Source of the DNA: Faecalibacterium taiwanense | Lineage (GTDB): Bacteria > Bacillota > Clostridia > Oscillospirales > Ruminococcaceae | Direction of reading: 5' to 3' | Assembly (NCBI RefSeq): GCF_036632915.2 | Contig: NZ_CP155552.1 | Span: 372,001-436,000 of the forward strand | DNA: 64,000 nucleotides | Part shown: positions 1 to 64,000 of the stretch, in pieces | How the letters are laid out: every line of letters starts with the position of its first letter | Numbering within the stretch: position 1 is the first letter of the stretch | The notes under the pieces: generated by a model | What the model was told of the DNA's origin: nothing | The model's database searches: none | The model's input: the letters and a program-made list of their open reading frames with translations, nothing else | Made by a program: the position numbers and the translations under genes

Positions 1-74
1 ATGATCATGTACCTCACGGGCATCCAGAACATCCGTGACGTGCTGCCCTTCCCCGCACTGCATACGGCTTCTGA
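1..74 (+). CDS. asnS: Asparaginyl-tRNA synthetase, C-terminal end (partial, frameshifted)
   Basis: The first codons read MYLTGIQNIRDVLPFP, the conserved C-terminal motif of class IIb asparaginyl-tRNA synthetase, which charges tRNA-Asn. The family normally continues with Arg-Thr and a few residues before stopping. Here the reading frame runs on into unrelated sequence. One extra C in the CCCC run at 51-54 would give FPRTAYGF followed by TGA at 72-74, a plausible natural end. I therefore read this as the 3' end of asnS with a one-base deletion, probably a sequence error. Most of the gene lies left of the window. Confidence 0.75.
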
Positions 75-145
75 TAAGCGCGCATACTTTTACCGGGCTG
101 CTGCACCTTGCGGCGGCCCGTTTTTTGATAAGGAGCACAAAACAA

Positions 146-1189
146 GTGGAAAATATCTCTCCTGCCCTGCTGGACTGGTTTTACAAAAACCACCGCATCC
201 TGCCCTTCCGCACCGACCCCAGCCCCTACCATGTGTGGCTCAGCGAGATCATGCTGCAGCAGACCCGGGTCTCGGCGGCACTGCCCTACTACGAACGCTT
301 TCTCGCCGCCCTGCCGGACATTCCGGCCCTTGCCGCCTGCGAAGAGGAAAAGCTGCACAAGCTCTGGGAGGGTCTTGGCTACTACAGCCGGGTGCGCAAC
401 CTGCAAAAGGCTGCACGCATCGTCTGCGAGCAGTACGGCGGACAGCTGCCCGCCAACTATGATGCCCTGCGGGCCCTGCCCGGCATCGGGGACTACACGG
501 CGGGAGCCGTTGCGTCCATCAGCTTCGGTATCCCGGTGCCCGCCGTGGACGGCAATGTACTGCGGGTGTTCTCCCGTTTGTACAACGACCCCGCTGCCGT
601 CACGGAACCGGCAGTGAAAAAAGCGTTCACCGCCCGCGTGATGGAGCACCAGCCGCCGGATGCGCCCGGCGACTACAATCAGGCCCTTATGGAGCTGGGA
701 GCGCTGGTCTGCGTGCCGAACGGTGCGCCCCTGTGCGAAAAATGCCCGCTCGCCCACCTGTGCGCCGCCCGTGCTGCGGGCACTGCATTGGAGCTGCCCC
801 GCAAAGCAGCGCCCAAGCCCCGCAGACTGCAGCCTGTGACGCTGGCCCTGCTGGAAAGCCCGGCAGGTTTCCTTTTGCAGCAGCGGCCCCAAAAGGGCCT
901 GCTTGCCGGGCTGTGGCAGCCGGTACTGTGGGAGGGTGAAGCCCTCGCAGCCGGAGAGGTCCTTGCCCGCCTGCAGGCCATGGGGCTGGATACCGGCACC
1001 GCCGCGCCGGAAGCGCTGCCCGCTGCAAAGCACATCTTCAGCCACATCGAGTGGCATATGAACGGCATCCTGCTGCATGTGCCCGCCCAAGATGCTCCGG
1101 CAGGCTGCGTCTGGGCCAGCCGGGAAGCTTTGCAGGCGGAGTATACCCTGCCCGGTGCGTTTAAGTCATATAAGAAGCTTATGGTATGA
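146..1189 (+). CDS. mutY: A/G-specific adenine glycosylase MutY
   Basis: Base-excision repair enzyme that removes adenine mispaired with 8-oxoguanine. The GTG at 146 is the likely start (AGGAG at 131-135); an upstream ATG at 35 overlaps the end of asnS. The product is 347 aa. Visible features are the catalytic Glu34 in SEIMLQQT, the helix-hairpin-helix LPGIGDYTAG at 111-120, the catalytic Asp135 in VDGN, and the iron-sulfur cysteines 189, 197, 200 and 206. A NUDIX-like 8-oxoG recognition domain follows from about 225. The first cysteine spacing is seven residues rather than the six of E. coli. It follows asnS closely. Confidence 0.93.
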   Translation: MENISPALLDWFYKNHRILPFRTDPSPYHVWLSEIMLQQTRVSAALPYYERFLAALPDIPALAACEEEKLHKLWEGLGYYSRVRNLQKAARIVCEQYGGQLPANYDALRALPGIGDYTAGAVASISFGIPVPAVDGNVLRVFSRLYNDPAAVTEPAVKKAFTARVMEHQPPDAPGDYNQALMELGALVCVPNGAPLCEKCPLAHLCAARAAGTALELPRKAAPKPRRLQPVTLALLESPAGFLLQQRPQKGLLAGLWQPVLWEGEALAAGEVLARLQAMGLDTGTAAPEALPAAKHIFSHIEWHMNGILLHVPAQDAPAGCVWASREALQAEYTLPGAFKSYKKLMV

Positions 1190-1215
1190 AATTTTGGCCT
1201 TTTTGACCTGAATGG

Positions 1216-1244
1216 TTGTAATTTTTGACAGGAACGGGTATAAT
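1216..1244 (+). promoter_or_regulatory. Sigma-A-like promoter
   Basis: TTGTAA (1216-1221), 17-base spacer, perfect TATAAT (1239-1244), placed about 70 bases before the small membrane protein gene at 1313. Confidence 0.6.
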
Positions 1245-1312
1245 AAAAGCCAACAAGCACTGGAATGAAAGCTGAAACATCGTTTCAACGAAAAAAGGAG
1301 TGTATTGAACCT

Positions 1313-1516
1313 ATGAAGAAATCTTGTCTGGTCGCTGTGATCACTGTTCTGGCCGCTGTTGCCGGTGCCCTTGCTGCTGTTGCTGTTTACCTGCACCGCC
1401 GTGAGAAGGAGCTGGACGAGTACGAGCGTCTGCTGTTCGGCGAGGACGATGCTGCAACGGTAGAGCCGGAGGCTGCTGCCGAAGAGGCTGCCCCTGCAGA
1501 GGATGCTGCAGAATAA
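1313..1516 (+). CDS. Small single-pass membrane protein with acidic tail
   Basis: A 67-aa product with one N-terminal hydrophobic segment (about residues 4-22), a short basic stretch (HRREKE) and a Glu/Ala-rich acidic tail. ATG at 1313 is chosen because AAAAGGAG lies at 1293-1300; an upstream in-frame ATG at 1265 has no good ribosome site. It has its own promoter and is closed by a strong terminator, so it is a single-gene transcript. I recognise no family; the topology suggests an anchored cytoplasmic tail. Confidence 0.7.
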   Translation: MKKSCLVAVITVLAAVAGALAAVAVYLHRREKELDEYERLLFGEDDAATVEPEAAAEEAAPAEDAAE

Positions 1517-1538
1517 AAAACACGAACCGTAAACCTTC

Positions 1539-1584
1539 GGGCGCACCGGCAGTCTGCAAAAGGCTGTGCCGGTGCGCCCTTTTT
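1539..1584 (+). terminator. Rho-independent terminator
   Basis: A long GC-rich stem (GGGCGCACCGGCA pairing with TGCCGGTGCGCCC) followed by TTTTT, directly after the small membrane protein gene and before the next gene. Confidence 0.9.
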
Positions 1585-1605
1585 GCTACATAGAAGGAGT
1601 GTATC

Positions 1606-2910
1606 ATGAAGCGTTTTCTGCTCTGGCTCGTGGGTGTGGTGCTGGGCGTAGGCATCTTTCTGGGCGCGGTGATGGGCGTGAGCTATGCCTTTACCACCGA
1701 GGGCGGCTGCCCGGACAGCACCGCGCAGTTTGGCACCGAAGCGCTGGAACCCAACGGCTGGTGCTGGCAGGTGCCGCTCATCGGCGGAAAGCTCGATAAG
1801 GTGTTTGCCAGCCCCGCCACCCTTACGGTGCAGAAGCTGGGCACGCTGTACACGGCCCACCCGGCCATCACCCTGCCGGACTGGGCCAGCTACACCACCC
1901 TCACCATCCAGAACGCCTATGGCAGCATTGTATTTGTGGGCAGTGTGAGCGATTATCAAAGCTTTTTGTTCCCGGCTAACGGCGAATATAAGGCAGAGCT
2001 ATCAGTCTGGCGGGTGCCGGAGGGCGGCATGGCCACCCAATTTGAGGGCGGCAGCACCGGCTCAGTGCGCAAAAATCTGGGGCTGGAAAAGCCCGCAAAG
2101 CCCACCGGCTGGTATCGTTATGCCTTCCGGTTCACCCTGCAGGCCAGCGCGGAGGTGGAACTTTCCGCCGAGCGGGTGGAGCAGGGCGGCATTGTGGGCC
2201 TGCGCATCTCCGGCATGACCGGCGATGCAGCACCCACTGTGGAGACCGACCTTGGCAATGTGCAGTGCGTGCGTGCAGCCGATGGCTGGAGGGCCTACAT
2301 CCCGGCGGCATACAACGCTTCCTCCGGCGGGCATGAGGTGAACATTACCGTGAACGGCGAGACCATCACCCGCAGCATCATCGTGCTGCCCAAGGATTTT
2401 GGCACGGCGGATGCGGAGCCGGAACCGGATGCATCGGATGCGGCAAACACCCAGTTCCGCAATGCAGTCTGGGGCCTGTACGAAGCGCCCGCGCGGGAAA
2501 AAATGTGGCAGGGCGGCTTTGTGAACCCGGTGGAAAGCTACACCACCCTTGTGGATTACGGTCAGGTCAGGGTGGTCAACGGCAGGCAGGGCAGTCGTTC
2601 CAACTCCACAAAGCTTTATACCATTCCCGGCGAGCCCTGCCGCGCCCCGGCAAACGGCGTGGTGGTGCTGGCCGCAGAGCTGGCCCTTACCGGCAACACG
2701 GTGGTCATCGACCATGGCTGCGGGATGCGCAGCTACCTGTACGGGCTGCAGACTCTTTCCGTCTCTGCCGGGCAGACGGTGGAAAAGGGGCAGGCTGTGG
2801 GTGTGCTGGGTGAGGAGCTGACCATGGACTTCAAGCTTGGCAGCAAGAGCGTGAACCCGTGGATGCTGTTCCAGACCAGCGGCGGATTGTTCTGGAAGGA
2901 GAACAGCTGA
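1606..2910 (+). CDS. Membrane-anchored degenerate M23/LytM-domain protein
   Basis: 434 aa with an N-terminal membrane segment (about residues 5-25) and a long extracellular part. The C-terminal about 110 residues keep the LytM beta fold pattern: PCRAPANGVVV, TVVIDHGCGMRSYLYG, then GQTVEKGQAVGVLGE. M23 metallopeptidases bind zinc through an early H/D pair and a terminal HxH. Here the first zinc motif is absent and the HLHFE position reads MDFKL, so catalysis looks lost. Such pseudoenzymes often bind peptidoglycan or control real hydrolases (family knowledge). ATG at 1606 follows GAAGGAG. The gene stands alone between terminators. Confidence 0.7.
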   Translation: MKRFLLWLVGVVLGVGIFLGAVMGVSYAFTTEGGCPDSTAQFGTEALEPNGWCWQVPLIGGKLDKVFASPATLTVQKLGTLYTAHPAITLPDWASYTTLTIQNAYGSIVFVGSVSDYQSFLFPANGEYKAELSVWRVPEGGMATQFEGGSTGSVRKNLGLEKPAKPTGWYRYAFRFTLQASAEVELSAERVEQGGIVGLRISGMTGDAAPTVETDLGNVQCVRAADGWRAYIPAAYNASSGGHEVNITVNGETITRSIIVLPKDFGTADAEPEPDASDAANTQFRNAVWGLYEAPAREKMWQGGFVNPVESYTTLVDYGQVRVVNGRQGSRSNSTKLYTIPGEPCRAPANGVVVLAAELALTGNTVVIDHGCGMRSYLYGLQTLSVSAGQTVEKGQAVGVLGEELTMDFKLGSKSVNPWMLFQTSGGLFWKENS

Positions 2911-2929
2911 CGATTTTAAATGGCCTCCG

Positions 2930-3163
2930 CTTTGCGCTGGCCATAAACAGCGGAATTTTTATTTTTATAAGAGCAATGCCGGACGGCCTGCGGGCTGTCC
3001 GGCATTGCATTTTCACAGAAAGAGTCATAAAGAAAACCGGCATCATCTGCCGGTTTCGATCTTTTGCGTGAAAAAGGGTCCTGAAAAGCCCGCAGGCTTT
3101 TCAGGACCCAAACATAAAAGAAGAATTCCTCTAAATACGGCCAGAGCGAAGCGGAGGCCATTC
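2930..3163. terminator. Nested inverted repeats between convergent genes
   Basis: Three stems lie between the M23-like gene (+) and the aldo/keto reductase (-). A perfect hairpin at about 2974-3009 has arms GCAATGCCGGAC and GTCCGGCATTGC. A second at about 3075-3109 has arms GGGTCCTGAAAAG and CTTTTCAGGACCC. An outer pair (ATGGCCTCCGCTT near 2930 against AAGCGGAGGCCAT near 3150) encloses both. It probably ends transcription in both directions. Confidence 0.6.
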
Positions 3164-3177
3164 AAATGGTCAAACCA

Positions 3178-4161
3178 TCAGGAAATGGCATCCACGTCCC
3201 ACTTCATGCGGACGGCATCGGCACCGTCCAGTTTGATGTTCAGCGCACCGGCGTTGTCCATCACCTGCTGCGGAGTGCGGGCACCGCACAGCACATGCAG
3301 GCCGGGGATCATGCGGGCGGTCAGGGCGATCACCAGCTGTGCCAGAGAGCAGTCGTATTTCTCGGTCAGGTCGCCCCACTTTGCCAGCATGTCCAGCGCC
3401 TGTGCCCGGCGGGCGGGCTGGAAGCTGGGGTTGGAGTTGCGGGTGCTGCCCTCGGGATAGGTGGTTTCCATGGTCACCTTGCCGGTCAGCAGGCCCTGCT
3501 CCAGCGGAGAGTATGCCTGCACCGAAACGCCCAGCTCCCTGCAGGTGGGCAGCAGCTGCTTTTCCACACGGCGGGTCAGCAGACTGTACTTTTCCTGAAT
3601 GACATCCAGCTGGCCGTACTTGCAGTAGCCGCGGATGATGTCTGCAGTGACGTTGGATGCACCGATGGCACGGATCTTGCCCTGCTCCTTCAGCTTCATC
3701 ATGGCTTCCACCGTCTCTTCCAGCGGGTAGATGCCGAAATCGGGGGTCTGCCAGTGGGTGTACAGCACATCCAGATGATCGGTGTGCAGGCGGCGCAGGC
3801 TGTCCTCCACATCCTCGATGATGCTCTTTGCAGAAAGGTCGCGGTAAACGGTGGTGCCGTCCACGACCTTGTGCAGCACCGGTGTTTCATGCCGCCACTC
3901 CAGACCGCACTTGGTGGAAAGCACCACCTTGTCGCGGTCGATGTGCTTCATGGCTTCGCCCACCACGGTCTCGCTATGGTACAGGCCGTAGATGGGCGCG
4001 GTGTCGATCCACTGGATGCCTTGCTCCACAGCAGTCTGGATGGCCTTGACGGAAAGGCTGTCGTCGTTATCGCCCCACCATGCACCGCCGCCGATGGCCC
4101 AGGTGCCCATGCCGAGAAATGGCACCTGAATGCCGCTTTTGCCAATATTGATATTCTGCAT
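3178..4161 (-). CDS. Aldo/keto reductase
   Basis: NADPH-dependent oxidoreductase of the aldo/keto reductase superfamily, 327 aa, cytosolic; the substrate cannot be inferred. The N-terminus LGMGTWAIGGGAWWG, the catalytic Asp/Tyr segment DTAPIYGLYHSE, the Lys in STKCG and the C-terminal cofactor loop region ALTARMIPGLHVLCGARTPQQV fit a (beta/alpha)8 AKR. ATG at 4161 has GGAGGG eight bases upstream; a longer reading to 4206 lacks a site. It is transcribed convergently with the M23-like gene and lies downstream of prfC, separated by a terminator. Confidence 0.88.
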   Translation of the reverse strand: MQNINIGKSGIQVPFLGMGTWAIGGGAWWGDNDDSLSVKAIQTAVEQGIQWIDTAPIYGLYHSETVVGEAMKHIDRDKVVLSTKCGLEWRHETPVLHKVVDGTTVYRDLSAKSIIEDVEDSLRRLHTDHLDVLYTHWQTPDFGIYPLEETVEAMMKLKEQGKIRAIGASNVTADIIRGYCKYGQLDVIQEKYSLLTRRVEKQLLPTCRELGVSVQAYSPLEQGLLTGKVTMETTYPEGSTRNSNPSFQPARRAQALDMLAKWGDLTEKYDCSLAQLVIALTARMIPGLHVLCGARTPQQVMDNAGALNIKLDGADAVRMKWDVDAIS

Positions 4162-4255
4162 ATACTTTACCCTCCATGCCAGCAGTGTTCCCCGCAATGG
4201 GAGCATCTCATTCCGCAGCTAGCATTCTTCGTTGTATTTTTTGTGCTTTATGAAA

Positions 4256-4296
4256 AAAGAGCCGCAGCTGCGGGACATTCCCGCACCGCAGCTCTC
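4256..4296 (-). terminator. Terminator after prfC
   Basis: On the minus strand the stem GAGCTGCGGTGCGGGA / TCCCGCAGCTGCGGCTC is followed by a run of T, just after the prfC stop codon. Confidence 0.8.
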
Positions 4297-4303
4297 TTTC
4301 AAC

Positions 4304-5908
4304 TCAGATATTGCCGAACTCGCTCAGTTTCAGCGTTTCGTTGTGGGTCTCAGCCCAGCGCACCGCCCAGTCGGAGGTGAACAGCAGCAGGCGGTTGCCC
4401 TTCATATCCTCCACGGCCTTGGTGTCGCTGGTCAGGTCCAGATCCCGCAGGTTGTAGGTGTCGGGGTCGTTCTGCACCCAGCGCAGCTGTTCAAAGGGCA
4501 GCTGCTGCATCCGGATCTCCACGTTGTACTCGGTGTTCAGGCGGTACTCCAGCACTTCCAGCTGCAGCACGCCGACCACGCCGACCACCACTTCTTCCAT
4601 GCCGCCGCCCACTTCGCGGAAGATCTGGATGGCGCCCTCCTGCGCGATCTGCTCCATACCCTTCACGAACTGCTTGCGCTTCATGGTGTCCTTCTGCTCA
4701 ATGCGGGCAAAGTGCTCCGGCGAGAAGGTGGGGATGCCTGCGAACTGGACCTTCTTTTTGCCGGTGCACAAGGTGTCGCCGATGGAGAAGATGCCCGGGT
4801 CGAACAGGCCAATGATGTCGCCGGCGTAGGCTTCGTCCACGATGGCGCGGTCCTGCGCCATCAGCTGGGTGCCGGTGGCCAGCTTGATGTTCTTGCCCTC
4901 CTGCACATGGAAGGCCTCCATGCCGCGCTCGAACTTGCCGGAGCAGATGCGCATAAAAGCGATGCGGTCGCGGTGGGCCTTGTTCATGTTGGCCTGAATT
5001 TTAAAGATGAAGGCAGAGAACTCGTCGCGGCAGGGGTCCACGGTCTCGCCGGTCAGGCTGTCCACGCGGGCCAGCGGGGTGGGGGTGAGCCGCAGGAAGT
5101 TCTCCAGAAAAGGCTCCACGCCGAAGTTGGTCAGAGCGGAACCAAAGAACACGGGGCTCAGCTCGCCGCGCAGCACTTTGTCGAGGTCAAATTCCTCGGC
5201 AGCGCCGTCCAACAGCTCGATCTCATCCACCAGCTGCTGGTGCAGATACGGGGTGAGCAGCTCGTCCAGTGCGGGATCGCCCAGCTCGGCCTCGGTCTCA
5301 TCCACCTTCTTCACGCCGTTGGCGCGGCCGTCGCTGGAAAATGCCAGCACCTTGCGGGTGTTGCGGTCGAACACGCCCTTGAACTCCTTGCCGCAGCCGA
5401 TGGGCCAGTTCATGGGGTAGGTCTTGATGCCCAAAATCTCCTCAATGTTCTCCATCAGCTCAAAGGGGTCGCGGGCTTCGCGGTCCATCTTGTTGACGAA
5501 GGTAAAGATGGGGATGTGGCGCAGGGTGCACACCTTGAACAGCTTGATGGTCTGTGCCTCCACGCCCTTTGCGGCATCGATGACCATGACGGCAGAGTCT
5601 GCCGCCATCAGGGTGCGGTAGGTATCCTCCGAGAAGTCCTGATGGCCCGGGGTGTCCAGAATGTTCACGCACTTGCCCGCGTAGTTGAACTGCAGGACAG
5701 AGGAGGTGACGGAAATACCGCGCTGCTTCTCAATGTCCATCCAGTCGGACACGGCGTGCTTTGCGCTCTGCTTGCCCTTGACGGAGCCTGCCTGATTGAT
5801 GGCTCCGCCGTACAGCAGCAGCTTTTCGGTCAGAGTGGTCTTACCGGCGTCGGGATGGCTGATGATCGCAAACGTCCGGCGGCGCTCGATTTCTTCACGA
5901 TTTGTCAT
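4304..5908 (-). CDS. prfC: Peptide chain release factor 3 (RF3)
   Basis: Translational GTPase that recycles RF1/RF2 from the ribosome after peptide release. 534 aa, typical for RF3. The G motifs are clear: G1 SHPDAGKTTL near residue 18, the switch region RGISVTSSV, G3 DTPGHQDF, G4 NKMD. The RF3 C-terminal domain (RWVQNDPDTYNLRDL) is present to the end. ATG at 5908 has GGAG about 12 bases upstream. It appears monocistronic, with a palindromic repeat upstream and a terminator downstream. Confidence 0.95.
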   Translation of the reverse strand: MTNREEIERRRTFAIISHPDAGKTTLTEKLLLYGGAINQAGSVKGKQSAKHAVSDWMDIEKQRGISVTSSVLQFNYAGKCVNILDTPGHQDFSEDTYRTLMAADSAVMVIDAAKGVEAQTIKLFKVCTLRHIPIFTFVNKMDREARDPFELMENIEEILGIKTYPMNWPIGCGKEFKGVFDRNTRKVLAFSSDGRANGVKKVDETEAELGDPALDELLTPYLHQQLVDEIELLDGAAEEFDLDKVLRGELSPVFFGSALTNFGVEPFLENFLRLTPTPLARVDSLTGETVDPCRDEFSAFIFKIQANMNKAHRDRIAFMRICSGKFERGMEAFHVQEGKNIKLATGTQLMAQDRAIVDEAYAGDIIGLFDPGIFSIGDTLCTGKKKVQFAGIPTFSPEHFARIEQKDTMKRKQFVKGMEQIAQEGAIQIFREVGGGMEEVVVGVVGVLQLEVLEYRLNTEYNVEIRMQQLPFEQLRWVQNDPDTYNLRDLDLTSDTKAVEDMKGNRLLLFTSDWAVRWAETHNETLKLSEFGNI

Positions 5909-5935
5909 AAACTAGTATTTCTCCTATACGGATAA

Positions 5936-6108
5936 AACTCCTTCCGTCATCGCTCCGCGATGCCACTGTTCCCCCTTTTGTCACTTGCGTGACATCTTCC
6001 CCGGCCGGGGAAGTCTTTCTCATGGAGGGAGGCTTTTGCCTTCCCGCAGCGTCAAAGGCTCCCTCCCAGAGGGAGCTGTCGAGCGAATGCGAGACTGAAG
6101 GAGTTCGT
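5936..6108. repeat. Interspersed palindromic repeat, copy 1
   Basis: Intergenic block starting AACTCCTTCCGTCATCGC and ending GACTGAAGGAGTT, so its ends form an inverted repeat. Internal modules GTCACTTGCGTGAC, CCCCGGCCGGGG and TCCCTCCCAGAGGGAG are themselves palindromic. The same modules recur near 12.9, 22.3, 27.4, 29.8, 34.3, 60.0 and 62.4 kb. Confidence 0.85.
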
Positions 6109-6165
6109 TTTTACACATACGTACCCTATTTTATCCGAAAACGCTCCATAATGCAAGTGTTTTCG

Positions 6166-7032
6166 TTATTTTTTCAGGATGATGCAGGGCAGAGGGGCGG
6201 TTTCGGCCCAGTTGGCAAAATCACACACCAGAACGGTAAAACTTTTGAGCGGAAGTGCCCGGAGATATTCCAGCACCGTCTGCTTTTCATCCGTGCCGAT
6301 GACCTGCCCGCTGTAGAGGATGGCGCTCACCACGCCGCCGGGGCGCACGGCTTCCAAAGCCGCCTGCAGGGCGGGGATGCTGCTCTGCGCGGTGGAGAAC
6401 ACTGCGTGGTCGGCCCCGGGCAGCCAGCCAAAGTTGAACATCACCGCATCTGCCGTGCCGGGCTGCACAACCTGTAAAAGGTCTGCGTGGCTTTGGCAGT
6501 GCAGCTCATACCGGGCGGCGGGCACGCCCAGCTGCTCCAGATGCTTCCGGGTGGATGCAATGGCAGCTTCCTGCACATCAAAGCCGATTACTTTTCCTTC
6601 CGGCGCGGTGATGCCGCACAGAAAGGCTGTGTCGCCGCCGTTGCCGCAGGTGGCATCGATGCAAAGGCGCGGCTGTGCCAGCCGCGCGGCCAGAAAGTCC
6701 TGCACGAACTTGACGGCGGTCAGGTCCGGCGTGCGGCGGCGCACCAGCTGCCTGCCTTCTGCCGCAAAGCCGAACTTTGCCCAGAACGCAAGCTCTGCGG
6801 CATCGGCGGGCAGCGGGGCGGTAAATACGGTAGCCTTTTCGCGGTCGTATCCGGCGTAGGCGCGCAAAGTTTCTTTTAATAGATAGGAGCCGTAGCCTTT
6901 GCGCCGCCACTGCGGTTCGATGCCAAACGCGGTGATGGCAGCCCCCTTTGCGGCGGGCGTGAGCGCGCAGAAGCCGATCTGTGTTTTTTCCTTATAGAGG
7001 GCAAAGCCCTCGTCGGTGCGGTGCAGTTCCAT
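6166..7032 (-). CDS. GNAT acetyltransferase fused to MnmM/YtqB-type methyltransferase
   Basis: 288 aa with two domains. Residues 1 to about 95 look like a GNAT fold (acetyl-CoA loop PQWRRKGYGSYLL). From about 105 the protein matches the YtqB family of class I SAM methyltransferases: CIDATCGNGGDTAFLC (SAM motif I), GFDVQEAAI, and FNFGWLPGADHAVFST in place of the family FNLGYLPG. YtqB is now MnmM, which methylates the wobble uridine precursor nm5s2U of tRNA. The N-terminal fusion is unusual; whether the GNAT part acts on the same tRNA or another substrate is not visible. AGGAGG lies eight bases before ATG at 7032. Confidence 0.8.
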   Translation of the reverse strand: MELHRTDEGFALYKEKTQIGFCALTPAAKGAAITAFGIEPQWRRKGYGSYLLKETLRAYAGYDREKATVFTAPLPADAAELAFWAKFGFAAEGRQLVRRRTPDLTAVKFVQDFLAARLAQPRLCIDATCGNGGDTAFLCGITAPEGKVIGFDVQEAAIASTRKHLEQLGVPAARYELHCQSHADLLQVVQPGTADAVMFNFGWLPGADHAVFSTAQSSIPALQAALEAVRPGGVVSAILYSGQVIGTDEKQTVLEYLRALPLKSFTVLVCDFANWAETAPLPCIILKK

Positions 7033-7225
7033 GGTGTGTTCCTCCTGAATTTACGCTTTTACAATAGCAAGCGCAAAGGCCTCTGTCAAGGGCGGAAAGT
7101 GCGTCTTTTTTCACAGTTTCTTCACGGCGCGCGCGATTGATTTTCACAATTGACGGTTACAATAGGAGCAGTTCAAAGGAACAGGGCTCCTGTGGACGTA
7201 TCCCTTACGGAAAGGAAGTATCAGC

Positions 7226-8617
7226 ATGGACAATGAGAACAAATGGGAATATGATTATTCCTCTCAGGATAAAAACGAAAGCGGAGATACCGGTTATCCC
7301 AATGTGGGCAGCAGCGGCATGAACACCGCCAACCAGTACAACGACCCGCAGCCGGAACCGGAAGCCGCTTACACCGCCCCGCAGACAGACAACGGCGCAG
7401 GCGGTGCAACGCCGCCGGTACATCCGGTACAGCCGCAGGACGCGCAGCCCCCTAAAAAGAAGAAAAAGTTCAACGGCAAGCACGTTGCACGCAGCGCCGT
7501 GGCGCTGGTGCTGGCCGCAGCCATGGGCTTTGCGGGCGGCTTTGTGGGGGCAAAGTTTGGCGGCAGCGGCAAGGTGGTCATTCAGCAGGTGGCACCTTCC
7601 TCCACGGCCGACAGTGCATCCGGTTCGGATAGTTCCATCACCGCAGCATCCAGCAGCGGCAGCAGCCTGACCACTGAACAGGTGGCTGATCTGGTCAGCC
7701 CCAGCGTGGTGGTCATCACTACGGAGCAGGTGGTCTACTCTCAGTGGTCGTGGTACGGACAGAATCAGGTGGAGAGCGGTGCCGGCAGCGGCGTGATCAT
7801 CAGCTCGGACGGCTACATCCTCACCTGTGCACATGTGGTGGACGGCGCCTCCACCATCACCGTTACCATTGGTGACAAGGACTACACCGCCACCCTCGTG
7901 GGCGAAGATACCACCAGCGATATCGCGGTCATCAAGATCGATGCTGACGGCCTGACCCCCGCCACCGTGGGCAACAGCGACAGCCTGAAGGTGGGCCAGA
8001 GCGTGATGGCTGTGGGCAACCCGCTGGGTGAGCTGGGCGGCACCGTCACCGGCGGCATGATCAGCGCTTTGAACCGCAGCGTCACCATTCAGGGCAGCAG
8101 CTCTGTGAACACCATGTCCCTGATCCAGATGGATGCTTCGGTCAGCCCCGGCAACTCCGGCGGCGGCCTGTTCAATATGAACGGTGAGCTGGTCGGCATT
8201 GTGAATGCAAAATCCTCTTCCAGCGACGCAGAGGGCCTGGGCTTTGCCATCCCCATCAACGATGCCATCAAGGTGGCACAGGAACTGCTGGAGAACGGCT
8301 ATGTGACCGGACGGCCTTATTTGGGCATCACCTATCTGGCCGTGACCGACGCACAGACTGCTTCTCAACTGGGCGTGAATGCCTACGGCGTTTACGTTGT
8401 GGAGGTGGTCAAGGGCGGCCCTGCCGAAAAGGCAGGCCTGCAGGCCGGTGACCGCATCGTGAGCGTGGACGGCACCGAGATCGCCTCCAAGGACGACCTT
8501 GGCACCCTGATGCAGAAGCACGCAGCAGGCGATACGCTTTCCATCACCATTGCGCGTGAAGGCCAGATGCAGACGGTCAATGTGACGCTGGGCGAAAAGA
8601 CGGCTTCCAACAGCTGA
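7226..8617 (+). CDS. HtrA/DegP-like membrane-anchored serine protease
   Basis: 463 aa quality-control protease of the HtrA family. A proline-rich cytoplasmic segment (residues 1-85) ends in KKKKK before a transmembrane helix (about 90-108), a Ser/Thr/Ala linker, a trypsin-like domain with His203 (CAHVVDGA), Asp232 (SDIAVIKID) and Ser311 (GNSGGGLF), and one PDZ domain (about 355-455). It should act on the outer face of the membrane on misfolded envelope proteins. ATG at 7226 is preceded by GGAAAGGAAG. A weak TTGATT/TACAAT pair lies at 7137-7163 with a short 15-base spacer. It is a single gene closed by a terminator. Confidence 0.92.
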   Translation: MDNENKWEYDYSSQDKNESGDTGYPNVGSSGMNTANQYNDPQPEPEAAYTAPQTDNGAGGATPPVHPVQPQDAQPPKKKKKFNGKHVARSAVALVLAAAMGFAGGFVGAKFGGSGKVVIQQVAPSSTADSASGSDSSITAASSSGSSLTTEQVADLVSPSVVVITTEQVVYSQWSWYGQNQVESGAGSGVIISSDGYILTCAHVVDGASTITVTIGDKDYTATLVGEDTTSDIAVIKIDADGLTPATVGNSDSLKVGQSVMAVGNPLGELGGTVTGGMISALNRSVTIQGSSSVNTMSLIQMDASVSPGNSGGGLFNMNGELVGIVNAKSSSSDAEGLGFAIPINDAIKVAQELLENGYVTGRPYLGITYLAVTDAQTASQLGVNAYGVYVVEVVKGGPAEKAGLQAGDRIVSVDGTEIASKDDLGTLMQKHAAGDTLSITIAREGQMQTVNVTLGEKTASNS

Positions 8618-8629
8618 ACAAAATAGAAA

Positions 8630-8668
8630 ACAGGAGCGGATGAGAATTTTCCATCCGCTCCTGTTTTT
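8630..8668. terminator. Bidirectional terminator between htrA-like gene and pullulanase
   Basis: Stem AACAGGAGCGGATG with CATCCGCTCCTGTT followed by T residues; it sits between convergent genes and touches the pullulanase stop codon. Confidence 0.85.
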
Positions 8669-10623
8669 TATATCTGTCCGAAGATAGTAGCGCTGTAAGG
8701 CATCAGTACGGCCTCGTGCTCGTACACCCTTGCCGGGCCGCGCCACAGGCTGGACGAGATGCCGTCGCTCAGCATCTGCCAGCGCCCAACCGGCAGCGGC
8801 ACGACCTTGCTGGTCTCGGTGGGGTTATAGAACACGCACAGCGCCTGCCATGCTGCGCCGTCGCCCCACTGGGCGGGCAGCTGCCAGCCCACCAGCGGCT
8901 GCTCCAGTGAGAAAAAGTACAGGGCATCCGGCGCGTGGGGGTCGGTGCTGGAAAGCCGCGGAAACCTTGCCCGCAGAGCCAGCAGGCCGCGGTAGTAGTC
9001 CACCAGTGCATGATATTTTTCGGCCCGCTCCCAGTCCAGCCGGTTCAGCGCAGGCGAGGAGCGGTAGCTGTTGCCCTTCCCTTTTTTGGTGCGGGCAAAC
9101 TCCTCGCCCGCCTGCAGGAAAGGCAGGCCGAAGCTGGTCAGGTAAATGCCCGCCGCCAGCCGATTCTGGGCAAGGGCTGTGCTGTCTGCCGCTGTGAACT
9201 CCGGCTTTTCGTACCGGACCAAAAGCAGCTTGTCCCACAGGGTGAAGTTGTCGTGGGCGGAAACATAGCTCACGATCTGGCTGGGCGCGTGGGGCGGCAG
9301 ACGGTCGCTGCGGCACCATGCCGCCACCGCGCCGCCGATGTCCCAGAAGCTGCCGGGCTTGCCCTCCACATAGCCCGGCTCCCGGGCGTTGAAGCAGCCG
9401 CCCTTGATGGTGTCGCGGGTGTCGTCGCAGAAGATGCCGATGCGCTCGTTCAGCATGGCCAGATTCGCCTTGTTGGCCTCGTATCGGTGCAGCTGGCTGC
9501 CGCCGCCCTGCCACTGCTCGCCGTACATCAGGATATCCCGCCCGCCGGGCAGCGTATCCAGCGCGGCGCGCACCGCGTTGATGGTCTCCACGTCGTACAG
9601 ACCCATCAGGTCGAACCGGAAGCCGTCGATGTGGTATTCCTGCGCCCAGTAGAGGATGGAATCGATCATATACCGCCGGGCCATGGGCCGCTCGCTGGCA
9701 AATTCGTTGCCGCAGCCGCTGCCGTTGGAAAAGCTGCCGTCCTCGTTCTGGCGGAAAAAGTAGCAGGGCACGGTATCGTTCAGCGGGTTTTCATTGCGAT
9801 ACATGTGGTTATACACCACGTCCATCACCACGCCGATGCCTGCCGCGTGCAGGGCTGCGATCATTTCCCTGCACTCCCGGATGCGCACCTCGCCGCGGGT
9901 GGGGTCGGTGGAATAGCTGCCTTCGGGCACATTGTAGTTGGTGGGGTCATAGCCCCAGTTGTACTGCCGCAGCAGCGGCTTTGCCTCGTCCACGCTGCCA
10001 AAGTCGAAAATGGGCATCAGCTGCACATACTTCACGCCAAGCCGCTTTAAATAATTCAGGCAGGTGGGGTGGATGCCGTCCCCATGCAGGGTGGTGCCCT
10101 GCTGGGTAAAGGCCATGAACTTGCCCCGCCATGCCGGGCGCACGCCGCTGGCAGCGTCCTGCGAGAAGTCGCGCACGCTCACCTCCCACACCGCGCGCTG
10201 CTCCGGCGGGATGACCGGACGCACATCATGCTCCCACCCGGAGGGGGCGATGCGGGCAAGATCTACGATCATGCTGCGGGTGCCGTTCACGCCTGCCGCC
10301 CGGGCATAGGGGTCGCCGGTCTGGCGCGAAATGCCATCCACCGTGACCGTATAGGTATAGTATCGTCCGTGCTGGTCGCCGGGCAGATAGATGCTCCACA
10401 CCCCCTGCTGCCCCCGCTCCAGCGGCAGAGTGCCTATGGGCTCACCGCCGCTGCCTTTGCGGTAAAGGCTGACCTCCACCCTCTGCGCCGTGGGTGCCCA
10501 CAGGCGCAGATGGGTGCCGGAAACAGCATATTCCTGCCCCAGCGGGCCGGTGTAGGTGGTTTGAAGGTCAAAGGAGATGCTCTCGTACAGCGTTTTCAGT
10601 TCGGCGGGCGTTTTGACGGTCAT
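8668..10623 (-). CDS. pulA: Type I pullulanase (GH13)
   Basis: Debranching enzyme that hydrolyses alpha-1,6 links in pullulan, glycogen or limit dextrins. 651 aa, no signal peptide, so probably cytosolic in glycogen or imported maltodextrin turnover. An N-terminal CBM48-like domain (LRLWAPTAQRVEVSLY) precedes the GH13 barrel. The type I signature YNWGYDP is at 221-227. The conserved regions are DVVYNH (268-273), FRFDLMG with nucleophile Asp338, YGEQW with acid/base Glu369, and SAHDN with Asp458. ATG at 10623 is preferred: the open frame continues upstream to 11301 but there it is antisense to the AAA+ gene. GAAGGA precedes the start. Confidence 0.93.
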   Translation of the reverse strand: MTVKTPAELKTLYESISFDLQTTYTGPLGQEYAVSGTHLRLWAPTAQRVEVSLYRKGSGGEPIGTLPLERGQQGVWSIYLPGDQHGRYYTYTVTVDGISRQTGDPYARAAGVNGTRSMIVDLARIAPSGWEHDVRPVIPPEQRAVWEVSVRDFSQDAASGVRPAWRGKFMAFTQQGTTLHGDGIHPTCLNYLKRLGVKYVQLMPIFDFGSVDEAKPLLRQYNWGYDPTNYNVPEGSYSTDPTRGEVRIRECREMIAALHAAGIGVVMDVVYNHMYRNENPLNDTVPCYFFRQNEDGSFSNGSGCGNEFASERPMARRYMIDSILYWAQEYHIDGFRFDLMGLYDVETINAVRAALDTLPGGRDILMYGEQWQGGGSQLHRYEANKANLAMLNERIGIFCDDTRDTIKGGCFNAREPGYVEGKPGSFWDIGGAVAAWCRSDRLPPHAPSQIVSYVSAHDNFTLWDKLLLVRYEKPEFTAADSTALAQNRLAAGIYLTSFGLPFLQAGEEFARTKKGKGNSYRSSPALNRLDWERAEKYHALVDYYRGLLALRARFPRLSSTDPHAPDALYFFSLEQPLVGWQLPAQWGDGAAWQALCVFYNPTETSKVVPLPVGRWQMLSDGISSSLWRGPARVYEHEAVLMPYSATIFGQI

Positions 10624-10759
10624 AGTTTCTTCATTCCTTCTTGCAGATTTCCTATCAGATATAAGTGTAAACACCGGCGGTCTTTTTTGCAAGAGGGAAT
10701 TGCAAAACCTGTCCGGGTACACTATACTGGAAGAAAACGACAAAAACGGAGGGCAAACC

Positions 10760-12805
10760 ATGGCATATACCGACGATTGGGAAAACCTTATGAACGGTGT
10801 GTTCGGTGCAGGGGGCAGGCCGCGCTTTGGCGGCACCGCCCAGCCGGAGGCAAAGCCACAGAAATCCGGGACCTCAGCCGTGCCGGACCTGAACGCTGCT
10901 CTGCTGGAAAACCAGAAGCAGCTGGATGCCCTGCTCAAAAAACAGAACGCCCAGCTGAAAACGCAGGACACTGCGGTGCAGTCTGCTCTGGAGGACAGCC
11001 GCCAGATGCTGCGGGATATGGAAGCGGACGGCCTGCTTGCCAAGGGCACTGCCGATGTGACCGCAGAGCACCTTGGCAGCTTTGAGGGCCTTGCCGCCGA
11101 GGTGAAAAAGACCGTTCTCGGGCAGGATGCCTTTGTGGACAGCGTGGTGCGCGCCATGCGCCGGCCCTTTGTGCTGGGCACCGAGCGCCCGGCAGCACGC
11201 AATGTGATCCTGCTGTGCGGCGGAGCCGGTACGGGGCGGCATTTTGCGCTGGCAGAGACCGCCCGCATCATGGCGGCGCGGGGCCTTTTGCAGAGCGACA
11301 AAACCGCGGTGGTGGACCTTGCCCTCTACCCCAATTCCGGTGCGGAAAAGCTGTTTTTGCAGGATCTGTATGCGGCCCTGCACGCCCCCGGGGAGATCGT
11401 GATTTTTGAGCATTACGAGAGCTGCCATGCGGCCTTCCTCAAGACCCTTGCAGACCTTGCTGTGAAGGGCAGCGCACCGCTTTCCAGCCGGTATCTTGTG
11501 AACAAGGAGGGCATCCTTGTGGATGCAGGCACGGCGCTGGCACCGGGCGCTGTGAGCAGTATCACGCCCTGCGGCAAGTACCTCATCTTCTTTTCCCGCA
11601 AGGGCCGGGACGTGCTGGCAGATAAGTTCGGTGCGCCCTTTGTGGCGGCGGTGGGCGATGTGTGCGAGACCAGCGCCTTTGCCCGCGGGGACCTTGCAGC
11701 GCTGGCGGCGCAGCAGCTGAATGCGCTGGCCCAGAAGGTGAGCGCACGCCTTGGCCTGACCCTCTCTGCCGGGGCCGATGTGCGGGACTATGTAGCCGCC
11801 CAGTGCTCTAAGGAAAAGGGTGCGGCGGGCCTTGCGGAATGCTGCGATAAAATGTTCCGCGCCCTGAGCGAATACTGCCTGCAGACCGATGCAAAGCTTA
11901 CCGGCACCGTCACCCTGACCGCAAAGCCGGAGGGCGTATGGTTTTGCCTGAACGACCAGCCCGAGCAGGAGCTGTCTGCCCTGCTGCCTGCCGAGTACAC
12001 GGGCGCTGTAGATGAAATCCGCGCCGAACTCAACGGCCTTGTGGGCCTTGGGGCGGTCAAGGAGTATGTGTTCGGTCTGGCGGATAACCTGCAGGTGCAG
12101 CAGCGCCGCGCGGCGGCAGGCTTCAAGACCGCCAGCCTTTCCATGCACATGATCTTCACCGGCAACCCGGGCACCGGCAAGACCACCATTGCCCGGCTGG
12201 TGGCAAAGTACCTCAAGGCCATCGGCGCGCTGAAGGGCGGCCAGCTGGTGGAAGTGACCCGCGCTGACCTTGTGGGCCGCTACACCGGCCACACCGCCCC
12301 GCTGACCAATAGCGTCATCGAGAGTGCCCTCGGCGGTGTGCTGTTTATCGATGAAGCCTACAGCCTCTACCGCGGCGAACAGGACAGCTTTGGTCTCGAA
12401 GCCATCGACACCCTTGTGAAGGGCATGGAGGATCACCGGGACGAGCTGGTGGTCGTTCTGGCGGGCTACACCCGGGAGATGGAGGTGTTCCTTACCGCCA
12501 ACAGCGGTCTTGCCAGCCGCTTCCCCAACAAGATCGAGTTCCCGGATTACACGGCAGACGAGCTGCTGGACATCACCAACGTGCTGGCAAAGGGCAAGGG
12601 CTACCGCCTTGCCGAGGGCTGTACCTTCCCGCTTTTGGGCTACTACAAGCGCCGTCAGGCGCTGGACAGCCGCACCGCCGGCAACGGCCGTCTTGCCCGC
12701 AACACGCTGGAAAAGGCCATCTTCCACCAGAGCCGCCGCCTTGTGGCAGAACCTGCCGCCGAGCTGGACCTGATTTTGCCCAGCGATCTGGAATTTGAAG
12801 AATAA
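10760..12805 (+). CDS. Two-module AAA+ ATPase (SpoVK/CbxX-like C-terminus)
   Basis: 681 aa. The N-terminal third has a short coiled region (residues 45-90) and a degenerate ClpB/torsin-like P-loop (GGAGTGRHFAL near 150, Lys replaced). The C-terminal module is a canonical CbxX/SpoVK AAA+: Walker A GNPGTGKTTIA near 470, Walker B VLFIDEAYSL near 527, then SRFPNKIEF. CbxX proteins remodel partner enzymes; SpoVK acts in spore maturation in Bacillus, but nothing here ties this copy to sporulation. ATG at 10760 has ACGGAGGG upstream. It is divergent from the pullulanase gene, sharing a 136-base promoter region. Confidence 0.82.
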   Translation: MAYTDDWENLMNGVFGAGGRPRFGGTAQPEAKPQKSGTSAVPDLNAALLENQKQLDALLKKQNAQLKTQDTAVQSALEDSRQMLRDMEADGLLAKGTADVTAEHLGSFEGLAAEVKKTVLGQDAFVDSVVRAMRRPFVLGTERPAARNVILLCGGAGTGRHFALAETARIMAARGLLQSDKTAVVDLALYPNSGAEKLFLQDLYAALHAPGEIVIFEHYESCHAAFLKTLADLAVKGSAPLSSRYLVNKEGILVDAGTALAPGAVSSITPCGKYLIFFSRKGRDVLADKFGAPFVAAVGDVCETSAFARGDLAALAAQQLNALAQKVSARLGLTLSAGADVRDYVAAQCSKEKGAAGLAECCDKMFRALSEYCLQTDAKLTGTVTLTAKPEGVWFCLNDQPEQELSALLPAEYTGAVDEIRAELNGLVGLGAVKEYVFGLADNLQVQQRRAAAGFKTASLSMHMIFTGNPGTGKTTIARLVAKYLKAIGALKGGQLVEVTRADLVGRYTGHTAPLTNSVIESALGGVLFIDEAYSLYRGEQDSFGLEAIDTLVKGMEDHRDELVVVLAGYTREMEVFLTANSGLASRFPNKIEFPDYTADELLDITNVLAKGKGYRLAEGCTFPLLGYYKRRQALDSRTAGNGRLARNTLEKAIFHQSRRLVAEPAAELDLILPSDLEFEE

Positions 12806-12828
12806 AAAATCAGTAAAAAGAAAAGCAA

Positions 12829-12967
12829 CCTCGCCCTCTCCGTCATTGCTTACGCAATGCCACCTCTCCCAAAGGGAGAGGCCTTGGCATAAAGATGAAG
12901 TCTGCGTGGACTGCCAAAGGCTCCCACTCTGGGGGAGCTGTCACCGAAGGTGACTGAGAGGGCGAGG
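12829..12967. repeat. Interspersed palindromic repeat, copy 2
   Basis: Ends CCTCGCCCTCTC and GAGAGGGCGAGG are a perfect inverted repeat. Inner modules CTCTCCCAAAGGGAGAG and TCACCGAAGGTGA are also palindromic. This is the CTCGCCCTC-ended variant, shared with copies near 34.2 and 60.0 kb. Confidence 0.85.
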
Positions 12968-12972
12968 AAGTT

Positions 12973-13020
12973 AAAAACAAGGGACCACTGCGCGGAATAG
13001 CAGTAGCCCCTTGTTTTATT
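12973..13020 (-). terminator. Terminator after the WYL regulator / aro operon
   Basis: AAAACAAGGG and CCCTTGTTTT arms around a short loop at the minus-strand 3' end of the operon; A/T tracts on both sides make it usable in both directions. Confidence 0.75.
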
Positions 13021-13975
13021 TATGCAGTTTCGCCAGCGTTTTGGCTATTTCCCGCAGGCCCTGCCGCACCTCGGCGGGAGCCATTACTTCCACCTTGCCG
13101 CCAAAGCCGCACACCCAGCCGTAGAACTGGGGGCTGACGCATACCGGCACATCAAAGTGGAAGTGGGTGCCGTCTTCTTCCGGAACAAAGACCGGTGCTT
13201 TGCCAAAACGGTCGCGCATGGCGCTTTCCAGGTCGGCGGTGCAGCGCAGGGTGACCTGGTGCTCCGGCCCGCCGAACATGTTGAAGTGCTTGCGCAGATA
13301 GGCGGGCAGGTCGAACTGGCGGAACTCGGCCTTGCCCCGGCGGGCATCGCCCAGCACCGTCACGGAAGACATGCGGTCCACGCGGTAGTTGCGGATGCCC
13401 GCAGGCTCTTTCTCGTCCTGATAAGCGATAAGGTAGTAGCAGCCGTTTTCCCATGCCAGCTGCCACGGGCTGACGGTGCGGGTGCCGCCGTCCTTGTAGC
13501 GGAACCGCACCATTCTGCCCGCATTGATGGCGCTGTGCAGCGCATCGATGCTGTAAAGCAGGGTGTGGCTGTCGCTTTTGGGGCGGCCATCCACGTACAC
13601 CTGACGCTGCAGCTGGGTGCCCTCGTAGTCGGAGCAGAGGGCTTCCAGTTTATGGATGAGTTTACTGCTGGTGCGTGCCGACACAACCTTGCTGGCCTGT
13701 ACGGCATCCACCAGCAGCTTCAGCTCAGAAAGCTCAAAGGTGCGGCTGGCCAGCCAGTAGCCGCCGCCGCGCCCGCGCCGCAGCTGGATGTCATACCCCA
13801 GACTGCGCAGGGTGTCGATATCGCTGTAGATGCTTTTGCGCTCGGCAAGAATGTCCTGCTGTTCCAGCAGCTCTACCAGCTGCGGTACATTGAGCAGGTG
13901 TTCTTCGTCGGTCTTTTGTTCCAGAATGCGCAAAAGGGTCAAAAGCTTGGATTTCTGGCCTTCCTGCTTGGGCAT
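13016..13975 (-). CDS. WYL-domain transcriptional regulator
   Basis: 319 aa DNA-binding regulator: N-terminal winged helix (residues 8-70, RKSIYSDIDTLRSLGY), WYL domain (about 145-215, VRFRYKDGGTRTVSPW and a YYLIAYQD segment) and a WCX-like C-terminal domain. WYL domains bind ligands such as nucleotides or nucleic acid and switch the activity of the DNA-binding part (family knowledge). It starts 15 bases after tyrA with GGAGGTGC upstream, so it is the last gene of the aromatic operon and could regulate it, but no operator was identified. Confidence 0.88.
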   Translation of the reverse strand: MPKQEGQKSKLLTLLRILEQKTDEEHLLNVPQLVELLEQQDILAERKSIYSDIDTLRSLGYDIQLRRGRGGGYWLASRTFELSELKLLVDAVQASKVVSARTSSKLIHKLEALCSDYEGTQLQRQVYVDGRPKSDSHTLLYSIDALHSAINAGRMVRFRYKDGGTRTVSPWQLAWENGCYYLIAYQDEKEPAGIRNYRVDRMSSVTVLGDARRGKAEFRQFDLPAYLRKHFNMFGGPEHQVTLRCTADLESAMRDRFGKAPVFVPEEDGTHFHFDVPVCVSPQFYGWVCGFGGKVEVMAPAEVRQGLREIAKTLAKLHK

Positions 13976-13990
13976 GGGAGCACCTCCGGT

Positions 13991-14854
13991 TTATTCGGGC
14001 AGTTTTTTGTCGAACGCCGCGCGGCGCTGGGTGGAAAGACGGAACATCTCTTCCAGCTTGTTCCGGTCGTCGGCCACAAGGGCAGCGCGCATCTGCTGCA
14101 GCGCAGCATCGAACTGGTCGATCTCGCTGATGAGGTTTTCCTTGTTCCACAAAAACAGCTCTGCCCACATTTTATCGTTGATGCGTGCAATGCGGGTCAG
14201 GTCACGGAAGGAGTCGCCGGTGTACTCGCACAGCGAAGAGTTATCGTTGGCGCACATCAGGCTCACGGCGATGGCATGGCACAGCTGGCTCACATAGCCG
14301 ATCATCTTGTCGTGCTCCTGCACCGTCAGGGTGCAGATGTGGTGGAAGCCCAGCACTTCGGCCAGGTCCTTTGCCCACTGGATGGCTTCGGGCGTGTTCT
14401 TTTCCGTGGGGGTGATGATGAAGTTGGCCGGGGCAAAGTTCACCTCGGCGGCGTGCTCCACGCTGGAAGTCTCACGGCCTGCCATCGGGTGGCTGGCAAT
14501 GAACTCCACGCCCGCCGGGCACATGGCCTGCACCGGCTCCACAAGGCCGGTCTTTACGCCGGAAACATCGGTAAAGATGCAGCCGGGCTTGAGCAGATGG
14601 CCGTAGGTGCGGAACCACTCGATGAGGGCCGTGGGGTACAGACCAAAGATGATGTGGTCGGCGCTGCTCACAAGGTCCTCAAAATCGTGGGTCTTGCCGC
14701 TGGCGATATAGCCGTGCTCTAGCGCGTACTGCAAATGCCCTTCGCTGCGGTTGATGCCGTCCACATGGAAACCGGCTTTCGTCAGTTCCAGCGCGTATTT
14801 GCCGCCCAGCAGGCCAAGGCCCACCACGAGATAACGTTTTGTTTTATCAAGCAT
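13991..14854 (-). CDS. tyrA: Prephenate dehydrogenase
   Basis: NAD(P)-dependent conversion of prephenate to 4-hydroxyphenylpyruvate, the tyrosine branch. 287 aa with a Rossmann motif VVGLGLLGGKYA at the N-terminus and the catalytic His in SHPMAGRE. No ACT domain, so tyrosine feedback must act elsewhere. ATG at 14854 overlaps the aroA stop by eight bases and has GGAGGTGG upstream, inside aroA, which fixes the start and indicates coupled translation. Confidence 0.9.
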   Translation of the reverse strand: MLDKTKRYLVVGLGLLGGKYALELTKAGFHVDGINRSEGHLQYALEHGYIASGKTHDFEDLVSSADHIIFGLYPTALIEWFRTYGHLLKPGCIFTDVSGVKTGLVEPVQAMCPAGVEFIASHPMAGRETSSVEHAAEVNFAPANFIITPTEKNTPEAIQWAKDLAEVLGFHHICTLTVQEHDKMIGYVSQLCHAIAVSLMCANDNSSLCEYTGDSFRDLTRIARINDKMWAELFLWNKENLISEIDQFDAALQQMRAALVADDRNKLEEMFRLSTQRRAAFDKKLPE

Positions 14855-16117
14855 ATTCCACCTCCGCGCCCAAGGGCTTGATGGCTTCAAAGAAATTCGG
14901 CCAGCTTTTTGTGATGGCTTCGGCATCGTCCACGGTCAGGGGGATGCCCGTACTCAGGGCCAGCACCGCAAGGCTCATGACCACACGGTGGTCATTGTGC
15001 CCATGCAGAACACCCGCCGGAGCGTGCAGCCTGTTCGCGCAGCCGTGCACCGTAATGGTGCCGCCCTCGCTTTCCAGCACGCCGCCGCAGGCACGCAGCT
15101 CGGCCTCCATGGCAGCGATGCGGTCACTCTCCTTCAGGCGTAAACGCTCTGCGTTGCGGATGACTGTAGTGCCTTCGCACAGCAGGCCCAGCACCATGAG
15201 CACAGGGCCAAGGTCCGGGCAGTCCGCAAGGTCGATGTCCACCCCGTGCAGGGGGGCCTTTTCAAAAGAGATGCCCTCTGCCGTGCGGGTAAACACCGCG
15301 CCGCACCGGCGCAGGATATCCAGAATGGCGGCATCGCCCTGCAGCGTTTCCGGGGCAAGGCCGGTGATGGTCACGTCGCCGCACACTGCACCCAGCACCG
15401 CCGGGAACGCGGCCTGACTGTAATCGCCCTCCACGGTGTAATCGCAGGGGTGATAGTGCTGCCCGCCCGGGATGGCAAGAGTGTTTTCGTCCAGCCAATG
15501 GCTCTGCACACCGAAGGCTGCCTGCACAGAGCGGGTCATATCGATGTAGCTGCGGCTCTCCACCGGCGGGATGAGGTGCAGCGTGCTGTTGCCGGAAAGC
15601 AGCGGCAGAGCAAACAGCAGCCCGCTGATGAACTGGCTGGATACATTGCCTGCAAGGCAGTATTCGCCGGGGGTCAGTGCCCCTTCCACGGTCAGCCCGG
15701 CAGCGCTCTGCTCAAACCGCAGGCCCTGCTCCCGGTACAGAGCTTCATACACCGACTGAGGCCGCTCCATCAGCCGCCCGCGGCCGGTGAAGGAAACTGC
15801 CTGTCCGGTCAGGCTGGCGATGGGGATGAGAAAGCGCAGGGTGCTGCCGCTCTCGCAGCAGTCCACCGGCGCGGCAAGGGCACAAAATGCCCCAGCCCTT
15901 CCACCACAGCGTCGTCTGCGCCGGTACGCACACGGGCACACAGCTGTGCCGCTGCGCCCAGCGTGGCAGAGATGTCCTTGCTGAATTCGAGGTTCGTGAT
16001 GTGGCTGCGGCCCTCGGCCAGTGCCGCGCAGAGCACAGCACGGTGGGCCATGCTCTTGCTGGGTGGGGCAGTGATGGTGCCGCCCACGGAACGCGCGTTC
16101 TGAATCGTTACCAGCAT
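14847..16117 (-). CDS. aroA: EPSP synthase (3-phosphoshikimate 1-carboxyvinyltransferase), frameshifted
   Basis: Transfers enolpyruvate from PEP to shikimate-3-phosphate. The N-terminus (MLVTIQNARSVGGTITAPP then SKSMAHRA, the substrate loop) is in one frame. The rest (SGSTLRFLIP, SSQFISGLLFALPLLSG, LRLKESDRIAA, GHNDHRVVM) is in another. Adding one G to the run opposite CCCC at 15890-15893 joins them into a normal protein of about 423 aa. The enzyme is needed by the surrounding operon, so I treat the break as a likely sequence error. It lies six bases after aroF and overlaps tyrA. Confidence 0.88.
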
Positions 16118-16123
16118 AGGCCG

Positions 16124-17140
16124 TTACATATCGCGGCCAATGGCCCATGCCACCTGACGGCACTTTGCCATGGCCTGTGCGAAGGAATCCGGGGTCAGGC
16201 ACTGTGCGCCGTCGCTCCATGCGTGCTGCGGGTCGTAGTGGACCTCCACTTCCAGACCGTCGGCACCGGCGGCCACAGCGGCAATCATCATGGGCTCGAC
16301 CAGATTGGCCTTGCCGGTGGCGTGGCTGGGGTCCACGATGATGGGCAGGTGGGTCTTTTCGTGGATGATGGGCACTGCAGAGAGATCGAGGGTGTTGCGG
16401 GTGTACTTCTCGAAGGTACGGATGCCGCGCTCGCACAGGATGACCTGCTCGTTGCCGCCGGCCATGATATACTCGGCGCTCATGATCCACTCCTCAATGG
16501 TGTTGCACAGGCCGCGCTTGAGCAGCACGGGCTTGTGCATCTTGCCAACGGCCTTGAGCAGCTGGAAGTTCTGCATGTTGCGGGCACCGATCTGCACCAC
16601 GTCCACGTACTCCTCAAACTCGGGGATGCGGTCCTCGCTCATCAGCTCGGAGACGATGGGCATGCCGGTGGCCTCGCGGGCCTTTACCATATCCAGAATG
16701 CCCTCGGTCTCAAGGCCCTGGAAGGAGTAGGGAGAGGTGCGGGGCTTGTAGGCACCGCCGCGGAACAGGGTGGCACCGCCGGCCTTCACGCCCTGTGCAA
16801 TGCGCAGAGCCTGCTCTGCGCCCTCGATGCTGCAGGGGCCTGCCATGACGGCGATCTTTTCCTTGCCGCCGATCTTCACGCCGCCGCAGTCGATCACGGA
16901 ATCTGCCGGGTGGAACAGGCGGTTTGCACGCTTATAGGGCGCGGACACGCGGGTGACGTTGTCGATCCACGGGTTTGCCAGCACATCCCGTTCGTCGATC
17001 TTGGTGGTGTCGCCCACAAGGCCGAACACGTTGTAGTTCTTGCCGGTGATCAGGGTCACGTCCAGACCCTGCTTCTCGAATTTGTCAACGATCTTTTCCA
17101 GTTCATCCTTCGGAGTCCCTTTTTTGGTGGAGATGATCAT
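16124..17140 (-). CDS. aroF: DAHP synthase (AroF, type I beta)
   Basis: Condenses PEP and erythrose-4-phosphate in the first step of the shikimate pathway. 338 aa: an N-terminal ferredoxin-like regulatory domain (residues 1-70) joined to the KDO8P-synthase-like barrel, with GPCSIE, RGGAYKPRTSPYSFQG, ARNMQN, LKRGL and DPSHATGK metal and substrate motifs. In this subtype the N-terminal domain mediates Tyr/Phe feedback (family knowledge). It is transcribed between aroQ and aroA with gaps of 21 and 6 bases. Confidence 0.93.
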   Translation of the reverse strand: MIISTKKGTPKDELEKIVDKFEKQGLDVTLITGKNYNVFGLVGDTTKIDERDVLANPWIDNVTRVSAPYKRANRLFHPADSVIDCGGVKIGGKEKIAVMAGPCSIEGAEQALRIAQGVKAGGATLFRGGAYKPRTSPYSFQGLETEGILDMVKAREATGMPIVSELMSEDRIPEFEEYVDVVQIGARNMQNFQLLKAVGKMHKPVLLKRGLCNTIEEWIMSAEYIMAGGNEQVILCERGIRTFEKYTRNTLDLSAVPIIHEKTHLPIIVDPSHATGKANLVEPMMIAAVAAGADGLEVEVHYDPQHAWSDGAQCLTPDSFAQAMAKCRQVAWAIGRDM

Positions 17141-17161
17141 AGTGATAATTTCCTTTCGTTT

Positions 17162-17626
17162 TTACATCACGATATGCGCCTTGCTGGAGCCGTCGGTGCG
17201 CAGCAGCTGGGCCAGATAAATGCAGGCGTGCAGGTAGCCCTGCGGGCCTTCGCCGATAAAATGGCCCTGACAGCCGAAGGATACCACGTCCGTCTTGCGG
17301 AAAGGCTCCCGCTCGTCCGGGGCGTGCAGCATCACTTCCACGGCGGGTACGCCGCACAGGCGCAGCGCATCCAGAATGGCCACGCTGTAGTGGGCGTAGG
17401 CACCAGGGTTCAGCACGATGCCGTCCACCCGGCCCGCTGCGGCCTGAATTTCGTCCACGAGGTCGCCCTCGTGGTTGGACTGGCAGCAGTCGGTCTCAAT
17501 GCCCAGCTGTTCGCAGCCTGCCTGCACATAGTCCATGATGGCGTTATAATCCAGCTCACCGGGTACGCCCGGCTCCGACCAGCGCATGATGTTGAGGTTC
17601 GGGCCGTTAAGAATCAAAAATTTCAT
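17162..17626 (-). CDS. aroQ: Type II 3-dehydroquinate dehydratase
   Basis: Dehydrates 3-dehydroquinate to 3-dehydroshikimate. 154 aa, as expected for the type II dodecamer. Seen: LILNGPNLN, the lid region MRWSEPGVPGE (the usual RxPxxYG is altered, with Trp or Tyr positions to be checked), QSNHEGDLVD, LNPGAYAHYSVA and catalytic His in EVMLHAP. ATG at 17626 overlaps the end of the upstream aroE-aroK gene by 20 bases, with GGAGG upstream. Confidence 0.88.
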   Translation of the reverse strand: MKFLILNGPNLNIMRWSEPGVPGELDYNAIMDYVQAGCEQLGIETDCCQSNHEGDLVDEIQAAAGRVDGIVLNPGAYAHYSVAILDALRLCGVPAVEVMLHAPDEREPFRKTDVVSFGCQGHFIGEGPQGYLHACIYLAQLLRTDGSSKAHIVM

Positions 17627-18869
17627 CCAGTGCCTCCATGGCGGCATGCAGGGCATTGTCCAGCGTGCCGTTGTTGGGAATGACGGCATCTGCCGCTGCC
17701 AGATACAGCGGACGGCGCTGTGCTTCCATCTGGCGCAGTGCGTCCATGCTGGAAGAAAGCGGCCTGCCGCCGCCCACGGCCAGCGCATCCACCGGCCGGT
17801 CGATGAACAGAATGATGCCGTTCTGGTGCAGAGCACGCAGATTCTCCGGCTTTTTTACAATGCCGCCGCCGCAGGAAATGAGCTGCCGGCCCTCTTTGCC
17901 AAAGCGCTGTGTTTCGGCAGTTTCCTTTGTGCGGAAGCCGTCCTCGCCCTCGGCTGCAAAGATATCCGGGATGCTGCGGCCGTCGGTCTTTACGATCTCC
18001 TCGTCGAGGTCCACAAAGGTACGGCCAAGGCTCTTTGCCAGCATCCTGCCGAGGGTGGTCTTGCCGGAAGAGGGCATCCCGATCAGGGCAATGTTCAGCA
18101 TATCCCGGCGCAGTGCGGCGGTGATGCGCCGAATTTCAACCGGCGCATCCTCGAACTTGCGGTCCAGAAAATATTCTGCGGCGTACACCGCCTGCGCCAC
18201 CAGCATTTCAAGGCCGCCCACAGCCACCGGCACGCCCGCTTCCTCGGCGCGGAGGATGAGCTCGGTCTTGTCGGGGTTGTACACCACATCCACCACAGCT
18301 TCAAGGCCCGGCATGGCGGCAACGTCCAGATTGCACACCCCCACATTCGGGTACATGCCCGCCGGGGTGGTGTTGACCACGATCTGTGCCCCACTGGAAA
18401 CGGCCTCGGCATAACTCAGCTCGCCCTTTTCCGGGTCCGGATGGCGGCTGACGGTGAGCACCTTTGCCGCACCCTTGTCCCGGGCCACAGCGCTGGTGGT
18501 GTTGTGGGTGCCGCCGGTGCCCAGAATAACCACCGTTTTGCCTGCAAAGCTCACGCCGTGGGCGTCGCACAGGTGGGAAAAGCCCATATAATCGGTGTTA
18601 TAGCCGTAGAGCAGGCCGTTTTTGTTCACCACCGTGTTCACTGCTCCGATGGCCTTGGCCCGCGGGTCGATGTAGGAGCAGTATTCCATCACCAGCTTTT
18701 TATAGGGAATGGTCACATTGATGGCCTTGAACTGCCGCTTTGCCAGAAAGGCCCGGGCCTCTTCCTCGGTGGGCAGAGGGCACAGGTCGTAGTGGTAGCC
18801 GCAGAGCATCTCGTGGATGATCTTGGAGTAGGAGTGGCCGAGTTTTGCGCCGATGAGTCCGTATTCCAT
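17607..18869 (-). CDS. aroE-aroK: Shikimate dehydrogenase-shikimate kinase fusion
   Basis: 420 aa bifunctional enzyme. Residues 1 to about 250 are AroE, reducing 3-dehydroshikimate with NADPH: GLIGAKLGHSYS, VTIPYKK, NTDYMGF, Rossmann GTGGTHNT. Residues from about 255 are AroK, phosphorylating shikimate: Walker A GMPSSGKTTLGR, DLDEEI, CGGGIV. Fusion puts two consecutive pathway steps in one chain. It starts one base after aroC and overlaps aroQ. No break in either domain. Confidence 0.93.
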   Translation of the reverse strand: MEYGLIGAKLGHSYSKIIHEMLCGYHYDLCPLPTEEEARAFLAKRQFKAINVTIPYKKLVMEYCSYIDPRAKAIGAVNTVVNKNGLLYGYNTDYMGFSHLCDAHGVSFAGKTVVILGTGGTHNTTSAVARDKGAAKVLTVSRHPDPEKGELSYAEAVSSGAQIVVNTTPAGMYPNVGVCNLDVAAMPGLEAVVDVVYNPDKTELILRAEEAGVPVAVGGLEMLVAQAVYAAEYFLDRKFEDAPVEIRRITAALRRDMLNIALIGMPSSGKTTLGRMLAKSLGRTFVDLDEEIVKTDGRSIPDIFAAEGEDGFRTKETAETQRFGKEGRQLISCGGGIVKKPENLRALHQNGIILFIDRPVDALAVGGGRPLSSSMDALRQMEAQRRPLYLAAADAVIPNNGTLDNALHAAMEALDEIFDS

Positions 18870-18870
18870 T

Positions 18871-20016
18871 TTACTCGTCCTCCTTCCGGAAGCTGGTGGG
18901 GTGGGTCATCCATGCCGCGCCGTAGCGTGCCGTGAGCAGGTCGCCCACAGCCAGTGCGGCGGCGCAGGTCTGCACGATGGCGGCTCTGGGCACGATGCAG
19001 GGGTCGTGACGGCCCTGAATGGACAGCTGTGCGTCCTTTTTGGCAAGATAGTCTACTGTATCCTGCTGCTTGTAGATGCTGGGTGTGGGTTTGACCACGG
19101 TGCGGAACACCACCGGCATCCCGTTGGCGATGCCGCCGTTGATGCCCGCATTGTGGTTGGTGGCGGTCACCACCGCACCCTCCGGTGTCATGCGGAAGGC
19201 GTCGTTTGCTTCGGAGCCGCGCATCCCGGCAAAGCCGAAGCCGGTGCCGAACTCGATGCCCTTGACGGCGGGGACGGAGAACACCAGATGTGCGATCTCG
19301 CTTTCCACGCTGTCAAAATAGGGCTCACCGATGCCTGCCGGCAGGCCGAGGACGGCGGTTTCCAGCATCCCGCCCACGCTGTCGCCCTCCGCACCGGCGG
19401 CACGGATGGCGGCTTTCATGGGTTCTTCTACGGTTTCATCCAGCACCGCAAAGCCCTCGGGCTTGCTGGCAAGGGCTTCCACCTGGGCAGAGAGCTGTGC
19501 GGCATCATCCTGTGCAAAGCGGGTGTCCGCAATGCCAGCGCACTCTGCGATATGGGTGGTGATGTCGATGCCCGCACGGTGCAGTGCGCTCAGCACAATG
19601 GCACCGCCCGCCACAAGGGCGGCCGTCACCCGGCCGGAGAAGTGCCCGCCGCCGCGCGCATCCTGAAAGCCGTGGTACTTGGCGTAGGCGGTGTAGTCTG
19701 CATGGCCGGGGCGCAGAAGGTCTGCGGTTTTGGCGTAATCGCCGCTGCGGGTGTTGGTATTTTCGATCATCAGGGCAATGGCGGTGCCGGTGGTGCGGCC
19801 GTTCACCACGCCGGACAGCAGCTGCACGGTATCCGCTTCCACGCGGGGAGTGGACAGGCCGTCGCCCCGGGCACGGCGCTTGTCCATGCAGGCGGCGAGA
19901 AAAGTCTCGTCCACCGGCAGGCCTGCGGCCATGCCGTCCAACACCGCGCCGATGGCGCGGCCATGGCTCTCGCCGAAAATGGTCAGCGAAAGGTCGCTGC
20001 CGAATGTATTTTTCAT
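18871..20016 (-). CDS. aroC: Chorismate synthase
   Basis: FMN-dependent elimination that makes chorismate from EPSP. 381 aa with the family signatures GESHGRAIGAVLDG, KRRARGDG, RPGHADYTAYAKY, SGRVTAALVAGG and, near the end, GRHDPCIVPRA. ATG at 20016 is three bases after aroB and the stop lies one base before aroE-aroK, so translation is probably coupled. Confidence 0.95.
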   Translation of the reverse strand: MKNTFGSDLSLTIFGESHGRAIGAVLDGMAAGLPVDETFLAACMDKRRARGDGLSTPRVEADTVQLLSGVVNGRTTGTAIALMIENTNTRSGDYAKTADLLRPGHADYTAYAKYHGFQDARGGGHFSGRVTAALVAGGAIVLSALHRAGIDITTHIAECAGIADTRFAQDDAAQLSAQVEALASKPEGFAVLDETVEEPMKAAIRAAGAEGDSVGGMLETAVLGLPAGIGEPYFDSVESEIAHLVFSVPAVKGIEFGTGFGFAGMRGSEANDAFRMTPEGAVVTATNHNAGINGGIANGMPVVFRTVVKPTPSIYKQQDTVDYLAKKDAQLSIQGRHDPCIVPRAAIVQTCAAALAVGDLLTARYGAAWMTHPTSFRKEDE

Positions 20017-20019
20017 GGC

Positions 20020-21063
20020 TTACTCCTCAATGCCCAGCAGGGGACGCAGGCCCTCCACCGGGATGGTCTCGGCGCGCCAGCAGCCCAGACCCGGCACCTT
20101 GATAATGGTGATCTGGCCGCTCTGTGCCTTTTTGTCGTGCAGCATTTCAGCCAGCACCTTTTCCTTATCATAAGTAGTGCGGGTGGGCAGGCCGAGGCGG
20201 CGGTACACCGCGCGCACCCGCTTCTGCAGTGCCTTGGATTCGATCATGGGCAGCATGCCCAGCGCCACGCACTCGCCGTGGTAAAGGCCCACGGTGCGGC
20301 GGCCCTTGATGCCCTTGACGGCCTCGATGCCGTGGCCGATGGTGTGGCCGAAGTTGAGCGCCTTGCGCATGCCCTGCTCAGTCTCGTCCTGCTCCACGAT
20401 GTTCTTCTTGAACCGCAGGCTGCGGCAGATGATCTCGCCGATCTGGGCATCCACGTCGCCATTTTCAAAGATCGCGAACAGCTCGGGGTCTGCCAGCAGG
20501 CTTGCCTTGACGGCTTCTGCCAGACCGTTGATGAAGTGGCGGCGGGGCAGGGTGGCAAGGGTGTCCGGATCCACGATGACGAGCTTGGGCTGCCAGAAAG
20601 CGCCCACGATGTTTTTGGTATCGCCCAGATCCACGGCGGTCTTGCCGCCGATGGAGGAATCGATCATGGAAAGGGTGGTGGTGGGGCAGTTGATGAAGTC
20701 GATGCCCCGCATGTAGATGGAAGCGGCAAAACCGGCCAGATCGCCCACCACGCCGCCGCCCACGGCGATCACCAGATCGCCGCGGCCCATGCCGAATTCC
20801 AGCATCTGGCGCAGCACGGATTCCAGAATTTTAAAGCTCTTGCTGGCTTCGCCCTGCGGCACCGTGATGATGTGGGCATCCTTGCACTGATCGGCCACCA
20901 TCTGGGCGTACTGTGCGGGCACACCACTGTCGGTCACAACGGCCACACGGCGGTCCAGCCGGGCGAACTGGTACAGGTTTTCCAGCGAGCCGCTCTTGAC
21001 GATGATGTCATAGCTGCGCTCGCCCAGATTCATGGTCAGCTTGGTTCCGATAAATTCACTCAT
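20020..21063 (-). CDS. aroB: 3-Dehydroquinate synthase
   Basis: NAD- and metal-dependent cyclase forming 3-dehydroquinate from DAHP. 347 aa: GRGDLVIAVGGGVVGDLAGF, the NCPTTTLSMIDSSIGGKTAVD block, GLAEAVK, and metal-ligand His residues in LNFGHTIGHGIE and YHGECVALGM. The ATG at 21063 overlaps the end of pheA by four bases. A normal, complete member of the operon. Confidence 0.95.
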   Translation of the reverse strand: MSEFIGTKLTMNLGERSYDIIVKSGSLENLYQFARLDRRVAVVTDSGVPAQYAQMVADQCKDAHIITVPQGEASKSFKILESVLRQMLEFGMGRGDLVIAVGGGVVGDLAGFAASIYMRGIDFINCPTTTLSMIDSSIGGKTAVDLGDTKNIVGAFWQPKLVIVDPDTLATLPRRHFINGLAEAVKASLLADPELFAIFENGDVDAQIGEIICRSLRFKKNIVEQDETEQGMRKALNFGHTIGHGIEAVKGIKGRRTVGLYHGECVALGMLPMIESKALQKRVRAVYRRLGLPTRTTYDKEKVLAEMLHDKKAQSGQITIIKVPGLGCWRAETIPVEGLRPLLGIEE

Positions 21064-22130
21064 TTGGTATACACTCCTAACAGCCGCACGGTACGGCAGG
21101 TGCGGTCAAGCTCACGCAGCAGCGCGGCGGTCTCGTCGGCGGTGGGGTCGCCCACCAGCTCCACGTAAAAATAATATTCAAACGGCACATGAGGCATGGG
21201 CCGGCTCTTGATGGACTCCATATTGAAGCCGCTGGCACCGATGATCTGGATCACCTCGCCCAGCTTGCCGGGCTTATTGTCCACCGTGAACAGCAGCGAG
21301 AACCGGTTGCCGCCGGTAGGCTTTTCGCGGCTGAGCACGATAAAGCGGGTGGTGTTGTCGCCGTCGGTGTTGATGCTGGGCACCAGCACCTCCAGCCCGT
21401 ACAGTGCCGCCGTCTCCACGCTTGCAATGGCCGCTTTGGAGGAGTCGCCGCTTTCGGCCACGAACTTTGCGGCCATGGCGGTGTTGGCCATGGCGGTGGC
21501 GGGCAGGCCGAACTGCCTTAAAAAGGTCTCGCTTTGGGCGATGGCCTGCTGGTGGCTGTAGACGCTTTTGATCTGGTCGAGCTTTGTGCCCGGCAGCACC
21601 AGAAGATTCTGGGAGATGGGCAGATCGTACACATCCACCACCCACAGCGCCGGATGGTTATAGCACAGATCCAGCACGGCGGAAACATCGCCCGCATGGC
21701 TGTTCTCAAAGGGAACGACGCCCCGGGCAGCATCGCCGCGTTCCACCGCGTCAAACACCTCGTCCCAGGTGGGATAGCTCACAGCCTCGGCGTGGGGGAA
21801 CAGCGCCCGGAGGGCAATGTGGGCAAAAGCGCCTTCCACGCCCTGATAGGCGGCGCGGTTTTGGCTCAGCACCACGGCTTCGTACTGCTTTGCCACGTCC
21901 ATCAGGTTCTGCACGTGGTCTTTATAGTAGGGCCGCAGGGCCGGGTCCTGAATGCGGGCCGCAGCCTTTTCCAGCACTGCCGTCTCGCGGGCGGCATCGT
22001 AAACGGGCAGGCCATGGGCTCTTTTGTATTCGGCCACCTGCAGCACGGCGGCCATCCGCCGTTCAAACAGCGCAGCCAGCTGGGCATCCACCATGTCGAT
22101 CTCGGCGCGTGCCTGTTCCAGTGCGTCCAT
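21060..22130 (-). CDS. pheA: Chorismate mutase/prephenate dehydratase (P-protein)
   Basis: Bifunctional enzyme from chorismate to phenylpyruvate. 356 aa: AroQ-type chorismate mutase (residues 5-85, ARAEIDMVDAQLAALFERR), prephenate dehydratase (about 105-280, YQGVEGAFAH, PFENSHAGDVSA, NTDGDNTTRFIVL with catalytic Thr), and a C-terminal ACT domain (FTVDNKPGKLGEVIQ, ESIKSRP) for phenylalanine feedback. ATG at 22130 with AAGG upstream is chosen over an in-frame ATG at 22169 that lacks a site. It is the promoter-proximal gene of the aro operon. Confidence 0.93.
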   Translation of the reverse strand: MDALEQARAEIDMVDAQLAALFERRMAAVLQVAEYKRAHGLPVYDAARETAVLEKAAARIQDPALRPYYKDHVQNLMDVAKQYEAVVLSQNRAAYQGVEGAFAHIALRALFPHAEAVSYPTWDEVFDAVERGDAARGVVPFENSHAGDVSAVLDLCYNHPALWVVDVYDLPISQNLLVLPGTKLDQIKSVYSHQQAIAQSETFLRQFGLPATAMANTAMAAKFVAESGDSSKAAIASVETAALYGLEVLVPSINTDGDNTTRFIVLSREKPTGGNRFSLLFTVDNKPGKLGEVIQIIGASGFNMESIKSRPMPHVPFEYYFYVELVGDPTADETAALLRELDRTCRTVRLLGVYTK

Positions 22131-22187
22131 GGGTTCACATCCTTTTGTATGTATGATAAATACCATCAAGATAATAGATACCCAGTA

Positions 22188-22216
22188 AGTATACCATAAC
22201 TGGGACGGAGAAACAA
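22188..22216 (-). promoter_or_regulatory. Promoter of the aromatic operon
   Basis: On the minus strand TTGTTT, 17-base spacer, TATACT, with the -10 about 57 bases before pheA. The short leader shows no obvious T-box or trp-type attenuator. Confidence 0.65.
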
Positions 22217-22288
22217 CAAAACCTCCGGCGTTTCAAAGGGGAGAATATTTCAAATCAGATATGTGTAAAAAGAACAAAATAGAAAACG

Positions 22289-22422
22289 AACTCCCTCAGT
22301 CAAACCCTTGCGGGTTTGCCAGCTCCCTCAAAGAGGGAGCCTTTGACAAAGCGGAAAAGTTTCCGGTTCTGCCAAAGGCCCCATCCCCGAGGGGGCTGTC
22401 GCCGAAGGCGACTGGGGGAGTT
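22289..22422. repeat. Interspersed palindromic repeat, copy 3
   Basis: Ends AACTCCCTCAG and CTGGGGGAGTT. Inner modules CAAACCCTTGCGGGTTTG, GCTCCCTCAAAGAGGGAGC and GTCGCCGAAGGCGAC match other copies. With the pheA leader it fills the gap 22131-22433. Confidence 0.8.
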
Positions 22423-22433
22423 CTATTTGCATA

Positions 22434-22613
22434 TTATCTGTTTTTCAGCAGCTCTTCCCGGCTCCTTGCTTTGCCGTAATATCTCCCATAGGGATTATCC
22501 AGCGCCTGTGCAAGGGAGACCGGCTTTTCCGGCTCCGGCCTTTGCACCGGCTTTGCTGTGCGGTCAAATGTGAACCCGGCGGCAGGCCCGCCGCGCTTTA
22601 CCCGGAACCGCAT
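22434..22613 (-). CDS. Small basic protein of unknown function
   Basis: A 59-aa reading frame (MRFRVKRGGPAAGF to SREELLKNR) starting four bases after the stop of the membrane-protein gene at 22617. The tight spacing and uniform coding-like composition suggest it is translated. The middle is proline/glutamate-rich (KPVQRPEPEKPVS) and the rest basic; no membrane segment. I do not recognise a family. It is too short to be certain without homologs. Confidence 0.5.
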   Translation of the reverse strand: MRFRVKRGGPAAGFTFDRTAKPVQRPEPEKPVSLAQALDNPYGRYYGKARSREELLKNR

Positions 22614-22616
22614 GGC

Positions 22617-23369
22617 TCAGCCCTCTGCACTGGCAGTGGAAACAGCCCCGGCGGTCAGCTTGTTCCACAGTTCTTCGCCGCCCTCAAGCAGGTCGGCGGA
22701 GTCCTTGTTCCATGCGCCGCGGATACCGATATAGTACCGGCTCATCAGCTCCTGACTGGAGCCGCTTTCGCTCTGCACAGCATCAGAAGCGTAATCGCCC
22801 AGATCAAGGCCCGCCAGCACCGGGCAGTCGGTCCAGCGGTAGACCATGTTCCACCAGTCACTGTCTGCGTCGGACTGCGGCAGGCTGCCGTCGAGGTAGC
22901 GCAGGGTGCCGGTGGTCTGCTGGAACCCGGCTGGGTCGTACAGGATGAAGATGGAACTCAGCGCGCCCTGAATGTCGGTGGAAAGCTTGGTGGTGCCTGC
23001 CATGTCAAGGTAGGCGTCCGAGTCCTCGTTGCCAAAGTCCATGGTGTAGAGGTTCAGCTTTACCACCACCTTGCCGTCGCCGTTCCGGTCTTCGCCGTAG
23101 GCGGCAAGGGCGTCCTGCAGGGCGGTCTGGGTGGCTTCCGGCAGGTAGTGGGGTGCCACAACGGCCACGTTATAGTCTGCATGGACGGTAAAGAAATACT
23201 GCCCGATGAAGTTGTAACCGAAGAACACCACGATGATGCCGATGATGATGACCCACTTGAGGTTATAATCCCACCAGTTGGCCCAGCGTTCCTTGCGGGT
23301 GTACTGGCGCTGTTTGCGGGGCTGGAGGTCTTTGGGGTCAATATCGCGTTCGTAACGGTAGCTTGCCAT
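22617..23369 (-). CDS. Single-pass membrane protein of unknown function
   Basis: 250 aa: a charged cytoplasmic segment (residues 1-38, rich in Arg/Lys/Tyr/Trp), one membrane helix (about 39-60, VIIIGIIVVFFGYNFIG), and an extracytoplasmic domain with an alternating hydrophobic pattern and many Asp/Tyr residues. I see no catalytic motif. It lies 25 bases downstream of the plsC-like gene and four bases before the small basic protein gene, forming a three-gene minus-strand unit. Confidence 0.72.
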   Translation of the reverse strand: MASYRYERDIDPKDLQPRKQRQYTRKERWANWWDYNLKWVIIIGIIVVFFGYNFIGQYFFTVHADYNVAVVAPHYLPEATQTALQDALAAYGEDRNGDGKVVVKLNLYTMDFGNEDSDAYLDMAGTTKLSTDIQGALSSIFILYDPAGFQQTTGTLRYLDGSLPQSDADSDWWNMVYRWTDCPVLAGLDLGDYASDAVQSESGSSQELMSRYYIGIRGAWNKDSADLLEGGEELWNKLTAGAVSTASAEG

Positions 23370-23394
23370 GGGGCAGTTTCCTCCAAGTTCTGAT

Positions 23395-24120
23395 TTACAG
23401 CTGTGCCAGAATGGCCTGACGCACAGCGTCCGGCAGCTGCTTCTGCTCGGCCTTGCTCATGCCTGCAGTCCGGATGGGCGGCAGCACCTTGATATGCACG
23501 CTGCCCGGATGGCACAGGTTGCCATTGTTCTCAAACAGGGCACGTGCACCGGTAATGGCCACCGGAACCACCGGTGCGCCGGTCTTGACGGCAATGCGGA
23601 ATGCACCGGCCTTGAACTCACCGGCACCGCCCTCTTCTCCCTTGTAGCGGGTGCCCTCCGGGAAAATGACGAAGCTCTTGCCGCTCTCCACAATGGCAGT
23701 GGCATCGTTCAGGGCGCGCACGGATGCCCGCAGGTCGTCGCGCTGCACGAACACGCAGCCCAGTAGCTTCATCCAGCGGTTCAGCAGCGGGATCTTTTCC
23801 AGCTCTTCCTTGGCAAGGATGCCGTGGGGCTTATCCAGACTGGCCAGCAAAAGCGGGATGTCGTAGTAGCTGCGGTGGTTGCCCACGAACACGCAGGCCG
23901 TATCTTTGGGGATATTCTCAAGGCCCTCCACGCTCAGGAAAACGCCGGTCACCTTTAAAATGCCCCGGCTCCAGTGCGGGATATGCTTGTTGACGAGCTC
24001 TTCCACCAGCTGCATGTCGCCTGCAGCCAGAGCGCGTTCCGCCCGGCGCAGCACGCCATAATGGACGATCATATAACCAAATAAGTAAATAAACATCGCA
24101 ATCGTGCGAAAAATGCTCAT
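23395..24120 (-). CDS. plsC: 1-Acyl-sn-glycerol-3-phosphate acyltransferase (PlsC-like)
   Basis: Acylates lysophosphatidic acid to phosphatidic acid at the membrane. 241 aa, N-terminal hydrophobic segment (residues 1-22), then the four acyltransferase motifs: NHRSYYD (HX4D, catalytic), the GCVFVQRDD region, FPEGTRYKGEEG and VPVAITGA. Length and motif order are normal. It is the first gene of the unit with the two downstream membrane and small protein genes. Confidence 0.9.
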   Translation of the reverse strand: MSIFRTIAMFIYLFGYMIVHYGVLRRAERALAAGDMQLVEELVNKHIPHWSRGILKVTGVFLSVEGLENIPKDTACVFVGNHRSYYDIPLLLASLDKPHGILAKEELEKIPLLNRWMKLLGCVFVQRDDLRASVRALNDATAIVESGKSFVIFPEGTRYKGEEGGAGEFKAGAFRIAVKTGAPVVPVAITGARALFENNGNLCHPGSVHIKVLPPIRTAGMSKAEQKQLPDAVRQAILAQL

Positions 24121-24224
24121 TGCGTTTTCCTCCCTCCGGCAAAATATGCCATTGTCATTGTATCACACTTTTTGTAAAAAGGGGAGAAATAACACTTTTT
24201 TTACAAATCGGAGGATCTGCGGTC

Positions 24225-24259
24225 TTGCAAAATTGACAAAATGCGGGTATATTTATAGT
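24225..24259 (+). promoter_or_regulatory. Probable promoter for the 24.3-27.2 kb genes
   Basis: Two overlapping readings: TTGCAA (24225-24230), 17-base spacer, TATATT; or TTGACA (24233-24238), 15-base spacer, TATAGT. The first has normal spacing, the second a better -35. Confidence 0.5.
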
Positions 24260-24340
24260 TGTAAAGCCAGCACAATGGCACTTTCTGCACGAAATGCTTT
24301 CTGCCGGCCCAATGGATGAAGAGAGAGGTACCATACGAAC

Positions 24341-25183
24341 ATGGGTTTATTTCCTTCCGCAAATGACTTCAAGGCCGGTAAGGGCGTTGAAAAGGATGCT
24401 CCCCGCAAGACCGGCGTGGGCCGTTTTTTTGAGCTTGTGGGCCGTGATATGAACGGCATGTTCCTTGCAAACCTGCTGGCCTGCATCGGCTTTCTGCCGG
24501 TGATCTGTCTGGTGTACATCGGCTTTCTGGCAAACAGCCTGCCTGTCATGCTGGCAAGCGCGGTGGTAGGCGGCATTCTGGCCGGGCCTGCGCTGGCTGG
24601 CATGTACGATACCGTGCTGCGTGCCCTGCGTGACGAAGCCGGTTACTGGTGGGTGACCTATCGCCGTGCCTTCAAGCGCAACTTCAAGGCCAGCATTGCG
24701 CCGGGCATCTTCTACTGTGTGGTGGTCACGGCACAGATCTTCCTTGTGTATTTCTGCTTCAATATGCTGAGCAAGGGCACCAATGTGGGCGTGCCGCTGT
24801 GGGTGGCCACGGTGCTGAACCTGCTCATCTTCCAGATGCTGTTCGCCTACATGTGGCCGCAGGTGGTGCTGCTGGATCAGCCCTTCAGCCTGACCGTGAA
24901 AAACAGCATCAACTGCATGATCGCGTTCCTGCCCCACGCACTGGCGGCGGCCATCGTGCAGATCCTGTTCTGGGGCGTGGTGATCCTGTGCATGCCGCTG
25001 GGCCTGCTGCTCATGCTGATCTTCGGCTTCTGGTTCGTGACCGAAGTATCCTGCCAGATCATCTACGGCGATATTGAAAAGGTGTTCCACATTGAGGAGA
25101 GCATCCGCAAAATGAAGGATGCCGAGCTGGAAGCCGCCCTCCAAGAGGACTACGGCGAAAGCACCGACGACACCGAAGAGTAA
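24341..25183 (+). CDS. YesL-like (DUF624) membrane protein
   Basis: 280 aa integral membrane protein with about five to six hydrophobic segments and an acidic C-terminal tail (ESTDDTEE). The pattern F..GRDMNGMFLANLL..., the internal Arg/Lys loop YRRAFKRNFK and the helix order fit the YesL/DUF624 family, often found near sugar-uptake genes in Firmicutes; no sugar genes are near here. It shares a promoter with the next two genes. Confidence 0.7.
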   Translation: MGLFPSANDFKAGKGVEKDAPRKTGVGRFFELVGRDMNGMFLANLLACIGFLPVICLVYIGFLANSLPVMLASAVVGGILAGPALAGMYDTVLRALRDEAGYWWVTYRRAFKRNFKASIAPGIFYCVVVTAQIFLVYFCFNMLSKGTNVGVPLWVATVLNLLIFQMLFAYMWPQVVLLDQPFSLTVKNSINCMIAFLPHALAAAIVQILFWGVVILCMPLGLLLMLIFGFWFVTEVSCQIIYGDIEKVFHIEESIRKMKDAELEAALQEDYGESTDDTEE

Positions 25184-25213
25184 ATTTGAACTTCCGCAAA
25201 GGAGAGGTGCTCC

Positions 25214-26578
25214 ATGGAACAACGGAATAATCTGGTTTTGCAGGGCACCGAGACCTTCTCCCGCGGGCAGCTGGACAATGTGGCACTGGACGGCGGTGCA
25301 CTGGTGCTGGACAGCGTGGCGGGCCGCTGCCTGCAATACGGCAGCTACACCACGCCGGAATTTGCCATGCCGGCCTTCTGCAACCTGAATGTCAGCTGGA
25401 ACGCCTTTGCGCCCCACAACACCATGGTGGAGGTGCGCTGCCGGGTATATGCCGGAGGAAGCTGGACCGGCTGGATGAGCTTTGGCAAGTGGGCGCCGGG
25501 CTACCCCCGCTGCAGCTGCAATTCCCAGAGTGACGACGGCATGATCTTCCTCATGGGCGATACCGTGACCGTGGCAACGCCCGGCGGCGGCACCGGCGTG
25601 CAGCTGCAGGTGAACCTTTCCACCAACGATGACAAGGTCTCGCCCGCAGTGCGCCTGCTGGCCGCGGCAGTGCGGCCGCTGGCGTGGGAAAAGCACAACG
25701 GCCACCCGCTGAACCGGCAGCTCTATCTGCCGGAATACTGCCTTTCCGCCCACGATCCCAGCTTTGGCCGCACCATGGATCTGCCGCTGGTCATGGCGGC
25801 ACTGATGAACTGCTGGGGCGAGGATGTCCTGCCCGAAGAAGTGGCCTATGTGATGGAGGACATGGCCCACAGCACCACCGCCAATGCGGCCTTTGCGGCT
25901 GCTGCCGCCGGCTGCTGCGGCTACCCCTGCTGGCAGGCATGGATGGACCTTGCCGACCTGCGTGCCCAGATCCACGATGACTGCTGTGTGGCAGTGCAGG
26001 TGGAGCGGCGCATCCGCGGCCAGCGGGACCCGGTGCGGGTCTGGATGGGCCTGCGCGGCTTTGGCCACGACGATGCCGTAATGGCAGATTATGTGCTGCT
26101 GAACGACCCCACCGCAGATTCCAACGGCGCAGTGAACTGCACCATGGCACTGGTGGACTTTATGCGTTACTTTACCGGGCGCGCCATCGCCCTGCGGGCA
26201 AAACCCCGCGATGTTGCCGCCAACCGTCCGCTGCGGATGCGCTGCGAGCTGGTGCCCGGCGAGACGGCAGACGTTTACTATTTTGAGCAGCGCGGCGTGA
26301 AGGACCCGCTGCCGGAAGGCTTTTCCGGCTGGGTGGCCTGTGCGTGCCACGACGGTGTGGCCCACGCCACCACCGCCCACCGCAGCTTCTGCCGGATGGA
26401 GCGCACGCCGGAGGGCGGCATCCGCTTCCCGGAAAAGATCATGGCCGCAGGCTGCCGCTGCAGCGTGTATGCAGTGGACCAGACCGGTGCCATGCGCGTG
26501 GCGGAGGTGCGGCTGCCAAAGCCGCGCCCCACGCCGGAGCAACCTGTTTCCCAGGCACAGGAAAAGCCGGCGGAATGA
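25214..26578 (+). CDS. C39-like peptidase-fold protein, apparently inactive
   Basis: 454 aa, no signal peptide seen. The segment from about residue 175 to 330 follows the PF13529-type C39 layout: LPEY start, an alternating helix where the nucleophile should be, EEVAYVMEDMAHS, a GY..W segment, and VLLNDPTADSNGAVN. In active relatives the first motif carries Cys (CSPTS-like) and a later GH motif carries His; here they read RTMDLPL and GHDDAVM, so the cysteine is gone. N- and C-terminal beta-rich regions may bind carbohydrate or peptide. The assignment is from remembered family layout, so moderate. Confidence 0.5.
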   Translation: MEQRNNLVLQGTETFSRGQLDNVALDGGALVLDSVAGRCLQYGSYTTPEFAMPAFCNLNVSWNAFAPHNTMVEVRCRVYAGGSWTGWMSFGKWAPGYPRCSCNSQSDDGMIFLMGDTVTVATPGGGTGVQLQVNLSTNDDKVSPAVRLLAAAVRPLAWEKHNGHPLNRQLYLPEYCLSAHDPSFGRTMDLPLVMAALMNCWGEDVLPEEVAYVMEDMAHSTTANAAFAAAAAGCCGYPCWQAWMDLADLRAQIHDDCCVAVQVERRIRGQRDPVRVWMGLRGFGHDDAVMADYVLLNDPTADSNGAVNCTMALVDFMRYFTGRAIALRAKPRDVAANRPLRMRCELVPGETADVYYFEQRGVKDPLPEGFSGWVACACHDGVAHATTAHRSFCRMERTPEGGIRFPEKIMAAGCRCSVYAVDQTGAMRVAEVRLPKPRPTPEQPVSQAQEKPAE

Positions 26579-26632
26579 CCGGCCCGACCCAAAGCCTTTG
26601 GGCTATAGATCAAGACATAGGAGGAACACATT

Positions 26633-27238
26633 ATGGCAAAGACGATCATCACTTTGGGACGTGAATACTGCACGGGCGGCCGCTACATCGCTGAAGATGT
26701 GGCAAATGCGCTGGGCATCAAGCTTTACGACAAAGAGCTGATCACCATGGCAGCAAAGCACTCCGGTCTTTCGGAAGAAGCTGTTGCCGCCAGTGAAAAA
26801 CGGCATACTCACAGCCTGCTGTACAGTCTGTACACCATGGGCAATGAGCTGCCGCTGGGCGATCAGGTGTTCATTCTTCAGAGCCGCATCATCAAGCAGC
26901 TGGCCGAGGAAGGCCCCTGCGTGATCCTGGGCCGCTGCGGCGACTATGTGCTGCGTGAGCGCAAGGATGTGCTGCGCGTGTTCGTGTACGCCCCCAAGGA
27001 GTGGCGGCTGGAATACGCAAAGACCAATCCTCTGGTCAAGGCCAAGGACGAAAAGGGCATCAAGGACGAGGTGGAAAAGACCGACCGCAACCGTTCTGCC
27101 TACTACAACTACTACACCCAGAACCGCTGGGGTGATGCCCACAACTATGATCTGGCCATCAACGCTGCTCTGGGCCGCGAGACCTGCGTGAAGATGATCC
27201 TGGACGCAGCCGCCGCCAAGGAGAAGAACCTTGGCTGA
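26633..27238 (+). CDS. Cytidylate kinase-like protein
   Basis: 201 aa P-loop-type protein of the cytidylate kinase-like family (PF13189), distinct from housekeeping Cmk. Features are the N-terminal ITLGREYCTGG motif, which takes the place of a P-loop, GIKLYDKELI, VILGRCGDYVLR and the lid-like segment EKTDRNRSAYYNYYT. The phosphate acceptor is unknown for most members. AGGAGG lies upstream of ATG at 26633. It follows the C39-like gene by 54 bases and looks co-transcribed. Confidence 0.78.
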   Translation: MAKTIITLGREYCTGGRYIAEDVANALGIKLYDKELITMAAKHSGLSEEAVAASEKRHTHSLLYSLYTMGNELPLGDQVFILQSRIIKQLAEEGPCVILGRCGDYVLRERKDVLRVFVYAPKEWRLEYAKTNPLVKAKDEKGIKDEVEKTDRNRSAYYNYYTQNRWGDAHNYDLAINAALGRETCVKMILDAAAAKEKNLG

Positions 27239-27328
27239 CCGTCCGGGCACTTCAAAATAAAACAACGATGATTCGTGGGTAGGGTGCTTTTGCACCCTGC
27301 CCACGTTTCGGGCAACGGCGACTGTTTT

Positions 27329-27512
27329 ACTCCTTCAGTCACGGCTCCCGCCGTGCCAGCTCCCTCGAAGAGGGAGCCTTTGGCAGTATGATGGAGTTCC
27401 TGATTTTGCCAATGCCTCCCTCATTGAGAAAGACTTCCCCCGGCCGGGGGAAGATGTCACGCAAGTGACAAAAAGGGGAGCGGTGGCATCGCGCAGCGAT
27501 GACGGAAGGAGT
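27329..27512. repeat. Interspersed palindromic repeat, copy 4
   Basis: Starts ACTCCTTCAGTCACGG and ends GATGACGGAAGGAGT. Contains GCTCCCTCGAAGAGGGAGC, CCCCCGGCCGGGGG and GTCACGCAAGTGAC. It accounts for most of the 330-base gap 27239-27568; the first 90 bases hold a possible hairpin GGGTAGGGTGC/GCACCCTGCCC after the kinase-like gene. Confidence 0.85.
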
Positions 27513-27568
27513 TATTCGGCAGCGGCCTTGCCATATTCCCTGTAACCTCAACATCAAAAGGAGCAAAC

Positions 27569-28963
27569 GTGGAAACAAAGCAACCCCAAACCTCTCCCGC
27601 CCAAACGCGGGAAAACATTATGGGCACCATGGAGATCAACCCTCTGCTGGTCAAGCTGAGCGTGCCCATGATGATCTCCATGCTGGTGCAGGCGCTTTAC
27701 AACGTGGTGGACTCGGTGTTCGTGTCCCATGTGAGTGAAAGCGCCCTCACCGCTGTGTCCCTCGCCTTCTCGCTGCAGAATGTGATGATCGCTGTGGGCG
27801 TGGGCACCGGCGTAGGCGTGAACGCCATGCTGTCCAAAAGTCTGGGCGAAAAGAACCAGAGCCGCGCCAATGCCACGGCGAAAAACGGCATCTTTCTTTC
27901 GCTGTGCAGCTTCGTGGTGTTCCTCGTCATTGGCCTTACCTGCATGAAGCCCTATTTCTATGCACAGACCAGTGATGCGGCTATTGCGCAGCAGGGCATC
28001 CAGTATCTTTCGGTGTGCTGCATCTTCAGTCTGGGCCTTTTCACCCAGACCATGGGCGAAAAGCTGCTGGCCGCTACCGGCCGCACCCACCTGAGCATGA
28101 TCAGCCAGCTGGTGGGTGCCGTGGTGAACATCATTCTGGACCCTATCTTCATCTTTGGCTACTGCGGTGAGGCCCTCAGTGGTACCACCGGCGCAGCTGT
28201 GGCAACGGTCATCGGCCAGTTCTGCGGCGCAGGCATGACCCTGTTCTTCAACCTGAACAAAAACCCGGATATCCAGATCAGCTTCAAGGGCTTCCGCCCC
28301 AGTGCCAAGGCCATTGGCCGCATCTACACGGTGGGCCTGCCCAGCATTGCCATGCAGTGCGTGGGCAGCCTGATGACCTTTGGCATGAACCTGATCCTCA
28401 TGAGCTTCTCGGCCACAGCGGTGGCGGTGTTCGGTGTGTACTTCAAGCTGCAGAGCTTCGTGTTCATGCCCATCTTTGGCTTGAACAACGGCATGGTGCC
28501 CATCATCAGCTACAACTACGGTGCCCGCAGACCGGACCGCGTGAAAAAAACCATCAAGCTGGCAGTCTGCTATGCCGAGTGCATCATGCTCATTGGTTTC
28601 TGCATCTTCCAGTTCGCACCGGATAAGGTGCTTGGCATCTTTGCGGCCAGTGATGCCATGCTGGCCATTGGCATCCCAGCCATGCGCATCATCTGCCTGC
28701 ATTTCCTGTTGGCGGGTGCCAGCATCGTGCTCAGCTCGGTGTTTCAGGCACTGGGCAACGGTGTGTTCAGCCTGATCGTTTCGGTCTGCCGGCAGCTGTT
28801 CGTGCTGCTGCCGGCCGCATGGCTGCTGGCCCAGACCGGCAATGTCAACAATGTCTGGTGGGCCTTCCTCATCGCTGAGATCGTCAGTGTCCTGCTGAGC
28901 CTTGGCTTCTACGCCCGCATCAACAAAAACATCATTGCCCCCATGTATTCCCCTGCCGAATGA
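27569..28963 (+). CDS. MATE-family multidrug/sodium antiporter
   Basis: 464 aa, twelve predicted membrane segments in two pseudo-repeats, as in NorM/DinF-type MATE exporters that use Na+ or H+ to expel cationic compounds. The first helix (LLVKLSVPMMISMLVQALYN) and VDSVFVSHVS are typical; the second half begins GLPSIAMQCVGSL. A GTG at 27569 follows AAAAGGAG at good spacing; an ATG at 27620 is a shorter alternative. Substrate unknown. Confidence 0.88.
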   Translation: METKQPQTSPAQTRENIMGTMEINPLLVKLSVPMMISMLVQALYNVVDSVFVSHVSESALTAVSLAFSLQNVMIAVGVGTGVGVNAMLSKSLGEKNQSRANATAKNGIFLSLCSFVVFLVIGLTCMKPYFYAQTSDAAIAQQGIQYLSVCCIFSLGLFTQTMGEKLLAATGRTHLSMISQLVGAVVNIILDPIFIFGYCGEALSGTTGAAVATVIGQFCGAGMTLFFNLNKNPDIQISFKGFRPSAKAIGRIYTVGLPSIAMQCVGSLMTFGMNLILMSFSATAVAVFGVYFKLQSFVFMPIFGLNNGMVPIISYNYGARRPDRVKKTIKLAVCYAECIMLIGFCIFQFAPDKVLGIFAASDAMLAIGIPAMRIICLHFLLAGASIVLSSVFQALGNGVFSLIVSVCRQLFVLLPAAWLLAQTGNVNNVWWAFLIAEIVSVLLSLGFYARINKNIIAPMYSPAE

Positions 28964-29008
28964 GGGGCGTGAAAAACTGTCCCTGCAAAGGAAAGGAACG
29001 TGATCTCT

Positions 29009-29713
29009 ATGGTAAAAAAGCTCAAATGGAATCTGGTGCTCATGAGTGCGCTGTATCTGGGTCTGGGCGTTTTTCTGCTCATGAAGCCCACCACGGCCCT
29101 GAACATCGTGTGCTATGCGCTGGGCGCTGTGGTGCTGGCCTGCGCGGCGGTGCAGCTCATCCGCTATTTTGTGGTGGAACGCGGTGTGTTCCAAAGCCAG
29201 CTCACCCTGATCTCCGGCATCATCTGTCTGGCATTGGGTGCGTTCCTGATCCTGCGCAGCGACATCGTGGTGAGTATCCTGCCCATCGTGTTCGGCCTGT
29301 TCGTGATCTTTGACAGCATCAGTCGTGTGCAGAACGCACTGGACCTGCGCCGCTGCGGCTATTCCAGCTGGAAAAGCTTTCTGCTGCTGCCGGTGCTCAG
29401 CGTGGTGCTGGGCGTTATCATGATCCTGAACCCCTTCGGCACCATGGAAACGCTGGTCATGGCCATTGGCATCATCCTGATCGTGGAGGGTTCCATCAAC
29501 CTGCTCAGCGCCCTGTACACGGTGCTGGCCGTGCGCCGTTTTGCCAAGCTGCACCCGGAGACTCAGTCCATGCTGGAGTCCCTGACCGGTGAAGACCTGA
29601 ACGGCGACGGCGTAGTCGCCCCGGATGTGACCCGCACCGATGCCGAGGCCAGCGCTGTGGAGCTGGATGAGGTGGACGAGAGCGCCACTGTGGAACAGGA
29701 GAACGAGAAATAA
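29009..29713 (+). CDS. HdeD/DUF308-like membrane protein
   Basis: About 234 aa, six membrane helices in pairs with short loops (repeat pattern LISGIICLALGAFLI..., LPIVFGLFVIFDSI..., LSVVLGVIMILNPF), then a 60-residue acidic cytoplasmic tail. The layout resembles HdeD/DUF308 proteins, linked to acid resistance in E. coli but of unknown role here. ATG at 29009 is used; GTG at 29000 is in frame and also possible. It lies 45 bases after the MATE gene. Confidence 0.72.
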   Translation: MVKKLKWNLVLMSALYLGLGVFLLMKPTTALNIVCYALGAVVLACAAVQLIRYFVVERGVFQSQLTLISGIICLALGAFLILRSDIVVSILPIVFGLFVIFDSISRVQNALDLRRCGYSSWKSFLLLPVLSVVLGVIMILNPFGTMETLVMAIGIILIVEGSINLLSALYTVLAVRRFAKLHPETQSMLESLTGEDLNGDGVVAPDVTRTDAEASAVELDEVDESATVEQENEK

Positions 29714-29717
29714 GGAA

Positions 29718-29868
29718 ACTCCTCCAGTCTGTTTCGCAGACAGCCCCCTCTGGGATGGGGCCTCTGGCCAAGCCGGAGACTTTTCCGTTTCCGCGGAAGT
29801 TTGCCGGAATGCCAAAGGCTCCCTCAATGAGGGAGCTGGCAAACCCGAAGGGTTTGACGGAAGGAGTT
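29718..29868. repeat. Interspersed palindromic repeat, copy 5
   Basis: Ends ACTCCTCCAGTC and GACGGAAGGAGT. Inner modules GCTCCCTCAATGAGGGAGC and CAAACCCGAAGGGTTTG match copy 3. Confidence 0.82.
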
Positions 29869-29899
29869 CGCAATCAAAACAGCAAAGGATAAAAGAGAA

Positions 29900-31306
29900 A
29901 TGGAAAAGTATGATCTGATTATTGTCGGTGCCGGCCCGGCTGGCATTTTTACCGCTGTGGAGCTGCTGCGCCACGGCAGCAAAAAGAAGATGCTGCTGGT
30001 GGAAAAGGGCAAGCCCGTGGAAAAGCGCCACTGCCCCAAAGCCGAAGTGGGCCACTGCGTCAACTGCCGCCCCACCTGCGCCATCACCACCGGCTTTTCC
30101 GGTGCAGGTGCCTTCTCGGATGGCAAGCTGAGCCTCTCCTATGAGGTGGGCGGCGACCTGCCCACCCTGATCGGAGAGGAGTTTGCACAGGAGCTTATCG
30201 ACTACACCGACAAGATCTATCTTGAGTTCGGCGCAGACCCCCATGTGGAGGGCATCTACACCGGCGAGGAGATCAAGGAGATCCGCAAGAACGCCATCCA
30301 TGCCGGCCTGAAGCTGGTGGACTGCCCGATCCGCCATCTGGGCACAGAGAAGGCTCAGCAGCTGTATCTGGCCATCCAGAACTATCTGGCCGACAACGGC
30401 GTGGAGATGCTGTTCAATACTGAGTGCGAGAACATCATCCTTGAGAATGAGGAGTGCAAGGGCGTGCTGCTGAAGGACGGCGATCAGGTCCGGCCTGTGT
30501 ATGCGGATACCGTGGTCATTGGCACCGGCCGCCGCGGTGCGGACTGGCTGGAAAAGATCTGCGCCGAGCACCACATTGCCCATAAGCCCGGCACCGTGGA
30601 CATCGGTGTGCGCGTGGAGTGCCGCAACGAGGTCATGGAAAAGGTGAACAAGGTGCTGTATGAGTCCAAGCTCATTGGCTACCCCAAGCCCTGGAAGAAC
30701 AAGGTGCGCACCTTCTGCCAGAACCCCGGCGGCTTTGTGGCGCAGGAGAACTACGACAACGACCTTGCCGTGGTCAACGGCCACAGCTTCAAGGAGAAAA
30801 AGAGCGAGAACACCAACCTTGCGATTCTGGTCTCCCACAACTTTACCGAGCCGTTCAACCAGCCCATTGCCTACGCACAGAAGGTGGGCGAGCTGACCAA
30901 CATGCTGGGCGCAGGCCACATCATGGTGCAGCGCTACGGCGACATTCTGGACGGCAAGCGCACCTGGCAGAAGGAGCTGGCCCAGTCCAACGTGAAGCCC
31001 ACCCTGAAGGATGCCGTGGCAGGCGACATTACCGCCGCCATGCCCTACCGCGCCATGACCAACATCATTGAGTTCATCAAGATGCTGGATATGGTGGTGC
31101 CCGGCTTTGCCGCCAACGAGACCCTGCTGTACAGCCCGGAGCTGAAGTTCTACTCCAACAAGGTGAAGATGGACGAGAACCTTGACACCAACATCAAGGG
31201 CCTGCACTGTCTGGGCGACTCCTCCGGCTGGACCCGCGGCCTGATGATGGCTTCGGTCATGGGCGTGCTTATGGGCCGCAAGCTGGCCGAAAAGGAAGAC
31301 TGCTAA
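29900..31306 (+). CDS. FAD-dependent dehydrogenase (COG2509-like)
   Basis: 468 aa flavoprotein. N-terminal dinucleotide fold LIIVGAGPAGIFTAVEL with an acidic end of strand two (VEKG), a Cys-rich insert KRHCPKAEVGHCVNC, the FSGAGAFSDGKLS loop and a C-terminal FAD motif CLGDSSGWTRGLMMA. This order fits the uncharacterised FAD-dependent dehydrogenase family COG2509. Electron partner and substrate are unknown. ATG at 29900 with AAAGAGAA upstream is a weak site. A terminator follows. Confidence 0.8.
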   Translation: MEKYDLIIVGAGPAGIFTAVELLRHGSKKKMLLVEKGKPVEKRHCPKAEVGHCVNCRPTCAITTGFSGAGAFSDGKLSLSYEVGGDLPTLIGEEFAQELIDYTDKIYLEFGADPHVEGIYTGEEIKEIRKNAIHAGLKLVDCPIRHLGTEKAQQLYLAIQNYLADNGVEMLFNTECENIILENEECKGVLLKDGDQVRPVYADTVVIGTGRRGADWLEKICAEHHIAHKPGTVDIGVRVECRNEVMEKVNKVLYESKLIGYPKPWKNKVRTFCQNPGGFVAQENYDNDLAVVNGHSFKEKKSENTNLAILVSHNFTEPFNQPIAYAQKVGELTNMLGAGHIMVQRYGDILDGKRTWQKELAQSNVKPTLKDAVAGDITAAMPYRAMTNIIEFIKMLDMVVPGFAANETLLYSPELKFYSNKVKMDENLDTNIKGLHCLGDSSGWTRGLMMASVMGVLMGRKLAEKEDC

Positions 31307-31327
31307 AAACAAGCATCAACAAAAACA

Positions 31328-31363
31328 AAAAATCCCGGCACTGCAAGGTGTCGGGATTTTTTA
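31328..31363. terminator. Bidirectional terminator
   Basis: AAAAAATCCCGGCAC paired with GTGTCGGGATTTTTT between convergent genes. Confidence 0.9.
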
Positions 31364-31373
31364 GGTTTGAAAT

Positions 31374-31850
31374 TCAGCCCTCAATGAGCTCCACAGTCTT
31401 CATCTTGACCGGGGTGGTGGGCTTATCGTTCCAGTCGGTGCGGACAGCTGCGATCTTATCCACAACATCCATGCCTGCAACCACCTTGCCAAAGGCAGCG
31501 TACTGGCCGTCCAGATGAGGTGCATCCTGATGCATGATGAAGAACTGGCTGCCGGCGCTGTTGGGGTTCATGGCGCGTGCCATACTGATCACGCCGCGGG
31601 TGTGCTTGAGCGGATTGTTCACGCCGTTTGCAGCAAACTCGCCCTTGATGTTCCAGCCGGGGCCGCCGGTGCCGTTACCCAGCGGGCAGCCGCCCTGAAT
31701 CATAAAGCCGGGGATCACGCGGTGGAAGGTCAGGCCATTGTAAAAGCCCTCGCTGACCAGCTTCTTGAAATTCTCACAGGTGATAGGAGCGGCTTCTTCG
31801 TTCAGCTCGATATCGATGATGCCGCCGTCTTCCATAGTAATGCGAACCAT
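31374..31850 (-). CDS. Peptidyl-prolyl cis-trans isomerase, cyclophilin type
   Basis: 158 aa cytosolic cyclophilin that speeds proline isomerisation. Signature [13 protein letters not shown] with catalytic Arg, then [17 protein letters not shown] and [15 protein letters not shown]. Length matches single-domain bacterial PpiB. ATG at 31850 follows AAAGGAG; the longer frame to 31970 would cross the promoter region. Confidence 0.93.
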
Positions 31851-31978
31851 AACGCTACAATACTCCTTTTGTGTTGCCCCGCAGCAGTGCGGGAGTGTTC
31901 GGCAGAAGGCCTGCCGGATATCTCTTATAGTATACCATAGGTTTTGGGGGTTGCAACGCCGCAGATGCAACGTTTTTG

Positions 31979-32782
31979 TTAAAATTCATCTTTCATCTCC
32001 ACCATATCGGCCCAAAAGCGCTTGGGGCAGTGGGTCATGCGGCATTTTTCGTTGTGGCGGGCCTTGATCTCCAGCGTCTGGTAGAACTGCTTCCACAATG
32101 CCTGAAACTGCTGCTCCCGCTTGCTGGGCGGCGGCAGCTCCAGCGGTGCAGCCAGCTCCAGCAGCCGGGCCTTGTGGTCCTCCTGCAGCAGCACAGCCTG
32201 ATGCACCGCATCGTAGATCATAAAGTTTTCTTCCGGGAACCGTCCGCAAAAGTGGGGCCGCAGCAGCGGCAGGATGTAGTTTTTGGGGTGGATGACGGCG
32301 CCCAGCATCCCGTCGTGCTCCTCAAACCGCACAAAGCCCTGAAACTTGTCCACTTCCCAGTCAAGGCTTTTCTTCATCTCATACAGCGGGGCCACGTCCG
32401 GGTGGCCGGTGCGCTTCACGGTGCCGGGGCCGAGGGCGAAGGCCAGATGCAGAAAGCGGATGAGCAGCAGCTCTTTGTCCTCCCGCCCGGAGAGGAAATC
32501 CCGGCTGACGAGGTACTCTGTCTCGGGGCCAAGCTTTCTGCCAAAGCTGGCAAACACCCGCTGAGCCTTGGCGTGGTCGGTGGGGATGTCCTTGACCGGG
32601 TACAGGGTGGAAGTTTCCCGCTGGGGTGTCCACACCGCAAAGGGGATCTCGTGCTGGGCAAAGCTCTCGAACACGCAGCACAGAAAGCCTTCAAAGCTGC
32701 TGTCGTAGAGGTACACCACATCCGCATCGTGGAGCCTGCGGGCTTTCTGAACTTGAACATTTACAGCGCCTTCGCCAGACAT
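31979..32782 (-). CDS. Putative DNA repair protein, TIGR03915/DUF4130-like
   Basis: 267 aa. N-terminus [23 protein letters not shown] and the central [29 protein letters not shown] match the SAM/DNA-glycosylase-associated family TIGR03915 (DUF4130), which occurs almost only beside a radical SAM partner of family TIGR03916. The pair is proposed to repair or modify DNA; the reaction is not known. Its start overlaps the upstream radical SAM gene by 22 bases, so the two are co-translated. Confidence 0.82.
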
Positions 32783-34119
32783 TGCACCGCCTCCTCCCGC
32801 ACCATGCGCATGGCTGCGCGCGGTGCCACGCCCTGCGTGATCAGATCGTCCACCGCAGGCGGCGTGAACAGACTGAGCTGTTCGCAGCTGCCGCCGAACA
32901 CGTTGGGGTCGATGAGCGCCTGCGTGATGCGCTCCCGCCCGGCGGTGCCACGGCCCGGGTGCGCACCCGCAAAACCCTTGCAGGTGATGAAATACTGTGC
33001 CCGCTTGAGCACCACGCCCATGCGCTTCAACTCGTCCAACCCAAGGCTGGAAAGCTTGCGCGCGTGCCAGATGCGCCGGGCACTTTTGGGGCCGATGCCC
33101 GGCACACGCAGCAACATTTCAAAGGGCGCGCGGTTCACATCTACCGGAAAAAGCCCGTAGTGCTGCACGGCCCAGTTGCATTTTGGGTCGAGGTAGGGGT
33201 TGAAGCTCTGGTTGGCTTCATCCAGAATTTCGTCTGCCTTGAACTGGTAAAACCGCAGCAGCCAGTCAGCCTGATACAGCCGGTGCTCCCGCAAAAGCGG
33301 GGGTTTGGTGTCCAGCGCAGGCAGGCGGGTGTCCTCGGCTACCGGGATGTAGGCGGAGTAGAACACCCGTTTCAGACTGTACTTCCGGTACATGCCCTCA
33401 GTGAGCTTTAAAATGTGGTAGTCTGTCTCCGGCGAAGCGCCTACGATCATCTGGGTGCTCTGCCCGGCGGGTGCGAACTTTGGCGCATGGCGGTAGACGG
33501 TCAGCTCCTGTTTGCTCTGCGCGCCGGAAACTGCGATCTGCTTCATGGGCCGGAAAATGGAGTGCCGCCCTTTGTCCGGGGCCAGCAGGTTCAGGCTCTG
33601 CTCACTGGGCAGCTCCACATTCACGCTCAGGCGGTCGGCCAGATATCCCAGCTGCTGCAGCAGTTCCGGGCTGGTGCCGGGGATGGCCTTGGCGTGGATG
33701 TAGCCCCCAAAGCGGTATTCGCCCCGCAGCAGCCGCAGGGCGGCCAGCATCCGTTCGGTGGTGTAGTCCGGCGTGCCCAGCACCGCGCTGGAAAGGAACA
33801 ACCCTTCAATGTAGTTGCGGCGGTAAAACTCCACAGTCAGCTCAGCCAATTCCCGGGGCGTGAAGGTGGCACGGGGGATATCGTTGGACTTGCGGTTGAC
33901 GCAATAGCTGCAGTCGAAGGCACAGCAGTTGGTCATGAGCACCTTTAAAAGGCTCACGCAGCGGCCATCAGCGGTAAAGGCGTGGCAGCAGCCCGGTGCA
34001 TAGCAGCTGCCAAGAATGCCTGCCCGCGCGGTGCGGGATGCGCCACTGGAGGTGCAGGCAACATCATATTTGGCGCTGTCGGCCAGAATGGTAAGCTTGT
34101 CCATCAGGGTCTGTTCCAT
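32761..34119 (-). CDS. Radical SAM protein, putative DNA modification/repair (TIGR03916-like)
   Basis: 452 aa. The iron-sulfur cluster motif CCAFDCSYC (CxxxCxxC) lies near residue 70 after an N-terminal Cys-rich stretch (GSCYAPGCCHAF). The barrel follows, and the C-terminus has helix-hairpin-helix motifs (LLRVPGIGPKSARRIWHAR) as in DNA-binding repair enzymes. ATG at 34119 has GGAGGTG nine bases upstream. Overlap with the DUF4130 gene supports joint function. The DNA lesion or base acted on is unknown. Confidence 0.85.
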   Translation of the reverse strand: MEQTLMDKLTILADSAKYDVACTSSGASRTARAGILGSCYAPGCCHAFTADGRCVSLLKVLMTNCCAFDCSYCVNRKSNDIPRATFTPRELAELTVEFYRRNYIEGLFLSSAVLGTPDYTTERMLAALRLLRGEYRFGGYIHAKAIPGTSPELLQQLGYLADRLSVNVELPSEQSLNLLAPDKGRHSIFRPMKQIAVSGAQSKQELTVYRHAPKFAPAGQSTQMIVGASPETDYHILKLTEGMYRKYSLKRVFYSAYIPVAEDTRLPALDTKPPLLREHRLYQADWLLRFYQFKADEILDEANQSFNPYLDPKCNWAVQHYGLFPVDVNRAPFEMLLRVPGIGPKSARRIWHARKLSSLGLDELKRMGVVLKRAQYFITCKGFAGAHPGRGTAGRERITQALIDPNVFGGSCEQLSLFTPPAVDDLITQGVAPRAAMRMVREEAVQCLAKAL

Positions 34120-34209
34120 GCAGAATACACCTCCAAAGTGGGAAAAAGGGTCAAAAAATAAAGCCATGCGCAAAATTGCAGATGGCTTTTATGGTTTCAC
34201 GGTTAGCGT

Positions 34210-34350
34210 CCTCGCCCTCTCAGTCTCACTTTGTTCGACAGCTCTCCCAAAGGAGGAGCCTTTGGCAGTACGGGAAAGTTTCCGGTTTTGCCAAGGCCTC
34301 CCTCCATGAGGAAGGCGGCTGCGAACAGCGTGAGCAGACGGAAGGAGTTA
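34210..34350. repeat. Interspersed palindromic repeat, copy 6
   Basis: Begins CCTCGCCCTCTCAGTC (as copies 2 and 7) but ends GACGGAAGGAGTTA (as copies 1, 4, 5), so it is a mosaic of the two end types. It abuts the stop codon of the S24 regulator. Confidence 0.82.
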
Positions 34351-34983
34351 TTACCATTTTGCCTTGGTTTCCACCACGCGGCCGGCGATGTGCAGATGGT
34401 TCAGGTCCTCGCCCTTGATGACCATTTCGCTGTAGGCCGGGTTGAAGGGCTGCAGCACCACGCAGTTGCCGCGCTGGATATAGCGCTTCAGGGTGCCCTC
34501 GCCCTCATCGCCGTAGATCAGCACGCCAAGGTCGCCGTTTTCCAGTGTGTCCTGCTTGTGCACAAGGGCAAGGTCGCCGTCCTGAATGCGGGGCTCCATG
34601 CTGTCGCCGCGCACCACCAGATAAAAATAGTTGGAGGGGTCCTTCACACGGGCATACTCCTGACCGTAGTCCTCCTCAAAGGCGAGGGCACCGTAACCGG
34701 CCTTTACCGTGCCGATCACCGGGATCAGGCTTTCAGAATAGCTGCCAAAGAACCGCTCTTCCGGGGCGGAAACATTGCTTACCGGGCGGTACAGGCCCAG
34801 CAGATAATCTGCTGTGGTGTTCAAAAGCTCGGCAATGCGGGCCACGGTAGACGGATCGGGAGAGGACTTGCCGCTTTCCCATTTGCCGACAGCCTGCTGT
34901 GTCACGCCCAGTTTGGAAGCCAGCTCAGCCTGGCTGATGCCCTGCTTTTTGCGGCACTGCTTCAAAAGTTCTGAAAACGACAT
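34351..34983 (-). CDS. XRE-S24 (LexA/CI-like) self-cleaving transcriptional regulator
   Basis: 210 aa. Residues 5-60 are an XRE helix-turn-helix (QAELASKLGVTQQAVGKWE). From about 85 there is an S24 peptidase domain with the candidate cleavage bond Ala95-Gly96 (VKAGYG), nucleophile Ser128 (RGDSMEP) and general-base Lys166 (TLKRYIQ). Such proteins repress genes until RecA-dependent autocleavage on DNA damage. No prophage genes are near, so it is likely a chromosomal stress regulator. ATG at 34983 follows AAGGAG. Confidence 0.88.
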   Translation of the reverse strand: MSFSELLKQCRKKQGISQAELASKLGVTQQAVGKWESGKSSPDPSTVARIAELLNTTADYLLGLYRPVSNVSAPEERFFGSYSESLIPVIGTVKAGYGALAFEEDYGQEYARVKDPSNYFYLVVRGDSMEPRIQDGDLALVHKQDTLENGDLGVLIYGDEGEGTLKRYIQRGNCVVLQPFNPAYSEMVIKGEDLNHLHIAGRVVETKAKW

Positions 34984-35136
34984 GGTATATTTCTCCTTTA
35001 CACCGCGAGGAAATTTTCTTGTGTTTATTATACAACAAAAAGGTGTACTTGTAAAGACCTGAAACAGGCCAAGACCCAAAAAGGTTGTGGTAAATTTTGT
35101 TTTTAAGGGCTGAAAGAAAAAAATTGCCCCAAAGGC

Positions 35137-35165
35137 TTGACACCGGCGTGCAAATCTGGTAAATT
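35137..35165 (+). promoter_or_regulatory. tRNA-Ser promoter
   Basis: TTGACA (35137-35142), 17-base spacer, TAAATT, about 40 bases before the first tRNA-Ser. Confidence 0.65.
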
Positions 35166-35204
35166 AAATAGGCATTCGACACGGCGTAAGGCGGATGTCC
35201 ACAA

Positions 35205-35292
35205 GGAGAGATGTCCGAGTGGTTTAAGGAAGCAGTCTTGAAAACTGCCGTACGGCAACGTACCGTGGGTTCGAATCCCACTCTCTCCGCCA
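35205..35292 (+). tRNA. tRNA-Ser(UGA)
   Basis: Acceptor arms GGAGAGA and TCTCTCC, anticodon loop TCTTGAAAA with anticodon TGA, long variable arm (CGTACGGCAACGTACCG) typical of class II tRNA-Ser, T-loop GTTCGAATC, encoded CCA end. Confidence 0.95.
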
Positions 35293-35326
35293 TTTTTTAT
35301 TGAATAAGTGTAACACACTTTGCTCT

Positions 35327-35420
35327 GGAGTAGTACTCAAGAGGTCGAAGAGGCGCCCCTGCTAAGGGCGTAGGTCGTCTAAACAACGGCGCGAGGGTTC
35401 AAATCCCTCCTACTCCGCCA
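35327..35420 (+). tRNA. tRNA-Ser(GCU)
   Basis: Acceptor arms GGAGTAG and CTACTCC, anticodon GCT in the loop CTGCTAA, long variable arm, T-loop GTTCAAATC, encoded CCA. It lies 34 bases after the UGA isoacceptor, probably one transcript. Confidence 0.95.
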
Positions 35421-35421
35421 A

Positions 35422-35464
35422 GAAAAAGCTCGTTGATTCGTTGAAATCAATGGGCTTTTTCCTT
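35422..35464 (+). terminator. Terminator after the tRNA-Ser pair
   Basis: AAAAAGCTC-GTTGATTC / GAAATCAAT-GGGCTTTTT hairpin ending in a T run immediately after the second tRNA. Confidence 0.8.
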
Positions 35465-35508
35465 TGTAAAGGAAAAATGCGGCTTGCGGAACAAAAAAGG
35501 AGGAACCA

Positions 35509-36438
35509 ATGGCGTTTGGCGTTTTGGCGGGTCAGATCACGGTGATCTTTCTGGAGGTGCTGCTGGGCTATGTAGGTGCACGCAGCGGCATCATCAAGGA
35601 TCGTGACAGCAAGTTTTTGTCGGATTTTATCATGAAGCTTCTGCTGCCCTGTACCATGCTGGCTGGTGCAGCCGTGGATGGTGAGCCGGAGCTGCTCACT
35701 CAGGCAGGGGTGCTGTTCGTGCTGCTGCTGGCACTGTTTGTGGTGACCACCGGCCTGTGCCGGTTGAGCAGCTGGCTGCACCACGACACGCCGGGTAAGT
35801 ATGCGGTGCTGGTGGGCACGGCGGCTATGCCCAACTGCGGCTTCATCGGCCTGCCGCTGTGCAGCGCCCTGCTGGGCACCGCGCGCGGCACTGTGTTTGC
35901 GGGCATGGCCATGGCCTCTTATAATGTATGGTTCTTTACCTATGTGGTGTGCCTGTTCCGCCCTGGCGAGAAGATCCGGCTCAAGACCTTCATCACCCCC
36001 ACCAACATTGCCACGGTGGCTATGCTGGTGCTGCTGGCCACCGGCTGGCGGCTGCCCGCACCGGTGCAGCAGTTCTGCAGTGCGGTGGGCGGCTGCACCA
36101 CCCCGCTGGCGCTCATGATCGTAGGTGTGCTGCTGGCAGACAGCGACATCCGTGCGCTGCTGCACACCGGTTTCCTGTACCGGGTCACCCTGCTGCGCGG
36201 CATCCTGTTCCCGCTGCTGTTTATGCTGCTGCTGTGGCTGCTGCCGCTGGACAATGTGCTGCGCACCGGCCTGTCCATCATCGCCTGCTGCCCGGCCGGC
36301 AGCCTTGCCGCTGTGCTGGCCAAACAGACCGGCACCGAGGCGACCCTTGCCAGTCAGGCGGTGGCCCACTCCACCGTGTGTATGCTGGTCACGGTGCCTG
36401 CCATGCTGCTGCTAACGGGCGTTATGTTCCCGATGTGA
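35509..36438 (+). CDS. AEC-family transporter (auxin efflux carrier-like permease)
   Basis: 309 aa, about ten membrane helices in two five-helix halves. The conserved crossover PNCGFIGLPL in helix four and the SxxVAHSTV-type C-terminal half identify the AEC/PIN-like family, whose bacterial members move organic acids such as malate. Substrate cannot be told. ATG at 35509 follows AAGGAGG; a terminator follows. Confidence 0.87.
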   Translation: MAFGVLAGQITVIFLEVLLGYVGARSGIIKDRDSKFLSDFIMKLLLPCTMLAGAAVDGEPELLTQAGVLFVLLLALFVVTTGLCRLSSWLHHDTPGKYAVLVGTAAMPNCGFIGLPLCSALLGTARGTVFAGMAMASYNVWFFTYVVCLFRPGEKIRLKTFITPTNIATVAMLVLLATGWRLPAPVQQFCSAVGGCTTPLALMIVGVLLADSDIRALLHTGFLYRVTLLRGILFPLLFMLLLWLLPLDNVLRTGLSIIACCPAGSLAAVLAKQTGTEATLASQAVAHSTVCMLVTVPAMLLLTGVMFPM

Positions 36439-36445
36439 GAAGCTG

Positions 36446-36482
36446 TAAAAAAGCCCGCTGTCTTTGGACGGCGGGCTTTCTG
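36446..36482. terminator. Terminator between convergent genes
   Basis: AAAAAAGCCCGC and GCGGGCTTTC arms between the AEC gene and the TraX-like gene. Confidence 0.85.
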
Positions 36483-36485
36483 CTG

Positions 36486-37240
36486 TTATAGCATAAGGTT
36501 CGTGATACCTGCTAGAACCAGCAGGTGCACCGGGTAGAACCAGTAAAAGGCCTTTTTTGCAGCGGACTGCACGCGCCGCGCTGCCCGTTGTAGAACCAGA
36601 CCAGCACAAAGGCCAGCGGCGCGGTCAGCTCGAACAAAAACAGCAGCGCACCTGCAAGGCACTGCCGCTTGCGGTCTGCGCGGGTCAGGTACAGGGTGCA
36701 GATGATGAGCACGCCGATGGCGTGGTAGTCGGTGTTGGCAGCCAGCGCCAGCGCGGCGCAGCCGCCCGCCCACACAAGCCCCTGCCAGCCGGGCAGGCCG
36801 TTTTCCTTTTCAAAGCGCTTGAGCCCTGCCATAGCCAGCACGCCCAGCGCCAGCGTCCAGTAGACGTTCTGGTGCTGCGGGGCGAACGGTGTGCGGAAAA
36901 AGGCAAGGTCAAAAGGCACCTCGCTCAGAAGGCCGAACAGCAGAAGCCGCCGGACGTATTTTTTTACATCGTGGGTGTGCAGAAAGCCCTCCACGGCCAG
37001 AAAGCAGAAGATGGGAAAGGCCAGCCGCCCGATATACCGCAGCACACGGTCTGCCGCCAGCAGGGTGCTGACCGGGATGCCACCGCAGCTGGCAGCACCG
37101 GCGGCGAGGGCCGGCAGCAGGATACCGGCTTCGATGCAGGAAGCGCCGATGTGATCAATGAGCATGGTGATGCAGGCGATGTATTTGAGCGCTGTGCCGC
37201 TGAGTCCACAGCGGACAGGGGCTTTGGCAGTCTCGGTCAT
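36486..37240 (-). CDS. TraX-like membrane protein, frameshifted near the C-terminus
   Basis: About 250 aa integral membrane protein: LKYIACITMLIDHIGA, a RLAFPIFCFLAVEGFLHT segment and later LLSEVPFDLAFF identify the TraX/acyltransferase-3-related family (TraX acetylates pilin in F plasmids; chromosomal roles are unclear). The last helix FYWFYPVHLLVLAG is in a different frame from the rest; two bases lost from the alternating GC stretch at 36571-36582 would repair it to NGQRGARVQSAAKK. ATG at 37240 has AGGGA upstream. Confidence 0.8.
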
Positions 37241-37367
37241 AAGGAATCCCTCACTTGATAAAAAATCTACTTTTTGTGCTTTTTTAATGATACGGCGCAG
37301 GCTGGCAGGCTCCTGCGTCATCTTTGACAAAATACGCCGGAAAGGCGCATAAATCGGGCAAAAATGC

Positions 37368-37396
37368 TTGACAGAAAAGGCGCGGGATAGTACAAT
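37368..37396 (+). promoter_or_regulatory. Promoter of the LysR-type regulator
   Basis: TTGACA (37368-37373), 17-base spacer, TACAAT (37391-37396), about 97 bases before the start codon. The long leader contains ATTGAACTATCTCAAAT, a possible operator. Confidence 0.75.
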
Positions 37397-37492
37397 CAAG
37401 AAGATAATTGAACTATCTCAAATGAAAGATGAAAAAGATTCACAGAGAATCGGGCGTCTCCGAACCAGTAAAAACGGAAGGAGGCTTTGGGC

Positions 37493-38374
37493 ATGACGCT
37501 TTTTTCCTACGAGATTTTTGATGCCGTGGCCCGGCAGGGCAGCTTCAACAAGGCGGCACAGCAGCTGCACCTGACCCCATCGGCTATCAGTCACGCCATT
37601 GCCGTAATGGAGGAGGAGCTGGGCTTTGCCCTGTTCAACCGCGGCAAGAACGGCGTATCCATGACCAGCTACGGCGCATCCCTGTATCCCTCTATTCGCG
37701 ATGTGCTCAACAGCGACGAGGCCCTCAAGCAGAGCATCGCCCGCCTGAACGGCCTGGAAAAGGGCAAGGTGAAGCTGGGCGTATTCAACTCGGTGTGTGC
37801 TTCGCTGCTGCCGGGCCTGCTCAAAAGCTTTATGACCCACTACCCGCAGATCGAGATCGAGGTGTATCAGGGCACCTACGACGATGTGAAGGAATGGCTG
37901 CGAACCGGTCAGGTGGATATCGCGTTCCTTTCCTCCACCTGCCGTGAAGAGTTCAACCTCACCGAGCTGTTCCGCGAGCCGCTGCTGTGCATTGTGCCGC
38001 AGGACTGGCCCGAACCGGAAAACGGCGTGATGACTCCCGCCCTGATGAACGGCCAAAGCTTCGTTGTACAGTGCGATGCCACCGATGCTGAGATGCGTCA
38101 GTTCCTGAAAAAATATAAGATCGGCACCGAGCGCCGCTGCCATGTCATCGACGACCAGTCCAACATCGCCATGGTGGAAGCAGGTCTGGGCATTTCCATC
38201 ATGCCGCAGATGCTGCTGCGCGACTGCAAGGCTGCGATCAAGATCTATCCCATCGAGCCAGAGGAAGACCGTGTGGTGGGCCTGGCTGTGCAGCGCCCCG
38301 CCGCAATGGCCCCGGCAGTGGAACAGATGTTCCACCACATCGTAGACTACTGCAGGCAGATCGAGCTGAGGTGA
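37493..38374 (+). CDS. LysR-family transcriptional regulator
   Basis: 293 aa. N-terminal winged helix-turn-helix (residues 2-60, GSFNKAAQQLHLTPSAISHAIAVMEEELG) followed by a periplasmic-binding-protein-like effector domain (KGKVKLGVFNSV..., FLSSTC...). ATG at 37493 is chosen, with AAGGAGG at ideal distance; the TTG at 37487 is too close. Effector unknown; LysR genes often regulate a neighbour, here the lipase-like gene downstream or the divergent TraX-like gene. Confidence 0.9.
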   Translation: MTLFSYEIFDAVARQGSFNKAAQQLHLTPSAISHAIAVMEEELGFALFNRGKNGVSMTSYGASLYPSIRDVLNSDEALKQSIARLNGLEKGKVKLGVFNSVCASLLPGLLKSFMTHYPQIEIEVYQGTYDDVKEWLRTGQVDIAFLSSTCREEFNLTELFREPLLCIVPQDWPEPENGVMTPALMNGQSFVVQCDATDAEMRQFLKKYKIGTERRCHVIDDQSNIAMVEAGLGISIMPQMLLRDCKAAIKIYPIEPEEDRVVGLAVQRPAAMAPAVEQMFHHIVDYCRQIELR

Positions 38375-38400
38375 GCCGGACTCCTTTATACTATACCATA

Positions 38401-38437
38401 AAACAGTCTGTGTGTGGAGCATGGACTGTTTTTTTAT
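38401..38437 (+). terminator. Terminator after lysR-type gene
   Basis: AAACAGTC and GGACTGTTTTTTTATT around a 14-base loop. Confidence 0.75.
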
Positions 38438-38450
38438 TAAAAGAGAGCAA

Positions 38451-38479
38451 TTGTATCAGCGTGCAAAATCCGCTATACT
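38451..38479 (+). promoter_or_regulatory. Promoter of the lipase-like gene
   Basis: TTGTAT (38451-38456), 17-base spacer, TATACT (38474-38479), 48 bases before the start. Confidence 0.7.
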
Positions 38480-38527
38480 TAGAAAAACAGGCTGGTTTTA
38501 TGCAGAAGCCTTGATTGGAGCAGAAAG

Positions 38528-40108
38528 ATGAAGACCATAAAACGACGTGCCTTTTGCAAGGCGGCAGCAGCTGCCGTGGCAGGCGTGCTGGCCCCGCACG
38601 CGGCGGCAGAGGCTTTGCTGCCGCAGGCCGCACAGGCTGTGGTGGGCAGTGCGGTGCCGGAGGATTACTACTCCTTCGCTTTCCGCAGCGACCACAGCGA
38701 AACAGATCTCTCCCACGATTTTTATTATACAGATGCCTTTTTTGAGAATACGGCGCTGCAGTACAGTCACAAGCTGGCACTGGCAACGCTGGGCCTTGTG
38801 GCGGCAAGCGGCAACACCTACCAGAGCGATGCGCTTTACTGGGTGGAGGGTGAAGCGGGCCGTGAGAACAGCATTGCGGATGCCTACCAGAAGCTTGGCT
38901 TTGCCAATGCGGTCTATGCGGGCTACCAGTGCAGCCTGAACACCCCGGTGGATACCGCGGGCTGTGCTTTTGCGCAGAAAACACTGGTACAGGATGGCCA
39001 GCGCACCACCATTATTGCAGCCATGCTGCGCGGTGTCGGCTATGGCGCCGAGTGGGCCAGCAACCTGCATGTGGGCGAAGGCGGCGGGCACTATGGCTTT
39101 GTGACAGCAGCAGAGCATTTTTTTGAGGATCTGCAGGACTACCTGAAAAAAGCCGAGGCTGCAGCGGGAACGCTGGGCACCATCAAGCTCTGGCTGGGCG
39201 GCTACAGCCGCGGCGCGGCTGTGGCAAACCTGACGGCGGCGCGCATCCGGCAGCAGCTGCCGCAGATCGCGCAGGAAAATACCTTTGTTTACACCTTTGC
39301 CGCACCGGCGGCACTGACGGCAGCAGACCGCCCGGATCTGCAGGCGGACTACGACAACGACCACACGGCAGACGGAGGACTGAAAACGGATTGGGATGTA
39401 AGCAATATCTTCAACATCATTTCCAGCGGCGACATCGTGGCCCGCGTGATGCCGGAAGAGTGGGGCTACCACCGCAACGGAAACGACCGCTTTCTGCCCT
39501 CCACGGCGTACCAGAACGAGCTGGATGATCTGAGCATCATCGAGAGCCGGATGGGCGGCGTGCCGCTGCGGTTCGACCAGCTGGCCACAAAGGAAGATGT
39601 GGATTCGGTGATCGTGGCGGCTCTGGCGTTCTGCAAAAGCGCCGCAAATTACCACGAAAAATATGAAGCTGCCTTTATGGATATGCTGCAGTGTGCTTTT
39701 ACCCTCTCGGAGAAAGAGGCAGCCGAGGGCGTGATCCTGGACGATGAAGCTGTGATGGAACGGCTGCGCAGCATGGAGAACATCCGTAAAATGTCGTGGA
39801 CGAAGGTGCTGCGCTGCGTGATGACGGCTTCGGCCATGAGCCGACCCATTCTGGAGCAGGTGGGGGCCATCGTGCCGCTGCGGGCGCAGCAGGTGGTGGT
39901 GCCGGTGCTGGCGGTGGGTCTGTGCTACGAGGTGGAGAGCGATGTGCTGCGGATGCTGGTGTACTACATCCTCAGCCTGATGAGCGTGAACAGCCCGGCA
40001 GACAGCGTTCTGCGTGCGGCATTCTGCCACTACCCGGAAAACTACATCACCCTGATGGAATATTACGACCCCGCCGAGCACGGCATGGAAGCCTATACCC
40101 GAAAATAA
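38528..40108 (+). CDS. Secreted lipase-like alpha/beta hydrolase
   Basis: 526 aa. A twin-arginine-like N-terminus (MKTIKRRAFCKAAAAAVAGV) with an Ala-rich hydrophobic core suggests export. The nucleophile elbow LGGYSRGAAVANL (GxSxG) near residue 225 and the following strand FVYTFAAPAALT match class 3 lipase-like proteins; a later SSGDIVARVMP segment and a His (WGYHRNG) could complete the triad. Substrate unknown. ATG at 38528 has weak AGAAAG spacing; it has its own promoter. Confidence 0.75.
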   Translation: MKTIKRRAFCKAAAAAVAGVLAPHAAAEALLPQAAQAVVGSAVPEDYYSFAFRSDHSETDLSHDFYYTDAFFENTALQYSHKLALATLGLVAASGNTYQSDALYWVEGEAGRENSIADAYQKLGFANAVYAGYQCSLNTPVDTAGCAFAQKTLVQDGQRTTIIAAMLRGVGYGAEWASNLHVGEGGGHYGFVTAAEHFFEDLQDYLKKAEAAAGTLGTIKLWLGGYSRGAAVANLTAARIRQQLPQIAQENTFVYTFAAPAALTAADRPDLQADYDNDHTADGGLKTDWDVSNIFNIISSGDIVARVMPEEWGYHRNGNDRFLPSTAYQNELDDLSIIESRMGGVPLRFDQLATKEDVDSVIVAALAFCKSAANYHEKYEAAFMDMLQCAFTLSEKEAAEGVILDDEAVMERLRSMENIRKMSWTKVLRCVMTASAMSRPILEQVGAIVPLRAQQVVVPVLAVGLCYEVESDVLRMLVYYILSLMSVNSPADSVLRAAFCHYPENYITLMEYYDPAEHGMEAYTRK

Positions 40109-40127
40109 AATCTCCGGAAATAAAAAA

Positions 40128-40282
40128 GAGGGGCTGTTGCAAAATAAAAATGCGATAGCAGCTTGCACAAAGGAATAGCGCAAAATCAAAAACCCGGAAC
40201 CCTTTCTGAGCCATTTTGGCCCCGAAAAGATTCCGGGTTTTGTGCATGATTTTTCAGAGAGCTATTTTGCAACAGCCTCTTT
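40128..40282. mobile_element. MITE-like element
   Basis: About 150 bases bounded by the inverted repeat GGCTGTTGCAAAATA (40132-40146 and complement at 40263-40277). Inside is a second stem with arms AAACCCGGAA and TTCCGGGTTT. It has no coding capacity. The GGCTGTTGCAAAAT terminus is typical of several IS families, so it is probably mobilised in trans. It marks the left edge of the accessory island. Confidence 0.65.
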
Positions 40283-40303
40283 CATCGCTGCGCAAACGCG
40301 AAG

Positions 40304-40495
40304 TTATTGATCTTCTGAATCCAATCCAAGTTCTTTCAGCTCTTTTTCGTTTTGGATATCTTCATCGGTTTTCTTTCCGGTGATAGCACTATATGCTTCT
40401 TTGATGCCATTTTTAACGGCCCATTTGATAACGAAATACAGCGCAATCAAAATAATAATTGCGGTTCCTCCGCTTATGCCTAATTCATTCCACAT
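40304..40495 (-). CDS. Small single-pass membrane protein
   Basis: 63 aa: an N-terminal hydrophobic helix (GTAIIILIALYFVIKWAV, residues 10-27) and a charged tail (KKTDEDIQNEKELKELG). GGAGG lies upstream of ATG at 40495. It may belong to a small DUF family of gut Firmicutes (DUF6019 from memory, unverified). Function unknown. Confidence 0.6.
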   Translation of the reverse strand: MWNELGISGGTAIIILIALYFVIKWAVKNGIKEAYSAITGKKTDEDIQNEKELKELGLDSEDQ

Positions 40496-40559
40496 GATTC
40501 AATCCTCCAAATGCAGATTTGTTGAACTGAGCCGAGTATACCATACTCTATTAAGAATA

Positions 40560-41005
40560 GCAAAAGGCAGTATACCACTACCATAGTGATACCCTGCCTT
40601 TGCTCGTTCCGGCTCTCGCCCTGTACCGCCCACCACAAAACGGCAGTCATCCCGGTAGACATTCCTAGGCGTTGGGAACCTTGACGGAATCTGACGGCTG
40701 GCGCCTGTACGGGTTGCGTTTGCTGATTTTTCCGCAGCCCCTTGGCAGGGCTTTGAAAAATCAGAACGCTGTCCCAGCCTCGGCTCCCTGTTTCCGCCGC
40801 AGGCGGCGGTCGCCTCCGCTGCTGTTCGAGTCCTGTACCGCCCACCACGAAAAAAAGCCCCCAGACCGAATGGTCTGGCGGCATCTTTCTTGGTAGACAT
40901 TCCTAGCCGTTGGGAACCGCGCACTAACAAACACCCCACTGGGGTGTTTGTTGCCCCGCCTGCGGCGGTGCCGTGCTGTTCGAGTTCTGTACCGTCCGGC
41001 TCTGA
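40560..41005. repeat. Cluster of degenerate repeats carrying tRNA 3'-end-like segments
   Basis: This gap holds no credible gene. It contains three copies of a T-arm/acceptor-like segment on the plus strand: CCTGTACCGCCCACCA (40619-40634), GTTCGAGTCCTGTACCG plus CCCACCA (40824-40847), and GTTCGAGTTCTGTACCGTCC (40978-40997). The second matches the 3' end of the tRNA-Val at 57346 at 23 of 24 bases but in inverted orientation. A 27-base unit starting GGTAGACATTCCTAG occurs at 40654-40680 and 40892-40918. These look like successive integration scars. Confidence 0.55.
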
Positions 41006-42531
41006 CGTGGGTTAGTGGATGACGCAACAAAAAAGCCCCTGACCAAAGTCAGAGGCTCTTGTTTTGGTGGAGCATTCTCCACAGCACTCGAACCTAAAAC
41101 CTCTTCACGAGTGACCATTTTGGCATCGTCCGTGAAGTTGAAATTGAGTACGACCCGGTCATCAAAGACGTAGACCGAGTTGACAAAGGTATCAATGATC
41201 TGCCGCTGGTGTTCCGTGCTGCCCACGTCACCCTTGCGGAATTTCTCAAGCCAGAACCGAATCCATTCACGGGTCAGGACGGGCTTTTTCAGTTCTTCTT
41301 CCAGAATACTGGTGTTCAGAGCTTCCTTCTGGGCTTCCAGCTCGTCCAACCGCTGCTTGGTGGTCGGGGTCAGGATGCCCTGTTCAATGGCTTCCAGAAG
41401 GTTTGCCAACCGCTTCTCCGTATCCCGGAGCTGCTCTTTCAGGACAGGCAGCCGGGTGTTCTCCTGCTGCTGGGCTTCCATAATCAAATCTATCAGCCGT
41501 TCGATGATTTCATCGCTGAAAATCACCTTGATGGCAGTCTCCACCACGAACCGTTCCAACGGCTCTTTGCGGATGGCTTTCAGATCGCAGTGCGCCTTGC
41601 CGTGGCGTTTGGCTTTGCCACACTTGTAGTAATAGTAGGTGTTTCCCATGTGGCTTGTGCCGCTTTCGCCGCCCATGAGCGTACCGCACTTGCCGCAGAA
41701 CAGCTTGGTGGTCAGCAGATAGCTCACATCCTCTTTTGCGGGCCGACCATGGGCAATCCTGTTCTGCTCAAAACGCTGCTGCACCCGGTCAAACAGGTCC
41801 TGGTCAACAATGGCCGGAATGCCGCCCGGCGTCACAATGTCCTTGTAGCGGTATTCGCCGATGTAGCGGCGGTTGCGGAAGATCTGGAAGAAGCTGTTCT
41901 TCACGAACGGCTTCCCGGTACGGGTACGCAGGCCGCGCTCGTTCAGGGATGCGGCAATCTTCTCAGCCGGTTCGCCGTTGGCGTACCGGCTGAAGATCTC
42001 CTGCACAATAGGAGCCGTTTCCGGGTCGATATGGTACAGCCTGTCCTCTTTGCCGATGGTGAAACCCAGCGGCACCACACCACCGTTGTACTTGCACTGG
42101 AGGGCGTTTTCGCGCTCACCGCGCGCCACTTTCAGGGCGAGCTCGGCGGAATAGTATTCCGCCATGCCAATCAGCATACTCTCCACCATAATGCCTTCAG
42201 GCCCCTGCGAGATGGGTTCCATGGCAGACACCAGATGGACACCGTTCTTTTCCAGCTGGTACTTGTAGTTCACGGCATCGAACCGATTCCGGGCAAAGCG
42301 GTCCAGCTTCCAGACCAGAACTACGTCGAAGATTTTCTTTCCGCTGTCCTTGATCATCCGCTGAAAGTCTGGGCGGTCATCCGTTTTGGCAGAGTAGGCA
42401 CGGTCAATGTAGGTGCCGACCACGGTGATGCCGTTCTTCTCGGCGTAGTCCTTGCAGTCGCGCAGCTGTCCCTCAATGGACGCTTCACGCTGGCTGTCGG
42501 ATGAATAGCGGGCGTAGATTACAGCGGTCAT
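40924..42531 (-). CDS. Large serine recombinase (resolvase/invertase superfamily)
   Basis: 535 aa site-specific recombinase. N-terminal catalytic domain with nucleophile Ser in YARYSSDSQREASIEGQ, the DRAYSAKTDDRPDFQ loop and KLDRFARNR; then the recombinase domain (RYIGEYRYK region), a zinc ribbon (CGKC...CGKAKRHGKAHC) and a coiled coil (MEAQQQENTRLPVLKEQLR...). ATG at 42531 with AGAGG eight bases upstream is chosen over a GTG at 42540. The last about 45 residues read through a terminator-like hairpin and tRNA-like repeats, so the original stop was probably earlier. It is likely responsible for moving part of the island. Confidence 0.88.
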   Translation of the reverse strand: MTAVIYARYSSDSQREASIEGQLRDCKDYAEKNGITVVGTYIDRAYSAKTDDRPDFQRMIKDSGKKIFDVVLVWKLDRFARNRFDAVNYKYQLEKNGVHLVSAMEPISQGPEGIMVESMLIGMAEYYSAELALKVARGERENALQCKYNGGVVPLGFTIGKEDRLYHIDPETAPIVQEIFSRYANGEPAEKIAASLNERGLRTRTGKPFVKNSFFQIFRNRRYIGEYRYKDIVTPGGIPAIVDQDLFDRVQQRFEQNRIAHGRPAKEDVSYLLTTKLFCGKCGTLMGGESGTSHMGNTYYYYKCGKAKRHGKAHCDLKAIRKEPLERFVVETAIKVIFSDEIIERLIDLIMEAQQQENTRLPVLKEQLRDTEKRLANLLEAIEQGILTPTTKQRLDELEAQKEALNTSILEEELKKPVLTREWIRFWLEKFRKGDVGSTEHQRQIIDTFVNSVYVFDDRVVLNFNFTDDAKMVTREEVLGSSAVENAPPKQEPLTLVRGFFVASSTNPRQSRTVQNSNSTAPPQAGQQTPQWGVC

Positions 42532-42599
42532 GACGGACACCTCTCATTCTACATCATTGAACGGTGGAGCGTTCTTTCAAAGCACTGTTTCGTATAATG

Positions 42600-42628
42600 T
42601 ATATACCATGTTTTGATGGAGAAATCAA
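42600..42628 (-). promoter_or_regulatory. Promoter of the serine recombinase
   Basis: Minus-strand TTGATT, 17-base spacer, TATATA, about 70 bases before the recombinase start. Confidence 0.6.
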
Positions 42629-42729
42629 GACTTTTTATTATCTTCAGTTTTTCTTTTTGAACAATTGACCCAACAGCCACCCCTCTCGTTGAAATGAGGT
42701 GACTGTTGGGCCGACTTGCTCGGATTCCT

Positions 42730-43467
42730 TTATTCTTCGTTTAGCTGGACGATGGTATTATAAAAGATTTTGTTTGGAATAACGACTTGAAGAACACCCT
42801 TTTTCAAAAGTGCTTCTATGCGTTTCATGACATACCAGTCACTTACCGGAGCAGAAATCGCTTTTAATACGTCTGCGGTAAGTTCACCAACCGAAATAGG
42901 AATTCTCGATACTAAACTAATAATTCTCTGGTCGAAATAATCTATGTTAACGCTTTTAACATCGTTCGCATGCCAAATACGCATGGAGGTGTTTTCGTTT
43001 AATAGCTTTCCCCATCTTTTGGCATACTCAGTAATAGTTTCTTCCGTCAAATACTTTTGTGAGATCTTATCGGTTTTCCCTTCCATAAATTCTTTCAGAC
43101 CTTCTCTGGATGCAAGCAAAATTCTATTTGTACCATACTTTGCTGCATAGTAACAAATATAATAAATGCCGCACCAACAATCGGCAGAACTCCTGACCCA
43201 AACACGCAGTGGCTTATGATTTATCATATCACATTGAACCGCATTCGCTGTACCATGATATTTCGACCACAGTTGTCTAGCTTCAATTTGGCTGTCAGGA
43301 TAATATTCTGAAAGGCAATTCACGAATTGTTTGCAACGATATTCTGAATCGCAAGCATATTGAAGTTCTCCCATTGATAACATAAACGGAAACAACTTTA
43401 CACTTTCGACGATGCCTAAAGCTGCTAACATATTGACATCACTGGGTTCAAAAACAATTTCATCCAT
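42730..43467 (-). CDS. Possible DUF1835/DUF3658-type protein
   Basis: 245 aa, cytosolic, AT-rich gene. The middle (LRVWVRSSADCWCGIYYICYYA) and the later segment (KRWGKLLNENTSMRIWHAND, then YFDQRIISLV and a C-terminal winged-helix-like region) resemble the DUF1835 plus DUF3658 arrangement; this is from memory and moderate. Function unknown. It is the last gene of the minus-strand cassette that begins with agrB. Its composition differs sharply from the chromosomal genes, consistent with transfer. Confidence 0.45.
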   Translation of the reverse strand: MDEIVFEPSDVNMLAALGIVESVKLFPFMLSMGELQYACDSEYRCKQFVNCLSEYYPDSQIEARQLWSKYHGTANAVQCDMINHKPLRVWVRSSADCWCGIYYICYYAAKYGTNRILLASREGLKEFMEGKTDKISQKYLTEETITEYAKRWGKLLNENTSMRIWHANDVKSVNIDYFDQRIISLVSRIPISVGELTADVLKAISAPVSDWYVMKRIEALLKKGVLQVVIPNKIFYNTIVQLNEE

Positions 43468-43479
43468 AGCTGGTCAAAA

Positions 43480-44046
43480 TCATAATTTCGGGATGGTAAC
43501 TTGTGTAGTTGCACTCCAATAGATTGGTTTGCTTGAGCCAACCACTCCAAAATAACACCCAACGCTGCAATCAAGATAAGTTCCAACATCATAGAAGTCA
43601 TATGTATAGGTTGTATTATATATACTTTGTTCTGGAACTAGTGCTGTCGTTGAAAATGGGCAGCTTCGTTCGATGTTATCGGAATAGCTCGTGTAGTAAT
43701 CCGTTCCTGAAACATTTTTTATTAAATCCGGGCCAATACCGACGGTAGTTCCACTCATATAAAAGCCCAATCCATTGGCCTTTGTATAAAGAACTCTCCA
43801 TGTTCCATCAATATACGATACAACTCTTGAGCCGTCTGTATTAGAAACAGGAATGCGCATTGGAACCTCGGCCAAAACATAAAATCCGAGATTCTCTTGT
43901 TCTTGCACAGAAAGATTGAGAAGTTCTTCTATCGAATAATCATCGATCTTTCTCTTATTTCCAGTTGCAAATGCTGGCTGAATGGTCAGGAGAAATAAAA
44001 CCGTGACCAATAGAATGGAAATCAGCCGTTTGATTTTGTTAGTCAT
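43480..44046 (-). CDS. Secreted protein of unknown function
   Basis: 188 aa with a clear signal peptide (residues 1-27, LISILLVTVLFLLTIQPAFA) and likely cleavage after AFA. The mature part has YSIEELLNLSVQEQENLGFYVLAEVPMR-like helical start, then a Tyr/Ser/Thr-rich beta region with two Cys (DCSVGC). No family recognised. AGGAGG precedes ATG at 44046. It lies 12 bases upstream of the DUF1835-like gene. Confidence 0.65.
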   Translation of the reverse strand: MTNKIKRLISILLVTVLFLLTIQPAFATGNKRKIDDYSIEELLNLSVQEQENLGFYVLAEVPMRIPVSNTDGSRVVSYIDGTWRVLYTKANGLGFYMSGTTVGIGPDLIKNVSGTDYYTSYSDNIERSCPFSTTALVPEQSIYNTTYTYDFYDVGTYLDCSVGCYFGVVGSSKPIYWSATTQVTIPKL

Positions 44047-44114
44047 AGTATACTGCCTCCTAATTTATTTTTTTCTTCACTCAATACACTAAAGCTCCAT
44101 TGGAATCACCTTCA

Positions 44115-44252
44115 TTAAATTTTCCCCTTCAGGTGTATACTCCTCGGCAAATAAATGTGAACCATACAAATGCTGAAACTACTAGAATACTGCTGGAATA
44201 GAAAATATTGTGACCTTACACTGCTTTGGGTGATTACTTTGCTTTCCTTCAT
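44115..44252 (-). CDS. Small coupled reading frame, possibly frameshifted
   Basis: ATG at 44252 overlaps the TGA of the upstream membrane-protein gene (ATGA), which suggests translational coupling. The 45-aa frame (MKESKVITQSSVRS...) is not convincing by itself, but the neighbouring frame encodes a hydrophobic stretch SSILVVSAFVWFTFI and the third frame EEYTPEGENLMKVIPMEL. The intact ancestor may have been a small single-pass membrane protein broken by two shifts. Confidence 0.3.
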   Translation of the reverse strand: MKESKVITQSSVRSQYFLFQQYSSSFSICMVHIYLPRSIHLKGKI

Positions 44253-44530
44253 TGAATAGCTAGAACAACAGCTACTATCAAGAACAAAGTTGAAAGCCCA
44301 AGCTGAACCCATGCAATTTTTTCGTTTTCGGCATTGTTACAGCCTTTGGAGGATACTGCCACTTGGATATAATGCACTGCTACGATTCCATATGAGAAAA
44401 ACAAAGAAGCCCAAGCATAAGGTACTGCGCTTTTATCTGTCAATCGGACAAGATTACTAGTCCATACTGAAATGCAGCCCCAAAGGGCAAAAGGAGCAAT
44501 AAGAAAAAAGTTGCTTTTGCCTTTTTTCAT
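44249..44530 (-). CDS. Three-helix membrane protein
   Basis: 93 aa with hydrophobic segments at about residues 8-24, 38-58 and 72-92, separated by short charged loops. No recognised family. It starts two bases after the preceding gene, and its size would suit an immunity or accessory protein for the secreted products nearby, which is inference from context only. Confidence 0.55.
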   Translation of the reverse strand: MKKGKSNFFLIAPFALWGCISVWTSNLVRLTDKSAVPYAWASLFFSYGIVAVHYIQVAVSSKGCNNAENEKIAWVQLGLSTLFLIVAVVLAIQ

Positions 44531-44532
44531 TC

Positions 44533-44943
44533 TTAGCCTCCCACAGCTTGATGGTACGATTTTGTAGTATCCATAAGGTGTCCACCGGAATCATACGAAT
44601 ACAAAATATCATGATAGCAATGGGTATAGTAGCTATTATCATATGCGAAATGGACTTCATACAGCGATTGATTTATAACAACTTTCGATGGAGAAGTAGC
44701 TAGAACCACACTAACCAAAAAGGATCCAACCGTAACAGCAGTGCTTCCCGGCAAGTGCAACCCAGTAATTAAAAGGCTTGCTGCAGTTTCAACTCCACCA
44801 ATCTCAATTTGCGCAATCGCCGTATTGTCAATTGTATAGCTGAGATTTGATACAAATATATGCTTATACTGTGATCCTGTAACATCACTTCCAACAGTGG
44901 CTCCCCTTGTTTGAGGCATAGATTTTGAAGTTGCTAATTTCAA
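44533..44943 (-). CDS. Unknown protein of the agr-linked cassette, start uncertain
   Basis: 136 aa if the TTG at 44943 is used, but no ribosome site lies at proper distance. If the TTTTT run just upstream (about 44943-44948) had one more T, the ATGATG at about 44955 would be in frame after AAGGAAAGG and the protein would begin MMSFLKLATSKS. The body is rich in Ser/Thr/Val with a hydrophobic stretch (VTVGSFLVSVVLA) and a Tyr/His-rich C-terminus (YTHCYHDILYSYDSGGH). Function unknown. Confidence 0.5.
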   Translation of the reverse strand: MKLATSKSMPQTRGATVGSDVTGSQYKHIFVSNLSYTIDNTAIAQIEIGGVETAASLLITGLHLPGSTAVTVGSFLVSVVLATSPSKVVINQSLYEVHFAYDNSYYTHCYHDILYSYDSGGHLMDTTKSYHQAVGG

Positions 44944-44972
44944 AAAGACATCATGATCACATTTTCCTTTCC

Positions 44973-45143
44973 TTATTTTGATTTGATTGCTTTTACGACT
45001 AAATAAATGACCAGTATGCCGATGCAGAGCGAAATAATTGTCAATGCCTCTGCCGTTGCATTAAGGCAAGCACCAATAAAATAAACCAATACCAAAAATG
45101 CAACAAAAGCGATAAGAAGCAGCACCCATTTGTTTTTTTTCAT
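44973..45143 (-). CDS. 56-residue hydrophobic peptide in the agrD position
   Basis: ATG at 45143 has a perfect GGGAGGT site and starts 12 bases after the agrB stop, where agrD normally lies. The product MKKNKWVLLLIAFVAFLVLV...IKSK has two hydrophobic segments (residues 6-24 and 34-52) joined by IGACLNATAEA, with Cys26 and Cys40. It lacks the amphipathic leader, cysteine-containing core and acidic tail of known AgrD pheromones. It may be a divergent precursor or a different small membrane protein. Confidence 0.6.
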   Translation of the reverse strand: MKKNKWVLLLIAFVAFLVLVYFIGACLNATAEALTIISLCIGILVIYLVVKAIKSK

Positions 45144-45155
45144 GTTATCACCTCC

Positions 45156-45743
45156 CTATCTACAAAAGTTGGCATTAAATTTTTGTTGAACCAAAGGAAT
45201 TGTTGAGAATACAATCAATACCCATTTGGAGAGATAGTAGCAAACTACATGACGTGTATACGGAAGCACATTAAAAATGGCAAGCAGGAAATCTATTGAC
45301 GAAAGAACAGATGCGACCATCTTGTAACTTGACCGCTTCTTTTCACTTAAAGGCTTATTCTTTGCTTCGATAGGTGAGAGAAAGATAGAGATGCCCAAAA
45401 GAGCTACTGTTGTCAGGATACGGAAAAGGTGATTTGCTGCGATTGCCTTACTTAGCAAAATGCAGATAAGTGCCAGTCCGGAGAATGCCAAATAGCATCT
45501 GGTGTGCGATGTTGCATGGTATCCGCCAATGTAGATTCGCTGTGGGATAAACCCAATCAAAAATGAAAGTGCGTACCGCACATCACCACACACAACAGCG
45601 ATTAAAACAACAAGCAGAACGCTCACAACAGATGATATGAGCAACTCGTACCCATAGACATACGCATCCGCCTTTGCTTCATCTATCACTTTTTGCTCGC
45701 AGAAAAGACGGACTGATTTTTGAGACAGCGTGCGTTCCCACAT
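45156..45743 (-). CDS. agrB: AgrB-like peptide-processing membrane protease
   Basis: 195 aa accessory gene regulator B family protein, which cleaves and cyclises the AgrD pheromone precursor at the membrane. The catalytic pair is visible in GGYHATSHTRCYLAF: His and Cys seven residues apart, as His77/Cys84 in S. aureus. About five hydrophobic segments follow. AAGGTGG lies ahead of ATG at 45743. It is the first gene of a minus-strand unit, divergent from the regulator/kinase pair. Confidence 0.85.
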   Translation of the reverse strand: MWERTLSQKSVRLFCEQKVIDEAKADAYVYGYELLISSVVSVLLVVLIAVVCGDVRYALSFLIGFIPQRIYIGGYHATSHTRCYLAFSGLALICILLSKAIAANHLFRILTTVALLGISIFLSPIEAKNKPLSEKKRSSYKMVASVLSSIDFLLAIFNVLPYTRHVVCYYLSKWVLIVFSTIPLVQQKFNANFCR

Positions 45744-45779
45744 TGCAGTTGCGCCACCTTATCTTCTGATTTTTGCTTC

Positions 45780-45888
45780 ACTGTATCATAAATTTCAGCA
45801 AAATCAAGAGGTTTGGCAAAACTGGTCGTTCTGGTGACAAAAGTGGTAGGTCAGGCTACTTGTAAGGAGCCTTTGCACAGTCTATAAT
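45780..45888. promoter_or_regulatory. Divergent agr promoters with a LytTR-type direct repeat
   Basis: Minus strand: TTGATT (45802-45807), 16-base spacer, TACAGT (45780-45785) toward agrB. Plus strand: TTGTAA (45860-45865), 17-base spacer, TATAAT (45883-45888) toward the regulator. Between them CAAAACTGGT (45817-45826) and CAAAAGTGGT (45838-45847) repeat with a 21-base period, two DNA turns, as AgrA and other LytTR regulators require. Confidence 0.65.
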
Positions 45889-45922
45889 AGTAGCAGGACA
45901 TTATTTTGTGGAGGTTGTCGAA

Positions 45923-46621
45923 ATGCTGAAGTACCACGTTGCAGTCTGCGATGATGAGAAATCAGACCTTGATGGCATTGTTCAAAGCGTCCAGCAGTAC
46001 GATGTGCAAGGCTGCTTTGACATTGAAACTTACATGGATGGAAACGAACTTCTGAGCGAATTGCAAATGCAGAAGAAATCCTTTGATCTGCTTCTTCTCG
46101 ATATCGAGATGCCATCCAACGGTTTTCAGCTGGCGCAGTCTTTGATTCAGATGGAGAAGCATCCTTTGGTGGTATTTGTCACGAAGCGGCATGAGTACGC
46201 TGTGCAGGGATATGGCATTGCATTCCGCTACCTTGTCAAACCTTTGGATCAGACGCTGTTCGCTGCGGCAATGGATGCCGTCCTTCAGGAACTGAACTCC
46301 AAACATTTCACGATCGAATACGATGGTGTTACCATGTCCTTGGAAACATCGGACATTTACTTTCTGGAAAGCCACGGACATAAAGTTCTGATTCACTGCA
46401 AGGAGCAAGACCTTACATTGCGAATGAGCATTCCTGAAGCCTTGGAGCAGCTTCCCAAACGGTGCTTTGTGTCACCACACAAAAGTTATCTCGTCAACAT
46501 GGAACACATTGTTTACGCTACGGGAACCGCTGTTTTTCTTTCCAGCGGACATCAGCTGCCGATCAGCAGGAGGAAGCGTCAGGAGTTCAATCAGATCTTC
46601 AACGCTTATTTGGGAAGATGA
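45923..46621 (+). CDS. LytTR-family response regulator (AgrA-like)
   Basis: 232 aa. Receiver domain (residues 1-120) with acidic pocket CDDE, phospho-acceptor Asp in LLLLDIEMP and Lys in YLVKPL; LytTR DNA-binding domain from about 135 (FLESHGHKVLIHC, CFVSPHKSYLVNM). ATG at 45923 is set by GGAGG at 45910-45914. Its stop overlaps the start of the kinase gene (ATGA), so the pair is co-translated. Expected to bind the direct repeat upstream and drive both divergent units. Confidence 0.9.
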   Translation: MLKYHVAVCDDEKSDLDGIVQSVQQYDVQGCFDIETYMDGNELLSELQMQKKSFDLLLLDIEMPSNGFQLAQSLIQMEKHPLVVFVTKRHEYAVQGYGIAFRYLVKPLDQTLFAAAMDAVLQELNSKHFTIEYDGVTMSLETSDIYFLESHGHKVLIHCKEQDLTLRMSIPEALEQLPKRCFVSPHKSYLVNMEHIVYATGTAVFLSSGHQLPISRRKRQEFNQIFNAYLGR

Positions 46622-47887
46622 TGCTTTATTATTTCGTTGAGTTTGCAGAGAGCTTTGCCAACATTGCCCTGTTGCTGCTTTTTATCGGTCGGCTGTTTCC
46701 CAAAAAGGAGCCCGTCTCAAGGTGGTTCTATGGCCTATGTTGCACTCTTGATTGCTGGGCAGTGTGCTTTGAGTTTATTCCCGGATTGGGTGACGCAGCG
46801 CACGATCTATCTTTTAGTTGGCGGATTTTTCCTTGCATTGCTGTTCTATGAGGTTCGACCGTGGCAGGCGGTTTTTGCAAGCGGAGCTTTCTTCACACTG
46901 ATTGCTTTGGTGGAAGTGCTTGCAATGCTTCTGATTGGGCTGCGTATCCCGGATACCGACATTCTAATGCAGGCTGGGGCAGCACGGTTGGTCTATGTTG
47001 TTTTTTCAAACCTGATTCAAATTCCACTCGTAGTCCTGATCTCACATTTTTTCAGCCGAAAAGGAAATGCTCTGCGTATCCTATGGCTGCTGCCGATCAT
47101 TGCGATTCAAATCGCAAGTATTGCTGTCTGTTATGTGGCACAGTATCATGCTGCGGATGAGTATTTCCCGGATTATATGGTCGGTCTTATGGCGGTGCTT
47201 CTCCTTATAAACATCCTGATCGTGTTCTATGTGGAAGCTCTCCGGGAAAATGAACTGGAAAAATTCAAAGTTAAGTTCAACGAACAGCAGTACAATCTTC
47301 AAATGGAATACTACCAGCAGCTCAAAGAACGCCAGGAAGAAGTCCGTTCTCTGCGGCATGATGTGAAGAAATACATCCTGGCGATGCAGGCAGTTGCAGA
47401 ACACGGTGATACCGAAGAACTTCACAAGATTGCGCAGGCTGCCACGGATGTTTTCGAGCGTTCCACAAATATTTCTGCGGTCGGAAATCCTGTTGTTGAT
47501 GCTCTTTTGAATTATTACTTACGAATTGCGGAAAGGAATAACATCAAGGTCAATCTGGATGTGACGATTCCTGAAGTTTTGACGATCTCATCGCTGTCTC
47601 TGAGCATCATCCTCGGAAATACATTTGACAATGCCATCGAAGCCTGTTGCGACCTGCCAGCGGAACAGAGAATCATTCATCTACAGCTGCGCAAGCAGTA
47701 TCGAAGCCTCTTCTATCGGCTGGAAAACCCATACAGTGATACTTCTCGCGGAATCCGCATCGGAGAGTATCACGGTTACGGACTAAAAAATATAAATCGT
47801 ATCGTTCAGGAGAACCATGGTGACTTCTATACGAAAAAGAAAGACGGTGTGTTTACCGTCCAAGTCCGCCTGAACTGCGAAAATTAA
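46621..47887 (+). CDS. GHKL sensor histidine kinase (AgrC-like), frameshifted
   Basis: About 420 aa after repair. The ATG at 46621 overlaps the regulator stop and gives the first helix MLYYFVEFAESFANIALLLL; the remaining five to six helices, the dimerisation helix with His (VRSLRHDVKKYI), the N box (LGNTFDNAIEAC) and the G box (GYGLKNINRI) are in the next frame. Removing one base, for example from AAAAA at 46702-46706, joins them. A fallback start is the ATG at 46730 after AAGGTGG. GHKL kinases of this type sense AgrD-derived cyclic peptides. Confidence 0.8.
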
Positions 47888-47968
47888 AACATTCTCCTAA
47901 AACATTGCTTTGCTTTTGCTTGTACTTTGTGTGTTTCATTCATCTGATGTATTCATTATCCTGAAGTG

Positions 47969-48350
47969 TTGACACACATCAATACTTATGTTATCATTCC
48001 CAACAAATCCACAGCGATTTCTGTAAAGAAACGATTCTGTGCGGTTTTATTTCCTGCGAAGATTTACCGCCCCGCAACACACCCGATCATTTTGCCGTCT
48101 GTTTCACCCGACAAAATCCTTCGCCTGTACTGCGTGGGCGGTATTTTCTTTTTGGGGAAGCCGTACCTTGAGAATTTCATGAGCCGTCCGAGCGTGATAC
48201 CGGCTTTTCGGCCAACGCCGCTGCAAAACAGGGGCAGGAACTTCGTTCGGAGCAAACGGCGATCAACATACACGAGCAGCGGAACTCTCTACTTATTTTT
48301 GCGTCTTAACAATTCGGAAACAACTTTCGGAAATGCGTTTTGAGCGCAGC
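47969..48350 (+). promoter_or_regulatory. Strong promoter and long leader ahead of the mob genes
   Basis: TTGACA (47969-47974), 17-base spacer, TATCAT (47992-47997). The following 350 bases hold no convincing gene. A stem ACCGCCCC (about 48067) with GGGCGGT (about 48136) followed by ATTTTCTTTTT looks like an attenuator or terminator. The gap 47888-48571 otherwise contains the repeat at 48355. Confidence 0.45.
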
Positions 48351-48354
48351 GGTG

Positions 48355-48485
48355 GAGAGCAAGAATCGTCCCGTGGCCACAAATTTTCAATTCTTGAAAA
48401 TGTTGTGCTCCACCGGGACTTCACATCTGCAACTCTTGCGAGTTTTGATGTGATCTTGTTGGGGCGTACCTGCCCCAAACCCTGC
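48355..48485 (+). repeat. Long direct repeat, left copy (possible oriT region)
   Basis: Two blocks shared with 54045-54144: a 47-base block starting GAGAGCAAGAATCGTCC (46 of 47 identical) that ends in the palindrome ATTTTCAA-N3-TTGAAAAT, and a block CTTGTTGGGGCGTACC onward containing TTGGGG-N8-CCCCAA then ACCCTGC. It lies just upstream of mobC, the usual place for oriT. Confidence 0.6.
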
Positions 48486-48571
48486 TCATATTCGCACCTT
48501 GCGGTGCGAAAGAACGGCGTGTCGTGCTTACATAGCTCCACCGAGGAGCTAGCGAAACGACAGGAGGTACA

Positions 48572-49006
48572 ATGACCGAAACGAATGTTCAACCGATTCC
48601 TAGCAATTCCCAGCACCACGACACGCCGAACAACAAAACGCACGTCATCAAGTTCCGTGTGACAGCGGAGGAAAAAACGTCACTGGAACTCACTTGCAAA
48701 CTCCTAAATCTCTCCCTCTCCACTTTTATCCGCCGTGCCATCCACAACGTCAAGATCGAGAAAACAATCATCGTTGCCGGCGGCGGAGAAGAAACCCTGA
48801 CCGCTGTTTCCACTTTGCTTGCCCAGTGCAGCAAGGTGGGCAGCAATCTCAACCAGCTTGCAAGGCACTTCAATTCCGGCGGTGCGGACACCGAGCAGAT
48901 CCGGGCGAAACTCCTTGACGAACTTGCAGACCTGACCGCATTCCGGCTGCACGCCGAGAAAGTTCTGGGTGAACTGTATGGCAACGCTCAAGCATATCGC
49001 CTCTAA
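48572..49006 (+). CDS. mobC: MobC-like relaxosome protein
   Basis: 144 aa plasmid-mobilization accessory protein. N-terminal ribbon-helix-helix (KFRVTAEEKTSLELTCKLLNLSLSTFIRRAI) for oriT binding, and the C-terminal MobC motif (LLAQCSKVGSNLNQLARHFN). AGGAGGT is directly upstream. The relaxase gene overlaps its 3' end by 29 bases, so both are translated together. Confidence 0.87.
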   Translation: MTETNVQPIPSNSQHHDTPNNKTHVIKFRVTAEEKTSLELTCKLLNLSLSTFIRRAIHNVKIEKTIIVAGGGEETLTAVSTLLAQCSKVGSNLNQLARHFNSGGADTEQIRAKLLDELADLTAFRLHAEKVLGELYGNAQAYRL

Positions 49007-50513
49007 GAATTCGGACTACACCGCCATCGAAGCGTACCTCGTTTACCAGCACGACGCGTTCACCGGAAAGCAACTTCTGGATGAGCACGGCAAGCCGAAG
49101 CTGCGGGATTCGTACCTGCTCGACACCCTTGAGTGCGGCGATTTCTCGTTCGCAACGGCCTGTCTGCTGGCAAACCGCAAGTATGGCAAGAACACCCAAC
49201 GCGATGATATTAAGAGCCATCAGTATATCATCAGCTTTGACCCACGCGATGCAGCCGACAACGGCTTGACCATGGAAAAAGCACAGGCACTTGGCCTGAA
49301 ATTCTGCGAAGAAAACTTCTCCGGTCACCCCGCCATCGTCTGCACTCACCCGGATGGGCATAACCATTCGGGAAACATCCACGTCCACATTGTGATCGGC
49401 AGTATCCGCACACGAGAGGTGGAACGTAAGCCCTATATGCAAAAGCCCCGTGACTGGCGTGAGGGTATGAAGCACTCCAGCACAGCCCAGACCATGCGGC
49501 ACTTGCGTGTTGAGGTCATGGAACTGTGCGAGGGTGCCGGACTGTACCAGATCGACCTGCTCAACGGCTCGAAAGAGCGCGTGAGCGAAGCTAAGTATTG
49601 GGCGCGTAGGCGCGGTCAGTTGAAACTTGACCGTGAGAACGCAGCCCTCACCGCAGCTGGACAGCCGCCCCAGCAGAAGAAGTTTGAAACCGCAAAGGAA
49701 ACCTTGCGGAAACAGATCTCGGATGTGCTGGACACCGCAATGAGCTTTGAAGATTTCTCGGACAGGCTCTTGCAGCAGTACGGAATCACGGTCAAGGAAA
49801 GCCGTGGTCGGCTCAGCTATCTGCCTGCCGGAAGGACAAAGTTCATCCGGGCGCACAGCATCGGTGACAAGTTCGATAAGGCGGCAGTGCTTGCCACGTT
49901 GCAGGCAAACGCCGAACGCGAACCCAAGGCGCAGTTCAAGCAGGATACCATCGGGAAACTGATCGACATCCAGTCGAAAATGACCGAAGGCAAGGGCATT
50001 GGCTATAAGCGTTGGCTCACGAAACACAATCTCAAAGTTATGGCACAGACCGTGAAGCTTCTGCAGGAAAAGAACTTGACCGACGAGGACGCCCTGAACC
50101 AGCGCATCGCTGAACTGGAAACCAAGTATCACGACTCGCTGGCGGTGGTGAAAGACCTCGAAGGTCGCATGAAAGCCAACAATGAGCTGCGCTATCACAT
50201 CGCAGCCTACACCAGCACCAAGAATGTCGCACAGCAGTTAAAGACTGCCAAACGACCCGCAGCCTTTGAGGAGCAGCACCGTGCAGAGCTGACAGCATAC
50301 CGGGTGGCAGCAGCCTATTTCAAGGCAAACAACATCACCAAGCTGCCCAGCCCGAAAAAGCTGGAAGCCGAGTATGCGCAGCTGGCATCCGAAAAGGCAA
50401 AGTTCTACGAACAGTACAAGGAAGCCAAGGAAGAACTGTTCAAGCTGAAAACCGCAAAGCAGAATGTTGCGTCCTTTTTCCGGGAGGAAGAACAGACGCA
50501 GCAGGAGAGATAA
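48978..50513 (+). CDS. mobA: Relaxase/mobilization nuclease (MobA/VirD2 family)
   Basis: 511 aa relaxase that nicks oriT for conjugal transfer. N-terminus: Tyr residues in SDYTAIEAYLVY, HQYIISFDPRD (motif II) and the metal-binding histidines in HPDGHNHSGNIHVHI (motif III, HxDxxH-like with HVH). A long coiled-coil C-terminus follows (KKLEAEYAQLASEKAKFYEQ). ATG at 48978 is chosen within the overlapping 3' end of mobC; a GTG at 48969 is in frame. No type IV secretion genes are present, so a helper element is required. Confidence 0.88.
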   Translation: MATLKHIASKNSDYTAIEAYLVYQHDAFTGKQLLDEHGKPKLRDSYLLDTLECGDFSFATACLLANRKYGKNTQRDDIKSHQYIISFDPRDAADNGLTMEKAQALGLKFCEENFSGHPAIVCTHPDGHNHSGNIHVHIVIGSIRTREVERKPYMQKPRDWREGMKHSSTAQTMRHLRVEVMELCEGAGLYQIDLLNGSKERVSEAKYWARRRGQLKLDRENAALTAAGQPPQQKKFETAKETLRKQISDVLDTAMSFEDFSDRLLQQYGITVKESRGRLSYLPAGRTKFIRAHSIGDKFDKAAVLATLQANAEREPKAQFKQDTIGKLIDIQSKMTEGKGIGYKRWLTKHNLKVMAQTVKLLQEKNLTDEDALNQRIAELETKYHDSLAVVKDLEGRMKANNELRYHIAAYTSTKNVAQQLKTAKRPAAFEEQHRAELTAYRVAAAYFKANNITKLPSPKKLEAEYAQLASEKAKFYEQYKEAKEELFKLKTAKQNVASFFREEEQTQQER

Positions 50514-50525
50514 AGGAGTGTGCGT

Positions 50526-51410
50526 ATGATCAATCTGAAAATTGACCCGGAGTTCCAGTCCCAGATTCCTCCTCTGACCGATGATGAATTCAAGCAGCTT
50601 GAAGAAAATATCCTGAAAGAGGGCAAGCTGCTTTCTCCTTTGATCGTTTGGGGCAATACCCTTGTTGATGGACACAACCGTTATGCCATCCTCCAGAAGC
50701 ACCCGGAGATTTATTTCTCCACCATGCCGCTCCCGTTTGAAAGCCGGGAAGAAGTTCTCGCTTGGATTTGTAAAAATCAGCTGGGGCGGCGCAACCTCAC
50801 ACCGGAGCAGAAGAAGTTCCTCATTGGAAAGCAGTACAGTGTGGAGCATCGAAAGCCCGGTGGAAACGGCAACAACCAGCACACGGCTGCTGCCAAGAAA
50901 ACTGCCCCGGAGGAATTGTGTCAAATTGACACAATTCCTCCCACCTCTGCGGAAGCGAGCATCCGCAAGCAGATTGCGGAGCGGAACAATGTCAGCGAAT
51001 CCTACGTTGCCCGTTCTGAAAAATTCATGTGTGGCGTAGAGATCATGGAACAGATGGTGCCCGGTATGCAGGAGAAAATCCTGTCCGGGCAGTTCAAAGT
51101 CCGTGATGCTGATATGCACCGCCTTGCCAGAGCCGATTTTCCGAACCGCAAGCAGATCGTGCACGAGATTCTGCACCCGGAGGACCGCCCCGCTCCGCAG
51201 TCGAGCTACTCACACTACTCTGGAATCAACTACTCCGCGCTGGAAGTCGCTGTCCGGCGGATTCAGCAGGACTTTGATTTTTTGATGAGATACTTGCCTA
51301 AGCTACCGGACGATTCCTACGCCAAAACTGAAACGCTAAAAATCCTCAAGCAGCACAAAGCGTATATGGCACAGTTTGAAGAACTGCTGAACGATGAAAA
51401 AATCGCATAA
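50526..51410 (+). CDS. ParB/Srx-domain protein of a mobilizable element
   Basis: 294 aa. N-terminal ParB-like domain (residues 8-95, LTDDEFKQLEENILKEGKLL and the VDGHNRYAI motif), a middle helix-turn-helix-like region (NNVSESYVARSEKF), and a helical C-terminus. Such proteins on integrative elements may act in segregation or as regulators. ATG at 50526 with AAGGAG is chosen; a GTG at 50520 is in frame. It starts 12 bases after mobA. A perfect 33-base palindrome lies inside the gene. Confidence 0.75.
   Translation: MINLKIDPEFQSQIPPLTDDEFKQLEENILKEGKLLSPLIVWGNTLVDGHNRYAILQKHPEIYFSTMPLPFESREEVLAWICKNQLGRRNLTPEQKKFLIGKQYSVEHRKPGGNGNNQHTAAAKKTAPEELCQIDTIPPTSAEASIRKQIAERNNVSESYVARSEKFMCGVEIMEQMVPGMQEKILSGQFKVRDADMHRLARADFPNRKQIVHEILHPEDRPAPQSSYSHYSGINYSALEVAVRRIQQDFDFLMRYLPKLPDDSYAKTETLKILKQHKAYMAQFEELLNDEKIA
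50909..50941. repeat. Perfect palindrome within the ParB-like gene
   Basis: Two 16-base arms, GGAGGAATTGTGTCAA and TTGACACAATTCCTCC, around a single A. It encodes part of PEELCQIDTIPP between the ParB-like and helix-turn-helix regions. Confidence 0.8.
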
Positions 51411-51553
51411 CGACAGGCACTTGTAAGCCATCAACGAGCCACCAGCCGCAAGTGCAGGGCGGAAAGCATCCGCGCCCTTGCGCCTGATAAAAATTGGAAC
51501 TTTGATTTTCTCGCCCGGCTTTGCCACGGTGGGACGATCAAAGGAGCGTGCGT

Positions 51554-52090
51554 TTGAACAAAAAGAAAAAGTCCACAAACACTTCCCCTTATCCCGATGA
51601 AGTCATCGACCGTCTGGCACGGGCGTTCTACCCGGCCATCCTTGCCTGCTGGAACAGCGAGGAAGGACAGCGAGAGTTTGCCGCATGGCAGACAGAACAG
51701 GCTCATCTTGCAGGAAAAGAAAAACAGGAAGTTCCCGCTAGCAGAGTTCCCATAAAACAGTATTTGCAAAAGTTCCCTAAATGGGGAAGATTTGGCGTGA
51801 CTTCGGTCACGCCTTTTCTTTGCTTCCAGTTCATCCAGAGGGATGTACCCCAGCCCATCGTACTTGATATGGATGTGCTGCACCCGCTTTCCGCTGGACT
51901 TATCCGGGGCATCCACATAGATAGCGGACACCAGTTCACGGAGAGCATAGGGGTGAGTTCTTCAATATGGACGTACTTGTGCGCTTTCTGGACGAACTTT
52001 TCAATATTCTCGATTTGCTGTTCCTGTACTTCGATTTCCTGCTGGATAGAGAGGACGTCCTCTTCCAGCTGCTTCTGCTCGGCATCGTAA
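51554..52090 (+). CDS. Small mobile-element protein, 3' end uncertain
   Basis: TTG at 51554 lies seven bases after AAGGAG and starts KKKKSTNTSPYPDEVIDRLARAF, a plausible soluble protein to about residue 60. From about 51790 the frame runs antisense through the serine recombinase, and a hairpin GGCGTGAC/GTCACGCC with TTTTCTTT at 51793-51818 looks like the gene's terminator. The natural stop was probably near 51780 in another frame. No family recognised. Confidence 0.4.
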   Translation: MNKKKKSTNTSPYPDEVIDRLARAFYPAILACWNSEEGQREFAAWQTEQAHLAGKEKQEVPASRVPIKQYLQKFPKWGRFGVTSVTPFLCFQFIQRDVPQPIVLDMDVLHPLSAGLIRGIHIDSGHQFTESIGVSSSIWTYLCAFWTNFSIFSICCSCTSISCWIERTSSSSCFCSAS

Positions 52091-53443
52091 CTCTGGCTCA
52101 TCATGTCAAAACGTTCATCGCTCAGCTTTCCACTGGCGTTGTCCTCGTAGATCTTCATGAACAGCCGTTTGAGATCTGCGATCCGCTTCTCATTCCGGGC
52201 AAGCTGCTTCTTCAGGACGGTCAGCTTTTCGGTGCTTTCCACCCGAAGCTGCTCCTCCATGACCTTGCGGAAGTAGTCTTCATGGCAAAGGATGTAGTCC
52301 GTTACCTGCTGGATATGGTTCAGCACACGGCCTTCCAGAACCTTTACCCGGATGAAGTGTCCCTTGCACTTGCTCCCGTTCTTCTTGTGCAGAGAGCAAT
52401 CAAAGAAGTCTTGACTGAAGTCCCTGTTATTGGACGAACCATATTGCATCTTGGAACCGCAGTCAGCGCAGTAGACCATACCGGAGAAAATGCTGCTCTT
52501 GCCTGTCCGGGTCATGCGGTGACGCTGGTTACGAATCTCCTGAACCTTTTCAAACACATCATCGTCAATAATGCGCTCATGTGTATCCGGGAAGATAGCC
52601 TGATTTTCCACAGGATTCAGATGTCTCTTTTTATCCCAGATAGAGTTAGTATAGGTCTTGAAATTGACTGTGCAGCCAGTGTACTCCCGGCGTTCCAGAA
52701 TCAAACTTACTGCTCTTTTATCCCAGCGATAAGGGTCTTCCGGGGCAGGTGCGTTTGTACTCCGGCCATGGCTCAACTTGTAGGCGGTAGGGGTCAGAAC
52801 CTTATCTTCCCACAGTTGGTCTCGCAATTTGGGTCGGCCCACGGCCTTCCATGCACATGGAGAAGATGCGCTTCACGACCGCAGCCGCTTCCAGATCAAC
52901 AAGCCAATGCTTCGGGTTCTCCGGGTCTTTTACATAGCCGTACGGCACATTGACCGTCAGCGGTACGCCACGCTCTCCCTTGGCCTTCTGAACGGCCCGA
53001 ATCTTGCGGCTGGTATCGCGGGCGTAAAACTCGTTGAACCAGTTCTTAATGCCCGCAAAATCGTTGTTTACGCTGTTCGGGTCAATGGTGTCGTAGTTGT
53101 CGTTAATGGCAATGTAGCGAACGCCATACTGGGGAAAGGTGAAGTTGGTGTACAGACCTGTCAAGGCAGAATTGCGCCCCAGTCGGGATAAATCCTTCGT
53201 GATAACGATTCCTACACGCCCTGCTTCGATCTCGACCAGCATACTCTGAAAGCCGGGACGGTCATAGTTCGTGCCGGAGTAGCCATCATCCACAAAGAAC
53301 ACCGGGTTCGGGAAGTAGTTCTTCTTGGCGTATTCCAGAAGGATGGCCTTCTGGTTCTCAATGGACAGGCTTTCGCCGAGCCGTGCGTCCTCTTGCGACA
53401 GTCGGCAGTAAAGTGCGGTGATTTTATTCGTTGCTCCAGACAT
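51703..53443 (-). pseudogene. Large serine recombinase (TnpX-like), two frameshifts
   Basis: About 550 aa when repaired. Catalytic domain: nucleophile Ser in YCRLSQEDARLGES, GYSGTNYDRPGFQ, TKDLSRLGRN. Then the recombinase domain (RREYTGCTVNFK), zinc ribbon (CADCGSKMQYG) and a coiled coil (VLKKQLARNEKRIADLK). An extra base at 52818-52819 (GG) and a missing one in GGGG at 51950-51953 break the frame; the latter restores TPYALRELVSAIYVD, then KSSGKRVQHIHIKY. ATG at 53443 with AAGGAGG is preferred to the ATG at 53530. It probably excises the mobilizable unit, as TnpX does for Tn4451. Confidence 0.82.
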
Positions 53444-53526
53444 TGTTGTGTCCTCCTTACTCTGTGGAGCAACTGTCAGTACAGGATTGGTTACCGGGTC
53501 AAGTATAGCAGAATTGGGCGCAGTTG

Positions 53527-53990
53527 TCATTCGTCTGCACCCTCATCTTCAAATTTTTGCTGGGCGTTCTTGGCAACAATGCGCTCCAGCTTCTTCAAAA
53601 GGATTCCTTGCCCTCATAGCTGCCGGTCACGGTGTAGGTGGTGTGACCGACTTTCTCCGTGGTGGTCAGTTCTGGAATCCAGAAAGCGGACAGGTTCTTG
53701 ACATGGAGGTTGCCGTTCTCGTCCACATAAGAGCCGTGTTTCTTCTGCTCTTCGGTCAAGGGCTGCCGCTTGAAATAGATTTCATTTTCGGAGATGCTCA
53801 CGGTTTCGCTGGCTTGCTCCTTCGGGGTGTCGTCATACAGCTGGGCAAAAAATGCCAGTGCATCCTCGGGTGAGTCTTCCTCCATGAGCTGCTCGAAAAC
53901 TCGCTGCTCCTCTGCCGAGAGGTTGTTCCATGCGGCATCCAACTCCTGCTCGTTGGCCGCGTTGACAAAGGCTTCGATTTCTTTTTTCAT
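53527..53990 (-). CDS. Conserved transposon-associated protein, frameshifted near the end
   Basis: About 154 aa after repair. Acidic helical N-terminus (EIEAFVNAANEQELDAAWNNLSAEE) and a C-terminal region NGNLHVKNLSAFWIPELTT then VGHTTYTVTGSYEGKES. Adding one base to AAAA at 53597-53600 extends it through LKKLERIVAKNAQQKF to a TGA that overlaps the ATG at 53530, a typical coupled junction before such recombinases. It may correspond to TnpW-type proteins of Tn4451-like elements. Function unknown. Confidence 0.6.
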
Positions 53991-54044
53991 GGTGCATCCT
54001 CCTTTGGCTGCGGAAAGCGTTTTTCAAAAAGTATGGGTTTTCGT

Positions 54045-54144
54045 GAGAGCAAGAATCGTCCCGTGGCCACAAATTTTCAATACTTGAAAATTCCTGCCCC
54101 TTTGGGACTGCTTCTTGTTGGGGCGTGCCTGCCCCAAACCCTGC
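54045..54144 (+). repeat. Long direct repeat, right copy
   Basis: Same two blocks as 48355-48485, closer together. With that copy it brackets the 5.7 kb mob/ParB/recombinase module. It lies between the divergent-facing ends of the transposon protein gene and yjdF. Confidence 0.65.
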
Positions 54145-54164
54145 CAGATAAAAGCAAAGGGGCA

Positions 54165-54581
54165 TTATCTGCCCCGATGCTTTTCCTTTCGCTTCTGCTG
54201 TTTCAGTTCAAACTGACGCTGCTTTTCTGCTTCGCGTTGTTTACGGCTAAGTGCTTTTCGCACCAGCTTATTTTCTTCTCGCTGCATTTGCAACGCCTGC
54301 TGTGACTTTGTACCGATTCCTGTGGCAACTGTTTCCTTTCGGATTTGTCGTTGCAATCGCTTTGGGTTCACAGACTCTTTCTTTACAACTGTCTCAACAG
54401 ATGGACTGAAGCGCAGCCGACTGTAATTTTTGAGCAGATACTCCCAGACTTCATAGTCCTTTGGTTCTGGACCAAACACGACTTTACACACTGAAAGCTT
54501 TCTTCTCTCAATACGTTCAAATACTCCGATCCAGAATGGATCCTCAAAAAATACAGTCAGCTTTGTAGAATCAATGTCCAT
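54165..54581 (-). CDS. yjdF: YjdF family protein (DUF2992)
   Basis: 138 aa. The N-terminus (KLTVFFEDPFWIGVFERI), VVFGPEPKDYEVWEYLL and the basic, Gln/Lys/Arg-rich coiled-coil tail (KQREAEKQRQFELKQQKRK) are characteristic of YjdF/DUF2992. Its biochemical role is unknown. In other Firmicutes it is controlled by the yjdF riboswitch, which responds to azaaromatic compounds (established), so it may belong to toxin resistance. AGGAGGG lies ahead of ATG at 54581. A GGGGCA/TGCCCC hairpin with T run overlaps the stop. Confidence 0.85.
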   Translation of the reverse strand: MDIDSTKLTVFFEDPFWIGVFERIERRKLSVCKVVFGPEPKDYEVWEYLLKNYSRLRFSPSVETVVKKESVNPKRLQRQIRKETVATGIGTKSQQALQMQREENKLVRKALSRKQREAEKQRQFELKQQKRKEKHRGR

Positions 54582-54589
54582 AACGAAAC

Positions 54590-54735
54590 CCTCCTGAAAT
54601 AAATCCTTACAGGAACGGACAACCCGGAGGGAAGGTTACTTACCTACACCGTGCGGTGTAGACGGCTGGGCTACCTACCAGCTCTGGCATCTCTCAGAAA
54701 GAAATGCGTTGCGTTTTTATCCTGCTTTTATTATA
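54590..54735 (-). ncRNA. Candidate yjdF riboswitch leader
   Basis: The 5' leader of yjdF contains a conserved-looking AAAAACGCAACGCATTTC start, a GAGCTGG/CCAGC pairing, and a strong hairpin CTACACCGCACGGTGTAG, then a pyrimidine-rich stretch before the ribosome site. Gene identity plus structured leader make the yjdF motif (Rfam class) likely; I could not score it against the model. Confidence 0.6.
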
Positions 54736-54753
54736 TAAAGCACATCCCTGTGC

Positions 54754-54781
54754 ATTATATCTGCCTTAATTGGTTTTCCAA
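54754..54781 (-). promoter_or_regulatory. Promoter of the yjdF transcript
   Basis: Minus-strand TTGGAA, 16-base spacer, TATAAT, placing the transcript start just before the structured leader. Confidence 0.6.
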
Positions 54782-54843
54782 GTGAAGTATACCACACTCG
54801 TGGTCAAATGACCACCCATATATACGAGAATTTGGCCGTTTTA

Positions 54844-54884
54844 CTGCGTACGTGCGTACCAACCTTCCGTACGCACGTACGCAG
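54844..54884. repeat. Perfect 15-bp inverted repeat
   Basis: Arms CTGCGTACGTGCGTA and TACGCACGTACGCAG with an 11-base spacer, no T run after it. It lies between divergent transcription units and may be an operator, recombination or replication site. Confidence 0.75.
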
Positions 54885-55109
54885 CGATTCGCCCGAAACG
54901 TACCTTATACAACCGTTCCCCTCGGAGAGCCCACGGCACTTTGCAGGCCGCAGGGATGAAAGTGTCATAGTGGGTTATTACACTTCCGCAGAAGTGCCTT
55001 TTCCTCGCCGCAAACAGCCGGGGTGCGCCTTTGTGGAGCTTTCTATGCGGCGAATCCACATCGTCCACAGGCGATGTGAGCAGGGATTCTAAGGGGCGCA
55101 GCACCTTTG

Positions 55110-55390
55110 GCACACGACTTTGGTACAAAGTCTAGTGTGTTACACCTTGCCAGAGGTGTACACGTTCCTGAAATGCAAAAGCCCCATACCCAACACCTTG
55201 ACGGTGCGGACATGGGACTTGATGCTTCCTCGGCCTAGCCGGGTACTCGTAACCAATCCTGACAGGCAGTTGCCGTGTCATTTCTCGAAAACTGTTTTAC
55301 GAATACCCAGCACTGGGGAACTCCCTGCCTTACTTATCGTGTGTGGATTTTTGCAGGGTGCGTCCTTCGGGGCGCACCCTGTTTTTGTGT
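55110..55390 (+). ncRNA. Candidate structured RNA ending in a terminator
   Basis: A 280-base non-coding stretch with several consecutive stems: ACACCTT/AGAGGTGT, GCCCCAT...ATGGGAC enclosing CACC/GGTG, CGGCCTAGCCG, and TGACAGGCA/TGCCGTGTCA. It ends in a clear terminator at 55357-55388 (GGGTGCG/CGCACCC, then TTTTTGTG). It lies upstream of the reverse transcriptase on the same strand. Could instead be decayed mobile-element sequence. It covers much of the 54582-55496 gap. Confidence 0.35.
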
Positions 55391-55496
55391 TTAAAGAGAA
55401 ATCACTGTGTAACCTTGACGGGCAAAGGTAAGTGTTATTTAATGTATTTGAAGCCTTTTTGAAAACAGTACATATCATAGGAGTGTGAGTTGAATA

Positions 55497-57040
55497 ATGT
55501 CACTGTCTGATTCGGAGTATGTTACCATTGATAAAGATATACGCAATACAGGCTTTTTTCTGAATATTTACCTCCTTGCTTTCAACTGAACCCTAAAGCA
55601 TTTCTGCAGCCGCCACCTTTTGAATGCGATTTGATACCTCCGTACAATTTTAACATGAGCAGATTCAATCAAAACGATGCGCGTAGAATTATCAGCATTC
55701 CAGAAATCGGAGCATATGCGGTAGTTCATGCATACATGAAAGAAAAACATATTGTTAAAGACTTAATAGAGTTCACTGAGAATAATCCTTGCTCATTTTC
55801 TCCAATTTTGGGAGTGAATCATACGATTATTCGACACGAGCAATCGTACGGCGGCGATGCTCCCACAGGTGATATTCCCATGCCATCAGATTACATTTCA
55901 AATCTTGCAGCAAAGATAATCAAAGCAAGTGGAGCCAAAAAAATCTTGAAATTGGACATTTCCAACTTTTTCTCTAGCTTTTATCTTCATATGATTCCTG
56001 CTATTATTTTAGGGTTCGATGAAGCCAATCGACAGTTTCAGAATTTTCAGCATGGTGAGTCAGTAAGCGACACCTACACTATATATAAGAATTTGGATTC
56101 TATATATCGAAAACAAAATCTAAACCGAACAAATGGTCTCCTTGTTGGTCCGCTCTCTTCAAAAATAATTGCAGAAGGTATGATGGCAAGAATCGATAAG
56201 GAACTTTGTAACGCGGGTTTGAATTATTCTCGGTATGTTGATGATTATGAAATATATATTTATAATGATGATGAAAAGCAAATTGTCAGCATAGTAGGAC
56301 GTATATTAAAGAAATATGGATTCACATTGAATTATGAAAAAACAGAAATTACTGAGTTTCCCTATTATATAGCTGAAAATCTAAAGAAAATTATTGAAAA
56401 ATATCAATCGGCAGTGGATGAAAATCCATTGATATCACATAACGCCGAGTTGATGAACCTTTTTAACACATTTTTCAATCTTGAAATTTCAGGGACCAAA
56501 GGTTCAATAAGATACCTCTTAAAGAGCATCGAAAACGCTCCCATCGAGCTTACTGATGATCAAGATCAAAGACTTTACCGTGCATATCTTTTTACAATCT
56601 TAACTAATAATGCTCGATCTCTAACAAAAGCTTGTTCGCTTATTCTTAAAAGTACAACATATGAGCCATTGAACGAAAAAGAAAAAGCTCAGATTTCAAC
56701 AATGCTTTTGATGAATCTCCTAGAAGATCATGACTTGGAAGTTCTCTGGTTACTATATATTTTAATAGAAGCTCAAGCATTGGTCCCTAATGATTCTGCA
56801 ATCAATAAAATTATTGAAAGTCAAAATGAACTTGCTCAAATAATGCTGCTTCGTAAAAATTTTTTATCTGACGCTCAGAAACAAACAATTTCCGAAAAAA
56901 CACATTCTTGGATTTTGTTATATGAACTGTTTTCTAACGATATTATATCCGAGGAATCACTCGTCCGAAAACTAAATCTCAACAAAAACCTCAACATGTA
57001 TAGAAAAATGAAAGATAACGACGTTCATTTTTGTTACTGA
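55497..57040 (+). CDS. Abi-type reverse transcriptase (probable anti-phage), frameshifted
   Basis: About 514 aa after repair. RT motifs: A KILKLDISNFF, B NGLLVGPLSSKI, C YSRYVDDYEIY (YVDD), D KYGFTLNYEKTEI. The C-terminal half is all-helical, as in the AbiK/AbiA/Abi-P2 group of phage-defence RTs. ATG at 55497 opens with MSLSDSEYVTIDKDIR; one C missing near 55554-55561 separates it from the main frame. Repair gives NTGFFPEYLPPCFQL, then KAFLQPPP. There is no group II intron maturase domain. Strongly AT-rich, so acquired. Closest to Abi-P2 by size, but this needs a tree. Confidence 0.78.
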
Positions 57041-57195
57041 CATGTAAGAAGCTCCTCTCATAGAACATAGAAAGATGTACAACTATGGTTGTAGCACTGT
57101 GGTAATATACGGCATATCCTCTGTCTAGTCACATAAGATGGAGAACTTACATGATATAGGAGCATCAAGTTCTCAGGCTGCAAACTTGATGCAAA

Positions 57196-57246
57196 GCAAA
57201 AGGCAGGGCACCACCTTCATGGTGATACCCTGCCTTTATTCGTTCT
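57196..57246. repeat. Right copy of an island-end hairpin repeat
   Basis: GCAAAAGGCAGGGCACCACC...ATACCCTGCC forms a hairpin and is about 80 percent identical to 40560-40610 in the same orientation, so related hairpins flank the island. A further stem CGTACCCGAACCC/GGGTTCGAGTACG lies at 57299-57338, after the tRNA-Val. The gap 57041-57653 holds these, the tRNA and the ruvC promoter. Confidence 0.6.
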
Positions 57247-57345
57247 TGCTTACCGTTCTGCGTACTCTCGCCGCAGAACCTCCGATAAACAAAAAACGTA
57301 CCCGAACCCTTTCTCGTAAAGAATCGGGTTCGAGTACGAACTGTA

Positions 57346-57421
57346 TGGTGGACGGTACAGGACTCGAACCTGTGACCTCCTGCACGTCAAGCAGATGCTC
57401 TACCAGCTGAGCTAACCGTCC
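57346..57421 (-). tRNA. tRNA-Val(GAC)
   Basis: 76 bases on the minus strand: acceptor GGACGGT, D-loop AGCTGGTAGAGC, anticodon GAC in CTTGACGTG, T-arm CAGGTTCGAGTCCTG, encoded CCA. It is the right border of the accessory island, and its 3' end resembles the scars at 40.6-41.0 kb. Confidence 0.95.
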
Positions 57422-57596
57422 ATATTCTGTTTTGCCGAAATCAGCTTGATTATATTACCATACCTTCTGCCAAAAAGCAAGTGCTTTTTCAAAAATTGTA
57501 AAACTTTTTTAAAGGCAGGGGCGCTGACTGCCCTTTTTACGAGCCAGCGCACATTTGGCGGCGGCAGGCGAAAGGTTTTCTGTTGCTCACACTGTT

Positions 57597-57625
57597 TTGT
57601 TGTGATATAATAATAAAGTTATAAT
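57597..57625 (+). promoter_or_regulatory. ruv operon promoter
   Basis: TTGTTG, 17-base spacer, perfect TATAAT (57620-57625), 28 bases before the ruvC start. Confidence 0.7.
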
Positions 57626-57653
57626 AGGAATAGTATCGGAAGGTATTTGCAGC

Positions 57654-58166
57654 ATGAGAGTTTTGGGCATCGACCCCGGCTACGCCATCGTGGGCTGGGG
57701 CGTGGTGGATTACGCAGGCAACCGGTTTGCGCCGGTGGACTTCGGTGCGGTGTGCACCGACGCGGGCGTGCCGTTCGAGCGCCGTCTGGACGAGGTGTAT
57801 GCAGGCATCAAAGAGGTGATCGAGCGCACCCGGCCCGAGGTGCTTGCCATCGAAAAGCTGTTCTACCAGCACAATCAGACCACGGTCATCGGCGTGGCAG
57901 AAGCCCGCGGTGTGATCCTGCTGGCGGCAGCGCAGGCAGGCCTGCCTATCTACGAGTACACCCCCATGCAGGTCAAGCAGGCTGTTACCGGTTACGGCAA
58001 GGCCGTGAAAAAGCAGGTGCAGGAGATGACCCGTGTGCTGCTGCATCTGCCCGCCGTGCCAAAGCCGGACGATACCGCCGATGCGCTGGCTATGGCGATC
58101 ACTTTCTGCCACACCAACGGCAACCAGCTCAACCGCTTTGTCCGCCGTGTGGCCGGGCCGATCTGA
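57654..58166 (+). CDS. ruvC: Crossover junction endodeoxyribonuclease RuvC
   Basis: 170 aa Holliday junction resolvase. Catalytic acids are visible: Asp7 (GIDPGYA), Glu67 (AIEKLFYQHN), Asp140 and Asp143 (KPDDTADALA). It forms an operon with ruvA (107 bases downstream) and ruvB. ATG at 57654 has a weak AGGTATT upstream. Confidence 0.95.
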   Translation: MRVLGIDPGYAIVGWGVVDYAGNRFAPVDFGAVCTDAGVPFERRLDEVYAGIKEVIERTRPEVLAIEKLFYQHNQTTVIGVAEARGVILLAAAQAGLPIYEYTPMQVKQAVTGYGKAVKKQVQEMTRVLLHLPAVPKPDDTADALAMAITFCHTNGNQLNRFVRRVAGPI

Positions 58167-58273
58167 CCCTCTCACCGGTTCCGTCCGCCTGCAGCGGCGC
58201 GGCACCGGAGCTCTCCTGAAGGGCGAGCTGAACAGAGGAAAATTGGCCGACACAGAAACTGAGAGGGCTTTAA

Positions 58274-58885
58274 ATGATCTACTGTCTGACAGGAAAAATC
58301 GTCAAAAAAAGCATGAGCGCGGTGGTGCTCAGCTGCGGCGGTGTAGGCTACTACGCCCAGTGCCCGGCCAGCGTGGCCGGGGCCTTGCCCGGCGTGGGCA
58401 AGGAAGCCACCATTTATACCGTGATGAGCGTCACCGAGAACGACGTGAGCCTTTACGGCTTTGCCACCGAGCAGCAGCAGGCCTGCTTTGAGATGCTGAC
58501 CGCCGTGTCCGGCGTGGGGCCTAAGGTGGGCCTTGCCATCCTGAGTGTGATGGAGCCGGACCGCGTGGCACTGGCGATCTCGGCGGGGGACCACAAGGCG
58601 TTCAAGGCGGCTTCCGGCGTGGGGCCGAAGCTTGCACAGCGCATCGTGCTGGAGCTGAAGGATAAGGTCGCCAAGGGCTTTGTGGACGGCATCTCGCTGG
58701 AGGATGTGGCAGGTGCTTTTGCCGACACACAGGCTTCTCAGGGCAGCAGTCAGGCCATTGCGGCGCTGGTGTCGCTGGGGTACAGCCAGAGCGAAGCAGC
58801 GCTTGCCGTTTCCAAGATCGACGCGGCATTGCCCGTGGAAGAGATCATCAAACTGGCCTTGCGCAGCATGGCAGGCAGGAGGTAA
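58274..58885 (+). CDS. ruvA: Holliday junction branch migration protein RuvA
   Basis: 203 aa. N-terminal OB fold (MIYCLTGKIVKKSMS), tandem helix-hairpin-helix motifs (TAVSGVGPKVGLAIL and KAASGVGPKLAQRIVLELK), flexible linker, and the C-terminal domain that contacts RuvB (IAALVSLGYSQSEA). ATG at 58274; the stop is three bases before ruvB. Confidence 0.95.
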   Translation: MIYCLTGKIVKKSMSAVVLSCGGVGYYAQCPASVAGALPGVGKEATIYTVMSVTENDVSLYGFATEQQQACFEMLTAVSGVGPKVGLAILSVMEPDRVALAISAGDHKAFKAASGVGPKLAQRIVLELKDKVAKGFVDGISLEDVAGAFADTQASQGSSQAIAALVSLGYSQSEAALAVSKIDAALPVEEIIKLALRSMAGRR

Positions 58886-58888
58886 AGA

Positions 58889-59944
58889 ATGCAGGACGAA
58901 ACTGCGCTGTACGGCGCAAAAATGATGCAGCCCGGCATGACGGCGGCGGACAGCGAGGAAAACAACCTCCGCCCGCAGCATCTGGAAGACTATATCGGGC
59001 AGGAAAAGGTCAAGCAGAACCTGAAAATTTACTTGGAAGCTGCCAAGCGGCGCGGCGAACCGATGGACCACATCCTGCTCTACGGCCCGCCGGGCCTTGG
59101 CAAGACCACACTGGCAGGCATCATTGCCAACGAAATGGGCGTACAGATCCGTATTACCAGCGGCCCGGCCATTGAAAAGCCCGGCGACCTTGCTGCCCTG
59201 CTCACCAATCTGCAGGAGGGCGATGTACTGTTCATCGACGAGATCCACCGCCTGTCCCGTCAGGTGGAAGAGGTGCTGTATCCGGCGCTGGAAGACTATG
59301 CGCTGGATATCATGATCGGCAAAGGCCCCAGCGCCCAGAGCATCCGCATCAACCTGCCGCGGTTCACGCTGGTGGGTGCCACCACCCGTGCAGGCCAGAT
59401 CACCGGCCCTCTGCGCGACCGCTTTGGCGTGCTGCTCAAGCTGGAGCTGTACAGCCCGGATGAACTGAGCAAGATCATCCAGCGCTCGGCAGGCATCCTC
59501 GACCAGCCCATCACGCCGGAAGGTGCTTACGAGCTGGCCAAGCGCAGCCGCGGCACGCCCCGCGTGGCAAACCGCTTTTTGAAGCGCATCCGCGACTTTG
59601 CCACCGTGCTGGGCGACGGCATCATTGACCGGGATGTGGCCCTGATGGGCCTCAAGCGGATGGACGTGGACGCACTGGGTCTGGACGAACTGGACCGCAG
59701 TATGCTGCGTGCGATCATTGAAATGTACAACGGCGGCCCGGTGGGTCTGGAAACGCTGGCGGCGGCCCTCGGCGAGGAATCCGTCACGCTGGAAGACCTG
59801 TGTGAGCCGTATCTGATGCAGATGGGCTTTCTGACCCGGACGCCCCGGGGCCGCTGCGCAACGCGGCTGGCCTACGAACATCTGGGCCTGAAAGCGCCGG
59901 AGGCCGCTGTGCCCGAGGACAACGGGCAGCAGAGTTTGTTCTGA
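58889..59944 (+). CDS. ruvB: Holliday junction branch migration ATPase RuvB
   Basis: 351 aa AAA+ motor. [11 protein letters not shown] at the N-terminus, Walker [12 protein letters not shown], Walker B FIDEIHR, sensor 1 GATTRAG, arginine finger region RDRFGV, and the C-terminal winged helix ([11 protein letters not shown]). Full length. AGGAGG within the ruvA end precedes the ATG. Confidence 0.96.
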
Positions 59945-59953
59945 GATAAACGG

Positions 59954-60036
59954 GCTTGCCCTCTCAGTCTCACTTCGTTCGACAGCTCTCCCAAAGGGAG
60001 AGGTGGCATCGCGCAGCGATGACGGAGAGGGCGAGG
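59954..60036. repeat. Interspersed palindromic repeat, copy 7
   Basis: Short copy: GCTTGCCCTCTCAGTC to GAGAGGGCGAGG with CTCTCCCAAAGGGAGAG and ATCGCGCAGCGAT inside. Confidence 0.82.
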
Positions 60037-60087
60037 ATGCTTACAATATTATAACTTGCTTCTTTCTATAGAAAGTGGGGTATTATT

Positions 60088-61442
60088 ATGGGAAAATACT
60101 TTGGAACCGATGGCGTGCGCGGCGTGGCCGGCGCAGACCTGACCTGTGAGCTGGCAATGAAGATCGGCCGCGGCGCTGCTGCGGTGCTGACCGGCAGCAC
60201 CGGCCACCGTCCGCGCATCCTGATCGGCAAGGACACCCGCCAGTCCGGTGATATGCTGGAAGCAGCCCTGACCGCCGGTCTGTGCAGCGTGGGTGCGGAT
60301 GTGGAAAGTCTGGGCGTTCTGCCAACGCCCGCTGTGGCCTATCTGGTGGGCAAGTACAATGCCGATGCCGGCATCGTGATCTCTGCCTCCCACAATCCGA
60401 TGGAGTTCAACGGCATCAAGATCTTTGCCGGTACCGGCTATAAGCTGCCGGACGAGGTGGAGAACCAGATCGAAGCCTACATCGACAACAATTGCGCGGG
60501 CATTGAGCTGAAGACCGGTGCCGAGGTGGGCCGTGTGTACCGCCGCGATGACGGCCTGCAGGACTATGTGGATCACCTTTATGAGTCCATCCACGGCGAC
60601 CTGACCGGCCTGAGGGTCTGCATCGACTGCGCAAACGGCGCTTCGGCTGCCGTGGCACAGAAGCTGTTCCCCCGTCTGGGCGCAGACTGCACCTTCATCG
60701 GCATTGAGCCTGACGGCCAGAACATCAACAAGGGCGTAGGCAGCACCCACCTCGACAATTTGAAAAAGGCTGTTGTAGAGGGCGGCTTCGACTGCGGCAT
60801 TGCCTTTGACGGCGATGCCGACCGCTGCCTTGGCTGCGACGAAAAGGGTCAGGAGATGGACGGCGACAAGATCATTGCCCTGCTGGCCATGACCATGAAG
60901 GAAAAAGGCCGTCTGGACGGCGACACCGCCGTGGTTACGGTCATGTCCAATCTGGGCTTCATCAAATATATGGAGAGTCAGGGCATCAACACCGAAAAGA
61001 CCGCCGTGGGCGACCGCTACGTGCTGGAAAACATGCGCGAGAACGGCTTTGCCATCGGCGGCGAGCAGAGCGGCCATGTCATCCTGCTGCACCATGCCAC
61101 CACCGGCGACGGTGAGCTGACCGCCGGCAAGCTGCTCAAGCTGCTGGCTGAAAGCGGAAAGAAGATGAGCGAGCTGAACGGCATCTACGCCCAGTACCCG
61201 CAGGTGCTGGTGAATGTGACCGCCAACGCCGCCCAGAAAAAGCCTACAAAGAGGACGAAGTGCTGGCCGGTTTCATTGAGAACGAGCAGCAGAAGCTCAT
61301 GGGCATGGGCCGCGTGCTGGTGCGGGTGTCCGGCACCGAGCCGAAGATCCGCGTGATGGTGGAGGGCCAGGATCTGGACGCCATCCACCGCTGCGCCGAC
61401 CGCATCGTGGATAAGATCAACAAGCGCATTCTGGGCCAGTAA
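60088..61442 (+). CDS. glmM: Phosphoglucosamine mutase, frameshifted near the C-terminus
   Basis: Interconverts glucosamine-6-phosphate and -1-phosphate for UDP-GlcNAc and cell wall synthesis. GKYFGTDGVRG at the start, phosphoserine loop ISASHNPMEFNG near residue 100, metal loop FDGDADRC near 245. The phosphate-binding RVSGTEPKIRVMVEG is in the next frame: one A missing from AAAAA at 61237-61241 breaks it; repair gives AQKKAYKEDEVLAG. About 451 aa, normal length. The enzyme is essential, so the break is likely an error. Confidence 0.92.
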
Positions 61443-61471
61443 GAAACGGATAAAAGAGAAGGGAGGACGCT

Positions 61472-62345
61472 ATGCGCCCTGCAGATACCTGGAAAGACTA
61501 TGAACTGCTGGATGCCACCGACGGCAACCGTCTGGAGCGCTGGGGTGAGACCATCCTCATCCGCCCGGACCCGCAGGTGGTGTGGAAAACGCCCAAGCAG
61601 AGCCCGCTGTGGGCAAAGGCAGATGCTGTTTATCACCGCTCCAATCAGGGCGGCGGCGAGTGGGAGTACAAGCGCCGTCTGCCCGAAAAGTGGAAGATCA
61701 GCTGCGGCGAGGGCGAGGATAAGCTCACCCTCATCGTCAGCCCTACCGGCTTCAAGCACACCGGCGTGTTCCCGGAGCAGGCTGTCAACTGGGCATGGTA
61801 CGCCAAAAAACCGTGCCGCAGGCCGCCCGGTAAAGGTGCTGAACCTGTTCGGCTACACCGGCGGTGCCACACTGGCCTGTGCGGCGGCAGGTGCCACCGT
61901 CTGCCATGTGGATGCCTCCAAGGGCATCGTGGCGTGGGGCAAGGACAATGCTGCGGCAAGCGGCCTTGCCGACCGGCCCATCCGCTGGCTGGTGGACGAC
62001 TGTGCCAAGTTCGTTGCCCGCGAAAAGCGCCGCGGCAACACCTACGACGGCATCATCATGGACCCGCCCAGCTACGGGCGCGGCCCCGGCGGTGAGATCT
62101 GGAAGCTGGAGGACTGCATCTACGACCTCATCAGCCAGTGCGAAGAGGTGCTGAGTGATACGCCGCTGTTTTTTGCAGTGAACAGCTACACCACCGGCCT
62201 GTCCCCGGCGGTCATGGAATATATGCTCAAGACCACGCTGGTGCCCCGCTTTGGCGGCGAGACCAGCTGCGACGAGATCGGCCTGCCGGTCTCTGCCACC
62301 GGCGGCGTGGTGCCCTGCGGCGCAACCGCCATCTGGGAAGAATAA
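61472..62345 (+). CDS. Class I SAM-dependent RNA methyltransferase (RlmI/RlmK-like), frameshifted
   Basis: About 290 aa after repair. The N-terminal part (LLDATDGNRLERWGETILIRPDPQ) is a domain typical of this family; the methyltransferase core (VLNLFGYTGGATLACAAAG motif I, HVDASKG, IIMDPPSYGRG catalytic motif) follows in another frame. One surplus or two missing bases at the AAAAAA run 61805-61810 explains the shift. The DPPSYGRG motif fits 5-methylcytosine or guanine N2 rRNA methylases; target unknown. GGGAGG precedes ATG at 61472. Confidence 0.8.
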
Positions 62346-62347
62346 AT

Positions 62348-62465
62348 ACTCCTTCCGTCATCGCTTCGCGATGCCACCTCCCTCAGGGAGGGAGGCTTTC
62401 TGACGGCAGAAAACCAAAAGGCTCCCTCTTTGAGGGGGCTGCCGCCGCAGGTGGCTGGGGGAGTT
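62348..62465. repeat. Interspersed palindromic repeat, copy 8
   Basis: ACTCCTTCCGTCATCGC to GGGGGAGTT with CCTCCCTCAGGGAGGGAGG and GCCGCCGCAGGTGGC modules. Confidence 0.82.
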
Positions 62466-62534
62466 TATAAAATAATCTGAGATTTGGGGTACAGCCCCTT
62501 TCAGAGGGGCGCACCACCAGAAAGAGAAACACAA

Positions 62535-63374
62535 ATGGAAGAGACGATTTTAACAGCACAAAATCTGAAATTCCGCTACGACAGCGACCAGCCGATTTAC
62601 GCACTGGACGGTGTCTCAACGGAAGTAAAGCGCGGCGAATTCGTGGCCGTGCTGGGTGCCAACGGCTGCGGCAAGTCCACGCTGGCAAAGCACTTCAACG
62701 CTATCCTGCTGCCGGAGAGCGGCAAGGTCTACGTGGAGGACATGGACACCGCAGACGACGACAAGCTCTATGATATCCGCCAGACCGTGGGCATGGTGTT
62801 CCAGAACCCGGACAATCAGATCGTTGCCACCGTGGTGGAGGAAGACGTTGCCTTTGCACTGGAAAACCTCGGTGTGCCGCCCGAAGAGATGCGCCGCCGC
62901 GTGGACGACTCCATGAAGATGGCCGGCATCTATGAGTACCGCGAGCGCGCACCCCACAACCTTTCCGGCGGCCAGAAGCAGCGCGTTGCCATTGCAGGCG
63001 TTGTTGCCATGCGGCCGGACTGCCTGATATTAGACGAAGCCACCGCCATGCTGGACCCCCGGGGCCGTGAGCAGGTGATGCAGACCATCCACTACCTGAA
63101 CAGGAATATGGGCATCACCGTGGTGTCCATCACTCACTACATGGAGGAAGCTGCGCAGGCAGACCGTGTGCTGGTGATGAGCAAGGGCCATGTGGTGATG
63201 GAGGGCACCCCCAAAGAGGTGTTCAGCCAGACCGAGAAGGTGCGCTCCCTGCATCTGGATGTGCCGCAGGCTGCAGAGCTGAGGGACGAGCTGGTGAAGG
63301 CCGGCATCCCGATGCCGGAGGGCATCATCGACACCGGCGAATGCGCACAGGCTCTGTACGAGCTTTTGCAGTAA
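62535..63374 (+). CDS. ecfA1: ECF transporter ATPase subunit EcfA1
   Basis: 279 aa ABC ATPase of the energy-coupling module for vitamin and metal uptake. Walker A GANGCGKST, Q-loop VFQNPDNQI, signature LSGGQKQR, Walker B LILDEATAM, H-loop SITHYMEEA. The Q-loop NPDNQ and 279-aa size are typical of EcfA1. It is followed 15 bases later by ecfA2; ecfT is presumably beyond the window. Confidence 0.93.
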   Translation: MEETILTAQNLKFRYDSDQPIYALDGVSTEVKRGEFVAVLGANGCGKSTLAKHFNAILLPESGKVYVEDMDTADDDKLYDIRQTVGMVFQNPDNQIVATVVEEDVAFALENLGVPPEEMRRRVDDSMKMAGIYEYRERAPHNLSGGQKQRVAIAGVVAMRPDCLILDEATAMLDPRGREQVMQTIHYLNRNMGITVVSITHYMEEAAQADRVLVMSKGHVVMEGTPKEVFSQTEKVRSLHLDVPQAAELRDELVKAGIPMPEGIIDTGECAQALYELLQ

Positions 63375-63389
63375 GGGGGGCAGACGCAA

Positions 63390-64000
63390 ATGGCAGATAT
63401 CATCAAAGTAGAACATCTGAGCTACGTCTACAACCCCGGCATGCCCAATGCGGTCACTGCGCTGGACGACGTGAGCTTTACGGTGGAAGAGGGCGACTTT
63501 GTGGGCATCATCGGGGCCACCGGCTCCGGCAAGAGCACCCTCATCACCCACATGAACGGCCTGAACAAGCCTACCAGCGGCAAAATTTATATCGATGGCC
63601 GCGACCTGTGGGAAGATCCGGAGAAGATCCGGGACTTCCGCTTCCTCACCGGTCTGGTGTTCCAGTACCCGGAATACCAGCTGTTCGAGGAGACCTGTTA
63701 TAAAGATATCGCGTTCGGCCCCAAGAACATGGGTCTGGACGAAGCCGAGATCGACCGCCGCGTGCATGAAGCCGCCGATTTCGTGGGCCTTGACCCGGCC
63801 CTGCTGGAGCGCAGTCCCTTTGAGCTTTCCGGCGGCCAGAAACGCCGGGTGGCCGTGGCGGGCGTTATGGCCATGAAGCCCCGCATTCTGGTGCTGGACG
63901 AGCCTGCTGCGGGCCTTGACCCGGAGGGACGGGACGACATCCTCAGCGAGGTGAAGGAGTACCACAAAAAGACCGGCACCACTGTGCTGCTGGTGTCCCA
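63390..64000 (+). CDS. ecfA2: ECF transporter ATPase subunit EcfA2 (partial)
   Basis: First 203 residues of the partner ATPase: Walker A GATGSGKST, Q-loop VFQYPEYQLFEET (the FQYPEYQLFE form marks EcfA2), signature LSGGQKRRVAVAG, Walker B ILVLDEPAAGLD, then LLVSH at the window edge. AGGGGGG precedes ATG at 63390. It pairs with EcfA1 as an asymmetric heterodimer. Confidence 0.93.
   Translation, partial: MADIIKVEHLSYVYNPGMPNAVTALDDVSFTVEEGDFVGIIGATGSGKSTLITHMNGLNKPTSGKIYIDGRDLWEDPEKIRDFRFLTGLVFQYPEYQLFEETCYKDIAFGPKNMGLDEAEIDRRVHEAADFVGLDPALLERSPFELSGGQKRRVAVAGVMAMKPRILVLDEPAAGLDPEGRDDILSEVKEYHKKTGTTVLLVS

Follow-up and report, generated by a model that had tools for sequence, protein, structure and literature searches.

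A probable deletion derivative of a Faecalibacterium agr locus on a mobile island, with a conserved small membrane protein gene beside agrB

The agrBD/agrCA loci of Bacillota combine an AgrB peptidase, a LytTR-type regulator and a GHKL kinase with a signal precursor, AgrD, which has an N-terminal amphipathic leader and a charged C-terminal tail (as presented in PMC12312760). A second described system that bears on what follows is the pneumococcal blp system, in which, according to PMC4739721, strains that do not secrete pheromone still respond and keep their immunity. The agr locus considered here lies in a 64-kb stretch (the window) of a genome assembled as one 2.96-Mb contig, for which the closest named relatives belong to Faecalibacterium. 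It resembles the described agr loci in AgrB, regulator, kinase and, in its relatives, AgrD anatomy, but in this clade agrD is two genes downstream of agrB, and in the window it appears to have been deleted and the kinase gene is frameshifted. The locus is best read, with a probability of about 0.92 on the basis of sequence comparison, as a deletion derivative: a decayed copy of an ordinary Faecalibacterium agr system, situated in a mobile island. Searches for Faecalibacterium together with AgrD, quorum sensing or accessory gene regulator returned no title on this system, among titles and the opening parts of abstracts.

In a genome of the same species (G028), the match to the window breaks off after position 40241 and resumes at 57346, the two parts being separated by about 1 kb of different sequence; G028 has no match to AgrB at E ≤ 0.001. 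Because the match stops and resumes at these points, roughly 17 kb (40242–57345) can be taken as inserted in the window. Within this interval are a relaxase (48969–50513; PF03432), serine recombinases (40924–42540, 51703–52842, and 52802–53530; PF00239, PF07508), and a defense-type reverse transcriptase, RT_UG31 (55631–57040), in agreement with an earlier suggestion that the agr unit is on a mobilizable island; control of island transfer by signaling, suggested along with it, is conjectural. A near-match search among plasmids did not find the locus.

The agrB gene (45156–45743, reverse strand) encodes 195 amino acids and is a clear AgrB both by family score (PF04647, 118.2 bits against a Pfam cut-off of 23, E = 3.5e-34) and by the histidine and cysteine seven residues apart in the motif GGYHATSHTRC, read from the translation; this pair had already been recognized in the preliminary description. 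Cleavage and cyclization of AgrD are its predicted activities. There is no sequence relative in the PDB below E = 0.6. Divergent from agrB are a regulator gene (45908–46621, forward strand) with both the receiver and the LytTR domain of an AgrA-type protein (PF00072, 46.2 bits; PF04397, 68.6 bits), and an AgrC-like kinase gene (46618–47887, forward strand). Both had been predicted, and both are there, but for the kinase the prediction holds only in part: the GHKL domain is present (PF14501), but the reading frame is broken near codons 27–38, tblastn matching it in two pieces that overlap and lie in different frames. On the other side, reading in the same direction as agrB, are a 56-codon open reading frame, here called p56 (44973–45143); the 3′ remnant of a gene for a 254-amino-acid secreted protein (44533–44943), for which tblastn with the full protein finds only the C-terminal part, lacking the signal peptide and N-terminal region; a gene for a 93-amino-acid small membrane protein, m93 (44249–44530), identical at 100% in seven other p56 loci and without a family match above cut-off in Pfam and NCBIfam profile searches; and, by translation and locus comparison, a gene for a secreted protein of 188 amino acids belonging to the same cargo (43480–44046). 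The locus was at first called complete. That description has to be given up, since no agrD was found at it, either by locus comparison or by an AgrD search of the genome, the kinase is frameshifted, and the downstream open reading frame is a remnant.

The p56 frame was confirmed as first described, with a Shine-Dalgarno-like AGGGAGGTGATAACATG upstream, two hydrophobic segments, and two cysteines (Cys26 and Cys40). It is more than a chance open reading frame, because it has 51 database homologs at E ≤ 0.01 (fragments and fusions included) and is encoded by nine of 31 genomes of the genus, its own among them. The same nine genomes hold an AgrB that is 93% or more identical. Both ends are invariant when ten full-length members are aligned. 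Cys40 is present in all 36 homologs readable at that position (15 of the 51 proteins are not); together with the good ribosome site, its conservation marks p56 as a maintained gene. Cys26 is less constant: of the 44 homologs covering it, 34 have C, 9 have R, and one has Y. AlphaFold2 models p56 as a two-helix hairpin (helices 3–27 and 31–55; mean pLDDT 76, pTM 0.41) with both cysteines inside predicted helices, Cys40 in a predicted membrane helix. The C-terminal tail, VVKAIKSK, is basic and has no proline-containing motif; the earlier observation that an amphipathic leader and an acidic tail are lacking is borne out. No NCBIfam family matches p56 at E ≤ 1, and hence neither does the AgrD model TIGR04223 (cut-off 19 bits). 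In Pfam DUF5325 reaches E = 0.009, under its curated cut-off, with no family above cut-off; in PADLOC RTasSLATT reaches only E = 0.096; PHROGs gave nothing at E ≤ 0.01, and no relatives were found in viral contigs.

What occupies the agrD position is clarified by the relatives. Nine p56 loci were compared: that of the window (L040), L004–L009 (by contig coordinates, in genomes G009, G014, G008, G016, G013, and G012, respectively), L033, and L034. The gene order in the close Faecalibacterium relatives is agrB, p56, a secreted DUF5626 gene, a canonical agrD, and further secreted-protein genes. The AgrD proteins, of 48–52 residues, have a hydrophobic leader, a Cys ring region, and a YQPDVPESL tail, and are found in six of the nine loci (L004, L005, L006, L007, L033, and L034), that is, in six of the eight other than the window; in five of these six, AgrB is 100% identical to that of the window. 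The AgrD of L006 scores 43.1 bits against TIGR04223. Among 40 database AgrD homologs the ring, its extent set by analogy with a table in PMC12312760, is CCFTA in 20, CGFTA in 12, CFFTA in 2, and CAFTA in 1, with 5 truncated or altered. Two of the database homologs (P0174 and P0201) carry the NCBI name “cyclic lactone autoinducer peptide” in F. prausnitzii, although P0174 is itself a fusion of the start of p56 with AgrD.

These comparisons weigh on the proposal that p56 represents a new class of signal precursor, from which AgrB would release a peptide centered on Cys26 or Cys40. In its favor, p56 is the direct neighbor of agrB in all nine loci, with a gene for an IS110-family transposase (PF01548) between them in L034, it keeps Cys40, and its ribosome site is strong. 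A canonical AgrD beside this AgrB in close homologs had, however, been set beforehand as the observation that would count against the proposal, and it is encoded in the same operon as p56 in most of the loci. The lack of an AgrD-model match, the fact that 10 of 44 homologs have R or Y instead of Cys26, the placement of both cysteines in predicted helices, and the absence of an acidic, proline-containing tail all point the same way, as do two loci with agrB and agrD but no p56 (one in the same genome, discussed below, and one in G015). In a wider comparison, an AgrD profile iterated on the open reading frames of the compared loci themselves gave AgrD-like frames in 24 of 27 agrB loci that lie in the family but in other genera (the best-matching ones from the 78 of 396 family genomes with an AgrB); p56 was in the searched set and never matched the profile. 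One AgrD-like match in the locus L036 (G018), a 31-residue frame in the promoter region without the proline motif, was discarded as spurious. The proposal is thus scarcely credible: p56 is very unlikely to be an AgrD and is, judging from these comparisons, a separate conserved neighbor of agrB. The alternative offered at the outset, that p56 is some other small protein and the real signal is encoded elsewhere, was right in its first half; as to its second, the locus's own signal gene appears to have been deleted, and the one AgrD of this family found in the genome is that of a paralogous locus.

By blastn, the window is 100% identical to L006 up to L006 position 6793 and 99.9% identical from 7871 onward, and the four bases ATGA are common to both blocks at the junction (window positions 44951–44954, from blastn blocks against L004–L006). 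Missing from the window just after p56 are 1,081 bp of L006, which hold the DUF5626 gene, agrD, and the 5′ part of the 254-amino-acid secreted-protein gene; p56 appears in “the agrD position” because the DUF5626 gene and agrD were removed from beyond it. In the relatives, regulator and kinase run in one direction, and agrB, p56, the DUF5626 gene, agrD, and the second secreted-protein gene in the other. The loss of 1,081 bp, with the 4-bp microhomology at its junction, would then account for the missing genes and the truncated one, and the frameshift in the kinase gene would be a second lesion in the window copy. With agrD and the kinase both affected, the locus would no longer make a cyclic peptide of its own, and sensing through its own kinase has probably been lost.

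Both the deletion and the frameshift are known from one assembly, and the frameshift is the only one among the nine loci, so that they might be assembly errors in a strain that in fact has the whole locus. But the genome is a single contig, its only AgrD of this family is at the paralogous locus, the microhomology at the junction is clean, and two further genomes carry deletions at this spot that differ from it. An assembly artifact is accordingly a highly improbable explanation.

The second agr locus in the same genome (L010) is apparently intact. Its AgrB is 82% identical to that of the window, its agrD lies directly 3′ of agrB, its kinase is unbroken at 422 residues, and it has no p56; G015 has a locus of the same arrangement (L035). 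The two loci in the window genome share a stretch of 92.4% DNA identity over part of agrB, the regulator, and the kinase, which ends in the 3′ part of agrB. The AgrD of L010 (40.1 bits against TIGR04223) has the ring CGFTA as against CCFTA; it is encoded about 1.37 Mb away and is the sole member of this family in the genome at E ≤ 0.1. The kinases of the other eight p56 loci match the L010 kinase end to end, with no stop. The two regulators are 99.2% identical, and both loci have, in the divergent promoter region, a pair of direct repeats 21 bp apart (45814–45849 in the window), which by the spacing of LytTR sites we take to be a likely binding site for the LytTR regulator. Because the candidate promoter repeats are the same and the regulators 99% identical, the paralogous locus may drive the agrB-p56 unit of the window, which would then still be expressed under the control of an intact system.

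Loss at this locus is not confined to the window. Among the nine copies, agrB, p56, and the regulator are unbroken in all, the kinase in eight, m93 in eight (it is absent from L007), agrD in six, and the DUF5626 and 254-amino-acid genes in four each. The three losses of agrD are by three different deletions: that of the window; one of 1,442 bp in L008, which also replaces the stop codon of p56 and adds one residue to it; and one of 1,393 bp in L009, where a second deletion of 551 bp lies downstream. A fourth locus, L034, has a 701-bp deletion that takes most of the 254-amino-acid gene and spares agrD.

This pattern could mean that the losses form a producer/non-producer system, in which signal and secreted proteins are dropped while the listening and protective parts are kept, as in the blp “cheaters,” which the agr loci without agrD and secreted genes resemble. 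That the deletions differ from one another is consistent with this, as is the finding that the genomes with L008 and L009, when searched at E ≤ 0.1, yielded no AgrD of this family, yet have unbroken kinases; and m93 is spared by all five deletions in isolates, which under uniform placement downstream of p56 has a chance of about 7e-4. The precedent of pneumococci that respond and stay immune without secreting pheromone was noted above. In the window, however, the kinase is broken too, unlike in the blp case, and bacteriocin and immunity roles are putative here. Nor are the small membrane proteins always spared: four database fusion proteins (P0003, P0028, P0047, and P0050) have deletion junctions that cut p56 and/or m93. 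The retention of agrB and p56 is uninformative because these two genes served as the queries in locating the loci, and the survey had no control gene. We regard this explanation of the losses as rather unlikely. The fuller form of it, a natural polymorphism in which agrD and the neighboring secreted proteins (one with a Zea-like fold) are lost repeatedly, agrB and the regulator are kept along with the small membrane proteins, which would be the protective partners of the secreted ones, and non-producers may respond to or survive signaling neighbors, is likewise unlikely.

The database holds other rearranged forms. In P0174 and P0198 the first codons of p56 are joined in frame to AgrD, which weighs against the reading adopted here, and with P0172 they make up a set in which the start of p56 or of agrB is joined to AgrD. 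The tails of P0012, P0022, and P0049 match none of the compared sequences, and that of P0023 matches weakly. Since most are single sequences, these fusion proteins serve only as leads. P0047, P0048, P0050, and P0174 all break at codon 21 of p56 and continue at different downstream points within this locus, but a deletion hotspot there is not claimed without a control gene and with tails in other singletons that look like sequencing artifacts.

If p56, with agrB on one side and the deleted DUF5626 gene on the other, is not a signal, its function may be sought in what it accompanies. The DUF5626 protein of the relatives is secreted and has 178 residues; no mention of DUF5626 was found in the literature searched. 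Its gene is interrupted in L004 and L005 by an insert of about 250 bp. The 254-amino-acid gene is full length in L004, L005, L006, and L033, and L007 has other cargo instead. All eight DUF5626 matches in the 31 genus genomes adjoin a small membrane open reading frame (p56 in six cases, another frame of 46 amino acids in two), and in the 396 family genomes there is one match beyond the genus, with a 57-amino-acid hydrophobic frame directly downstream of it, possibly by chance. The best lead is that a secreted DUF5626 protein goes together with a small membrane protein, with immunity as one reading and export as another. That p56 itself is such a partner, most plausibly immunity-like or for export, can be put forward only tentatively. 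One secreted protein of the cargo, encoded by a gene that is absent from the window, shares in its predicted model the fold of Zea (Lmo2686, PDB 4K15), a secreted hexameric RNA-binding protein, at 19% identity; the model is of moderate quality (pLDDT 70, from a four-row alignment), and RNA binding is putative.

The candidate “new signal class” is thus removed, and the deletion that made it appear is identified; when only one genome is inspected, an agrB neighborhood can give a false impression of this kind. Two points keep their interest: the repeated loss of agrD and secreted-protein genes, and the pairing of a small membrane protein with DUF5626. If the repeated loss holds in larger surveys, the loss of a peptide quorum-sensing signal would be tractable to study in this commensal of the human gut, with intact, signal-less, and kinase-broken versions of the locus available among sequenced strains.

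Some loci of relatives that encode p56, the 56-aa two-helix membrane protein found beside agrB, carry insertions, which fall at two places. In L004, roughly 250 bp of extra sequence whose ends are hairpin-like (L004:3867-4118) interrupts the secreted DUF5626 gene near its 20th codon, and L005 has an insert of about the same length at the same place in that gene; this insert has the look of a mobile element, small and non-coding. In L034, agrB and p56 are separated by a reverse-strand IS110-family transposase gene (L034:7157-8332; PF01548); the ribosome site of p56 is retained.

Database homologs of p56 (window 44973-45143) include four fusion proteins (P0047, P0048, P0050, and P0174), in all of which the p56 part ends at the identical codon, 21; the sequence beyond it resumes at four different downstream points in the same locus. 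In P0174 (longest contig 114 kb), the p56 start is joined in frame to AgrD. The common break could be either a deletion hotspot or an artefact.

The related agr-type locus of the genome G018 (L036, 6460-8786) has an unbroken regulator (81%) and kinase (77%). Its agrB match covers the first 45 residues only, followed by a different secreted-protein gene, and a search of the G018 genome found no AgrD of the family present in the p56-locus relatives.

The island that carries the agr locus has, at its right end, a forward-strand reverse transcriptase gene of defence type RT_UG31 (window 55631-57040; PADLOC E 2.8e-131; PF00078).

In G003 (L097:1238-1908), a DUF5626 gene overlaps a membrane ORF of 46 aa, and the two travel as a pair; the sequence next to them resembles, by eye, a GHKL kinase fragment. 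L007 also has this pair.
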